Part shown: in pieces, positions 1 through 64,000 of the stretch
Position numbering within the stretch: position 1 is the first letter of the stretch
How the letters are laid out: the number at the start of each line of letters is the position of its first letter
DNA from: Ischnura elegans
Lineage: Eukaryota; Arthropoda; Insecta; Odonata; Coenagrionidae
Direction: 5' to 3'
Assembly (NCBI RefSeq): GCF_921293095.1
Contig: NC_060247.1
Coordinates: 108,705,111 to 108,769,110 of the forward strand
DNA length: 64,000 nucleotides
Notes under the pieces: model-generated
What the model was told of the DNA's origin: nothing
The model's input: only the letters and a program-made list of their open reading frames with translations
Database searches by the model: none
Position numbers and translations under genes: made by a program

Positions 1-2222
1 TGGAAGAAGATGAATTTCATGTACATATTGATAATTCGACTTTATTATTAAAATTTGGACTGCTGAACTGATCGAAGCTAAATAGTGGAAATTTCTGCCC
101 CGATATCACAAATTTTATCTCTGGTTTTATAAATGATGATGAATATATTCAGATATAAAGCACATCCCTGACACTTGATCAAAGCTCCCACATCAGATTT
201 AATGAATATTCAGTATGTATTCACTATTTTTGCCAAGGTGTTCCTAACATTCAATACATTTCTTATAGTGCACAAGATATGCTGGAAATACATTGAGAAA
301 CATTTCTCTCGTATTTACCCCGAAATATACTCTACCTAGATTACTTCTTAGTTGGAAAGAAAAGTTTTTCCTTCTATCATCTCTAGGAGAGGTAAAAATA
401 TATGATAATCAGTAACCTGATGTGTGATGTATCAATTTTAGCACATTAAATAAAGCTTTCTTGATGAAAGAGCACCCAGTTTCAGCAAGATCTTAACTAG
501 GCTGTGACTCACTCTGGATGTTCCTCTTCACTTTCAAGTAAGTTGGTTTTCAAAGGAATCTTCACCTACTATGCAATGCTGTACTCTGTAAAAACACCCA
601 AAGCTACAGGCAAACTACATACTAATCTCCCCTTTCCAAAAATTTTTATTGCACATCTTTAGGGCAGGGTCGCATATAGGAATTAAGGCTAGGAGGGGTT
701 AAGGTGCAACTAATACCGGGGTGAGTGGGGTACGGAATATCCACCAGGATAAGTGGTAGGTGCGAGATTAATAAATTGCAGAATTTTAAAGATGAATGAT
801 TCAAAATGGTGAGTTTTACGGCTTTCTGAGGGATATTTTATTAATCCTTACACTATTCTATTAGTAATATCAATCCAATTAAGTAAAATGGATTGAAATT
901 AAAAATTTCTATGATCTCTGGGGGTGGTTTTATCCCCAAAAACCTCCCTTGCTGCGCCACTGCTTTAGGGAACTAGTAGTACCCAGTGCCACTCCCCAAC
1001 CATTTAACTCATACCTTAAGAAATTAACAGATAATTTTTCTTTTGCAACCATCTAAAATATAGTTAACGAGCCCAATCCCCATCCCACAAAAAAGTTTCA
1101 ATAGGGCACTGAGGTCCATCAACCTCCCCTCTTCCCCTATCACGTGGGCACCTTTCTATCATAACTTGATGCTTATTTTTCTTTAAAATTGCGATCGAAG
1201 AACGCAGGTTCAGAAATATTTAGCATTTAAACATTTTAGAAAATATACGCAGCTTATCCAAACCGTCGAGGCAAAAGTTATGACAAAAGATGTTAAAGGG
1301 TTAGAAAAATAATTCCATCTGTACTATTCTTACGAGAATCAAGTTTCGCAAATAAGTACTATTCGCTCACGGAAAAACTTTCAGGGAATGCACCTGCTTA
1401 CCAAGGCTACGCCCACGTGACGCTCCGCGGTTTTGCAAAACGCGGTAATAAGATTACAGCCAATTTCACACGACGCGATCGGTCTTCTCGACACAGTTCC
1501 GCGTGGTTTCACCGACAGAATTCTATGGGTTTTCCATTGATCCGTAAAATTTGTCACAATTGGGAAGACGTTCAAACTGAGCACCTTCTAACTAAGCCTT
1601 TTTTTCAGGTTTACGAGGAAAGTTCAACGACAGCCATGGCCCTTTATTTACCATATAAATAAAGATCGAGAAATTCCATTAAATTACGATTCATTCATAA
1701 TAGTCGTTCACACACAACCGAAATCGTACTTCAGCATACGAATTCAGTATATGGAAGGGAAAAAGAAGTTACGTCAAAAATAATCTTCCTTTTCGAGGCA
1801 TTCTCTCATTAGTTTTCAAATTAAAAAAAAACAATACAAATTTTAAAAAAAGGGTGAACAAGCAATTTACAAACAAGAACCATTAACATTAAAGTAAGTT
1901 GATTTGTGCTCGCAAGACACGGCGAAGTCATCCAGATCGCGTTTGTTGGTTTTCACATTTTATTTCATCTTTCATACATATTCAACGAAAATATGGTAGT
2001 ATGGAATCAACGCCCACACATAATCGTGCAGCATGGTACAAATTGTTGAGGCCGTTTTAAATGGGGCTCGTAATTGCGCATGTTAGCACTACATTCATTT
2101 CTCATTATGGCGTGAAATTACGCGAGTGCACGAACGAAATTAGAACAAGGGCTATTTTGCCATCTCACGTCCACGCATACTCGCATGCGTTCTAGCAATT
2201 CAACTCTTTACACGACGCAATT
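1..2222. other. AT-rich non-coding stretch
   Basis: No gene, RNA or complete repeat was recognised here. Short open frames near 1381-1662 overlap each other on both strands and have no family resemblance. The phrase around 945-965 ending in a CGCCACTGC string looks like the tail of an unidentified interspersed repeat, since a similar GCAGTGGCG string flanks the large element at 38125, but this is weak. Confidence 0.4.
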
Positions 2223-2741
2223 ATGACTGCCCCTTCAGACACACGTTCGTTAGTTAACGCGGTTAACGTTACTATTGTTAACGAGCACCCGTTTTCTAAG
2301 GCTATCGCCGCAACACATTTTTCTGATCGTGAAATTTACCATAAGGAGACGGATGCCGACACGTTTTAGGAAACAGGAGACAGTTGATCTCGGCAGAAAA
2401 TTAATAATTTGGAGCGAACAAAACTACCCAAAATGTACGACCAAAATTCAGAAGATCATTTCCACAGAGAAGATGCGGAGGAATTGACTTCTATTGCACT
2501 ACAAAGTGAAGATACATACAGAGCGAATCATAAAAGAATAGAATACGAAAAAATAAGGAGCTGAGAAAAAATGCGCGAATGCATTGAGGGGAGAAGGAAA
2601 GCGGGTGTTCAAGAGAAGTATATTTTGAATGCGCACAATTATCAAAATGGCATTTGGATTCTAGAACTAACGTTAAAATCCAAGAAGGAACCCATTGAGT
2701 TGGTTTTTTATAATTCGTTCGATGAGTCTAATTCTCGGTAA
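2223..2741 (+). pseudogene. possible decayed ORF, unknown product
   Basis: One reading frame starting at the ATG at 2223 (MTAPSDTRSLVNAV...) runs about 173 codons to a stop at 2741 and is interrupted by only three in-frame stops. The pieces have a polar, protein-like composition (for example DREIYHKETDAD and RANHKRIEYEKIR). I recognise no family. It may be a decayed retroposed gene or transposon ORF, or chance in AT-rich DNA. No splice signals were needed to read it and no neighbouring gene suggests a role. Confidence 0.15.
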
Positions 2742-4166
2742 AATACGTATTTCACTTTCCACAAATCGAAAACCATTAACTGGCAGAGAATGTAAATAAA
2801 TGGATTTCCTTCGGTTAAGAATCTCTGCAAATTGTGCTGAATAAAATATTATACAAAATTTTTAACTGAATTTGAATTGAACTTTTAATTGAATTCAGCA
2901 TTTCCTTGTTTCATAATTGAGAATAAAATTCCATACGGCGCGACGACTTCGAGAAACGTATTTGTGGCTTGGCTTACCAATATTTTATTTGGCCTTGAAG
3001 TCTACCGTTCACTTTTCTGGAACTTATCTAACGAACAATAAATGAGCTAATAATTTTAAACCGATCTCCTGACATTTTATCGACATTCCTGCACTTCCAT
3101 ACATTCGGGCTTGACGCGCGGCGGCATAGCTCGTCAAGCCCGAACTCTGCATTTCCAGTGGTTAAAATTAGACCCGTTTGCGCGACCATAAAAACGATAA
3201 GATACTTTTCATTAGATCCTCACTGTGGATTAGTTAAGGATCGTGCAACACGAGTGAAGTCCCAGGAAAAAACAAATACCTATGAAAAACTGTGAACGAT
3301 TGAAGTTGAAGTAAAATTTTACATATTATTTCTCCGAAAACCAAGAATAAATTATGACAGTAACTCATGCTAAAAAATGTTAAGAGGGATATTAATGGTA
3401 CCACTTTATTTACCACTAATAAATCAAAGAAATATAGTTATTGAAAGGAACAAACATAGCCCGGTAAGCAATTAGGAGTCTGAATGCAGTGCAATCAGCT
3501 TACTCTACAAAAGCGGCCGAAACGGGTCGGGGGACCTTTCAGGGAACCACATACCGCTGCTCTAGGTATGAGCATTCCATTTACATCGGTTTCCATAACA
3601 GGCGATGGAATTAACAGGGGGTTCAACGACATCAAAGAAAGTAAGAGTAAATATCCACTTTCGTGTAAAGTCAGAGGGAAATAACTTATCCCGAGCTGAG
3701 AAAATGATTTTTCGAGAATACACATAGGAACAACGAAGAAATAGCGTTTTTTATGCAGACACTTGCCTCGACCAAACCCAAAACCCAAACCTCCCCAGCA
3801 TAACCAGACCCGCCCACACCAAAAATTTCGATATCCATTCGCACGGATTTTATATCATTTAAAAGGACGAATTATTTTATGAAATACTGCCACATCCATC
3901 AGCTGTCAGTTTATTCGATCGCATGCTGTCATATGTGGTGGATGCCGTTACTACGCGCCACAAGACGTCAAAATATTAGATACTTAATGGAATTTCCTCC
4001 AACTCAGAACTTGCATAACCGACAACATTCCCTTTTAGAGCTACGTATGAGCATTCCTCTTCATCTATTATTTTTTTAATTTCTATTACCGTACTCACAA
4101 CAGAACGGTACTTTCTCTCTTAAGTTCCACGCGTGTCTAACCGCGGACAGGAAGCGGTAAACCCAC
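2742..4166. other. non-coding stretch with one small hairpin
   Basis: No gene was recognised. Overlapping open frames on both strands at 3484-3788 do not resemble any family. The only structure seen is the short perfect inverted repeat at 3104-3144. Confidence 0.35.
3104..3144. repeat. 13-base perfect inverted repeat
   Basis: TTCGGGCTTGACG at 3104-3116 is followed after 15 bases by its exact reverse complement at 3132-3144. The arms are GC-rich in an AT-rich background, so a stable hairpin could form in DNA or RNA. No coding or transposon context is visible. Confidence 0.6.
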
Positions 4167-4831
4167 AATAGGGTGGTTTCCTATATTTTTTTAATTTCCT
4201 AAATCGAAAGATTATTACTCCTGGAATACGTATTTTACGCTATCAGATTTTTAAATGACGATATCTACTTTTCGCGATAAAATGAAAAGTGAAAATTTTC
4301 AAGCTCGCGAAATGTGACGTACAAGTATGATTGCTGGGAAAAGCACATGTGACGTCATATTGGCTCCGGCTGCCACTGCGAGAGGCAACCTTGGTGCGAC
4401 ACTAGCGACCGCTGCAATGCAGACTGCTAGCAGGTAACAGAGATCCCTGCTAGCAGGTAGCGCTTGGCTTAAATAAGGATTATTAATACCCTATCAAACG
4501 AAGGAAACTTTCCGACCACAGGCAATTTTAAAAAGTGATTATTAAGAGATGTTTCCCTGAGCTCTGTGCCACATGCATGCATTGGTAATCTCAGACAAAG
4601 TAAAACTCCAGACTACTCGTATAGCATCTAGGTCCCTGTGACATCATGTGGAGTGGCATCTCATGGCCACCAATCTGGCCTTTTTCAAATGAGATTGAAA
4701 TTTACCATTAACATTCGTTTGAACTGAGATTTCTAAAACCAAATAATTTGTGTATTATTAATACACTAATGGTGGGTTACGAATCGCAATAAATACCTTT
4801 CGTTTTCTTCGATGAAGGAAACTACCCTATT
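4167..4831 (+). mobile_element. non-autonomous DNA transposon, AATAGGGT family, copy 1
   Basis: A roughly 665-base element begins AATAGGGTGGTTTCCT and ends AGGAAACTACCCTATT, giving terminal inverted repeats of about 16 bases. Four further copies occur at 7941, 18889, 47750 and 58518. There is no transposase frame, so it depends on a partner. The body carries a TGACGTCA palindrome at 4350-4357 and a tandem motif built around GCTAGCAGGTA. Superfamily is not assigned; no clear target duplication was found. Confidence 0.8.
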
Positions 4832-6329
4832 GCTCCCGGAAAAGAAAACTCTAAGCGATTGCTAAGAACCTCAATTTAAAGTTGCGTCTCGAAAAAGTTT
4901 TGGGAGTCGACAGCTACTCATGTCAGTGAAAGCAACGTAAATGAAAGGTAAAACAACAAATAGCAAACCTTTATAATTACAGCGAGTTTAACAATTCTTG
5001 GACAAACTCCGTTGTAGATTCTGATCGAAATGCCTAACGGAAAATAATAGGCAGCGCTAATGCTACTCCAATTGAAGCACGATTTTTTTAAATAAAGAAA
5101 AACGTACAGTTGTACAAGCAGCCTAGCAATGCTTTCAGTAGCGGATACAGAAAAAACTCAAGGGGAAGCGAAAAATACATCTTGAGTTATCTTTACTTTT
5201 TTCGAAATAAAAAATTATCAAGTCACAGGCAAAGTACAAGAAAATTTTATTAGTGATTATACACATGTAAAAGACAATGCCATCTTATGATATTAAAACG
5301 TTACAATTGCGGTTTTGCAATATTCGGCAATACGGGCGGACCTACAAGGGGAGCGGGCGCCCCCATCTGTATCCGCCACTGAAGGCTGTTCACGATACGT
5401 AAAAAAAAACCACTGGATTGAGAGTTACGACGGATATCACAGAATGAGATGGAAAAAAGTACTACCAAGCGTCAGTAATTTCTCTTTCCCGTGTAAATGT
5501 GGAAGAGGGTACTTATTAGTCTCAACCTCGCCCGAATAAATACATCTTATTATTATTATTATTAAATACGAAGGGAGTTCATGGGAAGGTAAGGGCGGGA
5601 TGACCACCCCTTCCCCCGTTATGTCTATGAAATGAGAAAGCAAAACTAACATTTAACGATTCACCATAAGATTCCATGTCACCAGTTGTAAATGCAATGC
5701 TTATGAGTTTCGAGCACCTATGTAAATCTCGGATTTCAGTTTCCAAAGGTGTTGCTTCGGGAACAATTTTGTTGTTAGGTAACGCATACCCCCCAGGCGC
5801 ACCGAACAGCCGTGACCCCCGAAAAAATTCTTTCCTTCGTCCGTTTCAAAGTATGTACAGTGAACTTAACACATACCCTTATGAGATGGCAAACAATTTC
5901 CAAAGAAAAAAACAATGGATGGGTTAACATTATATTTGCATTTGATTTAATAAGGTCACTATTTTCAGTTTTATTTTTACACGAATAATTTTAGGTACTT
6001 GTACGAGTTTAAAAGCTAACCTCAATACATACAGTAATACCTTAAATGAGGCGTTAAATTCTTAATTAAAAGATTTTAAAGTCGTGGGGAGGGGGGCTAA
6101 GAAATTCCAGTCGAACAGCGACGCCAACCCAGGCCCTCAAGGCAACGGCGGTAAATATTTAGACGGGGCTAAGATGAGCTAAGCGATCAGGTTAAGTCAT
6201 TCAATTAATTTAATAACTTCAAACAATAAGTGCGCAAATTCCACAAAGGGAAATATCATCGAACTACCGAATTCGGGAGATGCGGGATTGAATACTAGTC
6301 AAGGCAAATGATTTTTCCTCCACTGATTT

Positions 6330-6560
6330 ATAGCATTTTAAGTGCACTTGCGCACTACTCCGTGAGGATAAATCGCTGGCTGGTCCACGGTTATTTCATT
6401 TAAAGGACACCCAATATTTTTTTTTAATCGGAAAGCACGATTATACTATCAGATGGAAAGGAAGTATCACGAGAGCTCTAATTGATCGGCGGAATAAAGC
6501 TTCAGATGTGAATTTCAGATTGTGGTACTAATGTTCATTATTTTCCTCATTTTGGGTCCC
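6330..6560 (+). repeat. diverged duplicate segment, copy a
   Basis: This segment and 7215-7430 share the same order of motifs: TATAGCATTT or AATAGCATTT, GCTGGTCCACGGTTATT versus GCTAGTCCAAGGTTATT, then TTATACTATCAG, GAGCT, and TTTCCTCATTT. They are diverged direct repeats about 0.87 kb apart. They may be two copies of an old unidentified repeat or a local duplication. Confidence 0.55.
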
Positions 6561-7214
6561 CATTCGTCCCTAGGTTCCTCGTTAGATGATGTTTGATGTA
6601 ATATAGCCACGGCAATGTCACATTGATACCAAAGCATTCAGCGGAGCGAATTGATGCTACAACTGAATGATGAAAAAAGGCAGAAGACACATTTACATCC
6701 AAATCGGAAACACGCTGAAACTCACAGCAACACTATGAATGACAGTGTCGTTGTTTATCTATTTTTCTAGGACCTATTCAGATAGAGGCTGGACATAAAA
6801 AATTTTCGGTCTACGAACTGTAGCCCAGCATTTTTTTTCTCTTTTAGAGTTATCAGCTGCGAAATATGAAGTTCATAGCCCTTTCTCGTGGAAGGGGGCG
6901 AGGCAACTATTTTGCGTCGCGGCCTCTTTCCCCACGAGTCGTCCCACGGCAACGGGGTCACTATTTGCCCATCTTCCACCTTCCCATTTTTACCAACAGA
7001 GTCCGTCTCTCAAGGTCACTAACCGTATAGAAACTCAGATACAAGGTTTACGAATCCTTCGCGCTCCAGCTACAGGACAAAAGCCGTTTTGCTTTCCCCG
7101 CGAGTACGTTCATATGATCACGCATCGCCCACATTGAAAAATTGTACATGGTCCCGTTCATCAGTGAAATGCTACGCTTCCACGTTAAATTAAGCTTTGC
7201 ACCTGAAGATTAGA

Positions 7215-7430
7215 TAAATGAAAAATAGCATTTAAAACAGTAGTCAGGCTAGTCCAAGGTTATTCTTTGAATAAAGGGACCAATAATAAAAAAATTAGAA
7301 AACAAAATTATACTATCAGCTGAAAATGTAGTATAACAAGAGCTTTTTGACGGGCAGAAGACAGCTTCATTTTGAAAGTCAGATTGCAGAACTCCATTTT
7401 TTCATTTTTTTTCCTCATTTCGGATACGAA
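7215..7430 (+). repeat. diverged duplicate segment, copy b
   Basis: Second copy of the pair described at 6330. It keeps GCTAGTCCAAGGTTATT, ATTATACTATCAG, the ACAAGAGCT motif and the TTTCCTCATTT end in the same order, with many substitutions and small indels. Confidence 0.55.
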
Positions 7431-7940
7431 AGGCTTGTATTCCTTATTGAATCGACCGCATTAATTTTCTTCAAGCGAACAGAAATATGCAAAAATTAGG
7501 AAAACAGATTAGACTCGTAAGGGAGCGTGTGCGATTTATAGGAAATTTTAGCCGCCAATAAAACTCATTCTATATCATTCTCACATTCCATTTAAGGCTC
7601 AATAAAACGGAAGTTGATGAAGAAGACTGAGAAAATGGGTGGATATCTAATAAAATAACAGGTAAGGATAGTTTTGGTCTTCACAATCACAGAAGATCAA
7701 TTAGTCTTCCAGGAGAGGAACTATTTCCAAGAACTAAAATACGTCCATAAGCAAGCTGACTACCCGTTATAATCAGAAATCCATGCTCAAGATATGAAAT
7801 TGAGGAATTGGTGTAAATATTGAGAAATCGGCACATCCTGCATAGTAGTTATTATTGGTAAAAAGGTGCCAGGAAATAGACAGCAGGAGTTGTAAACAAT
7901 AAAAGGAAGAGGCATTTTATGCTATGCAAAATTTTGTCCC

Positions 7941-8351
7941 TGCAGAGTAGCAGGTAGCAGAGTACCCTGCTAGCAGGTAGCGCTTGGCTTAAATAAGGAT
8001 TATTAATACCCTATCAAAGGAAGGAAAATTTCCAACCATTGGCAATTTTAAAAAGTGATTATTAAGAGATGTTTCCCTGAGCTATGCGCCACATGCATGC
8101 ATTGGTAATCTCAGACGATGTAAAACTCCTGACTACTCGTATAGCATCTAGGTCCCTGTGATGTCACGTGGAGTGGCATCTCATGACCACCAATCTGGCC
8201 TTTTTCAAATGGGGTTAAAATTGACCATTAACATTCGTCTAAACTGGGATACCTAAAACCAAATAATTTGTATATCATAAATACACTAATGGTGGGTAAC
8301 AAATCGCAATCAATGCCTTTCGTTTTCTTAGATGAAGGAAACTACCCTATT
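7941..8351 (+). mobile_element. AATAGGGT-family transposon, copy 2, 5' truncated
   Basis: This copy matches the right-hand 410 bases of the element at 4167, from the GCTAGCAGGTAGCGCTTGG motif to the terminal AGGAAACTACCCTATT. The left terminus is missing, so it could not move by itself even with a transposase in trans. Confidence 0.78.
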
Positions 8352-9797
8352 GACACTGGAGTAATACTGATTAGACAGTGTAGTTCATCATCATATATTT
8401 CAGAGTTTTTTTTGTATTAAAATTCTTTTTTTGTTTGAACAACAATGTGGGAATCAAATTTTTTTTTTAATTGAAATATTTTCTTCTTTTTAGTTTAAAT
8501 AAAAACATGTTTTTTAAGCTATATTTTTAAATCTAATATATCACTAATGCTTTACTCAATTGTTTATATTTGTTAAGTGCCGAATAGCAGGAAACAGTTT
8601 CAATCATCTTTAATCCCTAAAATTTATGATGCAGCTGAGCAATTACTTCAAACGCTAATTACCAAAAAAGGTGGCTTGTAATGCCACTGAGGAACTAGAA
8701 ATAGCGTAATAATACATTTTCATTTTGTTTTGACCTTTTGGTCTTGGTTCATTTTCTGAGTGAGTAAATGACATTTTGAGTAAAGAGAAAGAGACATGCC
8801 CAAATCAGGATTTCCCTATTGGATTCCCTATCACTCAAAAAAGGCACATCAAAAGGTCATTTTTAGCAATCAATTAATAGATTGCTACATTAATGACTCA
8901 AAAGAGATGGAGAAAATGATACTGATTCAAGCTTTGAATAATCTGGTGACCCAAAAAAGCTAATAATGTTGGGGTCATCATTTTAAATAAGCAAAATCAA
9001 TCCATAAAAAGGCAAACAAAAACAGTAATGCATATTTATGTATTTGATCAAATTATAATCATAAGCATGGAATGATAATAGTACATAAAAGGCAGAATTT
9101 TTATTATCTATAATTTGGAAGTAGTATTAATATCTACATTAATCCTGACCAAAAATGCTAGGAGCTACTCAGTCATTCTTGATATGAATCCAATGTCTTA
9201 TCACACCAGCAGTTAAACATTTTGTGCCAAATGTGGGCTTAAGCTGATGACCATTTGCAAAAGAACTGACATCAGATACAGATGACGCAGGAGAAGGGAA
9301 GTGATCGCTGAGGCAATGGCAATGGTCGGAGGTATTCAGGCCCCTCTTAGCAAGACTTTAGTGCCAGTCCTCAGCAATTGGGGCAAATCCTCACTCATTT
9401 ATGATCCACCACACAGTCGGAATCTGTGGTTAAGTGGTTGAATTGTCAATGATTTTTGCAAAGAAAAATTTGTTGCATACTACATTTTTTTATACTTTGA
9501 AATGAATTCTTTGTTCTTTTTACTGCACAAGTAATTTTGAATGAATAGAGTTATTTTCAATGGACTTCTGGAGTATGTTGTGTTAAAAACTTTATCATAA
9601 TCAACACTAAAAATCTGTTTAAAACTCTGTAATGTTTTAAAATGTAGGTTTTCCCCATATAAATGTAAATTATTGAAATGCATAAAAACTATTTATTTTA
9701 AAAATCACTGCTATTACAATAAGTTTACCGTAGAGTCATTCTATGAAAGGGTTGGAGGGTCTAGTACAGTGGACAGGGTAATCCGTTGGCACCCTGT
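8352..9797. other. AT-rich stretch, nothing recognised
   Basis: Strongly AT-rich DNA with poly-T runs near 8408 and 8460. No open frame with family resemblance, RNA gene or repeat end was recognised. It would lie in a very long intron of the FAHD2-like gene if that gene continues leftwards beyond the window. Confidence 0.35.
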
Positions 9798-10212
9798 TTA
9801 AGCCTGAATCACACGATCATTTTTTCCATCCCTTATGAGGTACAGCTCCAGCAATGGCAGGAAAAATGACCATTTCTTGTGATAATTTTCCTCGATGGCT
9901 TGAGGGATGGGCTTTCCATCCCTTTTTCCATCACTCGGCACATCCCTTTTTACGGAGCTGAAACCATATCTGGCACTGTCCTTTAGCCAATCAGAACGCA
10001 AGGCCACTGACAGCAATTATACTGCCACACTTGGCATTTAATCGAATGACAGTTGTAAATAGGGACATTGACGGAACAAGCAATGGATAAAGGGACAGTG
10101 GGAAAGACTGTGCAATTAAGAAAATGGTGGGTCGAGTGATCACTCTTTTGGTTGCTGAAAACCTATCGCTAGTGCTAATGCTCTGAGGGATGGATAAAAT
10201 GATGGTATGCTT
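9798..10212. mobile_element. candidate MITE with imperfect inverted ends
   Basis: The motif GATCATTTTTTCCATCCCT near 9817-9835 recurs inverted as AGGGATGGATAAAATGATGGT at 10187-10207. Further CCATCCCT copies lie inside (near 9915 and 9945). The outermost bases do not match well and no target duplication was identified, so the boundaries are approximate. No transposase frame is present. Confidence 0.45.
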
Positions 10213-10573
10213 TGGATTTTAGTTGGGTCCCAAATAGGAGGGACAAGAATTCTATGGCAACTCTTCCCCAAAAATGAGCTTCATACTGAGATTTATTATA
10301 TTCTCATGCTTCTTGTAGCACAGACAATATTTCCCTTTCGCAGGTGCCAGCAGGAAAGGGTCCACAAAATGGAAATAAAAATTTATTTCAAAACATCTGT
10401 TCCTTTCTGTACAGCCCTTGTAAGTCCTAATTTGAGAAATTCATGAGAAGTTATAGCCAAAATGTTTTCTCCATATCAAACAAGGTTGATTTAAGTTCTT
10501 TTCCCTCCACATTTTACAATTTTGGAGCAATAATTGCAAAATAGGTTTAGGCACTTCAAATGCCACTTGTTAA

Positions 10574-10807
10574 AGGCCTGGTTACACGGTTCATTAGCAC
10601 GTACACGTTAATGTCTGTTTGCGTGAATGACTTTTGTTGACCAGAATGGAACATGTAGGAATGCATAAACCAAATTAGAACAGTTTCCATTTTCCGTTCT
10701 TGCATTCGCACAAGTTGGGTGGTTACACGGTACATTTTCATATTTATTCACGCGTTTATACATTTAGACATTAACTTGTACGGGTTAATGCATCATGTAA
10801 CCAGGCC
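10574..10807. mobile_element. TTAA-flanked MITE
   Basis: A 234-base element is bounded by TTAA at 10570-10573 and 10808-10811. Its ends are inverted repeats of about 46 bases, beginning GGCCTGGTTACA and reaching the TTAATGTCT motif on both sides. A second GTGGTTACACGGTACATT motif lies inside. TTAA duplication is typical of the piggyBac superfamily, which makes this a likely piggyBac-type non-autonomous element. No coding capacity is seen. Confidence 0.75.
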
Positions 10808-11758
10808 TTAAGGCCAGCATCATTACTGATACTGACCACCCTCTAACCAAAATTTATACCTGATCCCACATTCTGTTACTTCTGCTCAGAGATTTGTCAT
10901 TACATGAGTGCAACCTTATTTATAAGTTCCACGTCAGTTCTTCATTGAAATATTGGGTTATAAATCATATCAACGTTATCATTAAAACAAGTAATTAATT
11001 TTACATTTTTATTTCCATCAAATTATCATAAACGATGAATGAATAAGTGGAGAGCAGGATAGATATTAGCAGGGTGGGGCAACAAAATAAGTAATCAAAA
11101 CATAAGGAGTGTATGATTAGAAAGTCTATATGTGAGTAACTAGCATCAGTGTGACAGTTTATGAATTAATAAATATTACCTCCGAATGGATTTTGGTAAT
11201 AATAATAAATGCATGACCGGTTAAGTACACTTAAAGTTGCAACGGCAGCACCTTAAAATGAACTTCATAGTTAATTATCAGCAATCTACCTCCCAATCAA
11301 CCTATGAAGTGAATCCTTAAAAGAGATAATACTTATTCCTTTGTTACAGCCCATAAAATTAGAAATCTTTTTGAAATTTTGATTTCCCATGTTTTCTGTT
11401 GCTATTACAATGAATTAACAATTGTTCGCCCAGACTAAGTAGCTATAATCATTTCAATTATTTTTAAAAGTAATTAAATGCAATTCCGCAAAGGAATACA
11501 TTGGCAATAATTCATATTAACATTAGGATGAACTACATTTATGTAGCGATGAAAATCATTTAGGCATATCACTTTTAAATATGATTTAACTTACTTCTTG
11601 TAAAAGTTCAGTAGAATATGAGCTTCAATTAAAGCCATTTGTTTCCTTCGATATAACTCAATAACATCAAGATTAAGTCAAGATAATTACTCCAGATCAT
11701 AAATGTGTATCTACGAACTAAATTAATGGTAAAATATATAATAAGATTGTTTTTTCAC
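10808..11758. other. probable intron 3 of FAHD2-like gene (part)
   Basis: AT-rich DNA downstream (in gene direction) of FAHD2-like exon 3. No further FAH-domain exon was recognised here or anywhere further left in the window, so this is either a very long intron or the gene is broken. Confidence 0.35.
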
Positions 11759-12590
11759 CTTTGTTATGGAAGGGTATTCCACGGCATCATAAGGTCCTAC
11801 AAGACAACTGGGCCACTTGGAAAAGAATATGGGAGCTTTCGGTGGTGTAATTTTCTGTTCTTCACAATGGTCCCGGTAATTCAACCCTACGCAAGCCACT
11901 TTGTCGGGCTTAATTACCGCGGGTAATAAGTGAACCTGAGGCAACTGGTATATGGACCGTCCTTCGGCGACAACCCTAAGGTCACAGAAGAAACGAAATT
12001 AATAATAAACTCATTCAAATTCAACGCATGAAATATCGGGACATTCGGAATGATACTTGCGCCAAGCAGCTGCAATTAATCAAGAAAATCAGCTAAAAAT
12101 GTCCCTTTTCACATGACCTCACCTTTGAGCTTTCCTTAATTTTTCAGGGCCTGCCTTTAGGAAATCAATCATATCGTTGGGAATGGTATGCTCTACACCA
12201 CTTATGTCCACAACAACATCCGAACCTTCATCGTTTGTCATAAGTGCACCCAAACGTCTGGGGACAAATGTATGCTCATCATCGTTGGGAATGATGAAGT
12301 GAACAAATCGCAAATCTTTCCTTGAAGAGGTAGAAAAGTAACGCGGTGCTAGTCGGCCTGAAAAAGGATATAGAACACATGACTTTGGTGATAAGTTAAA
12401 TTTATATCCGATTATGCTAACAACAACATCATATTTTATGCTAATCTATCTTAATCTGACCTTTCATGAACCTGTTACACAAGTTCAGCTTCGTGCGAGG
12501 CTGAGGTGCTTGGTTGGATGGAACTCGTGTATGAGGCACAGGGTAGCTAAAACTGCTCAAAAAACTCAACTTTCTCAAGCTACTCGGCAT
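11759..12590 (-). CDS. FAHD2-like protein, first three coding exons (partial)
   Basis: Fumarylacetoacetate hydrolase domain protein, a family of mitochondrial metal-dependent hydrolases or decarboxylases acting on 2-oxo acids. Read on the minus strand: exon 1 12590-12461, exon 2 12357-12123, exon 3 11975-11759. The donors are GTCAGA, GTGAGG and GTGAAA; acceptors are TTTTTTCAG and GACCTTAG. Reading phases agree at both joins, giving 194 residues. The N-terminus (MPSSLRKLSFLSSFSYPV, then APRYFSTSSRKD) is rich in Arg and Ser without acids and looks like a mitochondrial presequence. Exon 2 starts the mature region (RFVHFIIPNDDEHTF). Exon 3 carries the family motif KVACVGLNYRDHCEEQ and FFSKWPSCLVGPYD, although the usual Glu of the PKEPIFFSK motif is Ala. 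The catalytic metal-binding exons are not found in the window. An in-frame ATG at 12680 is an alternative start. It diverges from mRpS12. Confidence 0.82.
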
Positions 12591-14197
12591 TGGCGAGCTT
12601 GTAATTCCATCGTTGAAAGATAAACACAATAGCCCCTTCCTTGCGGTGAAGAAGGCAAGACACTTCCCACATGTTGGCATCTTTCACTGAAGGCAACTCA
12701 GCAATGAAAGAAATGATTACCTCGAAACCCAACACAACTTCAGTAAGGCAAGGCCCGATGACAACTGTCTCTCCGCTACCCAAAATACACACTACTTGAT
12801 AAACAGATCACACAGTTTTTCCGCCTATCTTCGAAATTTTGTGCGTTGACGCGACATCCGCTAGCGCCCACTCAACGCGCGACCTGCCGATCTATAAAAA
12901 AACATTCGCAGGATACACAGGTTGAATTGCGATTGCGCATGCGCGAAGATTTCATTGCGAGCTAAATATAAAATAAAATGGCAATGAATATTTTCTCTTT
13001 CATTTTTCTTTGCCCTATTGAATGGTTTCCGTCGAATTTTGATTACCAGAGAGGGATATAACAAAGGGAGATTAAAAATTAACAATCTAAATTTACTTAA
13101 ATGAGTGTAGATTATTATTCATCCCCATCCTTAAGGTTCTCACTGGTTTACTAATCTTAAAAAACCTCTGCTTTTTGGTCGCATGATGATGGTAATGTCT
13201 TCACGAGCTCACCTCCAGTTTAGTGAAAAGTAACCATGGTAACCATAGCCGCCGTAAAATCTTTTAACTTAACCGATGGAGAGCCAGGTGAAGACTTCTG
13301 CAATAACTCTCGTGATCTATTCCAGCAGAGATGTATACATTTACGCGACTATCATATGAATCAATATTATTTAATTCTGGCGCAAACATTTTTCCCGCGT
13401 ACAGGAAACACTATGGAGTAATCAATTTACGCGGTGAGCATTATATAATAATACAATATTGTAAAACGTGCACAATCAAATTGGAATACAACGTTGGGAA
13501 AAGAGCAGCAACAACAAAAATAGATGCTCAGAATTTCAAAAATATTAACTAGACGAAGAGGAAAACTCTGGCAGAGTTACAATCGTAAGGCAGATGAAGA
13601 AAAATAACGTAAACATCAATCAATCACATCTCAGCAGCGATTTTTTGCCGCCTCTTTTCAATTTCAACCATTTCGACCTTCTTTTGTCAAACATAAGTTG
13701 CATTGCGAAGCGCGGCTGATAATCAGGCTCTGAAGTGGATAGCTGAATTATGGTTGAATTATATTACAATTTTATTTTATAGCTCCATATATTGATCACG
13801 TACGTATGATGAATTGAAACGAACCAAAAAACGGTTAATATTAATGGTCTTAGCATTGCTGTGTAGTTCTCGTTCTTAAATTTTTTTCACGAAATGTTCG
13901 ACCTAACAAGATCGCATACTTTGCATTTGCAAGGAGTTTCTTTGCGTCAATATTTATATCAAATCTCCCATTAGAACATAAAATACGGCGTCTTGATGTA
14001 ATACATATACGGCTACTAATAACAATTAGCCGGACGTTACCGCTTTGGTTATCATCATTTGGTGTGCTACCTCGTTAGCAATTTTTCATTCCATTTCTAC
14101 TAGTTTTAATGTCGTATTTGCTAATAGTTTCTTACGTGTTTCATGAATTTTTACACTTACTTAAAGCTTTTCTATCGTACTTTCAGAATATACCAGT
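12591..14197. other. divergent intergenic region and probable shared promoter
   Basis: This 1.6 kb separates the start codons of the FAHD2-like gene (leftward) and mRpS12 (rightward). The part near 12840-12960 is CpG-rich for this window (GACGCGACATCC, CAACGCGCGACC) and carries an NRF-1-type palindrome. The mRpS12 ATG is preceded by CTATCGTACTTTCAG, which looks like an acceptor, so an untranslated mRpS12 exon may begin in this region. Confidence 0.5.
12934..12945. promoter_or_regulatory. NRF-1/EWG-type palindromic site
   Basis: TGCGCATGCGCG fits the NRF-1 consensus YGCGCAYGCGCR at every position. NRF-1 (erect wing in flies) is known to control nuclear genes for mitochondrial proteins. The site lies 344 bases upstream of the FAHD2-like ATG and 1.25 kb upstream of the mRpS12 ATG, between two genes whose products are expected in mitochondria. 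Function is inference from motif and position. Confidence 0.55.
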
Positions 14198-17100
14198 ATG
14201 GCGTTCAGAATGATGCAAAGTTTAGCTCAGCTAATGCACAGGTCGATGATAAGCCCAATCAAAAGCGGTGAGTAATGGTTACATTAAAAATAATCTTGCA
14301 TATTTGGATTTAATATAGACCATATTATTACTTAAGCCAATATTTGACGACTACAAGTTGAGGGAATGAGGTACCTGGATCCTCGGACTCCTATGTGTTT
14401 GAAAATTTGGAAAGCCTTAGTTTTTAAACAAAGAGGGAAATGATCTTGAATGTATGATTGCTGTCGTTTTTACTCATGGATTTTGGATTGCGATAATCCT
14501 CGGATGTTACGGGTTTCTGAGCTTGGATGACGTCATATTGTATTTAAATTATATAATTTAAGACCTTGTGGAGTGGTACCCCTTCACATAACATTTATTT
14601 GCCTCGCTTATCCTCATAATGTGAAGTAAATCAAGTCGAAGTATAGTGAAACGTGCAAAAGTCCCTTAGAGAATGCTCGTATTAAAAAAAAAACACGTAG
14701 CCAAAGAGGAAAACTCTTTGACCAATTATACACGAACGATTAAAAATAAAATTGAATGTAAAAAGTGTAGTCTCCTTAATGTGGGCGGGGTAAAAGATTT
14801 TTTTCTGTAATTATGTACTATATCAAACGTAGACCCATTGCAATGCTGATTTTATTCTTACAATACGTATTTGGGACCGTAATTGCCTGGAGATTGTGTT
14901 GGCTACAAAGATATTTACAGTTGAGTTACAAATCCCCCATGTGAGTTTTTGATACACATAGTCATCTACTGCCTTGCCCTAGGATTTATTATTTACTTTT
15001 TCTTTTGAAAACTAAAGTCAGTACAGATTTTGTGTATTCATGTATATTGGTCAATTTTATGGTCTTCAGAATTGTACTGCACTTTTTTGGTATGGTTGCC
15101 ATTGTGGTGACATTTATGGCATTTCTTTGGGCCAAATTATCTTGCTCATATTGTCAACCATTGTTAAACTCATCTGCTCATATAGAAGATAAAGAGTCAA
15201 TTTATTATCCATTAATAAGCTTAAATTGGTTTTGATTCCTCAACAACACTATTTATCAGTATGCAATACCCAAAAATTTTCTGTAACAACTAATGTGCTC
15301 AGCAACTAGTGTTGTTGTTCACGGAGACATTATTCTGCAATACATTGAAATGAATTTGGTTAGATTTAAGGAAAAGATAAATTTTGGCAAAAAAAATTTT
15401 CCTCATTCGACCAGTCTTTTCTGTGTTTAAAAGGAAAACGATAAAAAAGTTGCTGCCCACTTTTCAGGAGTTGGTGATGTCAATAAATTTCAGGTTTAGG
15501 TGGTATCATCAACTTAATCTGAAAGGGTGGAGACCATATATTGTTTGCCATGTAAAGCTCATAGATTAAGCGGCAGATCAAGAAATAGAAAATATGGGTC
15601 TATTTACTTTTCAAACTATCACAATCTGCAAATTTCAAAATTCAGTAATTGAGCCTATTCAAACGACTGCATATGACTAATTTCTGATGGGAATGACTTC
15701 AATTTTCTCTCAGTTATGGCAAAAAATAATGTCTGTGACCCAGCTATCAATGAGTGAAACTGAAGATTTTTTAGACAACCCATGTAGGCATTCTGGCTAC
15801 TTAATCATAAATATATTATGTCCTTGTAATCAAATAATTCAAGGATGGAACTTCAAGTCCGGTTTTTATCTTTGCAAAATGATATGTTGGAATTTTGATT
15901 TTGTCGTATGCCCCAAGTGAGGTTTGTCGTCCATCTTTGGTTATAGTCTTGCACCGTTAAATTTGTGTAAGGATATCAATTTGTAATCAAATAATTCAAG
16001 GATGGAACTTTAGGTCCAGTTTTTATCTTTGCAAAATGATATGTTGGAATTTTGATTTTGTCATCTGCCCAAAGTGGGGTTTGTCATCCATCTTTGGTTA
16101 TAATCTTGCACCGTTAAATTTGTGCAAGAATATCATTCTCGGTGAGAGTATCCAGCCTTTTGGTCTAAGTTATAATGCACTCCTACATCAGATGCACATG
16201 CAAAATTTCCTCCAGTTCAAGTTCCCTAGCAAGCGCCTGCTCTGGATTTTATATGATCAGATGTCTTATTATTTAATGTCACATCTTAATATTATCCAAA
16301 TGCTTTTATGTCTACCCCATGCATGTACCTACATCGTGACGATGTTTTCGGATGATCCTTGATACATTAAGACTTGCTGCTCTAATTGGTGGTAATTAAT
16401 TGCCTACTAAATTATCATTTTTGTTCTGTTGATCAGAGGCTAGATTAAGGTCATTTGCCAATTTTATTCAGTGATGTGAAATTTGTTTTATACCTTGAAT
16501 TTGAAACTAAAATTAATTTGCATCATAGAATTTCAACGTGAAAAGATCTAATTCAATGAAGATTGACGTATAATCTAATGTATGAAGTTAATTAGAATGC
16601 ACTAGTTCTTCTAAAATAAAATATTTTCTCTCTCTAATATTATCTTACTCAATCTTAGATAGCCAACTTATAATTTTTAAGTTAATGTGATTGCAGTATA
16701 TACAATAATTCAGTTTCTTCAATATTAGTATATAGTAAATGTTTGCTTCTTGCCTTGTTGGCATAATAAATGCCCTGTGCACGTTTGAGTTTTAAAAATA
16801 TATTAACAAACACGCTCTTTCTAAATAACAATAAAATGCACTAAAAAGTAAGAAATAGCTTTTCATCCCTCAGAGCATGTGCATAAGTGCTGACTGGGTT
16901 TCTTAGAAATGAGTATCTAAAGCATGATAAGTGAGTAGGCTTGCTCGCTCACCCACAAATATGACCCAAACAGCTATCTGAGAAAATTCCAGCTGCCGGT
17001 GAGTGTATATACCATAGGTTAGTAGGGATTGGCTCGCATTATGTATACCTAATCGCCACCCACACTTTGTTCTCGAAGTGATGAAAAGCGTTTTTTTTTT

Positions 17101-20100
17101 ACTTTCTAGTGGTGAACCATGTCATTGATTAAACCAGAGCTGTTAAAGAAATGTCTGCCAAAAAAGTTAAATTCAAGTCTATGTTTTGCCATCTATGTTT
17201 TGAGAAAATTTGAAATTATTTTTCTTTTTGTATATTTTGTTTATATATTACAGCATGTATCTGAAAAAATGTTTAATGTCTGATTATTGTATATTATAAT
17301 GTCATCAGAAGCAAGCAAGTCTCTAAAATTTCAAACCGATCCAACTTTGGGTAGTGGGTTAAAAGTCAATTACATCCATCAATGAAATAGGCAAACAGGT
17401 GAAGAGGTTAATAAAAAGCATTTAACAGTACTATGCCTACTTAGGCATATTCTACTGCTAGGTCCACTTCTTGATACTACTACTTCACGCCCGCTACTTC
17501 TGCTTATTTTAACGCCATCAGGTCTACCACTTGAATCATATTTAACTTTAATTTCGAAGTATTATTAATAAAAAAGTATTTTTCACCAGCTAGATTGCAC
17601 CAAATCTTCGTACCAGTTTCAGTAGTCTTCTGACGATCACGCTGAGAGAAGTAATTATCTCCTTCTTTGTGAAATTCTACAAAATTCTTCGCTGGAATAT
17701 TTTCAAGGTTCCCTCCGAGCTGTATTTTCTAAGTCCCGTTGCAGTAAACTTTTGGCATAGATAGGGAAGGAGCTTTGCCATTCTCCTTGAATGGTTAATC
17801 CGTTGAAATACCTTGCGGGGAGTGGTCCCTCGATTGAGGGATTTCTATCGCTCGCCAAAATCTCATCCCTAACCGTCCGTAATTCGATTTTCCGAGAAGT
17901 CCTAAATTGAGTTTCCAGGAGTGACCCTTTCAGGTGAGGAATGAGGTCCGGAATAGAAACCTTCTCATTGTTTCCAGGGTTTTCTCTCCTTCTCGCACCA
18001 CCTTTTTCGAACGGAACGGACTGAAGGGGTCGTCGCCCTGCCAGGCAAGCGTAGTGCCTCGTTCAGACTACTGTCGTAACAGCGATCGTTTTAACGATAG
18101 TTGGCGGAGCTAGCGGTGTGTATCATGGAACCTTCATGGTGTGAACGGATGTCCGGGCAGTAGCACACGTACTTCTGAACATTGCCTTTTTTGATAGTTA
18201 TTCCTCGTTCACATTACGATTGTGCGAGCGATCGTCCTGACGATAGTTGGCCGAACTAGCAGTATGAATGCATGTTCTGACAATAGTTCACGTGGTTCCC
18301 AACGTTGCCAATTTACGATGGTTAGGCGCTGGTAGACCGGAAGAGGAAGCGACAAGAAGCTGCCTTCGTGAAGCGACATTTCGTGAAGCTGCCTTCGCTC
18401 TATTTTTTTCATGAATTTGTCAAAGCAAGGAAGAATATGGGCGGAGAAAAATTCTTCGTTAAATGCACGTTGAGCACAGTAATATCTTGACCTTGCATAC
18501 CTCAACAGCTTTGCTAACCGTCAATTTCTCGTTCCCTTTAGATGTCAGCACTAGAGGGCAGCACAGTTTTTAACCATCGTTGTGTGAATGCACTATTGTG
18601 CCAACGATTGCTGAAATAATCGTAATCTGAAGGAGGCATTAGGCGCTGCGAAACCGGAAGAGGAAGCGAAAAGAGAAACAGGAAAAGTTTTTGAATCGCG
18701 GAGTTGTTTCAGAAGGAAGAATCTGAGCAGAAGAAGAAGTATACGTTAAATAACGTTGAAAACCTTAACCGTACTTAGTCCATTAATAACGAGAGGTGAT
18801 TTTGGCGATTTTTGGACCCCTCCCCCATATGAGGAATATCGTGAGATTTGGCTCGTCCCCATTCATCTAATCTCACGTATGGTTGTTCAAATAGGGTAGT
18901 TTCCTTCATCAAAGAAAACGAAAGGCATTGATTGCGATTCGTTACCCACCATTAGTGTATTCATAATACACAAATTATTTGGTTTTTGAAATACCGGTTT
19001 AGACGAATGGCAAGGGTCAAATTTTATCCTCATTTGAAAAAGGCCAGATTGGCGCCCATGCGATTCCACTCCACGTGACGTCACAGGGACCTAGTTTCTA
19101 TACGAGTAGATAGGAGTTATACATCGTCTGAGGTTACCAATGCATGCATGAGGCACAGAGCTCAGGGAAACATGTCTTAATAATCACCTACTAAAACTGG
19201 CTAAGGTCGGAAAGTTTTCTTCGTTTGATAAGGTATTAATAAACCTTTTTTAAGCCAAGCGCTACCATTCAGCAAGGTACTCAGCTACCCGCTGGCAGCC
19301 TGCGAAGTATCAGCGCTAAGCCTCGCCTCAAGGTCACCTCACCGGGCGGGAGGGGGAACCAGAAATACGACGTACGGAGATATTTCCCGGCATTCATACT
19401 TGAGCGTCGCGTTTTCGCGCGCTTGGAATTTTTCACTTTTCATTTAATCGCGAAAAATAGATATTGTCATTTAAAAATCTAAAAGCGTGAAATACGTACT
19501 CCAGGAGTAATAATCTTTCGATTAAAGCAATAAAAAAATAATAGGAAACCACCCTATTACGCATTGTTAGTTTAAATACGTTAATCTATGTTTCATTGCA
19601 TTGGATTTATTGAAAAAACAATTTGTTCAATTATGCTTAATGGATAAACACGTTTTGCTCATTTCACCCAGTTTTCTCGCAATTTTACAATGCTTCTTGA
19701 GGAAAAAATTACGTGATACTTGCCAGGACCCGGCTTGACCCCCTACCCCCGAAAACGCCTCGCGTACTTAATGAATGCCCCCTCACCTCAACAGCTTTGC
19801 CAATCGTCAGTCTGTTTTTCACTTAAGATTTCAGCCCTGGAGGGCAGCACAGGTTTCACCGTCGCGGGGATGAATGCACGCAAGTTATTACGATCGCTGG
19901 TACGATAGTAGTCTGAAGGAGGAATGGGTGTGTACCTTCGAAAGGGCCCAAAGCGAGAACAATAGGGTTTCGCGAGGGTACGCAATGATGTGTAGGTTCC
20001 CTCGTGAGTCTCGTCCCGTTCACCTTTTTGAGCTCGCCGCACATTGGGTGACTATGTATATAGCTTGCCTCTTGGATTACGCCTCGCGCCCCTTTGGCTA

Positions 20101-23100
20101 AGTGTCCCTGTCTTCCTTTTTTCCCGAAAGGGTTAAATGAGTCCCTCTCCGTAAGGGACATTGCCCCCGTGCCTGTGAGGTGAGGCAAGCCAGGATTTGC
20201 CGTTTAAGCCTGTATGGTATGGAGATACCGTTAGCCAGGGTTATCTCAAGCTTTTTTCAATATGCGAATGTTGCGCTGAGTTGGTATTGACTCGGCATTT
20301 CTTTTGGCGAGGTACAGGCAATTTTCCCTACGTATGGCTTCGTCTTTGTTTTATGTGATGTTCCTATATAATTTTGAAATCTCACTGTCAATCCATAATC
20401 CGATGGATACTATAAAATAGAAGATATTCATTGCTGGACGGATTCGTATGTGATTCGTCTTCCCATCGGACTAAAAAGACGGTCATAAAAATTAGGCTGC
20501 TATAAAAAATCTCCCACCAACTCCTAAAATTGTAAAATTATATTCTCACGCGAAAGTTTAGCGGAATCGTGCATAAGGTAACTGATTTTGAGAAACTTTG
20601 TTTTGACAGACATTGCTTTTGTTTGAAGTATTACCTTGATATTGAAACGTCTGGATTTGCTCTGGTCGAGCAAAATCGTTATTTCCCTCGAATATTGTTT
20701 ATTTTAAACTTTTAAATTTGCCTCTAAATATTTTATCTTTAAGGACCCTCTAGTGAATAATGCATTTGATTTGCATTATGATTTAAGGTTCATTTGATGT
20801 TGAAATGGTCTTCAAAACCACATTTCAAAAATGCGTTGTAGAAAAATATTGTCTTTTGATCTCGCTTTACGAATTTCTTACTGTTCATAGTTGTTTATGA
20901 GTGTGACTCTTCTGCATTTTACTGTATAAAATCTTCGGGCCTAAAAATAGTTCGTCATTAGTTTCTTGCCCGTCGAAATAGCTGGTTTTGATACAGCTCG
21001 GTTCGTTGATTGGTCGTTTGCGACTGATCTATTCCTCAATGATGCACTCTTGGGGATGAGGATTGTCACTGCTGGCCTATCCGTCGAGTGTCGCCTTTGT
21101 TTCCACTTGCTTTAAGTGCCCTAGGATGTTCTTCTTTAGATGGTACTATGGCCCTAATGGAAATCGACGAAATTGTTCGTTTCATGAGTATAACAAACCT
21201 TCCATTTGATATTGGCTGTCGTCAATTTTCTTGTGAATTAAAAAAAATGTTCTAAACACTCAGCAGAGCGTTTCACACAAAAACTTTGCATAATGTCAGC
21301 TCAAAATTGTAACATGGAAAAAAGAGAAAAATCCTCTCCGAAGACTCCTCCTCCTCCTCCGTACTGATGTCTACTTAAAAATACTCTGTACAACCATTAG
21401 AATAAGTCCTGGCCAATGGCCTCGGGCTCAAATCCCGGTGGTGGCGGAGAATATTCAGAGACTGCCCTATCATTGCTTGAATGATGTGTGGAGGACATTC
21501 CGAGCGCAATACTCCCTCCATCGGGTGGGAAGTTTATGTTATGGTCCTCTAAGCGCCTTTCGTTAAGAGCAGGCTAATGCCGACGCCGGGTTTCTCTCCA
21601 CCCTTCCTTCCATACCCTTCCCTCATGGCGTAAATGACATCAGCTGCCGGTCGCCTCCTCCAAATACCATACCATTATTATCCTGCCGATTAAGGGGAGT
21701 TTTCTTGGAATACTTAAGAAGCGTTCTGGCAGTTTCACCTTTCTTCATGTACTCTTCAATTCACAGTAAGGCCTACTCCCTTTCATTCTATCTATAAAAA
21801 ATCCCATTCTCTTCCTTCCACTCTCTCGTTTACCTAACATTCTACCCTCCAACACCGTTTTCAGCATCCCCTCACTGCTAAGTACTCACACCATCCATAC
21901 CTTCTGTCGTATCTCATTTAGGAGTTGTCTCACTTCACCCACAATTTCCAGCACTTCGTCATTCTTCTTCCTATCCGTCCTCATAACCTTCTCCATTCTT
22001 TTCCACACCCACATCTCGAAAGCCCCCAGTCTTCCCTCATCATCCTTTGTGTCCACGTTTCTGCATTGTAAGGCGATACACTCACCAGGTATGACTGTTC
22101 ACTAACCTTTTGCTTAAAATCTTACATAAAGATACTCTCATAAGCTCTTTCCTTGATCATGAACGTCTCCTTTGCAAACGCGATTCTCTTCCTGATATCC
22201 TTGCTAATGTGGCGGAGAATAAATTCTCTTCCGTAAAATATTTCGTACACGTTTAGTGTATATGTCCATGCTCGGATGCTATGAGTGCGTCTCAGAGGAA
22301 ATGTGACCTCCCGTGGCGCCAGAGGAGACACGAGACTCCGGACACGTCAGCCTCTCGCGGCTCTTCACACCGAAAGATGCGAAAAGGGGATCGCTCCAAA
22401 ACAACACTCGGCGCCGCGAAAGTGAGCCCTAGGGGTCGCTTTTTACCATTACGCGTATTCCAACGCCCCGGGAGCGAGTTCGTGTGTTGATGAAGTGGTG
22501 GCTTCGCGTGGGACAGTCCTCGAGGGATTCTGCTTCGCTGAAACCTTCCGGAGAAGCCGGAGCGGCGATCGCTGTCGCGTGTTTACGTCCTTACCGATCG
22601 TTTTGAGGATCTCTTAATGATCCGGGTCACGGCCGTGCATGGAGATATTTTGAAAGTGGGACCGTGCTATGGTCATCGTCCTACAAAGTGCTCTATGCCA
22701 CTCCCCCGCATCTTTGACATTCATGGCTCCGCGCCTGGGTGAATCACTGAGATAACAACGTTTTAACCCCTTTGTCTGTGGTTAGAACACATGAGGGAGT
22801 GAGAAGCAAATGGATTCAAGTGATTTTTATTTCTAAATGGAGTTCGAGTAGGTACAGAACTTAACAGAAGAAACATACAAAAAATTGGTGGCCAAGGGAT
22901 ACGAGTGAGTCTCTGCTCTATGATAACATCGAGTGGAAAATCAAATACACTGCTAAATATGTAGTTGGTCTCGTTTATTTTCTTTACTTAATTTCTGCTC
23001 CCAACACACTTTAGCAAAAAATAATTACATGCACCCCTAGGCTTCTCACCCCCTCATATGTAAAGTAGGGTGGAAGGTTTGTTGATGGCTGAATTGTAAA

Positions 23101-25070
23101 AAGCAATATTTCTGGGCGCAATATATCGTTCAAATTGCCTTTGTGGAAATGAAGATTGTATGGTGCTATCGTTAGCCATCCTCGTAAAAAATGGCTCTGA
23201 TTTCAAACGAAATGGTATTCGTTGGTTTTCGATTTTCATGTATTCCTCAATTTTATTATTTAGATGCATCATTACCCATTCCGTAAGACGTTTTCGATTT
23301 AACCTAGCCATTAAAATATAAATTGTTTCCGTTTAATTTACTGACAACTGTGGCGGTGATTACAGGGTGGAATGATACCCCTCCCATTTGAAAAAAATCC
23401 ATTGGTTTTTTTGTGTGTGCTATAGTCATTGAAGCGGAAGACTCAATATGGCTATGTTTATACTGGAAATTTTGACAGAAATTTTTCCAAAAGTTGGCCT
23501 CCTACCGTAGCAAAGCAGGTGGGCTAAGTAATGCTTCACATTAGTTCGCGCTAATTGTAAGTGAAACTTTCTCCACAATCTCAACACTTCAGAGTTAATG
23601 TCTATCTGAGATACGCTAGCAAAGTGCTATTTTCATATGAAAGCTGCCGATTAATTTCATATCATTTCCATACATTCATGAAAACTTATGATGTATTGAA
23701 TTGTCGTTATGTCCACCAATTCTTTTTTAGACTTTCATTACTATTTTCCCTCTCCTACTCCAATTGCATCCCCCCTCCCACCTGCTCTCCGTTTATATTT
23801 CGCCCATCTGAGGAATTTAGATTCTACCCGATGTCTATGAAGGCTGCCAAGGGGATGTGTTGGGTTATCAGTGACGTAACTTGAGTTCACGCTCGTTAAT
23901 GATATTGTCGAAGTGAGAGACGAAGGAAAGTTAAACCTCTGGTGATAACAGAGAGCGTTGTGACGCAAAGTGTGGACGGAATCAGGAGAGCCGCCAAAGT
24001 CCATTAAGTATTTTTTTATTTCTTTTGAGAATCTCAACCCTCATCTCTAAGCTGCCTTTTAAATCATGCCAGATGTCTTGATTCTTTTTTAAAACTCTCT
24101 TCGAAACTGGCTATTTTCTTGGATATATGTTTGAGAATGATATTATATACCACTTATGCCGGATTATCTGCTATTTTATTTGGTATCTATCGTTTTAGCT
24201 TCTTTAGTCTGTCGACTGTCTCGTTATCCGAAACTGACGTTATAGATTGATATCACATCGTAAATCCATATTGGAACATTTTGTTTAATGAACATCTTTA
24301 AATAATAAAAGGTAATGAAGGGAAGGGGTCCTGAGGGCCAATAATGTAACTGTATAAAACGCCATATCTATTATTGTATCGACGCGACCATCACATTACG
24401 AATTTCTAGTAATTTACTATTTACCCCGATTTATCCCTAACTCAATTTCCTACCCCACCAGACTCAAAACTAAAATAATGATGCTAGCATTTAGTTACGG
24501 TCTTACATCAATTTGGTGGCGGTGAGGTAAAGTCCCGCCTGCCAAACAAGAGGTCGCGGGTTCGAGTGCACGTGTAATTGTTAAATTTGTTGATCACCCT
24601 GATGTAAAATATGTGCTCTATTCGTAGGTATGGGAATAAATTTATAAAATATATACGTCATATTTTTTATTTCAGCGTGTCAAGCAGCCTTGCAACCCCT
24701 GCCGCTTCCCGCGACCCTTCCCGGGCTCTCCGTCCGGCTGATGGCTTCACTGGCGCAGATGCACCGCACGGGCCCGCACATCAAGAAGAGGCCGCCGAGG
24801 AAGCCGCTGGACGGTAGGCCCTTCGCCAAAGGCGTGGTCCTCAAGACCCTCATCCGGAAGCCGAAGAAGCCCAACTCAGCGAATCGCAAGTGCGTGCTCG
24901 TGAGGCTCTCAGGAGGCAAGGAGATGGTCGCGTACGTGCCGGGCATCGGTCACAACCTTCAGGAACACAACATAGTCCTGTGCCGGGTTGGGCGTTGTCA
25001 GGACCTGATCGGAGTGAAAATCAAGTGCGTTCGTGGGAAGTACGACTTGGCTCACGTCATCAAGAAGTAG
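14198..25070 (+). CDS. mRpS12: mitochondrial ribosomal protein S12 (uS12m), two coding exons
   Basis: Small-subunit mitochondrial ribosomal protein of the decoding centre; the fly homologue is technical knockout (tko). Exon 1 is 14198-14267 ([20 protein letters not shown], an Arg- and Met-rich presequence without acids), ending at donor GTGAGT. Exon 2 is 24676-25070 after acceptor TTTTTTATTTCAG. The split codon G|CG makes Ala, and the frame continues to the TAG at 25068-25070, giving 154 residues. The mature region begins near [18 protein letters not shown], and the family's decoding loop [11 protein letters not shown] and the [11 protein letters not shown] motif are intact. The C-terminus [12 protein letters not shown] is close to insect homologues, and length compares with about 140 in fly. 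The intron is 10,408 bases and full of repeats. Exon 2 is markedly GC-rich against its surroundings. A further 5' untranslated exon is likely because an acceptor-like TTTCAG lies 11 bases before the ATG. Confidence 0.95.
14268..15823 (+). other. mRpS12 intron, first part
   Basis: Intronic AT-rich DNA with stop codons in all frames at normal density. No repeat end or nested gene was recognised. Confidence 0.6.
15824..16137 (+). repeat. two-copy tandem duplication, 157-base unit
   Basis: The unit starting TTGTAATCAAATAATTCAAGG at 15824 is repeated from 15981 with a spacing of 157 bases. The copies share AAAATGATATGTTGGAATTT and CTTGCACCGTTAAATTTGTG and differ by scattered substitutions, so the duplication is not recent. 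It lies inside the mRpS12 intron. Confidence 0.85.
16138..18055 (+). other. mRpS12 intron, no recognised element
   Basis: Intronic DNA. A 108-codon open frame at 16036-16362 overlaps the tandem duplication and has no family resemblance. Nothing else was recognised. Confidence 0.45.
18056..18637. mobile_element. candidate MITE with repeated left end
   Basis: The left end GCCTCGTTCAGACTAC at 18056 is matched inverted at the right by GTAATCTGAAGGAGGC ending at 18637. A second copy of the left-end region (CCTCGTTCACATTACGATTG then GACGATAGTTGG) starts near 18202, so the left terminus is present twice. The phrase ACCGGAAGAGGAAGCG occurs inside (18335) and just outside (18655), suggesting nesting or a dimer. 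A fragment of the same family lies at 19783-19925. No coding capacity. Confidence 0.5.
18889..19558 (-). mobile_element. AATAGGGT-family transposon, copy 3
   Basis: Full-length inverted copy of the element at 4167, from AATAGGGTAGTTTCCT at 18889 to AGGAAACCACCCTATT at 19558. It contains the overlapping CACGTGACGTCA motif at 19072-19083. It is inserted between the two related MITE segments at 18056-18637 and 19783-19925, inside the mRpS12 intron. Confidence 0.85.
19783..19925. mobile_element. right-end fragment of the 18056-type MITE
   Basis: Matches 18498-18640: CCTCAACAGCTTTGC, then an AGGGCAGCACAG motif, then a terminal TAGTCTGAAGGAGG. Only the right-hand 140 or so bases are present. Confidence 0.55.
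19926..21405 (+). other. mRpS12 intron, no recognised element
   Basis: Intronic DNA. The overlapping frames at 19788-20188 on both strands resemble nothing known. No repeat ends were recognised between 20200 and 21400. Confidence 0.4.
21406..21683 (+). mobile_element. SINE-like element with B box
   Basis: The segment opens with a B-box-like GGCTCAAATCCC, typical of a pol III tRNA-derived head. It is followed by a non-coding body with characteristic phrases (GGTCCTCTAAGCGCCTTTCG, GGCGTAAATGACATCAGCTG) and ends near a CCATACCATTATTAT tail. Boundaries are approximate and no target duplication was found. Family identity is inferred from organisation only. Confidence 0.5.
21715..22240 (-). mobile_element. 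LINE reverse-transcriptase C-terminal remnant
   Basis: Translation of the minus strand across frameshifts gives the post-RT region of a non-LTR retrotransposon: [13 protein letters not shown], then [11 protein letters not shown], an [11 protein letters not shown]-type motif, and near the end KRMGF and GSRPYC. It is the same family as the RT at 38800-39690 (compare DVRRRIALAKEAL and FEMWMWRRMEKV). Several stops and shifts make it inactive. It sits in the mRpS12 intron in antisense orientation. Confidence 0.75.
22241..23053 (+). other. mRpS12 intron with GC- and CpG-rich block
   Basis: 22270-22600 is far richer in G, C and CpG than the surroundings (CGGCGCCGCGAAAG, AACGCCCCGGGAGCG, GGAGCGGCGATCGC). 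No exon or repeat family was recognised in it. It could be an unrecognised repeat, an enhancer or an alternative promoter. Confidence 0.35.
23054..23311 (-). CDS. hypothetical 85-residue ORF in mRpS12 intron
   Basis: An ATG-initiated antisense frame ([20 protein letters not shown]...) of 85 residues ends at 23054. It is basic at the N-terminus and polar throughout, with a composition more protein-like than neighbouring frames. I recognise no family, domain, signal peptide or membrane segment. It may be a remnant of a transposon gene, or chance. It lies wholly inside the mRpS12 intron on the other strand. Confidence 0.18.
   Translation of the reverse strand: MARLNRKRLTEWVMMHLNNKIEEYMKIENQRIPFRLKSEPFFTRMANDSTIQSSFPQRQFERYIAPRNIAFYNSAINKPSTLLYI
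23312..24513 (+). other. mRpS12 intron, no recognised element
   Basis: Intronic DNA with overlapping short open frames on both strands at 23561-24037 and no family resemblance. Confidence 0.4.
24514..24650 (+). mobile_element. tRNA-derived SINE abutting mRpS12 exon 2 acceptor
   Basis: Same family as 56281 and 61262: TGGCGGTGAGGTAAAG, then CCTGCCAAACAAGAGGTCGC and B box GGGTTCGAGT, then a body with CCTGATGTAAAAT and a tail GGAATAAATTTATAAAAT. The head resembles tRNA-Gly (GCCTGCCA anticodon region). It ends only 25 bases before the splice junction of mRpS12 exon 2. Confidence 0.7.
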
Positions 25071-25468
25071 TTCCCCTTTGCGGAATGTAAAGAAGATCAA
25101 GTATCGATAAATATATCTTTAAGAGGACGGATCACTCCCAATCAACCAGACGCATTTGGTTTTTCTTTCTTGACGTATTACTTGTGACGCCAACGAAGTG
25201 TATCATCTTGAAATTTTCGGGGTGTATAGAGTCGAATTTTCAACATTTTCCTGTATCTAAAAAATTAAAATATTTTATCTGCTGAAACACACTGGTGTTT
25301 TCTTTTTTTTCAAATTTAAGGTACAGACAAATGTTGAAAAAGGTGCACTCAGTATAATCTGAAAATTTTCATGCTGATAACTTCATTCTAAAATGAGTGA
25401 TGCGTCACGGGGAAACACTATTGGAGCGGGAGTGTTGCTTCCTCTTGATTGGACCAAAATGGCAACGC

Positions 25469-25474
25469 AATAAA
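25469..25474 (+). terminator. candidate mRpS12 polyadenylation signal
   Basis: AATAAA lies 399 bases after the mRpS12 stop codon and is followed by CTGTCTCCTGGTG, a plausible downstream context. It is the first canonical hexamer I found after the stop. A TATAAA-like or ATAAAT motif nearer the stop (25104) could serve instead. Confidence 0.4.
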
Positions 25475-27837
25475 ACCTGTCTCCTGGTGCCGAAGTCGTT
25501 AAAAAGCAACTTATTTTTACGGCTCGGCCTTGTGGCTTGCTGTGTTAGTTAAGAGTGCAGAGGAAACCAGTTAATTCCACTCCCAACTGCGTATTGTTAG
25601 GTGTGTCTGCTCAGCAGAGATAGTGAAATCCCGAAGAGGGCTTTACCAAGCAACTTTTCCTCCTAAGGAGGAGCTGTAATGATTCACTGAGTTAGTAGTG
25701 TTTCTTTGTTGCATTAAAACTCTCTGATTGAGATATTTTTATTCCTTGTGATAAACCTCTCCAATTGATCTGCCTTTCTGTTCCTTCTCATTAAGGTCCA
25801 TGCGATGACGAATCTCTAGGTTTCCCTGCCTTTTGAAATTCGTCAAGAGACCAACCCTCGTGAAAGACAATGTGTTGTAAGATTTCATCTCCATTGGAAC
25901 TAGAACAAAAGGTGTGCTTTTTTCCTTTAGTCTCATTTTGTATAAACATTTCGAGCTATCGCCAGGGAAGTTTTTTCCGTATTTTCCAAAATCTCGTTCT
26001 CGGGGATGTCGGAGAAATTCAACCTGGCAAATACTCGAGAGGAAGTTATGCATCAAAATATGTAGAAAAAAAAGAACATCGTTTTTTTTCGCTTTACCTG
26101 TTCCATTTGGCATTGTTCAAAAAAATATGAGAAATATTTTTATAAATTTCGGTGATCAGCAAAAAATCTATTTTTTGATAGTTTAAAGCGTGCCTTCAAA
26201 AAGTGCTAATGGTACTATGGAAGCCACTATGTACCCATCTCTCAAGCCTTAAATAATCCTCCACGCCTCATTACCTGGGCCAGCCACCCTCTCCGCAGCC
26301 GTACCTATGCGGTATTCCCTCATTTTCAATTTCCATTTCTCAATTTCCCTTTGTGGTTTATTTTTTTTAATTTACAAAATTTTATCCATACTTTTCCCAG
26401 ACTTGTGGTGTCATTTCCATTAAAAATTTAGATTGAAAACCATATGTTCAGATTGTGGGTGAAAAGATTCATATAAATGGTGAGTTAAAAGATCATCCTT
26501 GTGTATGATTGAAGGCAAAATAGGTCGTAAAATATAATTACTAATGATATGCATGAATGCTTTTTGCGATAATTGATTTGAAATTATTTTGAAAGAGATC
26601 TTTTGACGCTTGATTTTTCAAAGCCCAATGCATTCATCGTCGGTGTAAAAAAGTAAGCCAAAAATTTCGTGTGGTCACCTTTTTTGGTCACCAGTTTTCT
26701 ATGTCCTCATTTGTCGTTGTATTCATGAAACGAATTAAATTCTATATTTATGCCAATCAGTCCGGAGCCTCATGGCAATTTTTCACTCCAGAAGCTTAAA
26801 TAACGTTTTCAGAAAGTCACACAATATTGGATCATTTGAATTCCGTAATTCGCTGTCTAGATCTTATAATTGAAACCCGTGGAAATTGACTGTATTTATT
26901 GACCAAGTCGGGTAGTGCCCTTGAAAAATGTTTGAGTCATAATATTTTATTTACAAAGGTCAATGTTAGCGGGACAGTTAATTCTGTTTGTGAATGTCTA
27001 TTTTAGGTATTTTCCATTTAAGATATCATCATCATATTTTTTATCATTTTCCGTCACCTAATGGATAATCTCTTTTGCCGTTATGCATGGCATAATAGTT
27101 TTGTTTTTTGTTAGTATTCGGTGGGCTTTTGAACATTCCTATATATCCTTTCTTCGCTTCCAGTAATATTTCACGGTGAAGTTCCGATGAAAAAGATACC
27201 CCTGATAGTTTTTCGTTCCCACAGGAGCTATGATGTGGTTTTTTAATGAAATAAATTTTATCAAACTTTCTCACAATATATTCAATAGATTCTTCGCGCC
27301 GTTTTGCGGTATCGTCCTGCTCAGATTTTATCGGTGTGCCTCATGATAAGACAGTACGGTGAAACATATCTTCACGAATAAAGTGAACCGTTGTAAAGTA
27401 CAGCAACATATAATTTCATACTAGTGTACGGAAAATTTACGAATTGACGCCTGTTTTTAATTTATCCTCAATGAAGCATATGGGCTCGTAAATACTCACT
27501 GAACACCGAGTGCTTGGAGGAGGGAATTTGGATATTGAGTCGAATTTAAAATCCGCTATTTCCATTATTCTTTACACGGCAATTACATTTGGACCTCTGT
27601 TCGCTATGGTTATTGATGCTTGCTTACTAGTCACAGCCATTAGTATCTCGTGCATGGTGCCTGGGGTAGAGATGTCTCTCGTTTGGGCCGGTTCTAGACA
27701 TTTTTCCACGGTAAGGATTCTCTCTGGATACACCTTTAAACAAATACAAATAATTTAGGAATAAGGCTCGAGGCTTAAATATCAGCGTAAATTTATAACG
27801 CGCTGGCTCTTATATACTGCATGTGATATTTTGGACT

Positions 27838-27912
27838 CAGCGCTTAGGGGCCCCCTTTTGCTTGGCGCCTTACGCGGCCGCGGACTTTGCTTGCCACTTA
27901 AACCGGCCCTGC
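27838..27912. mobile_element. orphan hAT-like terminus
   Basis: The stretch ending AAACCGGCCCTG at 27912 resembles the right terminus of hAT-type elements with CAGGGCCGG ends, such as the one at 61774-62041. No matching left end was found nearby, so it is probably a truncated relic. Confidence 0.35.
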
Positions 27913-30019
27913 TCTCGTTATCCAGACAAAGGGTGAGTTGAAAGCACTCCTTTTAGTTTCAACAATTGAACCTTCACGCTCTCGTTAAGTGATAGCGCCT
28001 ACCTTTTCATTATCGACGTGTAACGTTTTTTTGGCTCAGAATTCAAAATTCCATATTCTGTTATGAAGTTAAGAATGTGATGAAGTCTTTTTGGAGTCCT
28101 CCCTGATAACTCTTTCTGGAGGTCGATGATACCCTGACTGAAGCATTCCGCGTGTTGGTAGATGTAAGCCTCCGAGGAAAGGTCCTATTTGTCTGGGAAG
28201 GTCTCACCAGAATTTTTGTTAGATATGCCTGAAATAGGAGATAATTATCTTGCGTGTGCGATACAATATCTCACATTAGCAAATAGTAAATCCCGTATTT
28301 TATACGTGGACCGTTGGGTGTTATAGTCTGCGGGTACATTTCCTATGCCTGCTTCACGGACCTTGAGGTTAACAAACGGAAAGGTATTCCAGGTATTGCG
28401 ATTATATGAGGCCACTGTAGCTTGTTTGTCTGTTAGTGCTGCAACACCATGGGATTGTTCACCTTAGATATCATCACGTGCGTGAAACAGCACGTCATAA
28501 CAGTCGTTGAAACAAATATGTTGGTCTGGAGGAATTGGAAAGTTCATCCCTCTGCTTTCGGAGCTTGGCCGAATGGCAAGTATCTGGAAACCTTTGTTTC
28601 TGTTAATTAAAAAAAGGATAAAATTGTAAATCCTTGAGATTGAGGCGTAGAAACATGTGGATGAGAATTCTCAGCATTTCATCGAGATTCTATTTTAGTG
28701 GTTTGGTGAAAAGGTCACTATTTAAATCTATGAAATTAATAGCGATCAAAGTCATTTCTAATGCTGAATAAAAAAACGTTTAACTCCGAAATGGTCTGAT
28801 TGAGAAAATGTTTTCACCACAAAAACTGAGGAAGAATACAATTTTGAAAACCAGACGAAATTAAAAGTTGCATAAAAGTTTGAATTGGTTGATTTGGGGG
28901 AAGTATGAATTTTCATTGGGAATATTCTTTCCAAGTTTCTTGATCTAGCTCTAGGGATCGTGGGTAATAAATGTATGTTCAAACCAACTTAATCTTCAAG
29001 CGAAATGAAAAAAAAATCCGGAATAGGATAATACGAGTTTCTGAATTAGCGAACATCTGCGAAAATTGATTAAGAATTGCGTTTATTGTAGATGAAAATA
29101 AATGCATGATTATTCTTCACATTTCCATAAATGGACGCAATCGTGATTTTGTTTTTCTTCCACTTTTTAAATGGTTTTACAGTTTTTTAAGTAATCATAT
29201 TGGAGTACTCCACGGTGCCAACTTCGCGCCCTTTGGCTGAAGATATTTTTTTAATCAAATCATCGTTAAGGACTGCAGTTACGTCCACGGTTTATCGCGA
29301 AGAATGACTGGAAACTGTTCGTAGAGTTTATATAACGATCACAGAAAATTCCCCCTTGACTTCCCAATTTAAAAAAATACTCCTCGCGTAAGATATTTCA
29401 CAAAATTGCTTACATATATGACATTTTTAGTTCTTCTAAATCAAAATAAGTGTAGTAATGGAAATTTTATTTCATATTTTTTTACTTTCTTCGGGTTTTT
29501 GGAGCGACCTTATCGCCTTTTATCTGGGTAACGTACCTATTCTGTTTCTATTATAGACATTATTTGATAATAACTCGTGTAAATAGTACCTACGGTATTC
29601 CGTCTTAATTTTACTATGGCTTTCGCTGTGTGCTTCGTGTCAATTTTTTTGTCATCACCGCATTTATGGGTCATCTGCGTTTCTTCTGCGAAGAAATAAG
29701 TATTGCCTATAACGCCTGTTGGCGATTTAGAATTTTGAATGAGAGATTTAGAATTTTGAGAGCACGTAGAGAACCAAACTTCATTTTTCAGTTTTTAGGC
29801 TCAAGTGAGACCACAGGGCTCAAGTAACCCGCGTTTACGGTGTATAACATTTTGTATTAAAATAGTACATGGTGTAATTATATTTAAAAAACATGGATTT
29901 TGAAAATTTATAATCATTTTTCATTCTTACTTCTTATTCACATCCATTTTTATTAATGATAGCCTTAAAAATTATTATAATTGAAGTTACGCAAGTGAGT
30001 TAGACTTTAATGATCTTTA

Positions 30020-30450
30020 TATTCATCATAATAATATAAATCATCATCATAAGTCAACAATCGGAGGATTAGCGTGACGCAGTTCTCCATTCCATTCTCT
30101 TATCTGCAACCATTTTCATAACGACATTTCTTCTTTTTTACATCCTTAGCAACCTGTCCTATGTAAATCATTCGGGGTCTTCTTCCCGTCCACTCGTCCC
30201 TCAATGATAGTTTTCATCAGACCACCATGTTTCATGATGTGACCGACTAAGTGGTACCGTTCTTCTTGCGTTACTGTTTTTAGAAGACTTTTCTTTCACT
30301 CCTCTACTCACTTCCTCATTCGGTAGATCCTTTCGATATCTTCATCATTCTTCGGTAGGACCACATTTACAATTCTTCCACTCTTGACTTATCTGCTGCC
30401 GTTACCGTCCAAACCTTGCTACCATCAAGAATAATATATATCATATCTAG
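30020..30450 (-). mobile_element. LINE 3' end with C-terminal RT remnant
   Basis: Minus-strand translation with shifts reads EERYHLVGHIMKHGGLMKTI then EGRVDGKK, the conserved post-RT region of a non-LTR retrotransposon. A short 3' untranslated part follows and ends in a TGATGATGA-rich tail at about 30050-30024. The copy is 5' truncated and frameshifted. Confidence 0.7.
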
Positions 30451-30563
30451 CATGTGATGAATTGTTTTGTATATTTTAAGTATTCCTTGCTTATGCTTTG
30501 GCATTAGCTTCATTTTCATAGAAGTCACATAATTACATGATGGGCGCTAAAGTAGCTATCCAT

Positions 30564-30771
30564 CTGCAGGAATATTTCTCGGGTTTCCCACCGGGTGTCG
30601 TATCGGGTTGTAGTTCCCAACGTTTCCATGAGTAAGTCCGTCATCGTCATCAGGGGCTAATGACGGACTTAGTCATGGAAACGTTGGGAACTATAACCCG
30701 ATACGACACCCGGTGGGAAACCCGAGAAATATTCCTGCAGAGCATACGCCGGGAAAAACTCAGATTCTACA
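30564..30771. mobile_element. 208-base palindromic insertion, Penelope-like candidate
   Basis: Two arms of 81 bases (30564-30644 and 30660-30740) are near-perfect inverted repeats around a 15-base loop. The unit plus a 31-base tail is flanked by an 11-base direct repeat, TAGCTATCCAT, at 30553-30563 and 30772-30782. The minus strand across the loop reads CCCCTGATGA, then a short stem with loop CGGACTTAC, then GGAAACG, which resembles the hammerhead ribozyme core of Penelope-like elements. The arms carry CCGATACGACACCCGG. No coding capacity. Family assignment is inference. Confidence 0.6.
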
Positions 30772-30782
30772 TAGCTATCCAT

Positions 30783-32354
30783 CAATTGATTTTAATCAGG
30801 TACTCCTGAATCTCCCTTATAATACGCGAAAAGCTTTCCGACTTCGTTCTCTGAGGAAATATTTTGCTCCCCCTTGGAACACCATTGAGCAAGGCTGAAG
30901 ATACTCCCCCCCCCCTGTTGAAACGGGGATATTTCGTTGCCCCCAAGTGTTCCTGGAAAAATTATTTAAATTCTGAAAACTCCATTTTAATTACTAAACT
31001 ATCTAAGATTAAATTTATTGAAAATATGGAAATTTTTGTTTTCATATACTTGAATGTACAGGTTTCGTACATTTTTTACCTCCCCCCCCAAAACTTCGAC
31101 CATGCCATTGAGTCAAAATCCTTCCTCAACCAAAGCCTTTCTTGAGCCTCGCCGGTCTCAAACACCGACCTGCCCAAGTTTCGCAAACTAATGGACCTAA
31201 ATGAAACTTGTGTGTGTGTGGTGCGTTTGCCTGTGTGTGGCGGAGGAGGCAATTTTCCTATTTTGTTTTCTCGGCTGACCGCAGGTTGACCCTTAAAAAT
31301 GCGGTTTTCTCGACGCGCACCGTTCCACTCGGCCGTGTTTGAGAAGATAATCCGTCACGTTACCCTAGGTGTACCAACTCATCTCGTCCAGGTAGGGTGG
31401 GTGACCCTAGCGGCCCTCTCTCTCTCTCTCCGACCCCCTTTCTCCTCAACAAAAGGGTTCTTGAGGGTCTCGGTGCATTTGTCACCACCGCCTCCCGCAA
31501 GATCGTCTGTCTCCTGGCGATGGAGCACCCCGGCGAGGGGGACAGCAATGCAATGCAGCTGCTCCTAACATGCCACCCACACCGATACATCTCGCCGCGA
31601 CTCTTTCCTTCAACCCCCGTCTATTCCAAGGAAGCGGACCTTATCTCTCTCGGAAATGTTTAAGAACCGTCATCAAACAAGTCTGTCTTTTGTACTGCGG
31701 TCGATGTGAAATTTCATTGTGATTTGCAAACGAAGTTTTAAGGTAAGCAAAGGATTGATGGCCTTAGATATTTTATGATTTAAAATTAAATTTCTGAGGT
31801 AATTTTTCGCTGCGTTCAGATTCGCAGTAGCGTAGATTTCCTGGTAACCCTCTCAGTCTGGCGTTGCCGTATACATATCGGACACCGTAGAAGCGATCTC
31901 CACTTCAACCTGGCCTGTGGACGTCAACAGCACAGAAGGTGAAACATCGCCATCAAAAATGACAACGCGGACTTAACTCGGAAATCTACCCCATTACGGA
32001 AATTAATTTCTTCTTTGAGCAATAAAAAAATATTACCAAGCTCGTGTAAATAAACTGTGAAGGATTAAGTTTGAAACAAATTCAAAGAAAGCATTAAGTT
32101 TTGCGAACGCTGCCTCTCTCTCGTGTCCGGGAGAGATCTATATGGTATGAGGCGAGCAAGTCGACGAGCGCGTAAACGTAAATTTTGTGTGTAGAACAAA
32201 GTGCTTAATATAGCAATTAACGATCAATGTTTTTTTCAGCGATCAAACGTTGAATTATTTCGAACTTGACTTTCCCGTGAGTGGTTGACTGATATGGTGG
32301 CTCAATTGGTTGCTTCATGATCTTTTGTGGCTCGAGAACATTAGTGGTCTACCA
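30783..32354. other. non-coding stretch with GC-rich block
   Basis: A poly-C run lies near 30907 and a GT run near 31212. 31290-31660 is GC- and pyrimidine-rich (CTCTCTCTCTCTCTC, GCACCCCGGCGAGG) with open frames on both strands that do not resemble known proteins. No gene is called. Confidence 0.4.
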
Positions 32355-32427
32355 CGCCACGTCGTCTAGTGGTTAGGATATCTGGCTTTACCTGGAAACC
32401 TCGAGTTTGATTCCCGTCATGGAAATT
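32355..32427 (+). pseudogene. tRNA-Glu-like pseudogene
   Basis: GTCTAGTGGTTAGGATATCTGG matches the D-arm and anticodon-stem region of animal tRNA-Glu (GTCTAGTGGTTAGGATA is diagnostic). The B-box region is GAGTTTGATTCCC. The anticodon loop has lost a base and the acceptor stem does not pair, so it is not a working tRNA. It could be the head of a tRNA-Glu-derived SINE. Confidence 0.6.
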
Positions 32428-33190
32428 TTAATACTCAGATGGTTTTCGGAATCTTTTGTAGTTTTAAGTAGGAACAAACAGAAAATTAGATAGGTAACAC
32501 GAGTACGCAAATATTAAATTTGAGCGTGATGACTTGGTTATTGTTGAAAGCCATTGGTGGGCCGCCAATTTAATGCATGCTGTTCCTTCATTCATTTATT
32601 AAAATTAGTTGGTGCGAGAAAAATTTGCAGACCATGCCAAGTACATTTTGAGAGACCCTACATAGTACAGTAGAGAGTAGATCCTAACTCCAAATCAGAG
32701 GAATAGATTTGAGAACAGAGAAGATCAAAAGGTTTTCTCTTTAGTAGACATAAAATGATACAACAAAATTCACCGTGGAGTAAAAAAAAATGGTCTTTCG
32801 TTAAATAGTGTAGTGGTTATTTAACGTTTTTACAACATATTTAGATAAACCATCGGCTCTAATTCTTATTAAAAGGACGATGAGTTCGTAGCTTTTCTAG
32901 CATGCTCTTTGTATGTGATGCATATAGATCTAGGACAAATTCCTGGAATAAATGTGCAAAAATTCGTATCGGCTCTGTGTGGATTAGATACATAGACCAT
33001 TGGAAAGGCTGGTTGGAGAAGAACAAAAGCCTTTTAAACATGGTCCTGGCTGCGGGCGATAAATATTTATTTCAAGGTCGATTAGGATAAGAATCGAGGT
33101 TTACCGAATAATAAGGGGTAAAAAGCAAACTGTAGAGCATCTTAAGGCAAATAAGGGCCCAGTGGATAGGCCATACCATGAAACACTGAT
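32428..33190. other. non-coding stretch, nothing recognised
   Basis: Short open frames at 32859-33090 on both strands overlap and show no family resemblance. Confidence 0.35.
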
Positions 33191-33239
33191 CTATCTATAT
33201 AATACCCTGCGAGCCACCTATAGGCTGTTTGACAGGGGG
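33191..33239 (-). mobile_element. LINE 3' terminal fragment
   Basis: Reads on the minus strand CCCCCTGTCAAACAGCCTAT, then GGTGGCTCGCAGGGTATTAT, the terminal hairpin shared with 37003, 42941, 44091, 55288 and 56729. Only the last 50 or so bases of the retrotransposon are present. Confidence 0.75.
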
Positions 33240-35830
33240 ATATGGCAGTCAATTAATATTAGAATTGCAAGAATATTGTGAATGACTTACTTAAAATGTG
33301 CTACGTATTGTTTTCGTATTTGAAAACTTTACGACTCATAAATTGGTTTGGATAAACTCAGGTTTTCATGATGAGCAGTTGAAAGATAGGTTTAAGGGGT
33401 GTCTAACATAGGAAAGTATGGGGTGCCACCACATTGGGGTAGGAACTTCACATGGCCTGGTATTGGAACGTAAACCTTTAAATAGAATCAGCCTAGAAGG
33501 CAATGGTGGGATCAAATAATTAGGTTGCCTGCACTCAAATCTGACTCGGTTGACAACCCTGAAATTAAGCCTAGGAAGCCCTGAAATTAATTACACGTGG
33601 AATGTATTAGAGAGAAATTTTTGAATAAAAGTCCTCCGAAGAAGACGAGAGATAAGTATTTGTGGCAGCTAATGAAGGGCTTCAGTAAAAAAAACCTCAG
33701 AGAACGGAAGGGCCTTGGGAAAAGGAGGGATCTAAGAATCTTAGGGTTGGATTAGATTATATTTCCTTATTGGTGGGGCTACATCAGCTGTCACCTGGGC
33801 ATTGGGCTTAAAAGGTCCATTGTGCTACCCACCCTTGTATGCATATACCCACTTTGTACGTAATTATGCCTGAGACCAATCTTCATCAAAATAGACTTGG
33901 CCTCCACGCACTTACAGATGGTACCCTCCATGTGTTCTTGGTGGCTTCTGTTTGCCAGGTGAGCGGGTATTCATCGCCGCATGTCACTCCCACGGCTCCG
34001 TTTACCAATCTTGTAACCTCGAAAAGAGTATTCTCTTTGGTACACTCGTTGGGTACCCTTCTGGGCCCTCTGCATTATAATATCTTCAGATAACTGAAGA
34101 GGTTTAAGTTCAATTACGAGCCATAATTGCTGTAGTTGAATTGAGCTACATTCCATGCTCCTTGAAATATGTTTGTTATATCTCTCAAGCTGTTGATAAT
34201 CGTGTCTTTTACTTTTGGTAGCATTAAGCAAAGTTGAAGGTTGCATTGTATTATGAGATATTACGACGTAACTAGCTAATGAGCCTCGAACATGGGGCCT
34301 TGCGTAAGCGAATATATTGAGCGAAAACTGATATCTCCAAAATATTTGCCGGGTCTCGAATGGATGTGAGAAATTCTAAAATATGACAAACAAAGAATGA
34401 CGAATCTGCTTCGTTACACATTCACTGCAAACAACCTCTGCCGGTATGTGTTTATAAGCACCTGAGCAAAATCCCGTCTGATATCTTCCACCGATCTCCA
34501 GTAGTGAAAGTTTTTCCGCCATTTAAATATAGCGCAACTCTTTTAAGGTGAACGCGGGTCGTTCACCTTGATGGCTTCACCGTGGACACAGTTCCATGCC
34601 AGTGGATACAGTAACCTAAGGTGTCATTAGGGCATTGACTTGCAGTGTCAATGTATCATTGAGCAACTTGGGCTGCGAATAATTGGAAAGAGAGGGAAAA
34701 CGGATTAAGATGTTATTAATCTCGAAAATGAATCCACAGAGAATACTTCCAGACGCATACCGAATTTCGAAGTATTCTCTGAAGGCGCAGATGGCGTAGG
34801 TTCCAAAGTTTTTTTTCGTATCTGATGCATCGGGCCGTCATACGACCCCAGTACGAATCAAGCTGTTATTTATTCAATGTTTAAGATGCAGTTGGTGAAT
34901 GAATATAGGTACTTCTTCAAAAGTTCACACATCGATTTAACGCTAAATTCGCTCATAACATTACTTTGATGTTGATAGAATTTTTAGTTTGGTATCATGT
35001 TTTTATGCATCCATCTTATTCACAATATGATTGATTACTACCTTCTTAATTGGATTAAAAAATTGTATTTAAAATGATATCAAAATGACATAAAATATTT
35101 TCTTAATGGAAATTATTTAAAAACCTCGTGTGGCCCAGGCAGTCTTCTTTCTCCCTATATGAAATAAATATTTACGTATTATATTTGAAAATCGTCACCA
35201 CCTTCTCTTATTTTTTTATTGTGTTATAGGACGTTTTGCATCAAGGTATTGAGGTAGTACCTTTACAGAGAGGTGATGGAGCTTTAGGGTATTTTTCGTA
35301 GTTTCAGAATAATGCCCTATTATTGTGAATACAGTTAATTGTTGCATTTCTCTCTCTACATCGTAATTTAAATTTTTATAAGAATTCCAGTTTCCAAAAT
35401 CATTTTTATCCACTTGCTGCAGCGAGGATTGGAAAACTTGGAAAGAGCTAACCCTATTTACTTATCAACACCGTTGAGAAGGGGGAGAGGGTTAAAGGAT
35501 TCAAATCCTTCCCCAAAATATTTGCGGCTGTGGTATAAAAAGTAAGTAGTTAATGAACCTCCCCCTGAAATGCATTTCTCTCGCCGTACACTCCTCCATA
35601 ATTCATGTACCCTCCACGTAGACCCCCCGATAGTATTTTATAGCCCCGGCCTTGTCACTTAAAAGAATGCATTTTACACCGTATACGTAATGTAGTGATT
35701 TTTAAGAAATTCACTCTGTGTCGTAATTTTTAAGAAATTCACTCTCTGTCATGTACTCTGATCGTGGCCGTTTGAGTTTCATATTGATGGAGAGGTTATC
35801 ATCTGAATTTTAACACCAATTAGTTCCACT
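33240..35830. other. non-coding stretch with small tandem duplication
   Basis: No gene was recognised; overlapping frames at 33839-34246 on both strands are unassigned. A 28-base unit containing AAGAAATTCACTCT is tandemly repeated about twice at 35698-35750. Confidence 0.4.
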
Positions 35831-35831
35831 T

Positions 35832-36113
35832 ACGTGAGTAGTTCCTCAATATTTCTTACTACTATCTCAATCGTAACTCGCTGAACTATTTCCTCAGAAT
35901 TCGCTGACTTGACTCTCACGGGGGAGCGTCGATATATTTCGGCGTGGATAAAAATATTTCGTTCAGCAGGTTCCCATGATTTATTTTGCCTCATGGATTC
36001 GTGGTAGAGAGGAAACGGCTTGACAAAAACACGCCTGGAGTTAAAAGTTACGACACGATTTGTGAGTTCGGGCGGAGATGTCATAAGATCCACTCCTCAT
36101 CCACCCTCAACAT
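35832..36113 (-). other. possible spliced exon, unknown gene
   Basis: On the minus strand an acceptor-like GTTTTCTATTCCAG precedes 36113 and a strong donor GTAAGT follows 35832. An open frame from ATG at 36084 (MTSPPELTNRVVTFNSRRVF...) runs about 84 codons into the donor (...VVRNIEELL). No family is recognised. It could be a first coding exon with a short 5' untranslated part, an exon of a non-coding RNA, or chance. Confidence 0.22.
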
Positions 36114-36150
36114 CTGGAATAGAAAACTCCATGTGCATAATCTTTACTAA

Positions 36151-36325
36151 ATTATTAGGTAAATGAAACATTGAAATCTTTCCACTAGGTTTATTCGAAC
36201 ACGACGTGTTTCGCTGTTACAGCAATTTTATCAAGGGCATCATTGTAATGTTGTTATAATAACTAAACGCGTCGTGTTCGAATAAATCCTGTGGAAATAT
36301 TGCAGTGTTTCATTTTACTAATATT
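36151..36325. mobile_element. inverted repeat pair, Penelope-like pLTR candidate
   Basis: Arms 36161-36211 and 36265-36315 are inverted copies of about 51 bases with weaker similarity extending about 10 bases outward. Each carries GTGTTCGAATAAA and a TGGAAA motif. The minus strand at 36235-36203 reads TTGATAAAATT, then GCTG-TAA-CAGC, then GAAACACGTC, which matches the order CUGANGA, stem II, GAAAC, GUC of a hammerhead with a decayed first element. Penelope-like elements are known to carry such motifs. No ORF is present. Confidence 0.55.
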
Positions 36326-37002
36326 AATAACTTCCACCACGTTGTGCCGTATATCATACAAGATATTTAATTAACTTAGCTTATTCGTGGCGATGCTTTC
36401 ATCCGATGATGAAAATACATTCTTTTCTTTCCTTCACCAGATAGAATCATAAGAAAATATTAAGGAAACGTAATCTAGGACAGAAAGATTTTAAATTTAC
36501 CTCTTTCCTAATACAGTGAGGGATATTAATAGTTTCGCAATTCCTGAATCGATTCTTATCACTAGCCAGGACGATTAATTCTTGTTTACTTTCTTTCATC
36601 TTTATATGCATTTCTTTTTTGCATTTAAAATGAATTTTTCATCTTAAAATTTCTTAGCATTCTATTTTTGTTAACCATGCATGGATTATATTATTTTTTT
36701 AATCGCTAGAAAAGTTTTACTTATCATGTTAATTTTTTTTTTAGTGTAGTGTCACATGGATCCCAAACTAATCCCAAACTAATGTGCACAAATAAGTAGG
36801 GCGTGTTATTTTCATTCGTTTTATAGCATTTCAGTGTGATCAAAATTTTGATTGTCGTGTAACTATGTTTGTGATATAGTCAAGTGTTATGGAGCGCATT
36901 TCTTGGCTGAAACCCACACCAATCTGAAGAAATCAGTCGGCCGGTGTTATTTTTATAATCATTTTTATAACGATGCGGTCAGAGTCGTAGCCAGGAGAGG
37001 GT
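36326..37002. other. AT-rich stretch, nothing recognised
   Basis: AT-rich DNA with poly-T runs. No gene or repeat end was recognised apart from its junction with the LINE fragment at 37003. Confidence 0.35.
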
Positions 37003-37440
37003 ACATCTACATCTATATAGTACCCTGCGAGCCACCTCTAGGGTGTTTGGCAGGGGGTGATCAATCACCATCATGCAGCATGCAATTCGACTCCCACATG
37101 CACTCTACACATCCAAAATACGTCACGCTTACTAACCAATTATGCTACCAGATACTGTTAGAAATAATAATGCAATTCGGAAACATGCATTAAAGTATGC
37201 ATAAGTTAGTAGGCTACACTACAAGTCATCTAATCTATTTATGAGTTCTAACGCTGCCGTTATAATCTCTAATTGATCGTGGAAAAAAAGACATTCTGAA
37301 TCTGTCTGTTCTACAATCTATCTCTCTTATTTTATTTATATGATCTGATCTACCGTAGTATGTTGGCGTTCGTAAGATATTGTTAACTTCGTCAGAGAAG
37401 ACACTGATCTTGAATTTATCTAAAAGGTTTAGTCTATTTT
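37003..37440 (-). mobile_element. CR1-like LINE 3' end, copy
   Basis: The 3' terminus at 37003 starts with ACATCTACATCTATATAG followed by the conserved hairpin (ACCCTGCGAGCCACC ... GGTGTTTGGCAGGGGGTG). It continues through a roughly 300-base 3' untranslated part and into the RT C-terminus (minus-strand reading of the LRTPTYYG region near 37360). Closely similar copies are 56729-58085 and 62050-62620. It is 5' truncated. Confidence 0.75.
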
Positions 37441-38115
37441 TAACCTATTTTTTATTTTAGGGGGCACCTGCTCCTCCCCTAAAACAATTAACTTTAGCAG
37501 AAAAATTACTAATATGAAGCATATTAAAACATTTATTCTACTCCAACAATACTGGGAATCAATTCTAATACTTACTGACTATTATTTTTGGGAAGCAGCA
37601 TTACGAACCACGGCTTTGCGCTCGGTTTGACAGCAAAGCAAGCACCTGGGTTTGAAGACATTGTATTCGTAGATGCTCATTTTTAGTGCTTCTACCAGCC
37701 GCTTAACCTATAGATCATCGCTTGTCGGGCACCATGCTCTATCGCCTCCCCTCCCTAATTTTAGGTGCCAAAAATGTGATTTCTAGAAATATAAATGTTC
37801 ATATTTTTTCCAGAGGAAGGGATCCCACCCTCCAGATCCTCTGAGTGGTTCCCGAACCAACACATCGTCCTGGCTACGCCATTGAATGTGGTGCTTATCG
37901 ACGTACCTATTTCATGCTATGTACAGGTTATTAGTCATCCCCTGCCAAACTCCTCGCATGTAGAGATAGAAATAATAAATAGGGTTAGTTGTAAGTAAGT
38001 AGTATATTTATACTTAAGTAATACTTTTACTTAAGTATAAAGTTTTTCACTGCATCTATTGGATGGAACTGATTTTGGAAACCGGAGTTCCCATTAATAT
38101 TTACTTCGCGCTGCA
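37441..38115. other. non-coding stretch, nothing recognised
   Basis: A 67-codon frame at 37795 has no family resemblance. A small inverted repeat TACTTAAGTA-type motif occurs near 38010-38040. Confidence 0.35.
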
Positions 38116-38124
38116 GCAGTGGCG

Positions 38125-38790
38125 GGTTAAGGTGCGTTTGGTGGGGACATGGAGCAGGTAGTCCCAAGATGGGCGTGGCACACCCTCCGTAGGGTCCCTA
38201 ATCCCGAACCCCTTCCTCGACGCGTTCACCCTCGCTGGCCCATCTCTTGGACCCTCCCTGCGGGGGCCTCCCTCCCGATAAGTGACCGCTATGACTGCAA
38301 TTTGGAAATTGATCAATCAATCCAATAATCAAAATATGTTTTTTTGCATCGTACTCCTGCCAATCGTGCGATCAAGTACGTCTTTGAACCGTGTTTCTGC
38401 GATGAGAAATAACGATTTTGTTACGGCTGTATGTGAAATTTACTTAAATAAATAAATAAATAAATAAACTTTGCTAAACACGTGGCTGTGGACCACCGGA
38501 AAATGGCAACAGCGCTTTGGAATGGGCAAAGTAGCGGGCTGTTTGAATGAGTTACGAGCATGAATTTGCCATCTGGTACCGCTCATTTGCACGCCAAGGC
38601 TTCAGTTAATTTACCTTCAGTTCCACATAGTCTCCGATTAGATAACTTGCGTCGAGATAAAGGGTCAATTATTCCCTAAGTCGGATATTGAAGGGTTAAA
38701 GCAGTCGAACTACTTCAAAAAGTCAAAAAACACCTGAAAGGTGGATAGGTTGTGTGAGTTTTAGACGGTGATTGCGAGTCCCTTTACGTA
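38125..38790 (+). repeat. left long terminal inverted repeat
   Basis: 666 bases matching the reverse complement of 42156-42776. It carries an extra 45-base block (38424-38468) ending in an AAAT microsatellite that is absent from the right arm. Confidence 0.85.
38424..38468 (+). mobile_element. 45-base insertion with (AAAT)n tail
   Basis: The right arm of the host element reads straight through from GATTTTGTTA to GCTTTGC, while the left arm is interrupted here by CGGCTGTATGTGAAATTTAC followed by an AAAT array. This resembles a severely 5'-truncated retroposon with a short-repeat tail. Confidence 0.5.
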
Positions 38791-38799
38791 TTTTCTCCA

Positions 38800-39690
38800 G
38801 AGAAATGAAATAAAAGGGAAGTTAACTCGGAACGCAATAGAGATAATGAGATGCCTGGTGGAGAGGAGCCTAGAATATGACCAGGACGTGTATGCCTGCT
38901 TTGTGGATTTTGAAAAATCATTGATTGAGAGAACTGGGTAAAGTTAATGGATATTTTCAAGAAATTAGGTGTGGATTGGAGGGATAGGTGACTGATTCGT
39001 AATCTGTATATGGCCCAGACTGCGCATGTGAGGGTAGCGGACGGAGAATCTAGGTGGGCAAGCATTGGCAGAGGAGTGAGGCAAGGCTGTCCTCCATCGC
39101 CGCAGCTCTTTAACGTGTACGCTGAAGAGATGGCAAGGGAAGCGTGGGATGAGTTAGAAGCTGTAATAAAAGTGGGAGGAATGATGTTCAAATAGGTGAG
39201 AATCGCGGATGATCAGGCGTTGATTAGCCAGTCAGCGAGGGGGCTTCAGGTTCTATTGGATGCGTTATACGAACGTTACGAGGAGTATGGGATGAGGATT
39301 AATCAGAAGAAAACTAAGGTTGTGCGTTTTTCTAAAGCAACACGAGCGAGGAATGTGGGAAATATAAAGGTGGGCGGTGAAAAACTTGAGTAGTTCAACT
39401 ATTTGGGCAGTACGTTGGAGGAAAACGGAGGCAGTGGTTAGGACGTTAGGAGGAGAATTGCATTAGCAAAGGAGGCGCTCATGAGCAGGAAGGAGCTTCT
39501 GAGAGGATCGTTATGTAAGATTTTAAAGAAAAGGTTAGTGAAGAGTCTGATCTGGAGGGTAGCGATTTGCGGTGCAGCAATATGGACACTTAGGAAGGAG
39601 GACGAGAAAAGACTGGAGGCATTCGAGATGTGGATGTGGCGAAGAATGGAGAAGGTGAAGTGGACGGAGAGTAGTAAACCTACCTGAATC
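38800..39690 (+). pseudogene. non-LTR reverse transcriptase, frameshifted
   Basis: RNA-templated DNA synthesis enzyme of a LINE. Fragments in order: RNAIEIMRCLVERSLEYDQD and VYACFVDFEKS (RT motif A region, usually FVDFEKAFD), RVADGESRWASIGRGVRQGC then PPSPQLFNVYAEEMAREAWD (motif B), then ADDQALISQS after a stop at 39195 (motif C, normally YADDxx), then the thumb region RRRIALAKEA and FEMWMWRRMEKVKW. At least three stops or shifts break it. It is the same LINE type as the remnant at 21715. It lies inside the long-TIR element, just after the left arm, so it inserted into that element or was captured by it. Confidence 0.85.
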
Positions 39691-39699
39691 GGTAGAATA

Positions 39700-39945
39700 C
39701 TATAATAATATATGATAAATTCAAGAGCAGCGTATTTTCCGGCGACGTTAGCCATATATAACGAGCGCCAACATACTACAGAAGATCAGATTATATAAAT
39801 AAATTAAGTGAGATAGGCTGTAGAACAGACTGATTCAGAATATCTTCTTTTCCACGATCAAATAGAGACTATAACGGCAGTGTTGGGACTCAGAAATAGA
39901 ATAGATGACTTGTATTATAGCTTACTAACTTATATAGAGCGATGT
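39700..39945 (+). mobile_element. CR1-like LINE fragment, C-terminus and start of 3' UTR
   Basis: Plus-strand reading DKFKSSVFSGDV, then RAPTYYRRSDYINK and SFPRSNRDYNGS, equals the RT C-terminus of the copies at 37003, 56729 and 62050. The conserved TAGCTTACTAACTTAT-type 3' untranslated start is present but the terminal hairpin is missing. Confidence 0.7.
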
Positions 39946-40089
39946 CTAAGTTCTTAAAACAAGTATCTTAAAAATAGCATCTTTTCGGGAGAGCAAAAGA
40001 AACTATTCATATTTTTAATTGTACACTAAAATTCAAAAACAAAAATTCATTAATTAAATAATAAATTCAACAACGATGTCAGAAGGGAA

Positions 40090-42018
40090 CTTAGGAAGCA
40101 GAGAAAACTATACAACGTGTACAGTAAGTCCATTACGTTATGTAATAAATCGAAGGAACTTGAAGCTAAAGAAAGTTACGCTGCATAGCGCTCAATAACT
40201 AAAAAATCAATGCGAAAGTTCAAGAAAAGTACTTCAAAGTGAAGTTCAAGTAAAGGTAAAAGAAAAAGTGCTCGAAGAAAATCCTAAATCCTTTTGGTCG
40301 TACGCGAGAGAGCTTCAGGAATAACATTCAACCGTTGATTCGTTATTTGATAAAGATGGTAAACTTGTCACCGAAAATATTGACAAAGCTAACACATTAA
40401 ACTCCCACTTCGAAAGTGTATACATTACTGACGATACTCAATTCAATTTAGACATCCCATGTACTAAGGAATCGATGGAAGATATATCTATACAACTTGA
40501 TGGGATAACTACACAACTACAATCGATTGAGAATATTATATCTCCGGGTCCGGAGGGAATACCCGCGCGTGTCCTCCACAGATCGCACCTTACTTAGAGA
40601 TAATATTCAAGAAATCACTATCAGAAGGAAAGTTACTGCTACACTGGAACATTACAAGCGTTACACCCATATTTAAAAAGGGAAACAGACATGCCCCAGA
40701 CAACTAACGTCCAATTTCATTAACACCTATCATAGACAAGATACTTGAGCATCTCGTCATTAGCAATATCATGACTTTCTTGGACAGACGTAACTTCCTC
40801 CATGACTGTCAGCACGGATTCAGAAAAGGTAGATCATGCGAAACATAGCCCGCGCTCTTTCTTAACGATGTTATAAAATCTGGTGAATAGAAAAGACAAG
40901 TTGACGCACTATTTCTAGATTTTAAGAAAGCTTTCGACACTTTACCTCACAACAAATTTTTATACAAATTGCAGTCATGCGGAGTAAACGAAACATTTGT
41001 AAACTGGATACGCGACTTCCTCAGAGATCGTAAACAAAAAGTAGTTCTTGACGGAATTAGCTCTGATGTAGTAAAAGTTACATCAGGTGTTCCACAAGGA
41101 AGCGTAATCAGCCCCCTGTTGTTCATTATATACACTAATGATCTCTGCTCCCGCATTAGCAGTATAATGCGTTTATTTGCTGACGACGCTGTCATCTATC
41201 GCGAAATTAGTGATCATTCTATGAAATTCTATCATCGGAATTAAAAAACGTTAATTTGTGGAGCCAAGAGTTGGGACTCGAACTTAATCTGAACAAATGC
41301 ATGTCGATATATTTCTTGCGGAATTCGACCAACTATGACCATGTTTATTCTGTGGATGGTATTAACATAAAGGCAGCAGACGAAGTGAAGTACCTTGGAG
41401 TTACGATAACCTTGAACCTCTCGTGGGGAACACGTATAAGGAATATCTGTGGCATGGCCCTGAAGACATTCGTCAAGCGTATTGTGGAAATATTTTCGGA
41501 TGAGCAAGTGAAAGAAAGGTGCAATTTCGCAATCGTACGTCCGTACCTTGAATATGCAGCGAGCGTATGGGATCCGGTACAGAAAGACTTAATGCGTGAA
41601 CTGAATTAAACACAAAGGAAGGCTGCGCGTTTCGTCAAAAACTGCTACGGGCGTACAGACAGCGTTACCCAGATGTTAAGCGAATTAGGCTGAGAGCCGC
41701 TGGAGACTCGTAGGCTGCGCGCTAGGCTTAGATTGCTTGAACAATTGAGAATGGATATCTTTAAGAGCGACACGGAGAACATAATATTAGAGCCAAACTA
41801 TATTTCCAGATCCGATAGAAGCGATAAATTAAGAGAGATGTTTTGCCAAACGGATATATGTGGGAATTCGTTTTTCCCCCGAACCATGAAGGACTTTAAT
41901 AAATGCTAGTCACAACTTCGTAGAGCACTTCATTTTTTATGTGTAGACGGCTGGTGTCCTAACACCCCCTGCCACACGCTTTTTTGGCGGCTTGCGGGGT
42001 ATTATGTATATGTAGATG
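40090..42018 (+). pseudogene. CR1-like non-LTR reverse transcriptase and 3' end
   Basis: Reverse transcriptase domain of a LINE, read in order across several stops and shifts: SPGPEGIPARVL (near 40545), NWRPISLTPI-type region, HGFRKGRSCET, ALFLDFKKAFDTLPHNKF (motif A), VTSGVPQGSVISPLLFIIYT (motif B), MRLFADDAVIYREI (motif C with FADD at about 41177), then LGVTITLNLSW, RPYLEYAASVWDP and a C-terminal FFPRTMKDFN. The 3' untranslated region is about 110 bases and ends in the hairpin CCCCTGCCACACGC...GGCTTGCGGGG and TATTATGTATATGTAGATG. It lies inside the long-TIR element. The best preserved RT of the window, but not functional. Confidence 0.88.
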
Positions 42019-42155
42019 AACCACGAAGTATGAAATATATGCCTTGTGGTCAATAATAATAGCCTCAGTTCTCATTACGCACTCTGAAATATTCGCCGCC
42101 AAGAGGTCAAGGTTGTTGTTACCCCTGGTGGGCGTATTTTACGTAATAATATAAC

Positions 42156-42776
42156 ACGTAAAGGGACTCGCAGTCATCGTCTATAACTCACACAGCGTAG
42201 TCACTTCTTGGGTGTTTTTCGAATTTTCGAATTAGTTCGACTGCTTTAACCCTTCAATATCCGCCTTATGGAATAATTGACCCTTTATCTCGACGCAGGT
42301 TATCTGTCGGAGACTACGTGGAACTGAAGGTAAATTAACTGAAGCCTCGGCGTGCAAATGAGCGGTACCAGATGGCAAAATCATGCTCGTAACTCATTCA
42401 AACAGCCCGCTACCTTATCCATTCCAAAGCACTGTTGCCATTTTCCGATGGTCCGCAGCCACGTGTTTAGCAAAGCTAACAAAATCGTTATTTCTCATCG
42501 CAGAAACACGGTTCAAAGACGTACTTGATCGCACGATTGGCAGGAGTACGACGCAAAAAAACATATTTTGATTATTGGATTGATTGATTGATTTCCAAAT
42601 TGCAGTCATAGCGGTCACTTTTCGGGAGGGAGGCCCCCCCCTGGGAGGGTCCAAGAGATGGGCCAGCGAGGGTGAACGCGTCGAGGAAGGTGTTCGGGAT
42701 TAGGGACCCTACGGAGGGTGTGCCACGCCCATCTTGGGACTACCTGCTCCATGTCCCCACCAAACGCACCTTAACC
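42156..42776 (-). repeat. right long terminal inverted repeat
   Basis: 621 bases matching 38125-38790 in inverse orientation, with scattered substitutions such as CGGGGGGG-type changes near 42635 and without the 45-base insertion. Confidence 0.85.
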
Positions 42777-42940
42777 GCAGTGGCGCATCCAGAGAGGGGC
42801 TTGGGTATCCAATTTACGCTGGATGAAATGTTAATTTTGATCGGACCCCCGCTACTGCAGGTAGGTTACCTTCCAGGACCCTTTGTCCTATCCCGGATCC
42901 GGTGCTGCACCGTAGTGAGAGAACTTCAGCCATGATTTGT

Positions 42941-43042
42941 GGTGTGCATGTGGGAGTCCAAATGCATGCTGCATGCTGGTGATTGATCACCCCCTGCCAA
43001 ACACCCTAGAGGTGGCTCGCAGGGTATTATGTAGACGTAGAC
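42941..43042 (+). mobile_element. LINE 3' terminal fragment
   Basis: GGTGTGCATGTGGGAGTCC, then GCATGCTGGTGATTGATCACC, then the conserved hairpin (CCCTGCCAAACACC, CTAGA, GGTGGCTCGCAGGG) and TATTATGTAGACGTAGACG. It is the last 100 bases of the CR1-like family and begins 156 bases after the long-TIR element's target duplication. Confidence 0.8.
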
Positions 43043-44090
43043 GATACTGTATACAGGGGCCCTATGTAAGCTAATCTCTCGGATAGTTCGCGGTTGGTTC
43101 TCAGAAAGACGTCGTAATTTCGGAATGAACTATCCGAACTTCCCGCCACTGATACACGTCCGAGAACTGCCGAAATGACGGATTGTCTCGAAAAATGACT
43201 TTCCGTTTCTCGGAATCGAAAACTGATGTGCCAGCTGGTAAGTTATTGAATATTTTTAACGCGAAGGTGGTGCTGCAGAAGTTGGTAAGAAGTCACGAGT
43301 AATTTGCAATATTGGCACGGTATGTGTACTAAAAATTATTGGAAATGCATGATTATGTACGGAGTCAGGAATTAAATAAAGCTACAGGCGAAGCCAGTTG
43401 ACAGTTGTTTCAACAATGCAGTAAAAGCATAGTGGATAGCATGATAGGACTGGATGCTGCGTTTGCATTTACGGCGTTGGTAGCGTTTGTTAAATTTTTA
43501 GTTAACGCGCGGCCGATGATTGTTCCGTGATCAAAAATTTCTGCACAGAATCGGAGACGGAAACATAAAGTTCGATTCCAAAATCTCGGAAACGGGGAGA
43601 CGTAGTTACTGGATAGGGCTCCAGAGAAGGAATTAAGAGTGCGAAATATTGGCGAAGATCTCTGGAGGCGATCGGGAAGAGGAAAAGTTGGCACGGGCGG
43701 GTGCGCCACGAAAACACGCGAGCGAGTCAACACCAACAACAACACTACTGGGAGCAATATGAAGGGAGGTGTGCCCGAGGAATTCCCACGCGTCCGCAAC
43801 CTCGAGGATTGAGCGAGGCTTGCGCTCATCTGACGGAACAACCAGCCACCCACACCGCCCCTGCGAACGCCCCCAACGGCGAGATTCCACTTCGAGGAAA
43901 AGAGAGGAAAAACACCGCTCACTCATGCAGCCCGCGGCTGGGAAAACTTTTTCCAGAAACCTCCTCATTTTGGAATGGAGTGCGTGCATTCAGATTTTCA
44001 GACACGCTCTCTGAGCTGCGCCCTCAAAGCCGGTGTTTCGAAATTTAGTATTTGATATGCGTTTTATTTATACGATATTCATCATAAAGC
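43043..44090. other. non-coding stretch with CpG-rich block 43490-44030
   Basis: 43490-44030 is GC- and CpG-rich (AACGCGCGGCCGATG, CTGCGAACGCCCCCAACGG) with long overlapping frames on both strands, up to 170 codons on the minus strand. None resembles a protein family, and such frames are expected by chance in GC-rich DNA. A promoter or untranslated exon of an unrecognised gene is possible. Confidence 0.35.
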
Positions 44091-44188
44091 GGTGTGCATG
44101 TAGCGGTCCTCTTGCATGTAGGTGATTGGTCACCCCCTGCAAAATACCCTGGTGAGGTGGCCCGCAGGGTATTATGTAGATGTAGGTG
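44091..44188 (+). mobile_element. LINE 3' terminal fragment
   Basis: GGTGTGCATGTAGCGGTCC, GTGATTGGTCACCCCCTGC, then GAGGTGGCCCGCAGGGTATT and ATGTAGATGTAGGTG. Same terminal family as 42941, one more diverged copy of about 100 bases. Confidence 0.78.
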
Positions 44189-46801
44189 AGCAATATGCTC
44201 GGCGTAATTATTACTAAGCGAGCCAGAAAAAAATATTGTACAGGAATTATAATCTTCTGATGGCCAGAGGCGTATATAGACGTGAATTTTGGCGGTTAGG
44301 GTAGCTTTTTGGGAAGATAATCATTAGCATTTCACAAATACGTGTTTAACTACGATTTTTACGTCCTTTAGATGACATATTTTGGGTTTTCTAGTGGTGT
44401 ATTTTTTCTCTCTGACAATAAGTACCTTAACTATGCCTTCATTTGGCTCATCCTCAGTACATGATGCTCACTAACAAAGTAGAAAGTAAAAGATTTCGGA
44501 AAAAAATTGTTAATTATTTTATTTCGAGGCGGAATTTCTGATTTGAATCCGCTACTCCTGGTAACTAGATGATACGACATGTTGACGGGATCGGTCGCGA
44601 ATCTATTTCATTTATGTAAATGTCTAATCTGCGAAGAAATAGTTTTACCCACCAGTTATGAAGGAATTCAGCACTTCAGAGCGAGATTTTAGATCTTTTG
44701 GGAAACAATTTCAGCAAGTAACGCATGAAATGATTGATTTTATCGCCAGTTGCTCCGAGCGTGTACAGTCATAAGGTCTTTTGCAAATAAATGGCTCTTG
44801 CGTCCATATTATCCGTTTTGAAATGGCTGAAATTACGTAGAAATGTGATAAGATGTGAAAGAATTTAATGAATGATACTTAAATCGCTTAAGTAATGACT
44901 GAAATAAAGGTAAAAGTTTTAGGTAAAAGATATTGTACGAACTATAATTAATTGCGTGTGTTTTATATAACATGCTGATGGGAAATTAAAAAAAAAACTT
45001 GTGTGCTTGGTAGATAATTATTGTGGCACTGTGTTTTCTTTCGACATAAAACCGAAACCAATTTCATTTTCATAAGTTTCGGATCTAAATTGAAGGATCC
45101 ATGAGGAAATAGTTCAAACCATAGAAAAATGTTTTCAGATACAATTGTTCCATTAAATATATTAAAAAATCATCACAGAAATGATCCACCACTGCGATGG
45201 ATTTGTTTCCAAGGAGCCTAATTTCATTTATATTTATCCTTTACTATATGTATACTTTAAGTAATGGTATGTGGTTGCCTCATTCCCTTCTAGATGTTCT
45301 TTGCTAACACTTCAAACATGGAATACGGAAATAAAGGCTTGAGCTTTCTGCGACACCTCAGAAAAAATCCCAATATCGTTCTAAAGTAAAACTCTAACGG
45401 TGTCGGTCTTGAAACTTTAGCGGCCACCCGGAGAGTCCCTTTGTTAAGGGTTGCGAAGGATTTCCGTAAACTATTGACAGCTACTTGGTGGCGCTTTCAA
45501 GACAGGGCGTCGCCTTTCATTCTTTCGACATCGGCGCCCCCTTCCCCTGTATCCTCCGCAAGGATGACACGAGACCCTGAGAGAAAGAAAGAGACAAGGG
45601 TTAGTCGTTTGTGATTATTTTTATTTGCAGTGCAGGCCCTTTCTCCACCTTCGTCAAACAGGGTGCTTTGCGAGATGGGTCCTTAGCATGCAACCGCTCC
45701 ACCCGGCCAATCCCCCTCCCTTGTCATCAGAATAGTCGCCCTCCATTGGTGCAGCCAGGTGGGAGTGGATGGGGGAGGGGCGTGGTTTCCCGTAAATATG
45801 CGCGGGCACGTCTTTTGTTCCTAAGTAAAAGCCCTTCCTCCTCTTGAAGCTGGCGGCTGCGTGGAAGAAGGACCGGTGATAGCTGGAGAGTTTAACGGTG
45901 GAGGGACAGGGGTGGATGAGAGGAGCAGGCAATTAAGGATATGGGCTACTTCAACCGTAGACTTCGAGTCGCTAAAAATGGAAACGACATTGAAATTAAT
46001 TTTGGCAACACATTAATAGGACAGTTAAATAGAATAATTATTTATAATTGAATACTAATAATAGAATAGTTATTTTTACGTTGTAATTTTGTCCACATCG
46101 GTAGGTTTCCAGCATCAATCTCGTAGGCTGTTGAAATTCATTTTCACTTCACGTATGTGGTAGTCGGGATGAGTAGTCTTTGTTATTTTTATGCTGCATT
46201 TTTATCAGAGTCCGTATGGAGAGGATAGTATTTCAGTTTATGGTAAATGGAGACATTGCGACTTTAGATACATCTTAGATGCCACAAAAAGTATAATAAT
46301 CTAAAACTTTTACAGAATTTGTGTACACGAACCGAAGGAAATTTTATTGCGACAGTGAAATTTCACAAAGGTGATCTGGAAACCATGGAGTAAATGCCTA
46401 TAAGATATTTAGAAAAGTTTTGGAAATGAGAAACAAAGGCGAGTAAAATTCCAGGCTACAGCAAAACATACATTTACGTGGAAGTTAAAGAATCTCTCTC
46501 CGGTTGTCAGGTGGATTTCATGTGAATAATTTCATCAAAAATAATCAAAATTGCTATAATAGGTGCAAATTGTCTACGTCTATTGTCTATGTTAATAAAA
46601 CGGTTTTATTGGGGCTTTATTGGGCTTATGTACCCTTCTTCTATCTTAACCCTAGCATCAGGCCTCAAAGGGACTAGATACAACAATTTATCATTTTCTC
46701 CGTTGAATTAAGTGTCCTTTTGTCCTTTCATTCGTATTGTTCATATTAAATTCACTCTATATTCCTCCGCAAGTCTCTTACTACCGCATCAAATTCTGAT
46801 C
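44189..46801. other. non-coding stretch, nothing recognised
   Basis: Mostly AT-rich. 45400-45930 is richer in G and C, with overlapping unassigned frames on both strands. No gene or repeat end was recognised. Confidence 0.35.
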
Positions 46802-47356
46802 TTAAATTGGGGCGCAACTGTCATCTTTATCCACTTCCCTTTCGTTTTCGATAGCTTTCGTTCTCAGGCTCTTTCCGTTGTATAACCCTTCTAAATATTC
46901 TTTCCATCTCTTCGCTTTGTCTTCGTTTCCAATCATTAGTTCGCCATTTTTGTCCCTAGGGGTATTACGTATTACGCCTCGTCCCTCAAAGTGGTTCCTC
47001 ACGATCCTATTGGTGGCTTCTTCTTTCACATGTGCAAGATTGTTTTGTGCGTCTTCACAAATATTTTTCATCCACTGTCCTCTAGTCTTTCTCGCTTTAC
47101 GATGTATCTCGTTTCTTATGCTCATGTAGCTATTTTATCCTTCCTCAGTTTTCGAATTGTTATTCTTTCTCCGTTCTTCAATGGGATCTAATAGGACATC
47201 ATCCATGATCCATGGCTGTTTCTTAGCAAATTTTCTTCTCCCTAGAACTTCTCTGGCGGCCTGCTGAAGCCCGTTTTCCGTATTTACCTTGATATGATGC
47301 TCCCATGTCTTCTTTACTGATACATTTGATTTCTTGAATTTCAGATGCCATCTCAT
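46802..47356 (-). pseudogene. LINE ORF2 linker between endonuclease and RT
   Basis: Two frames on the minus strand joined by a stop near 47130. The first has WEHHIKVNTENGLQQAAREV, then KKQPWIMDDVLLDPIEERRK. The second has IHRKARKTRGQWMKNICEDA, then KDKNGELMIGNEDKAKRWKE and YLEGLYNG. This order (PWITDEIL..ERR, K..KE.WL...CEE, DKDGN......RW.EYIE.LF) is the linker typical of insect non-LTR retrotransposons before the RT domain. Neither the endonuclease nor the RT itself was recognised alongside. Confidence 0.7.
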
Positions 47357-47517
47357 AATGCTATATTATGATTAAGCTTTTGCAGTCCTTTGGTTCTGGT
47401 TCATAAACTTCTACTTCACTAAAATTTAGTCTAGTTGAAACTTCTGTTGGATGGGCAAAGATATTCATTAATAAGAGTACTGTCCTGACTTTCAATAATT
47501 TTTAAAATTCATAACTG

Positions 47518-47745
47518 CTATGTAGAGTCCAATTCACGACGGTCATTGCAAAATTTTAAAATATTCATTTTCAAATTGCTCCTATGGCAGTTGCATATTA
47601 AGTGTTTAGCAAAATTAAATTTTTCATCTTTGTTATTTTTGTAAGCACTTAAATGTTCTTTCTTCCTGATTTCAAAACTTCTTCCTGTCTGCCCCTCGTG
47701 CACACCATTTCAATCGCCGTATTTCAATTAATATACTCCACATCT
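47518..47745 (-). pseudogene. GIY-YIG endonuclease remnant, Penelope-like
   Basis: Minus-strand reading KYGD, GVHEGQTGRSFEIRKKEH, LSAYKNNKDEKFNFAKHL, ending ILKFCNDRRELDST. The pattern (Y)VGQTGRSF..R..EH...Y......FA.HL is the core of the GIY-YIG nuclease of Penelope-like elements. The upstream RT is not present. A DIRS- or phage-type GIY-YIG is less likely given the sequence. The AATAGGGT element at 47750 begins right at its edge. Confidence 0.6.
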
Positions 47746-47749
47746 ATCC

Positions 47750-48392
47750 AATAGGGTGGATCCTATTATTTTTTATTGCGTAAATGAAAGATTATTACTC
47801 CATATCACGCTCTTAGGTTTTCGAATGGCGATATCTATTTTTCGCGATTAAATGAAAAGTGAAAATTTTCAAGCGCGCGAAAACGCGACGGCTAAGTAGG
47901 AATGATGGGAAAAGTCCGTGTGACGTGTTTCTGGTTCCCGCTGCCGCCCTGTGAGGTGACCTTGAGGCGAGGCTTGAGCACTGATACGACACAGGCTGCT
48001 AGCAGGGTACTCTGCTACCTGCGCTTGGCTTAAATATGGATTATTAATACCTTATCAAACGAAGGAAACTTTCCGACCTTGGACAATTTTAATAAGTGAT
48101 TATTAAGAAATGTTTCCCTGAGCTCTGTGACTCATGCATGCATTGGTAATCTCAGACGATGTAAAACTCCTATCCTCTCGTGTAGAAACTAGGTCCCTGT
48201 GACGTCACGTGGAGTGGAATCGCATGGGCGCCAATCTGGCCTTTTTCAAATGTGGTTAAAATTGACCATTGGCATTCGTCTAAAGTGGGATTTCTAAAAC
48301 CAAATAATGTGTATGTTATGAAAACCCTAACTGTGGGTAACGAATAGCAATCAATGCATTTCGTTTTCTTTGATGAAGGAAGCTACCCTATT
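47750..48392 (+). mobile_element. AATAGGGT-family transposon, copy 4
   Basis: Full-length direct copy of the element at 4167, from AATAGGGTGGATCC to GAAGCTACCCTATT. It contains the overlapping TGACGTCACGTG motif at 48200-48211. Some divergence from copy 1 and short internal indels. Confidence 0.85.
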
Positions 48393-51300
48393 GGTCTATC
48401 TGATCCGTACATTTAACCATTAGTCTGCTCAGAGTGGCGTAAAAATTTACTTCCACTAACATGGACTGCTCTCCCAAAATTACATGTTGTGGTGTGCCAA
48501 TACATCTATTTACTAAATATAAGTCAAATACGCGCATGGATACGATCGATGTGAGCTCTCGCCTTGAGGGTGAACCACGCGCATGAGAAAACCTTTCGGT
48601 GATAGAAGCCAATAGCCAGGGAACCAGTTTAATAACGATGCAGATTTATCGGTGAAGATTAGCCCACTCCTGCAAAAATTACATCCTGTGATTAGCTACC
48701 AAAAATTAGAGAACTGTCAATTGTCCCTATTATCAAATGCATTATATGATTTTACGTAATAACTGTTTTTACAATGAAATGCATGGAAATAAACTACGTA
48801 ATAATTTTACATGTTCAGTTAACTATTTTTAATGTGAGTTTAATTACGTTTCGTATGATACTATGAGTCAAACTCTCTGTTTTTATATGCTGCATATTGG
48901 GAAAGCCACTATTTCTTAAAAATGACCCGAAGCTTTTCACTACGTCGAGAATGAGCTATTACGAATTATATTCCTACAGGCCAAGAATGGGTACAGTAAT
49001 TTTTCAAATTACGCCCTGTCGTGAGAATGAATCCAATGAATATTAGGGCATAAAATTTTGGAGAAAAAGGACGTAAATTAGGTGCTTTGATGATTTGAGA
49101 ATAAATATCAGCTATTTTATTTTTTTGTGCGGAGAGTGGCAATATTGTTTGCCATTAAAGAATGGAAGAATTACAATTTTCCAACTTCGTTTCCAATTTA
49201 ACCTTTTTCTCCATTTATTACGTCCTTTGCTCTTTTATTTTCCCATTGTGGTAATCATTGCATTTTGAAATTAAACATGCGTATGACTGTGAATTTTTAT
49301 ACCTAGAATGTGTGCTCTGGTATTAAAAAAAATATATATTTTATCGCACGTATTGATTCTACTCTGGCTTTTATCTTCAGATATTTCTTAGTGGCTCTTA
49401 TGCTGAGGTGCAATTTTAGGCGAAGCCAGAGGAATAGATACTTTGATGAACTTAGCTTAACTGGTAACGAATAGCTTGAACACCACCACCACTATTTTCC
49501 AAAAGTATTGCTACAAAGTTGATGTCTTCAATCCTTAGGACTCGTAAACGAAAACATTCCCGCTAAAGAGTGTGGACGTAAAGATTCACATGCATACGGT
49601 TTTTAAAACTACCTATTTTTGGACTCATTTTAGCTCATCGGAAAAACACGAGCGAAAGGATGGTAGAAAGATGGGGTTTGTAGTTAGATGTGAACACGGG
49701 AGGGTGGTCAGGAGGGAGAACTTATAGAAATGAAAGAGACAGCCGTTTCTTCAGATTTTCTTTCGCCCCAACGTTTTCTACCGCTCGTGACAAAATGGTC
49801 GCTGTCAATCAAGGGAAGCTAGATCATATCTCCCCATTTTAACGTGAGATATTTATCGACGCTCGCCCTAGCGGGACCCTGAGCGGCTTTAAAAGAAGTG
49901 GATTCACCCCAAAAAGGCCCGGGGATGGGACGAATAGGTACTTACCTCTCCTACCCACCCTTTCTCGCACTTTTGCGGAAGGTAAAGTGATTGAGCGTCC
50001 GCACTTTTCCACGGGACTTATAAACAACGAGCCTTAGAAAAGGCGGAAGGCTTAATGGGTCGTTTTTGGGTAATTAGTCAGAGTAACGGTACGTTCCGAA
50101 ATATCTATCCGAATGTGTGTGGGTTGGCTTTGTTTCTCCTGCGGCTTTTCGCTCCCGAAATATTGCGAAAGGGGATTAAAGAGGAACATTTTTAAAGGCT
50201 TTGCTCATATGAGGTGAGGGCTAGACCAAACCTTCTTGTGGTCACCATCCAAAGTGAAAGCAACGGTACAAGAGGGTTGGAAGGGGTGAGAAAAGAAGAG
50301 ACGAAGAAGAATATTTCTTTCGGCTTCGACTTCTTGTCCGTGTGTGCAGCGGGCCATAAGATATCCATGTGTCGCAGATGATGAACTGCCGAGTCAGAGA
50401 GCATCCATCAGCCGTTCGTGGACGGACAATCCATCGGTGGTCACTGCAGAGGGACCGTGGTCAAGGGGAGGGATGGCGAAAGCGATGGAGGGCATTTGGG
50501 GGTGGTCAGTGGACAGATGTTACACCCATAGAGTCACGTATGGTCAACAGCCAATGGGATTCAAGTACTCTCTCTCGTGGGGAAATGGCGGGGGATGCCA
50601 AGTGTGCGAAAAGGGTTTAGGAAATTGACAGGTTGCGGGTACCTGGGGAAAGAAAAAAGACGGATAGTTCGCTAAGGGTTATGAAATACTCGCAAAACCA
50701 TTTTCTTTGCACAAACGGTTCTGGCGGTCTTAGTCCTTTCTTGTGCCCCTAAAAATAGGAAAGAGTTACGTTTGTTGCAGTTCTGTGGTGCGCCTCAAAG
50801 GAGTGCTGTCTTTAGTTTTGGCTCAGTGAAATGCTTTTCGATTAAAGCGCTGTGGAAGTCTACCTACCTAGCATCTATCTTACCTACCCTAACCTCTGAT
50901 TTCGGCCTTCTCCTATTTTCGCATAGTTTTTGAGGAAATTCCTCTAAAAATGAAGTAAATATTACTTTCCTGAAAATCCATTTCGTTTTTTATCTAGTTT
51001 TTGGATAAAATATTGTAAAGAACGTTTCTAGAGGTCTCAGAAGATCATACTTCTCTCCATGAAGTGATGGGCTTACCGATGCAGTATTACAGCGAGTACC
51101 TCTTCCCCCTTTCTAAAACTATATGATGATCTTATTTCACTTTTTCGATACGATGACTGTCCATTTATCTCTTCCGCAAAATGTATTTACCTGTTTGTGC
51201 TACTTTGGTTAATTTCAGTCACGGTTTTCAGTTCCTAAACTAAGATCTCAAATTAAATCTTGTATTTCAATTAAATGAAAATGAAGGAAATGATAATAAA

Positions 51301-51835
51301 AATAATGGATCATTATTGCCGGCGTTCACGACATGCAGTAATAAATAAATTTATTAATACGAAGGATAGTATGTTTTCATTTTTTCGATCTCTTTCTTAT
51401 TATGGATTTCAACTGTTTCAGTTACCTTTGTTGGACATAAAGAATGAGTTTTATACTCGAGCTATATCCCAATTTGATAGATTGAAAATGGAATTTTCGT
51501 AATGAAAAGGCGATCACTACAGCCGCGGCTCAATCCTGGAAGCGGTGGATAGTGTACTTGAAAATCATTCTGAGGAAATTGTATTCCTACTAGATATTCG
51601 TGCGTGGAGCAAAGCAACTCAAGGTTACTACCTTTGTAGGGAATTTATCCACTCATTCTCTGTCCTTTAATCCATTATTCTTTAGCCTGTAAGATTAATT
51701 AACGCAGAAGGGGGTATTGGGAGGGGCAGACAGAATTGGGAATGTGAAAAAAGATCTAACCATCACAAAGAGCCTACGGTATTGCAATCAAAAACGAGCA
51801 AAATTGAATTTGATTGCGGGACATCTAAATGATAA
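48393..51835. other. non-coding stretch, nothing recognised
   Basis: AT-rich on the left; 49640-50650 has higher GC with overlapping unassigned frames on both strands (49839-50628). No gene, RNA or repeat end was recognised. Confidence 0.35.
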
Positions 51836-52606
51836 TCTTATATATAAAAATGAATCGCAAAATGTGTTGGTAAGCGCATAACTCAAGAACGCCTGGACCA
51901 ATTTGGCCAATTCTTTTTTTAAAATGTTCGTTGAAGTCCAAGGATGGTTCTTACGGCGATAAAAAATCGAATAATTGCCGGGAAAACCCTAAAAACAGCC
52001 CTTTTCTTTTTCACATACAAACGTTTTCTAACTAAAACGTAGAATCAATTTGAGCTTTATTGCTATTATATAAAGTTCATATTAAATTACAAGCACTCAC
52101 TGTTATCTAAGAAATGTAGGTGTGTTCCTAACGTCAAAAAGTAAATTTGCACTTTCTTACCGCTATACAAAGTTCAAATTCAATCATATCTATCAAAACA
52201 GTGTGCGTGTGTGCGTTGGAGCACAGAATACGTCGTTGGAGGATTTAATGTCGCGTTCCGAAACTAAAAAAAAGTGATCGCGGACCCGACCAAATTGAAT
52301 AGTCACAAAATATAATAATAACAACTTGGTTGGCTTCGCGATATTATTTTTTTTGTTTTACTTTCGGCAGTCGACAAAAAAATAAAACATTGGTATGGCT
52401 TTAGAGGATTTGACTTCAAGTCATATCAGATTAAAAAAAAAAACAAATTAAAAAAACAACTGTCAATGTCGATTTGCCGCCTTTGCCGGTGTTGTTTTTC
52501 TTGGATTTTCTGTTATACTCTACTGAGTGTGCTTTTGTTTTGTTTGCAGTGTTTTGTTATCTACCTATGAAAAAAAAGTTATTGCATGTGACACAATATT
52601 TTAATA

Positions 52607-54863
52607 ATGCCTCCTATAAGACGAGGCAATTTAAGTAGAAGAACACGAAATGCTACAAACCAAGCTAATTACCGATCTAATCGTACTGCACAAGAACGTG
52701 ACGACCGAAATGAACATGAAAGAATTAGGATATCACAAACACGTGAAGCGCGAGCACGACTTTCAACTAATAATCGCGCAAATTTGAATCGAGCTGCTTT
52801 CAGTTACGATGTGTCAATTGACTACAGTAACTACCAATGTGTTGTTATTGGTTCTATGAACTCGGTTTGCTCACATTGTAAAGCATTAAAATACAAAAAC
52901 GAAGCCAATGGATTGTGTTGCGCAAATGGTAAAGTGAAATTAATACCATTGAATCCACCACCAGAGCCATTGTACTCATTGGTTTCAGGAATAGGAACAG
53001 ATTCCATACACTTTTTGAAAAATATCCAACAATATAACAATTGCTTTCAAATGACTTCATTTGGGGCAACAAATGTGGTTCGGGAAAATTTTATGCCAAC
53101 TTTCAAGGTATGTATTAAGCAGTTAATCATAATTATTTTAGCGAACAATATTTTCTGATACATAATTTATAATAACAAATATTATTTAAGTTTGATCACT
53201 GACAATACATAAATTTATTCTACACATTGCTTATTTATTTTATTTTATAGTGTTTTTGTTACAAATATAATATATATATTTTTTAATTTACAGATACAAG
53301 GCCAAATATATCACAGAGCAGGTTCATTGTAACCAGTGCCAGCTAGCAACTATGAATTCCTGCAAATTTATTTTATGGGCAATTCACAACAAGAAATAGA
53401 TCAGCGTTATGCATATAACAATTTAGTAAAGAGGCCTATTGTAGAACAATTACAAACTTTTTTTCATGAACACAATCAATTGATTATATTGTTTAAAACT
53501 GCACTTGATCTGATGCCATCTGACAATCACAAAATTGTAATCAGAGCTGATAAAACACCTGCGGGTCAACATGCAAGACGTTTTAATGCACCAACTATTG
53601 ATGAAGTTGCTATCGTTGTAGTTGGAGAAAACCTTGAATCCCGTGATATTGTTTTACATCGTCGGAATGATCAATTACAACGTATAAAGGAAACACACCG
53701 CTCATATGATGCACTGCAATATCCCATTATATTTTGGCAAGGTGAAGATGGCTATGATTTCTCAATAAAAATGATAAATCCCATTACAGGTAATTAAAAT
53801 ATTAGTTTAGCTATGGCGATAATATCTCAGTCAATATATTATGTATTTTAATTTTATATTTCAATGTTATTAAAACAAAATATATTTACAGGTTCTGAAA
53901 TCATCAAAAAAGTAAGTTCAATGAATTATTATTCATACCGCCTAATGATTCGGGAAAATGAAGACAATCACATATTGAAATGTCGGCGATTATATCACCA
54001 ATATGTTGTTGACATGTATGTTAAAATTGAAACGGAGAGATTAACATTTATCAGGTTGAATCAAACTAAACTCCGATCTGATGAGTATAAGAGATGCGAT
54101 TAATACAGATGGCAATGCACAGAATGTGGGACGGATGACAATTCTTCCAGCAACATACATCGGAAGCCCTAGACATATGCACGAATATGCTCAAGATGCC
54201 ATGTCGTATGTTCGTCATTATGGTACAGCAGATTTGTTCATCACATTTACATGCAATCCACACTGGATAGAAATCAAGCAGGAGTTATTCCCTGGGAAAT
54301 CACCCATTGATCGTCATGATATTACAGCCAGAGTCTTTAGACAAAAGTTGAAATCTTTGATGGATTTCATCGTAAAACATCATGTGTTTGGTGAGACACG
54401 CTGCTGGATGTATTCTGTGGAGTGGCAGAAACGAGGATTGCCACATGCACACATTTTGATTTGGTTGGTTGAAAAGATAAGGGCAAATGAAGTTGATGCA
54501 GTGATATCAGCTGAAATCCCTAATGTACAAGTAGATCCTGGATTGCATGAGGTAGTTATCAAAAACATGATACATGGTCCCTGTGGAACTCTTAATCAAA
54601 ATTCACCGTGTATGATGGATGGTAAATGTTCGAAACGATATCCACGGACATTAATATCGGAAACAATTACTGGTAATGACGGTTATCCACTGTATCGTCG
54701 CCGATCGACAGCAGACAATGGAAGATCAACAATTGTAAAAATAAATCAACAAGATATTGAGATAGATAATCGCTGGATTGTTCCATATTCACCCATTTTA
54801 TCAAAGACCTTCAAAGCACACATCAATGTTGAATCTTGCCATTCAGTGAAATCTATTAAATAA
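52607..54863 (+). pseudogene. Helitron Rep/helicase protein, N-terminal and Rep part, broken
   Basis: Would nick and join single-stranded DNA during rolling-circle transposition. Exon 1 52607-53107 starts MPPIRRGNLSRRTRN, has CSHCKALKY and NPPPEPL motifs. Intron 53108-53293 (GTATGT to TTTACAG), then exon 2 to 53789, intron 53790-53891, then exon 3. Phases match at both junctions. The Rep domain has FITFTCNPHW near 54235 and the HUH motif GLPHAHILIWL near 54435, plus the usual CGTLNQNSPCM and KRYPR motifs. Defects: TAA at 53330-53332, a frameshift near 54087, and a stop at 54861 just before the family's CKYxxK catalytic Tyr region, which is lost. Confidence 0.88.
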
Positions 54864-54886
54864 TTGAGTGAAATCTATTAAATCTA

Positions 54887-55039
54887 TTAAGTGTTTGTGG
54901 TATTAATTTGGAAAACCCATGTTTCTCACATGGTCAATTGTATGTTGCCTGTTCCCGTATTGGAAAACCATCAGATTTGTTTGTCTATGCGCCAGGTAAT
55001 CAAACAAAAAACATCGTTTATCACAAAGCACTACAATGA
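54887..55039 (+). pseudogene. Helitron helicase C-terminal remnant
   Basis: Reads LSVCGINLENPCFSHGQLYV, then ACSRIGKPSDLFVYAPGN and ends TKNIVYHKALQ. This is motif VI and the end of the PIF1-type helicase of Helitrons. The whole helicase core between the Rep domain and this piece is missing. At the junction (54846-54890) the string AATCTATTAA occurs three times, suggesting a repair scar. Confidence 0.85.
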
Positions 55040-55238
55040 AAATAGAACTGATTTTTTTTGTTAATAATTATGATTTACATGATTAAAATTACTTACTTTT
55101 AAATGCTTATAGTGTTTTATTTAATTATTTTTAATTCACACCGAATTATTACCAGGGTGACGGTTCTGTTCAGGATAATGTTTTGCAAAGAATATAAAAA
55201 AGGTAGGAACAAAACACTGCCACATTACAAATTTTTTT

Positions 55239-55267
55239 GACAGGACGAAGTCTGTCGGGTCAGCTAG
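55239..55267 (+). other. Helitron 3' hairpin and CTAG terminus
   Basis: Five-base stem GACAG/CTGTC with loop GACGAAGT, followed after seven bases by CTAG. This is the termination signal structure expected at Helitron 3' ends. Confidence 0.8.
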
Positions 55268-55287
55268 TGTGTAATATTTCTATGACC

Positions 55288-55390
55288 GTGCGGTATGCAC
55301 GTGGCGGTCCCCTTACATGCTGCATGTTGGTGATTGGTCACTCCCTGCCAAACACCCTAGAGGCGGCTCGCAGGGTATTATGTAGATATA
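55288..55390 (+). mobile_element. LINE 3' terminal fragment
   Basis: GTGCGGTATGCACGTGGCGG, CATGCTGCATGTTGGTGATT, then hairpin CTCCCTGCCAAACACC, CTAGA, GGCGGCTCGCAGGG and TATTATGTAGATATA. It starts 20 bases after the Helitron end. Confidence 0.78.
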
Positions 55391-56196
55391 AAGTCCTTGA
55401 AGAGTCACATCTAAAACGTTTGGCAGGGGGTGATTCTTCCTCCACTGCATGCACTAAGCTACATATGGGTGCTTCCACAGTCAATGGCGCCGACTCCATG
55501 GGGCCTGAGGGGGCCCGAGCCCCCTCAAAATTCGTTATGGGTGTGAGGAAAAAATGTGTCAGGCTTGTCGATTTTCCCCGGAGTGTCCAGAAATCGAGAT
55601 TCGAGTTATCAGGATTCTAATGTTGATCATATGACTCTTCTAAAATGCTTAAAAAACTTAAAACTCACTACTTATAAAATTTCCCAGGGCCAGATCCCCG
55701 GTTTGGGCCCCCCCAATATTTTTTGTAAGTCGGCGCGCCTGCTTCCACTGTGACTCTTGATCGAATGTGGTAGGGGGCTTGCTCTCACCATGCATGCATA
55801 ATTCATTCCGCTGCCATAGTTTTTGGCCCAGGTCTGCATGCCCCTACGCGCACCACAAACTATTGGTATGCAAAAATGTTCATGCATGTGCATCTGTTTT
55901 GTTTCTTATTTTTTATTGGCTTATTGTTATTAAGTTATTTGGTAGTATGGAGTATAAAGGCATTTATGTAACTAAAATGTCTGAAGAAAGGCCATATTTA
56001 AGATCTTAAAGAATATTTTCGTATCTTCTTCTTTCGCATTAATATGTCTACCGGTCCATGCGAAGAATCGGCCAGTTTTTTTTAGGCAAGATCGTTAAAA
56101 TTTGGTAGCCGTAAATGGTAGCGATTTCTTAGCCTTCCTCTTGAGGATTGGATCTGAAGATTTCAATAACCCCCTGAGTGATGAAGTCTTCTCAAC
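55391..56196. other. non-coding stretch, nothing recognised
   Basis: Includes a GGCAGGGGGTG fragment at 55421 that echoes the LINE hairpin in inverse orientation, and GGGGCCTGAGGGGGCCCGAG near 55500, a phrase common at repeat ends. No gene was recognised. Confidence 0.35.
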
Positions 56197-56268
56197 GGTC
56201 CCATGGTGTAATGGTTAGCACTCTGGACTTTGAATCCAGCGATCCGAGTTCAAATCTCGGTGGGACCT
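56197..56268 (+). tRNA. tRNA-Gln (anticodon TTG)
   Basis: 72-base cloverleaf: acceptor GGTCCCA/TGGGACC with discriminator T, A box TGGTGTAATGG, anticodon stem CTGGA/TCCAG with loop CTTTGAA (anticodon TTG at 56230-56232), and T arm with B box GAGTTCAAATCTC. No intron; CCA is not encoded, as expected in eukaryotes. All stems pair, so it looks functional. A T5 run follows at 56276. Confidence 0.93.
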
Positions 56269-56275
56269 TGTAATA

Positions 56276-56280
56276 TTTTT
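56276..56280 (+). terminator. RNA polymerase III terminator of tRNA-Gln
   Basis: TTTTT eight bases after the tRNA 3' end on the coding strand, the normal pol III stop signal. The SINE at 56281 starts at the next base. Confidence 0.75.
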
Positions 56281-56464
56281 GCCGGCCACGGTGGTGGAGT
56301 TGGCGGAATATAATCCTTGCCTACCCCACATGAGGTCGCGGGTTCGAGTCCCGCCTAAGTAGGTTGCCCCTATTCGCGGCTTACGTATGTTTGTTTTTTT
56401 TTTTTAAACCTCTATGTAATTGGCCAAAGGAGCTGTTTTCGGTGGTGCAGGAATAAATAAAATA
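56281..56464 (+). mobile_element. tRNA-derived SINE
   Basis: Head GCCGGCCACGGTGGTGGAG, intact B box GGGTTCGAGTCCC, CTAAGTAGGTTGCCCC, a poly-T stretch and body, and a tail CAGGAATAAATAAAATAAG. Same family as 24514 and 61262. The head resembles tRNA-Gly. Confidence 0.75.
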
Positions 56465-56728
56465 AGTTTTGAGGTGGCATATTTTTATATTAGAATGTCC
56501 GAAGGCTGTAACCGAAATTTAAAAAAGTAGCCTACTGTCAGTCGCCCAATAATTGCCCATAGGGCCACCAATCTCCCCGAGAATTACCATAAGAAACAAA
56601 TATACTTCTAAGTACATATTATTCTTTATGCCAACTACGGAGGTGTTTGGTATGGGGTGAACCATCTCTAACATGCGCCAGAGGACTAATATTTACTTCC
56701 AAGGGTATGAACTAAGAAACATGTACGC

Positions 56729-58085
56729 TACATCTACATCTACATAATACCCTGCGAGCCACCTCTAGGGTGTTTGGCAGGGGGTGATCAATCACCAGCA
56801 TGCAGCATGCATTTGGACTCCCACATGCACACCACACCGTCCAAAAAACGTCCCGTATAATAACAAACTATACTACTATATGCTGTTAGAAATAGAATAG
56901 AAATTCAGAAACATGCTTTAAGTTTTACATAGGTTAGTAGGCTACACTACAAGTCATGCAATCTATTTACGAGTTCTATTGCTGCCGTTATAATCTCTTA
57001 TTGATCGTGGAAAAAATGACATTCGGAATCTGTCTGTTCTACAATCTATCTCTCTTATTTTATTTATATGATCTGATTTTCCGTAGTACGTTGGCGTCCG
57101 CAAGATATGGTTAACTTCGTCAGAAAAGACACTGCTCTTGAATTTATCTACATTAGACACATAAGTTATCGGGTTAACCTACATCCTACTTGTGAAGGCA
57201 GTTTGCTTATGAAGCTAGAATATGCAAAAAAAATGCTGTTAGAAATACCAGGAAAATTAAAAAAATATATATTCAGGAATACATGCATTACGTTAGCAAG
57301 CTACACTAACAGTCAACTGACCTATGTTTTTAGTTTCAACGCTGCCGTTACAGTCTCTTATTGACTGTGGAAAGAAACAACATTCTGAATCCATCTGTTC
57401 TACAGTCTATAAATCTTATTTAATTTTCATGGTCATCTCTACCGTAGTAGGTTGGCGTCCATAAAATGTGTCTAACTTCGTCGGGAAATAAACTGCTATT
57501 GAATTTACATTATCGGTTAAGTGCAGTTTTCAATCTACGACCGACATTGATTCTCATCCGAGGTGTTCTAAGAGGTCTTTAACACTATAAATAATATCAT
57601 TACGGTTTTCCGCTTACCTGGATGCTCTTCTTTGTAGACGTTCTAACTCTGATTGTAAGTGTTTTTCATGAGGATCCCAAGTACTGGCAGGGTATTCCAA
57701 ATCGAATCTAACGGGGGAGAAGTAGCTGATTTCTTCCATTTTATCGTCTCACTTTTCTAATATTATTTTATTAAAACCTAATTTATAATTAGCTTGACCT
57801 GTTATTTCACACATTTGTTAATTCCACGATAGATCATGATTGAGTCTCACTCCGAGGTATTTTACGGATTCTACATTCTAATTGAGTACACTGAATGAAA
57901 TTTCTATGACATGGGAAGTTACTTCTTCCAGACTCTCATTACTTCGCATTTTTACAAATTCAACTCTAGCTTCCACGGATCGCATCATGATTGGACTACA
58001 GTAAGGTCGTCCGTTAGTTCATCGCTATCTTAACTGATAAGGATTTCCCTGTACAATGCAGCGTCGTCTGCAAATATTGAAGTTT
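56729..58085 (-). mobile_element. CR1-like LINE copy with RT remnant and full 3' end
   Basis: Reads on the minus strand: FADDAALYREI (RT motif C, about 58075-58040), a VEFVKMRS-type region, LEYPASTWDPHEKHLQSE (near 57690), a C-terminus LRTPTYYGKSDHINKIREID then RMSFFPRSIRDYNGS (57090-56970), a 3' untranslated part, and the terminal hairpin and CTACATCTACATCTACATAATAC end at 56729. A stretch of the C-terminus and UTR (57160-57500) is present twice in diverged form. Frames are broken by many stops. Confidence 0.8.
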
Positions 58086-58266
58086 ACTCCCTCTCTTACT
58101 GTTTTTATTTACTGTCTGCTATTTTATTATGTTATCTCCGTTGATTCATGTCTTTAAGTGTAGGTCTTTAAGATTTAATGAAAAATTTTGTTTTTGTATA
58201 CTTTCTTCATGGCTTTTTTTTACAATGAATATGATGTTGATGGTTTGAGGCGTTACTTTATGGAAT

Positions 58267-58368
58267 TTATTCATATTGAATGAAAATTAAACTATGTTTT
58301 TAATAAAACTATGTTAAGCTACATTTTATGTGGAAAAACATAGTTTAATTTTCATTCAAAATGAATAA
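58267..58368. repeat. 35-base inverted repeat, short palindromic element
   Basis: Arms 58267-58301 and 58334-58368 are reverse complements with one mismatch (34 of 35), separated by 32 bases. The arms centre on GAATGAAAATTAAACTATG. It may be a very short MITE. No target duplication was confirmed. Confidence 0.75.
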
Positions 58369-58517
58369 GATTAGTTAATTGTTATTTTGCATTTAATTCT
58401 TAAAGAGCTACACTCCAAGAGACAAATCTACGTTAAAAATTGAGGTCAAGAGAAAATTTAAAAATATCATTTTATGTTATTTCCCGTATATGTTGGCGTG
58501 GTTACATCCCGAGAATC

Positions 58518-59188
58518 AATAGGGTACTTCATCAAAGAAAACGAAAGGCATTGATTGCGATTCGTTACCCACCATTAGTGTATTCATAATATACAAATTA
58601 TTTGGTTTTAGAAATACCGGTTTAGACGAGTGACAAGGGTCAGTTTTATCCTTATTTGAAAATGTGGAAAAACATAGTTTATGGCGCCCATGCGATGCCA
58701 CTCCACATGACGTCACAGGGACCTAGTTTATATACGAGTAGATAGGAGTTTTACATCGTCTAAGGTTACCAATGCATGCATGAGGCACAGAGCTCAGGAA
58801 AATATGTCTTAATAATCACCTATTAAAACTGGCTAAGGTCGGAAAGTTTTCTTCGTTTGATAAGGTATTAATAACCCTTATTTAAGCCAAGCGTTACCAG
58901 CTAGCATGGTATTCTGCTACCTGCTAGCATCCTGCGTCGTATCAGCGCTCAGAGCCTCACCCCAAAGTCACCTCACTTGCGGCAGCGGGAACCAGAACGA
59001 CGTCACACGGAGTTTTCCCGGCATTCATACTTACCCGTCGCGTTTTCGTGCGATTGAAAATTTTCACTTTTCATTTAATCAGGAAAAAAAGATATCGTCA
59101 TTTAAAAATCTAAAAGCGTGAAATACGTACTCCAGGATTAATAATCTTTCGATTTAAGCAATAAAAATATAATAGGAAACCATCCTAT
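58518..59188 (-). mobile_element. AATAGGGT-family transposon, copy 5, with foreign patch
   Basis: Inverted copy of the element at 4167 from AATAGGGTA at 58518 (five bases of the terminal repeat lost) to ATCCTAT near 59188. TGACGTCA is kept at 58708-58715. At 58662-58681 the family sequence AGGCCAGATTGG is replaced by a 20-base string identical to 58328-58347 in the neighbouring palindrome. Confidence 0.83.
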
Positions 59189-61261
59189 AGGCTGCGATGA
59201 TCGAAACATTTTTTCCATAGTGCGGAATCAAATTCAGGAGCGCACTCGTGTCGCATGCTCTCGGCGTCAGAGAAAAAGACGCCTCGCTGACCACTCCCTC
59301 TCTTCCCCTAGAATCCTCTTCCCCCCGAAACACCCCCCCCCCCCTTCCATTATACCCACGTCTTCCCAAGAGTATCTCCCGGCAGCTTCCCTTTTCTTCC
59401 TTGGCCTTTGAATTTGTCCATCCTCTTGAGACGAAGGGGTTATGACGCCGCTTGACCGCTTCCTCTTCAACCTCCGTCATGCAAGAAGATCCTTCCAACC
59501 CCTTCGCTCTCTTGCATCTGCCCTCTGTCCACCTCCACACAACTCTTCATCTTTCTCCTTCAAAATTTGTAAACATTTTTTCCCAGAATTTCCTTGAATT
59601 TTGCCGGTTAGGCTTATCTAAAGCTGTGCCATTTTCAAAATCGATTCCGGAAAGCTTAAAATTTTATCTAAAGCCAAGGAAAAGAGCTGAAAGGCAGCCG
59701 TTTTTGTAGATATGGTAAAGAAGTCATGTTGACCGATATTTTTCAGTCTTGGTAATGAAGCATGGGTACCTACATTCGAATCGATGTCATGAGCATTTTC
59801 TTTCCTCTTACTGGGAAAACCGTCTCCTGTAAAGTGTTGCTACTTCGGGAAGAAAACTCGAGCTGTATTTCTAAGTAAGCTGTGGTGCTATTTGCCCACA
59901 ATCCATCCACCACACACAACCCATATTTATCCCTTCTGCTCACTCTGAAAAACATTTTTTTTCTAAATTTGCTAAAATTCAGTTTCTTTCTTTTACCTTA
60001 ATCTATGCCAAGTTTTTTAAACAAATACTTGAAAGATTAAATTTTCCAGCAAACGAAATGAGCTGCAAGTCAATCAATTTTATGAAAAATTAGCTTGTGT
60101 GCTGACCAAAAAATGTAAAAATTGTTGTATGAAGTGTTGACCAAATTTTTTTGCATTCCTGATCGAGGATAAATGGAGAATTTTGTGAGAATTTTAATAT
60201 CTCGATGATTTCTCTTATTGAAAAAGTCGTCTTCGGTAAGGTAGGACTACTCAGGAGAAAAAATACTGAAATTGTATTTTGGGGGGGAATCGAATTTAAT
60301 CTCGGGGTATGGCAATACGTTGTTCTTATCAAAGCGTGTGGTATTGCAGTATTGCTATAAATATTACTTGCTTTCTTCGCCAGTTCAATTGGTCCATACT
60401 TGTCGCCACTTCGCGGATGCCACGAATAGCCTTCGTTGTTTGCATTTCCAGATTTCTTTTAGCTCGGTACGATAGCTTACCATTGGCTGTATTGTGCCTA
60501 TTATACACTAGTGTTTTAAATGTAGAACAGGAGCAGTGAATCGACTCTTTTCTAGTTACAAACCTTCCCAAGAGGTAATTGTTGCTCCAACATATTTTCA
60601 TAGCGCTCGCTGATTTGGACACGTCTCATGTGCAGTGCTCGCCTGATGGTATATCATGTATGTATATGATGGAGTGTAGTGGATGATCAAACTTCTCCTG
60701 AAAGGCCAGTTGCATTATTCCTTGGGGGTAATTAGCAGCATTGGGCAAATAATTTTCGTTAAGTGGCGTCATTCCAAATCCAAGCATTCCTCTCCTTTCG
60801 TTTTGGCTTTTGCCGTTAAATTTTTTCACTCTCCCACATTATTCCACATTAATGTATTAGAGCCCGCATGAGTTTTTGTGGCCTTCACGGCCCTCAAGTC
60901 ATGAATAGTGGACGACGAGTTGATGATCGAGTTTTTCATTTGCCTTGAACAATTTTCACAAAATGTAACTGATACGTATAACTTCAGGCTTGGCTATGTG
61001 AAACCTCTTCATATTGTAAATAAAAGAATAAAACTTTGTCTCAGGTCACCTGAAGATGTTACTACGTTACGAAACCCGGGTCGTGCCTAATTAAATACTT
61101 AAGTGAACCTTACAAATTTTTATTCTTTTATTTCCAATTGTCACAAACGCAATCAATGAAATAATTCAACAATCGATGAATGTAATTTCATGATAGAAAA
61201 AATACAAAATCGTATTTTATCGTACCAGGTCGATGAGAAATTTTGCAAATGAACATAAATC
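59189..61261. other. non-coding stretch, nothing recognised
   Basis: Poly-C run near 59332. A 128-codon minus frame at 59154-59540 partly overlaps the copy 5 transposon end and is low complexity; it is not called as a gene. Other short frames to 61090 are unassigned. Confidence 0.35.
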
Positions 61262-61458
61262 GCCGGCCTCGGTAGCCGTGGGGTGAATTCCTCGCCTGCC
61301 AAACAAGGTTGGTGTGCCGCCTGGGTAGGTTGCCCCAATCCAGAGCATTGTTGTTAGTGCTCGTATAATGGGTGAATTTTTTGAACACCCCGATGTAAAA
61401 TGGCCAATAGGTACTGTATTCAGTAGTATGGAAATAGATGTAACAAATAAAATAAATA
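61262..61458 (+). mobile_element. tRNA-derived SINE, B box damaged
   Basis: GCCGGCCTCGGTAGCCGTGG, CCTGCCAAACAAGG, CCTGGGTAGGTTGCCCC, then the body with CCCCGATGTAAAATGGCCAAT and a tail TAACAAATAAAATAAATA. The B-box region of the family has been deleted or rearranged. Same family as 24514 and 56281. Confidence 0.75.
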
Positions 61459-61765
61459 TGGTCTCGAGGAAAATCATTCCCTGCCAAAATTCGATTTCGT
61501 GAAAGGCCCCTAGGTGCTACTTCCATGTGGAAAGCTTAGGGATTAGTGGTCGGTTTTCATATTTGCGGAATTAAAATGCTTACACTAGAAATTTTAAAAT
61601 ATATTTTTAGTATTTAGACGGATTTTTTAGCATATTTTTTATAATAGCATTATATTTTCGTCTTCTATTACTTTCTCTGCGTTAATTGCTTTCGTTCATT
61701 TTTGTATTTCTTCAAATGCACTGCATGGCGCTGTGGCGAAGGCAACGAGCCTCGACTACTTTACC
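61459..61765. other. short non-coding stretch
   Basis: AT-rich DNA between the SINE and the hAT-type MITE; nothing recognised. Confidence 0.35.
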
Positions 61766-61773
61766 GCTACATT

Positions 61774-62041
61774 CAGGGCCGGATTTAGATGTAAAGAGAC
61801 CTTTGACTATTCCATTTATTATGCCCTTTGAGCCAGACACGTTGATATTAACCAATAGATTTTTTATGTTTGTTTATTAGCCCGGTGAGCAGAATTTCTC
61901 CTTGCTTTCGGTTCAGTGTTTTAGTTTTCACTGTTTTAGGAATAGTGTTATTTTAATTTAGTGAACAATTTGAATTTAGGTCCTTCTCGATCTTGAGCCC
62001 TTGGCTAAAGCCTGATTTGGCTATATGAAAATCCGGCCCTG
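61774..62041. mobile_element. hAT-type MITE
   Basis: 268 bases with terminal inverted repeats CAGGGCCGGATTT and AAATCCGGCCCTG (one base differs inside), flanked by a perfect 8-base direct repeat, GCTACATT, at 61766-61773 and 62042-62049. An 8-base duplication and CAGGGCCGG ends are diagnostic of the hAT superfamily. No coding capacity. Confidence 0.88.
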
Positions 62042-62049
62042 GCTACATT

Positions 62050-62620
62050 GCATCTACCTAATACGCTGGGGTGATTGGCAAGGGGTGATCAATCACCAGC
62101 ATGCAATAGGATTCCCACTTGCACACCACACACGGTACGTAAAACCGCACGCATAGTAAAAAATTATGCTACCACAACCATGCAAAAGAAAAACTTGCCA
62201 ACTTCTCATTAAGGTTATCTGCCAATAAACGAACATGCACACGAAACATGCTGTTAGAAATTTTGCTGTTAGAAAGTTTGCTGCAAAAAATGCTGTTAGA
62301 AACGAGAAAATTCAGAAACATGCATTAAGGTATACGTAAGTTAGTAGGCTACACAATGAGTCATCTAATCTATTGGTGAGTTCTAACGCTGCCGTTAAAA
62401 TGTCTAATCTTATTATTCGTGCAATAAAATACGTTCTGAATCTGTCTGATCTACAGTCTATCTCTCATTTTATTTATATGATCTGATCTACCGTAGTATG
62501 TTGGCGTTCGCAAGATATGGAAAAATTTGTCAGTAAATACACTGCTCTTTAATTTATCTAATGGGTGCATATTTTTCAGTCTACGGTCTGACCGAGATTC
62601 CCATCCGAGTGTACTTTTGT
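62050..62620 (-). mobile_element. CR1-like LINE 3' end, copy
   Basis: Minus-strand C-terminus LGWESRSDRRLKN, LDKLKSSVFTDKFFHILRTP, TYYGRSDHINK (62620-62455), followed by a 3' untranslated region like those at 37003 and 56729. The terminal hairpin at 62055-62100 is degenerate (TAATACGCTGGGGTGATTGG). Small internal duplications of GCTGTTAGAAA occur at 62250-62300. Confidence 0.75.
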
Positions 62621-64000
62621 CCACCTTTCCGCCGTTCCAGAAGCGGTCCCTTTGCCGCTCGTCTCCTGCCTTATGACGCGCCCTCTCTTTGCCTGCCTCT
62701 TTACGAAAAATGGTGTCCGGGAAACGAGCGTTTTTCCTCTTCCAGAAAAGGGCCCCTCCCTTCAATCATTACTTACCTCGCTGTAGAATATTTTGCCTTC
62801 TCCAAGATGACTCGGCATAAGCAGTGCTTCAATGCTCCCGCGACTCGGGAAGAAGAGGAGCGCAATTAATCACCAACTTGTAAGCTTTTACCCACGAACC
62901 TTGTAATTCCATTCAGCGAGGAATGGTTATTCAAGTCGGTTTCTCAGACGAGTGGTCCACTTTTGTCATACATCTCTGACGTCTTCCTCGCGCGGATGGG
63001 CGAACCACTTTCCTGGACGTAAGTTGCATTTCATCTTGGAAAAGCTACTCTCAAACTTTTCATTGTGATTAGAGTGGAGTCATAGTCTGTTTGTAGTAAA
63101 GGAAGGACTTCTAGAAAAATGCATTGCGTTATGGTTAAAAAAAATGTTTCCGTGTATTGAGCTATATTTTACGGAAAATTGCTTTTTAGCGATAATTTCA
63201 CTAATTAGATTTTTTCCTTGATGTCAATTTTATTTTCAAAAATTTCTTTGTAAACTTCTTTTGGTATTCTAGGGTAGAAAGTATAAAATTACATTTCATG
63301 CACTCATGAATCGATAAATAGTTATTTAAAAAAATTAAAAGAAAACGCCACTTCATCGTGAGATCAGAAAATTAGTTCGGCTTCTTGATGTGATACGAGT
63401 AAGCAGAATCTGCTACACCAAAAATACGTGAGAATGGGTTAAGCTATCACCAATTATCCTGACATTGATGTGGTAGGAAAATAATACAGAAAGAAAATGA
63501 GTTTCCCTGCATTTTACGGCTACATTCCGTAAACATATAAGGAAGTGTCTTGGAAAAATCATTTTTAGTTCTGAGCTCGAGCTAGGATCCCCATAATTAT
63601 TCTATTGAACAAATTAATTAGGAGTGCTTTAGCAAAGCTTGCATTTTAAACTCCAGATAGTCAGGCTTTTATGTAGATTGATCGATTAGGGACTGGTGGA
63701 AAGGTAGAATGGCAGAGGATGGCCGCATATGATATGCCTAGGGCTGGTTAAGGTTTTAAGCTTAAGAATTATGTAAGTGTTGAAGAGTAGGTGATAAGGA
63801 AATTTGGTGGAGAACCAGTCAAACCAATCTTCGGTTTGATGATGGATAATAATGATGCATATATTAAAACATTCCGCCTGGATTTTGGAGATCCTAGGTC
63901 AAGAGTCAGAGGCTGTATGATTACATACTTACTTTGGCGGTCAAAATTCGCTTTCATTCAGGGAAAATGTAACCGTTATTCACTCTGATGACGATGAACC
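62621..64000. other. non-coding stretch, nothing recognised
   Basis: A moderately GC-rich part at 62630-62860 has unassigned frames on both strands. The rest to the window end is AT-rich. The short frames at 63769-63988 overlap on both strands and have no family resemblance. Confidence 0.35.

Follow-up and report, generated by a model that had tools for sequence, protein, structure and literature searches.

Long inverted ends, a 9-base target site duplication and decayed LINE pieces in a probable MULE-type insertion

Introduction

According to PMC6446971, MULEs produce target site duplications of 8–11 bp, and ends of 18–613 bp or none are tabulated there for the Phantom group together with duplications of 8–10 bp; the figure in the text of that paper for the ends of the elements analysed is 14–500 bp. 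For Aedes, duplications of 8–9 bp are given in 14 of 14 MULE families and ends longer than 100 bp in 12 of 14, the non-autonomous copies being described as having mixed interiors (PMC5225508). About one fifth of the Aedes Muta1 derivatives are stated in the same source to hold host gene fragments, so that captured filler in animal MULEs is already known. Among the 100 animal reference genomes surveyed in PMC8277862, no Pack-MULE was reported; filler was defined in that survey as non-transposon sequence, and a LINE-filled element was therefore of a type that could not be counted in it. End length is described as an unreliable guide to classification (PMC3573991), and the formation of siRNA from long MULE ends is an idea already in print (PMC6446971).

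The locus described here lies in a window of 64 kb (the whole stretch of DNA that was analysed). It has long terminal inverted repeats, as known for MULE and Phantom elements, and an exact 9-bp duplication, which falls in the MULE range; no MULE DDE transposase was found in the six frames of the element itself. The locus was judged to be probably a MULE-type (most likely Phantom-type) insertion, i.e., a non-autonomous cut-and-paste transposon with long inverted ends.

Results

Inverted arms and target site duplication

The left terminal inverted repeat (38125–38792, + strand, 668 nt, beginning GGTTAAGGTG) and the right one (42153–42776, − strand, 624 nt) were delimited by BLASTN and global alignment. 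Arm against arm, BLASTN gave a single match (669 columns, 87.6% identity counting gaps); the global alignment showed identity at 586 of 623 ungapped columns (94.1%), and the 37 mismatches consisted of 25 transitions and 12 transversions. Of the three gaps in the alignment, two measured 1 nt each; the third, of 44 nt, corresponded to extra sequence confined to the left arm (38423–38466, unstranded; gap placing ambiguous by 1–2 bases), which contained most of a (TAAA)6 run (38445–38468). The arms had been said in the preliminary description to pair throughout; inverted pairing was indeed nearly full, but it is interrupted by the two 1-nt gaps and by the 44 nt of the left arm. The outermost 85 bases were identical between the arms (85/85), the tip sequence at both ends of the element was GGTTAAGGTGCGTTTGG, and the outer 160 nt of the left arm had a G+C content of 64%. 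The terminal 17-mer, with up to 3 mismatches allowed, was present in the window at the two ends of the element only (0.13 expected); neither this search nor BLASTN gave a second copy of the element in the 64-kb window.

An exact 9-base duplication, GCAGTGGCG, stood directly outside both tips (left copy, 38116–38124; right copy, 42777–42785; both unstranded). Lengths of 6 to 12 were tried, and 9 gave the sole in-register match; the chance of 9/9 bases matching beside two given ends is about 4^-9 = 4e-6 (arithmetic). The inverted arms and the perfect 9-base target duplication noticed earlier are thus real by BLASTN, global alignment and the in-register test. The element without its duplications measured 4,652 bp. 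A comparison of the joined empty site against the window gave, the locus itself aside, a single match across the join (33 nt, 79%, E = 0.09, 932–964), which was unconvincing.

Arm divergence was unevenly distributed: over the first 300 positions of the left arm, 7 of 298 columns were mismatched, vs 30 of 325 at positions 342–668 (Fisher P = 2.7e-4). Per 100-position bin, from the tip inward, divergence was 1, 5, 1, 7, 5 and 8%, followed by 19% (13 of 68 columns) in the last 68 positions, an uneven rise. The mean mismatch position was further inward than in 20,000 of 20,000 permutations; after removal of the last 68 columns, P was 0.013. Candidate causes are conversion between the arms acting nearer to their tips, an exchange with a further copy, and inner-arm differences that preceded the last move.

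Reading frames were earlier held to be conserved between the two arm copies. This was not borne out: the two 1-nt indels shift the frames and every one of 12 frames contains 6 to 18 stops, by which the arms are ruled out as coding sequence; the supposed conservation is a reflection of arm identity only. Tandem Repeats Finder gave the (TAAA)6 run of the left arm plus two arrays that were short and weak (42216–42233 and 42568–42593); foldback-type tandem repeats were not found by it in the arms. The left arm alone was rejected as a structured RNA (z = −0.32; 8 of 20 shuffles folded equally well). Small-RNA silencing by way of the arm hairpin is possible.

LINE pieces in the interior

A six-frame translation of the element (X at stops) was searched for Pfam domains with E values up to 1 allowed. 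RVT_1 was matched (E = 7.3e-43) in two stretches of one frame, that of piece A below, one of the stretches being 40675–41211; five of the six frames gave no match at this threshold, the sole other match was a weak viral family (E = 0.084, below cut-off), and no transposase was matched. LINE fragments inside and the lack of a recognisable transposase, both noted before, were accordingly found again. From open frames and repeats, the interior may be read as mainly three decayed LINE pieces, all on the + strand.

Piece A (38800–39690, +), part of a reverse transcriptase ORF by open frames and RVT_1 stretches, with borders set by eye, begins approximately where the arm stops and has neither LINE end; its part 39440–39671 matched 21971–22201 at 78%. 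Piece B (39714–39933, +) is a repeat of 220 nt that recurs at four other places in the window and is named by no Pfam match. Its copies at 37002–37422 and 56729–57150 continue into a LINE-like 3' tail, which, taken together with the reading frame, suggests that piece B could be the C-terminal portion of a further LINE ORF. Piece C (40150–42011, +; left border by eye) consists of a reverse transcriptase ORF, containing frame changes and stops as well as the RVT_1 stretch at 40675–41211, and a 3' tail that was 74% like 42975–43044 (tail repeat D1). The stretches at about 39934–40149 and 42012–42152 belong to none of the three pieces. At the junctions tried, piece C was not seen to be flanked by any duplication of at least 9 bases, nor pieces A or B by any of at least 7 bases; when the junctions were paired more widely, nothing longer than a 10-base A+T string matched. 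No convincing duplication flanks the LINE pieces.

Age of the filling

Stops were counted over LINE frames totalling 2,553 nt (piece A, 834; piece C, 1,719; piece B left out); segment borders and frames, with four frame changes, were judged by eye on the basis of the open frames, the LINE ORFs were taken as intact on arrival, and the transition bias of the arms was applied. The count was 13, or 11 after two stops at segment edges had been dropped. For LINEs arriving when the arms were last identical, half of the arm divergence predicts 2.8 stops (P = 1.7e-4 for at least 11, 8e-6 for at least 13), and half of the outer-arm rate 1.1 (P = 2.9e-8); at half of the inner-arm rate, 4.4 stops are expected (P = 0.005 for 11). 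When the divergence is not halved, the expectation becomes 5.6 stops for the arms as a whole (P = 0.03) and 8.7 for their inner part (P = 0.26 for 11, 0.11 for 13), the latter leaving no excess; the stop excess thus fades with the most diverged part of the arms as yardstick. The implied LINE decay was 11.6% per lineage (95%, 5.8 to 20.8). For an insertion as old as this decay, agreement of the duplications at 9/9 has P = 0.13 and that of the tips at 85/85 has P = 6e-9; the tip agreement is excusable by arm conversion, the duplication agreement is not, but it is mild evidence.

Window context

Rfam at gathering thresholds gave nothing in the element and one tRNA elsewhere in the window. Pfam matched two of 10 longer open frames outside the element (Helitron-like and ribosomal S12) and gave nothing for the other eight. 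The ribosomal protein S12 match lies at 24648–25067 (Pfam) and is presumably mitochondrial S12. Together with the kinds of LINE, this match would point to an animal host, probably an arthropod.

The left arm was unmatched at E 1e-5 among 50,697 phage records. The terminal 17-mer was met in viral contigs at one locus (L001), where 19 bases were common with the tip and the sequence then diverged; this was taken as chance. Arm patterns of 22 and 24 bases each had 0 exact matches in viral contigs, and a 20-mer arm pattern had 0 exact matches in genome contigs of the viral or prokaryotic collections; the silence of such exact-match collections means little for an animal family. In published text, none of the matches listed for GGTTAAGGTG was on a transposon by its title, by which absence from print is not implied.

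Discussion

That the element works like a MULE is well supported; that it is a MULE is likely, for one locus and from end length and duplication length only. With one locus, no transposase match in the element and no second copy in the window, the superfamily is assigned by these two lengths. One insertion would have taken place at this site, with the transposase supplied from elsewhere and acting in trans; the enzyme would most likely be Mutator-like (Phantom-type) and make a 9-base staggered cut, and the old LINE pieces would already have been inside at the last move of the element. The preliminary description had left the choice between a Mutator-like and a foldback element. The former is the best fit (long ends, 9-base duplication); foldback in the narrow sense falls away, tandem repeats of that type not having been found in the arms by Tandem Repeats Finder.

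Since 11 stops were counted vs 2.8 expected, the filling probably predates either the element's last move or its last round of arm-to-arm conversion; gene conversion between the arms makes them look younger, and an age contrast is thus possible with no recent move. The view that the LINE pieces were already old inside the element when it last moved is given a modest preference. The alternative of most weight, held to be less probable although a serious one, concerns the filling only: the same transposon landed, LINEs jumped into it one by one, and later arm conversion gave it a young look. Such LINEs were active here, as further window copies of piece B and of the LINE-like tail, together with the one partial match for piece A, indicate; the uneven arm divergence is of the kind that patchy conversion could give, and the LINE decay is not in excess of the undivided inner-arm divergence. 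Against later nesting, pieces A and B have no LINE ends, a duplication of at least 9 bases was not found around piece C, and the duplication, which lies outside the arms, agrees at 9/9 in spite of a decay of 11.6% per lineage, a mild argument.

That the element belongs to a different superfamily, whether a P/Galileo-type foldback or one not yet described, and left 9 bases here by chance is considered unlikely. Galileo ends in D. mojavensis average 668 bp and span 18–1,250 bp (PMC3573991), and foldback-like ends arose in unrelated superfamilies (PMC3169594); however, the Galileo duplications are 7 bp (PMC3573991), here 9 bases are duplicated and 7 fails in register, and the tandem repeats usual in foldback ends were not found in the arms. 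A unique inverted duplication by rearrangement, with no transposon, would agree with the failure to find a second copy within the window, but an exact 9-base duplication directly outside ends identical over 85 bases is not expected from it, and this origin is hardly credible.

For the MULE-type insertion itself, a further reading is put forward with much reserve and is rather doubtful as a whole: an animal MULE-type element captured three long-dead LINE pieces between its long ends and moved as one composite. A pack-type element would have an interior copied from elsewhere and moved along with its ends; here, the interior looks older than the arms by three of four yardsticks, but the filler is itself transposon DNA and the window gave no second copy with this interior. 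If the composite is true, other dead transposons can travel as filler inside animal MULEs with long ends, each move would add two inverted arms able to form long double-stranded RNA around an old LINE, and DNA-transposon capture would be linked with retrotransposon silencing; otherwise, the locus adds another non-autonomous element to a genome rich in repeats. The observation is sound and the element of an ordinary kind; its one twist, which can be tested, is filler that would be older than the ends around it.

Comparison with known systems

Galileo (P superfamily) has ends on a length scale like that of the element, as well as copies without transposase and chimeric copies; its duplications are 7 bp vs 9 bp here (PMC3573991). 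Tetris, a foldback-like element of Drosophila virilis, is described in PMC4079207 as non-autonomous, with ends of up to 1,735 bp, and the present element is likewise long-ended; duplications of 8–9 bp are given there for three complete copies, and the middle is variable and without apparent coding capacity. The Tetris ends contain tandem repeats of about 220 bp (PMC4079207), whereas none such were found in the arms of the element.

Tm1 of root-knot nematodes (Mutator/Foldback, Phantom-class) has, in the account of PMC3169594, mostly 9 bp duplications, the length found here, and its two ends are on average 93% identical in the parts compared, vs 94% of ungapped columns in the element. Its ends consist largely of 13–15 bp tandem units and have asymmetric tips (PMC3169594), whereas the element has equal tips and no such array was found in its arms. 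The Tm1 tip motif A1, CGGTTAA, has GGTTAA in common with the tip of the element (PMC3169594); this likeness is of six letters only.

Muta1 ends carry subterminal tandem repeats, and none such were found in the arms of the element. The element is close in form to the Phantom group as a whole, from which it differs in having no transposase and in arms (668/624 nt) slightly above the table maximum of 613 bp (PMC6446971). This group of animal elements, in which Aedes Muta is included, shares with the element the long inverted ends, its duplications are 8–10 bp, and its non-autonomous copies have heterogeneous interiors, as the element has (PMC6446971, PMC5225508).

Other repeats and genes in the window

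A repeat of ~670 bp with the termini AATAGGGTAG...CCACCCTATT was found in five copies (4167-4831, 7948-8352, 18890-19558, 47748-48393 and 58517-59191), one of them shortened to ~405 bp; pairwise likeness between the five was 80-92%, and the repeat looks like a non-autonomous inverted-end element. Inverted ends of 44 nt (86% complementary; tips AAGGCCTGGTTACA) enclose 149 nt at 10573-10809, which is likely a small inverted-end element.

Open frames spanning 52592-54860 likely belong to a Helitron. In the Pfam scan, which covered 10 of the longer open frames outside the putative Mutator-like transposon, 54060-54860 was matched to Helitron_like_N (E = 4e-45), and no match was obtained for the frames 52592-53155 and 53333-53794.

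A near-perfect hairpin is present at 30563-30741 (arms of 82 nt, 98% complementarity) and another of similar size at 36153-36323 (78 nt, 79%); the arms are separated by 15 nt in both. At 15824-16135, a 155-nt unit is duplicated in direct tandem, the copies being 93% identical.

tRNA-Gln (TTG) was called by ARAGORN at 56197-56268, where a tRNA was also called by Rfam. The stretch 24648-25067 was matched to ribosomal protein S12/S23 (Pfam, E = 3e-22), presumably mitochondrial S12, and may be a real host gene.
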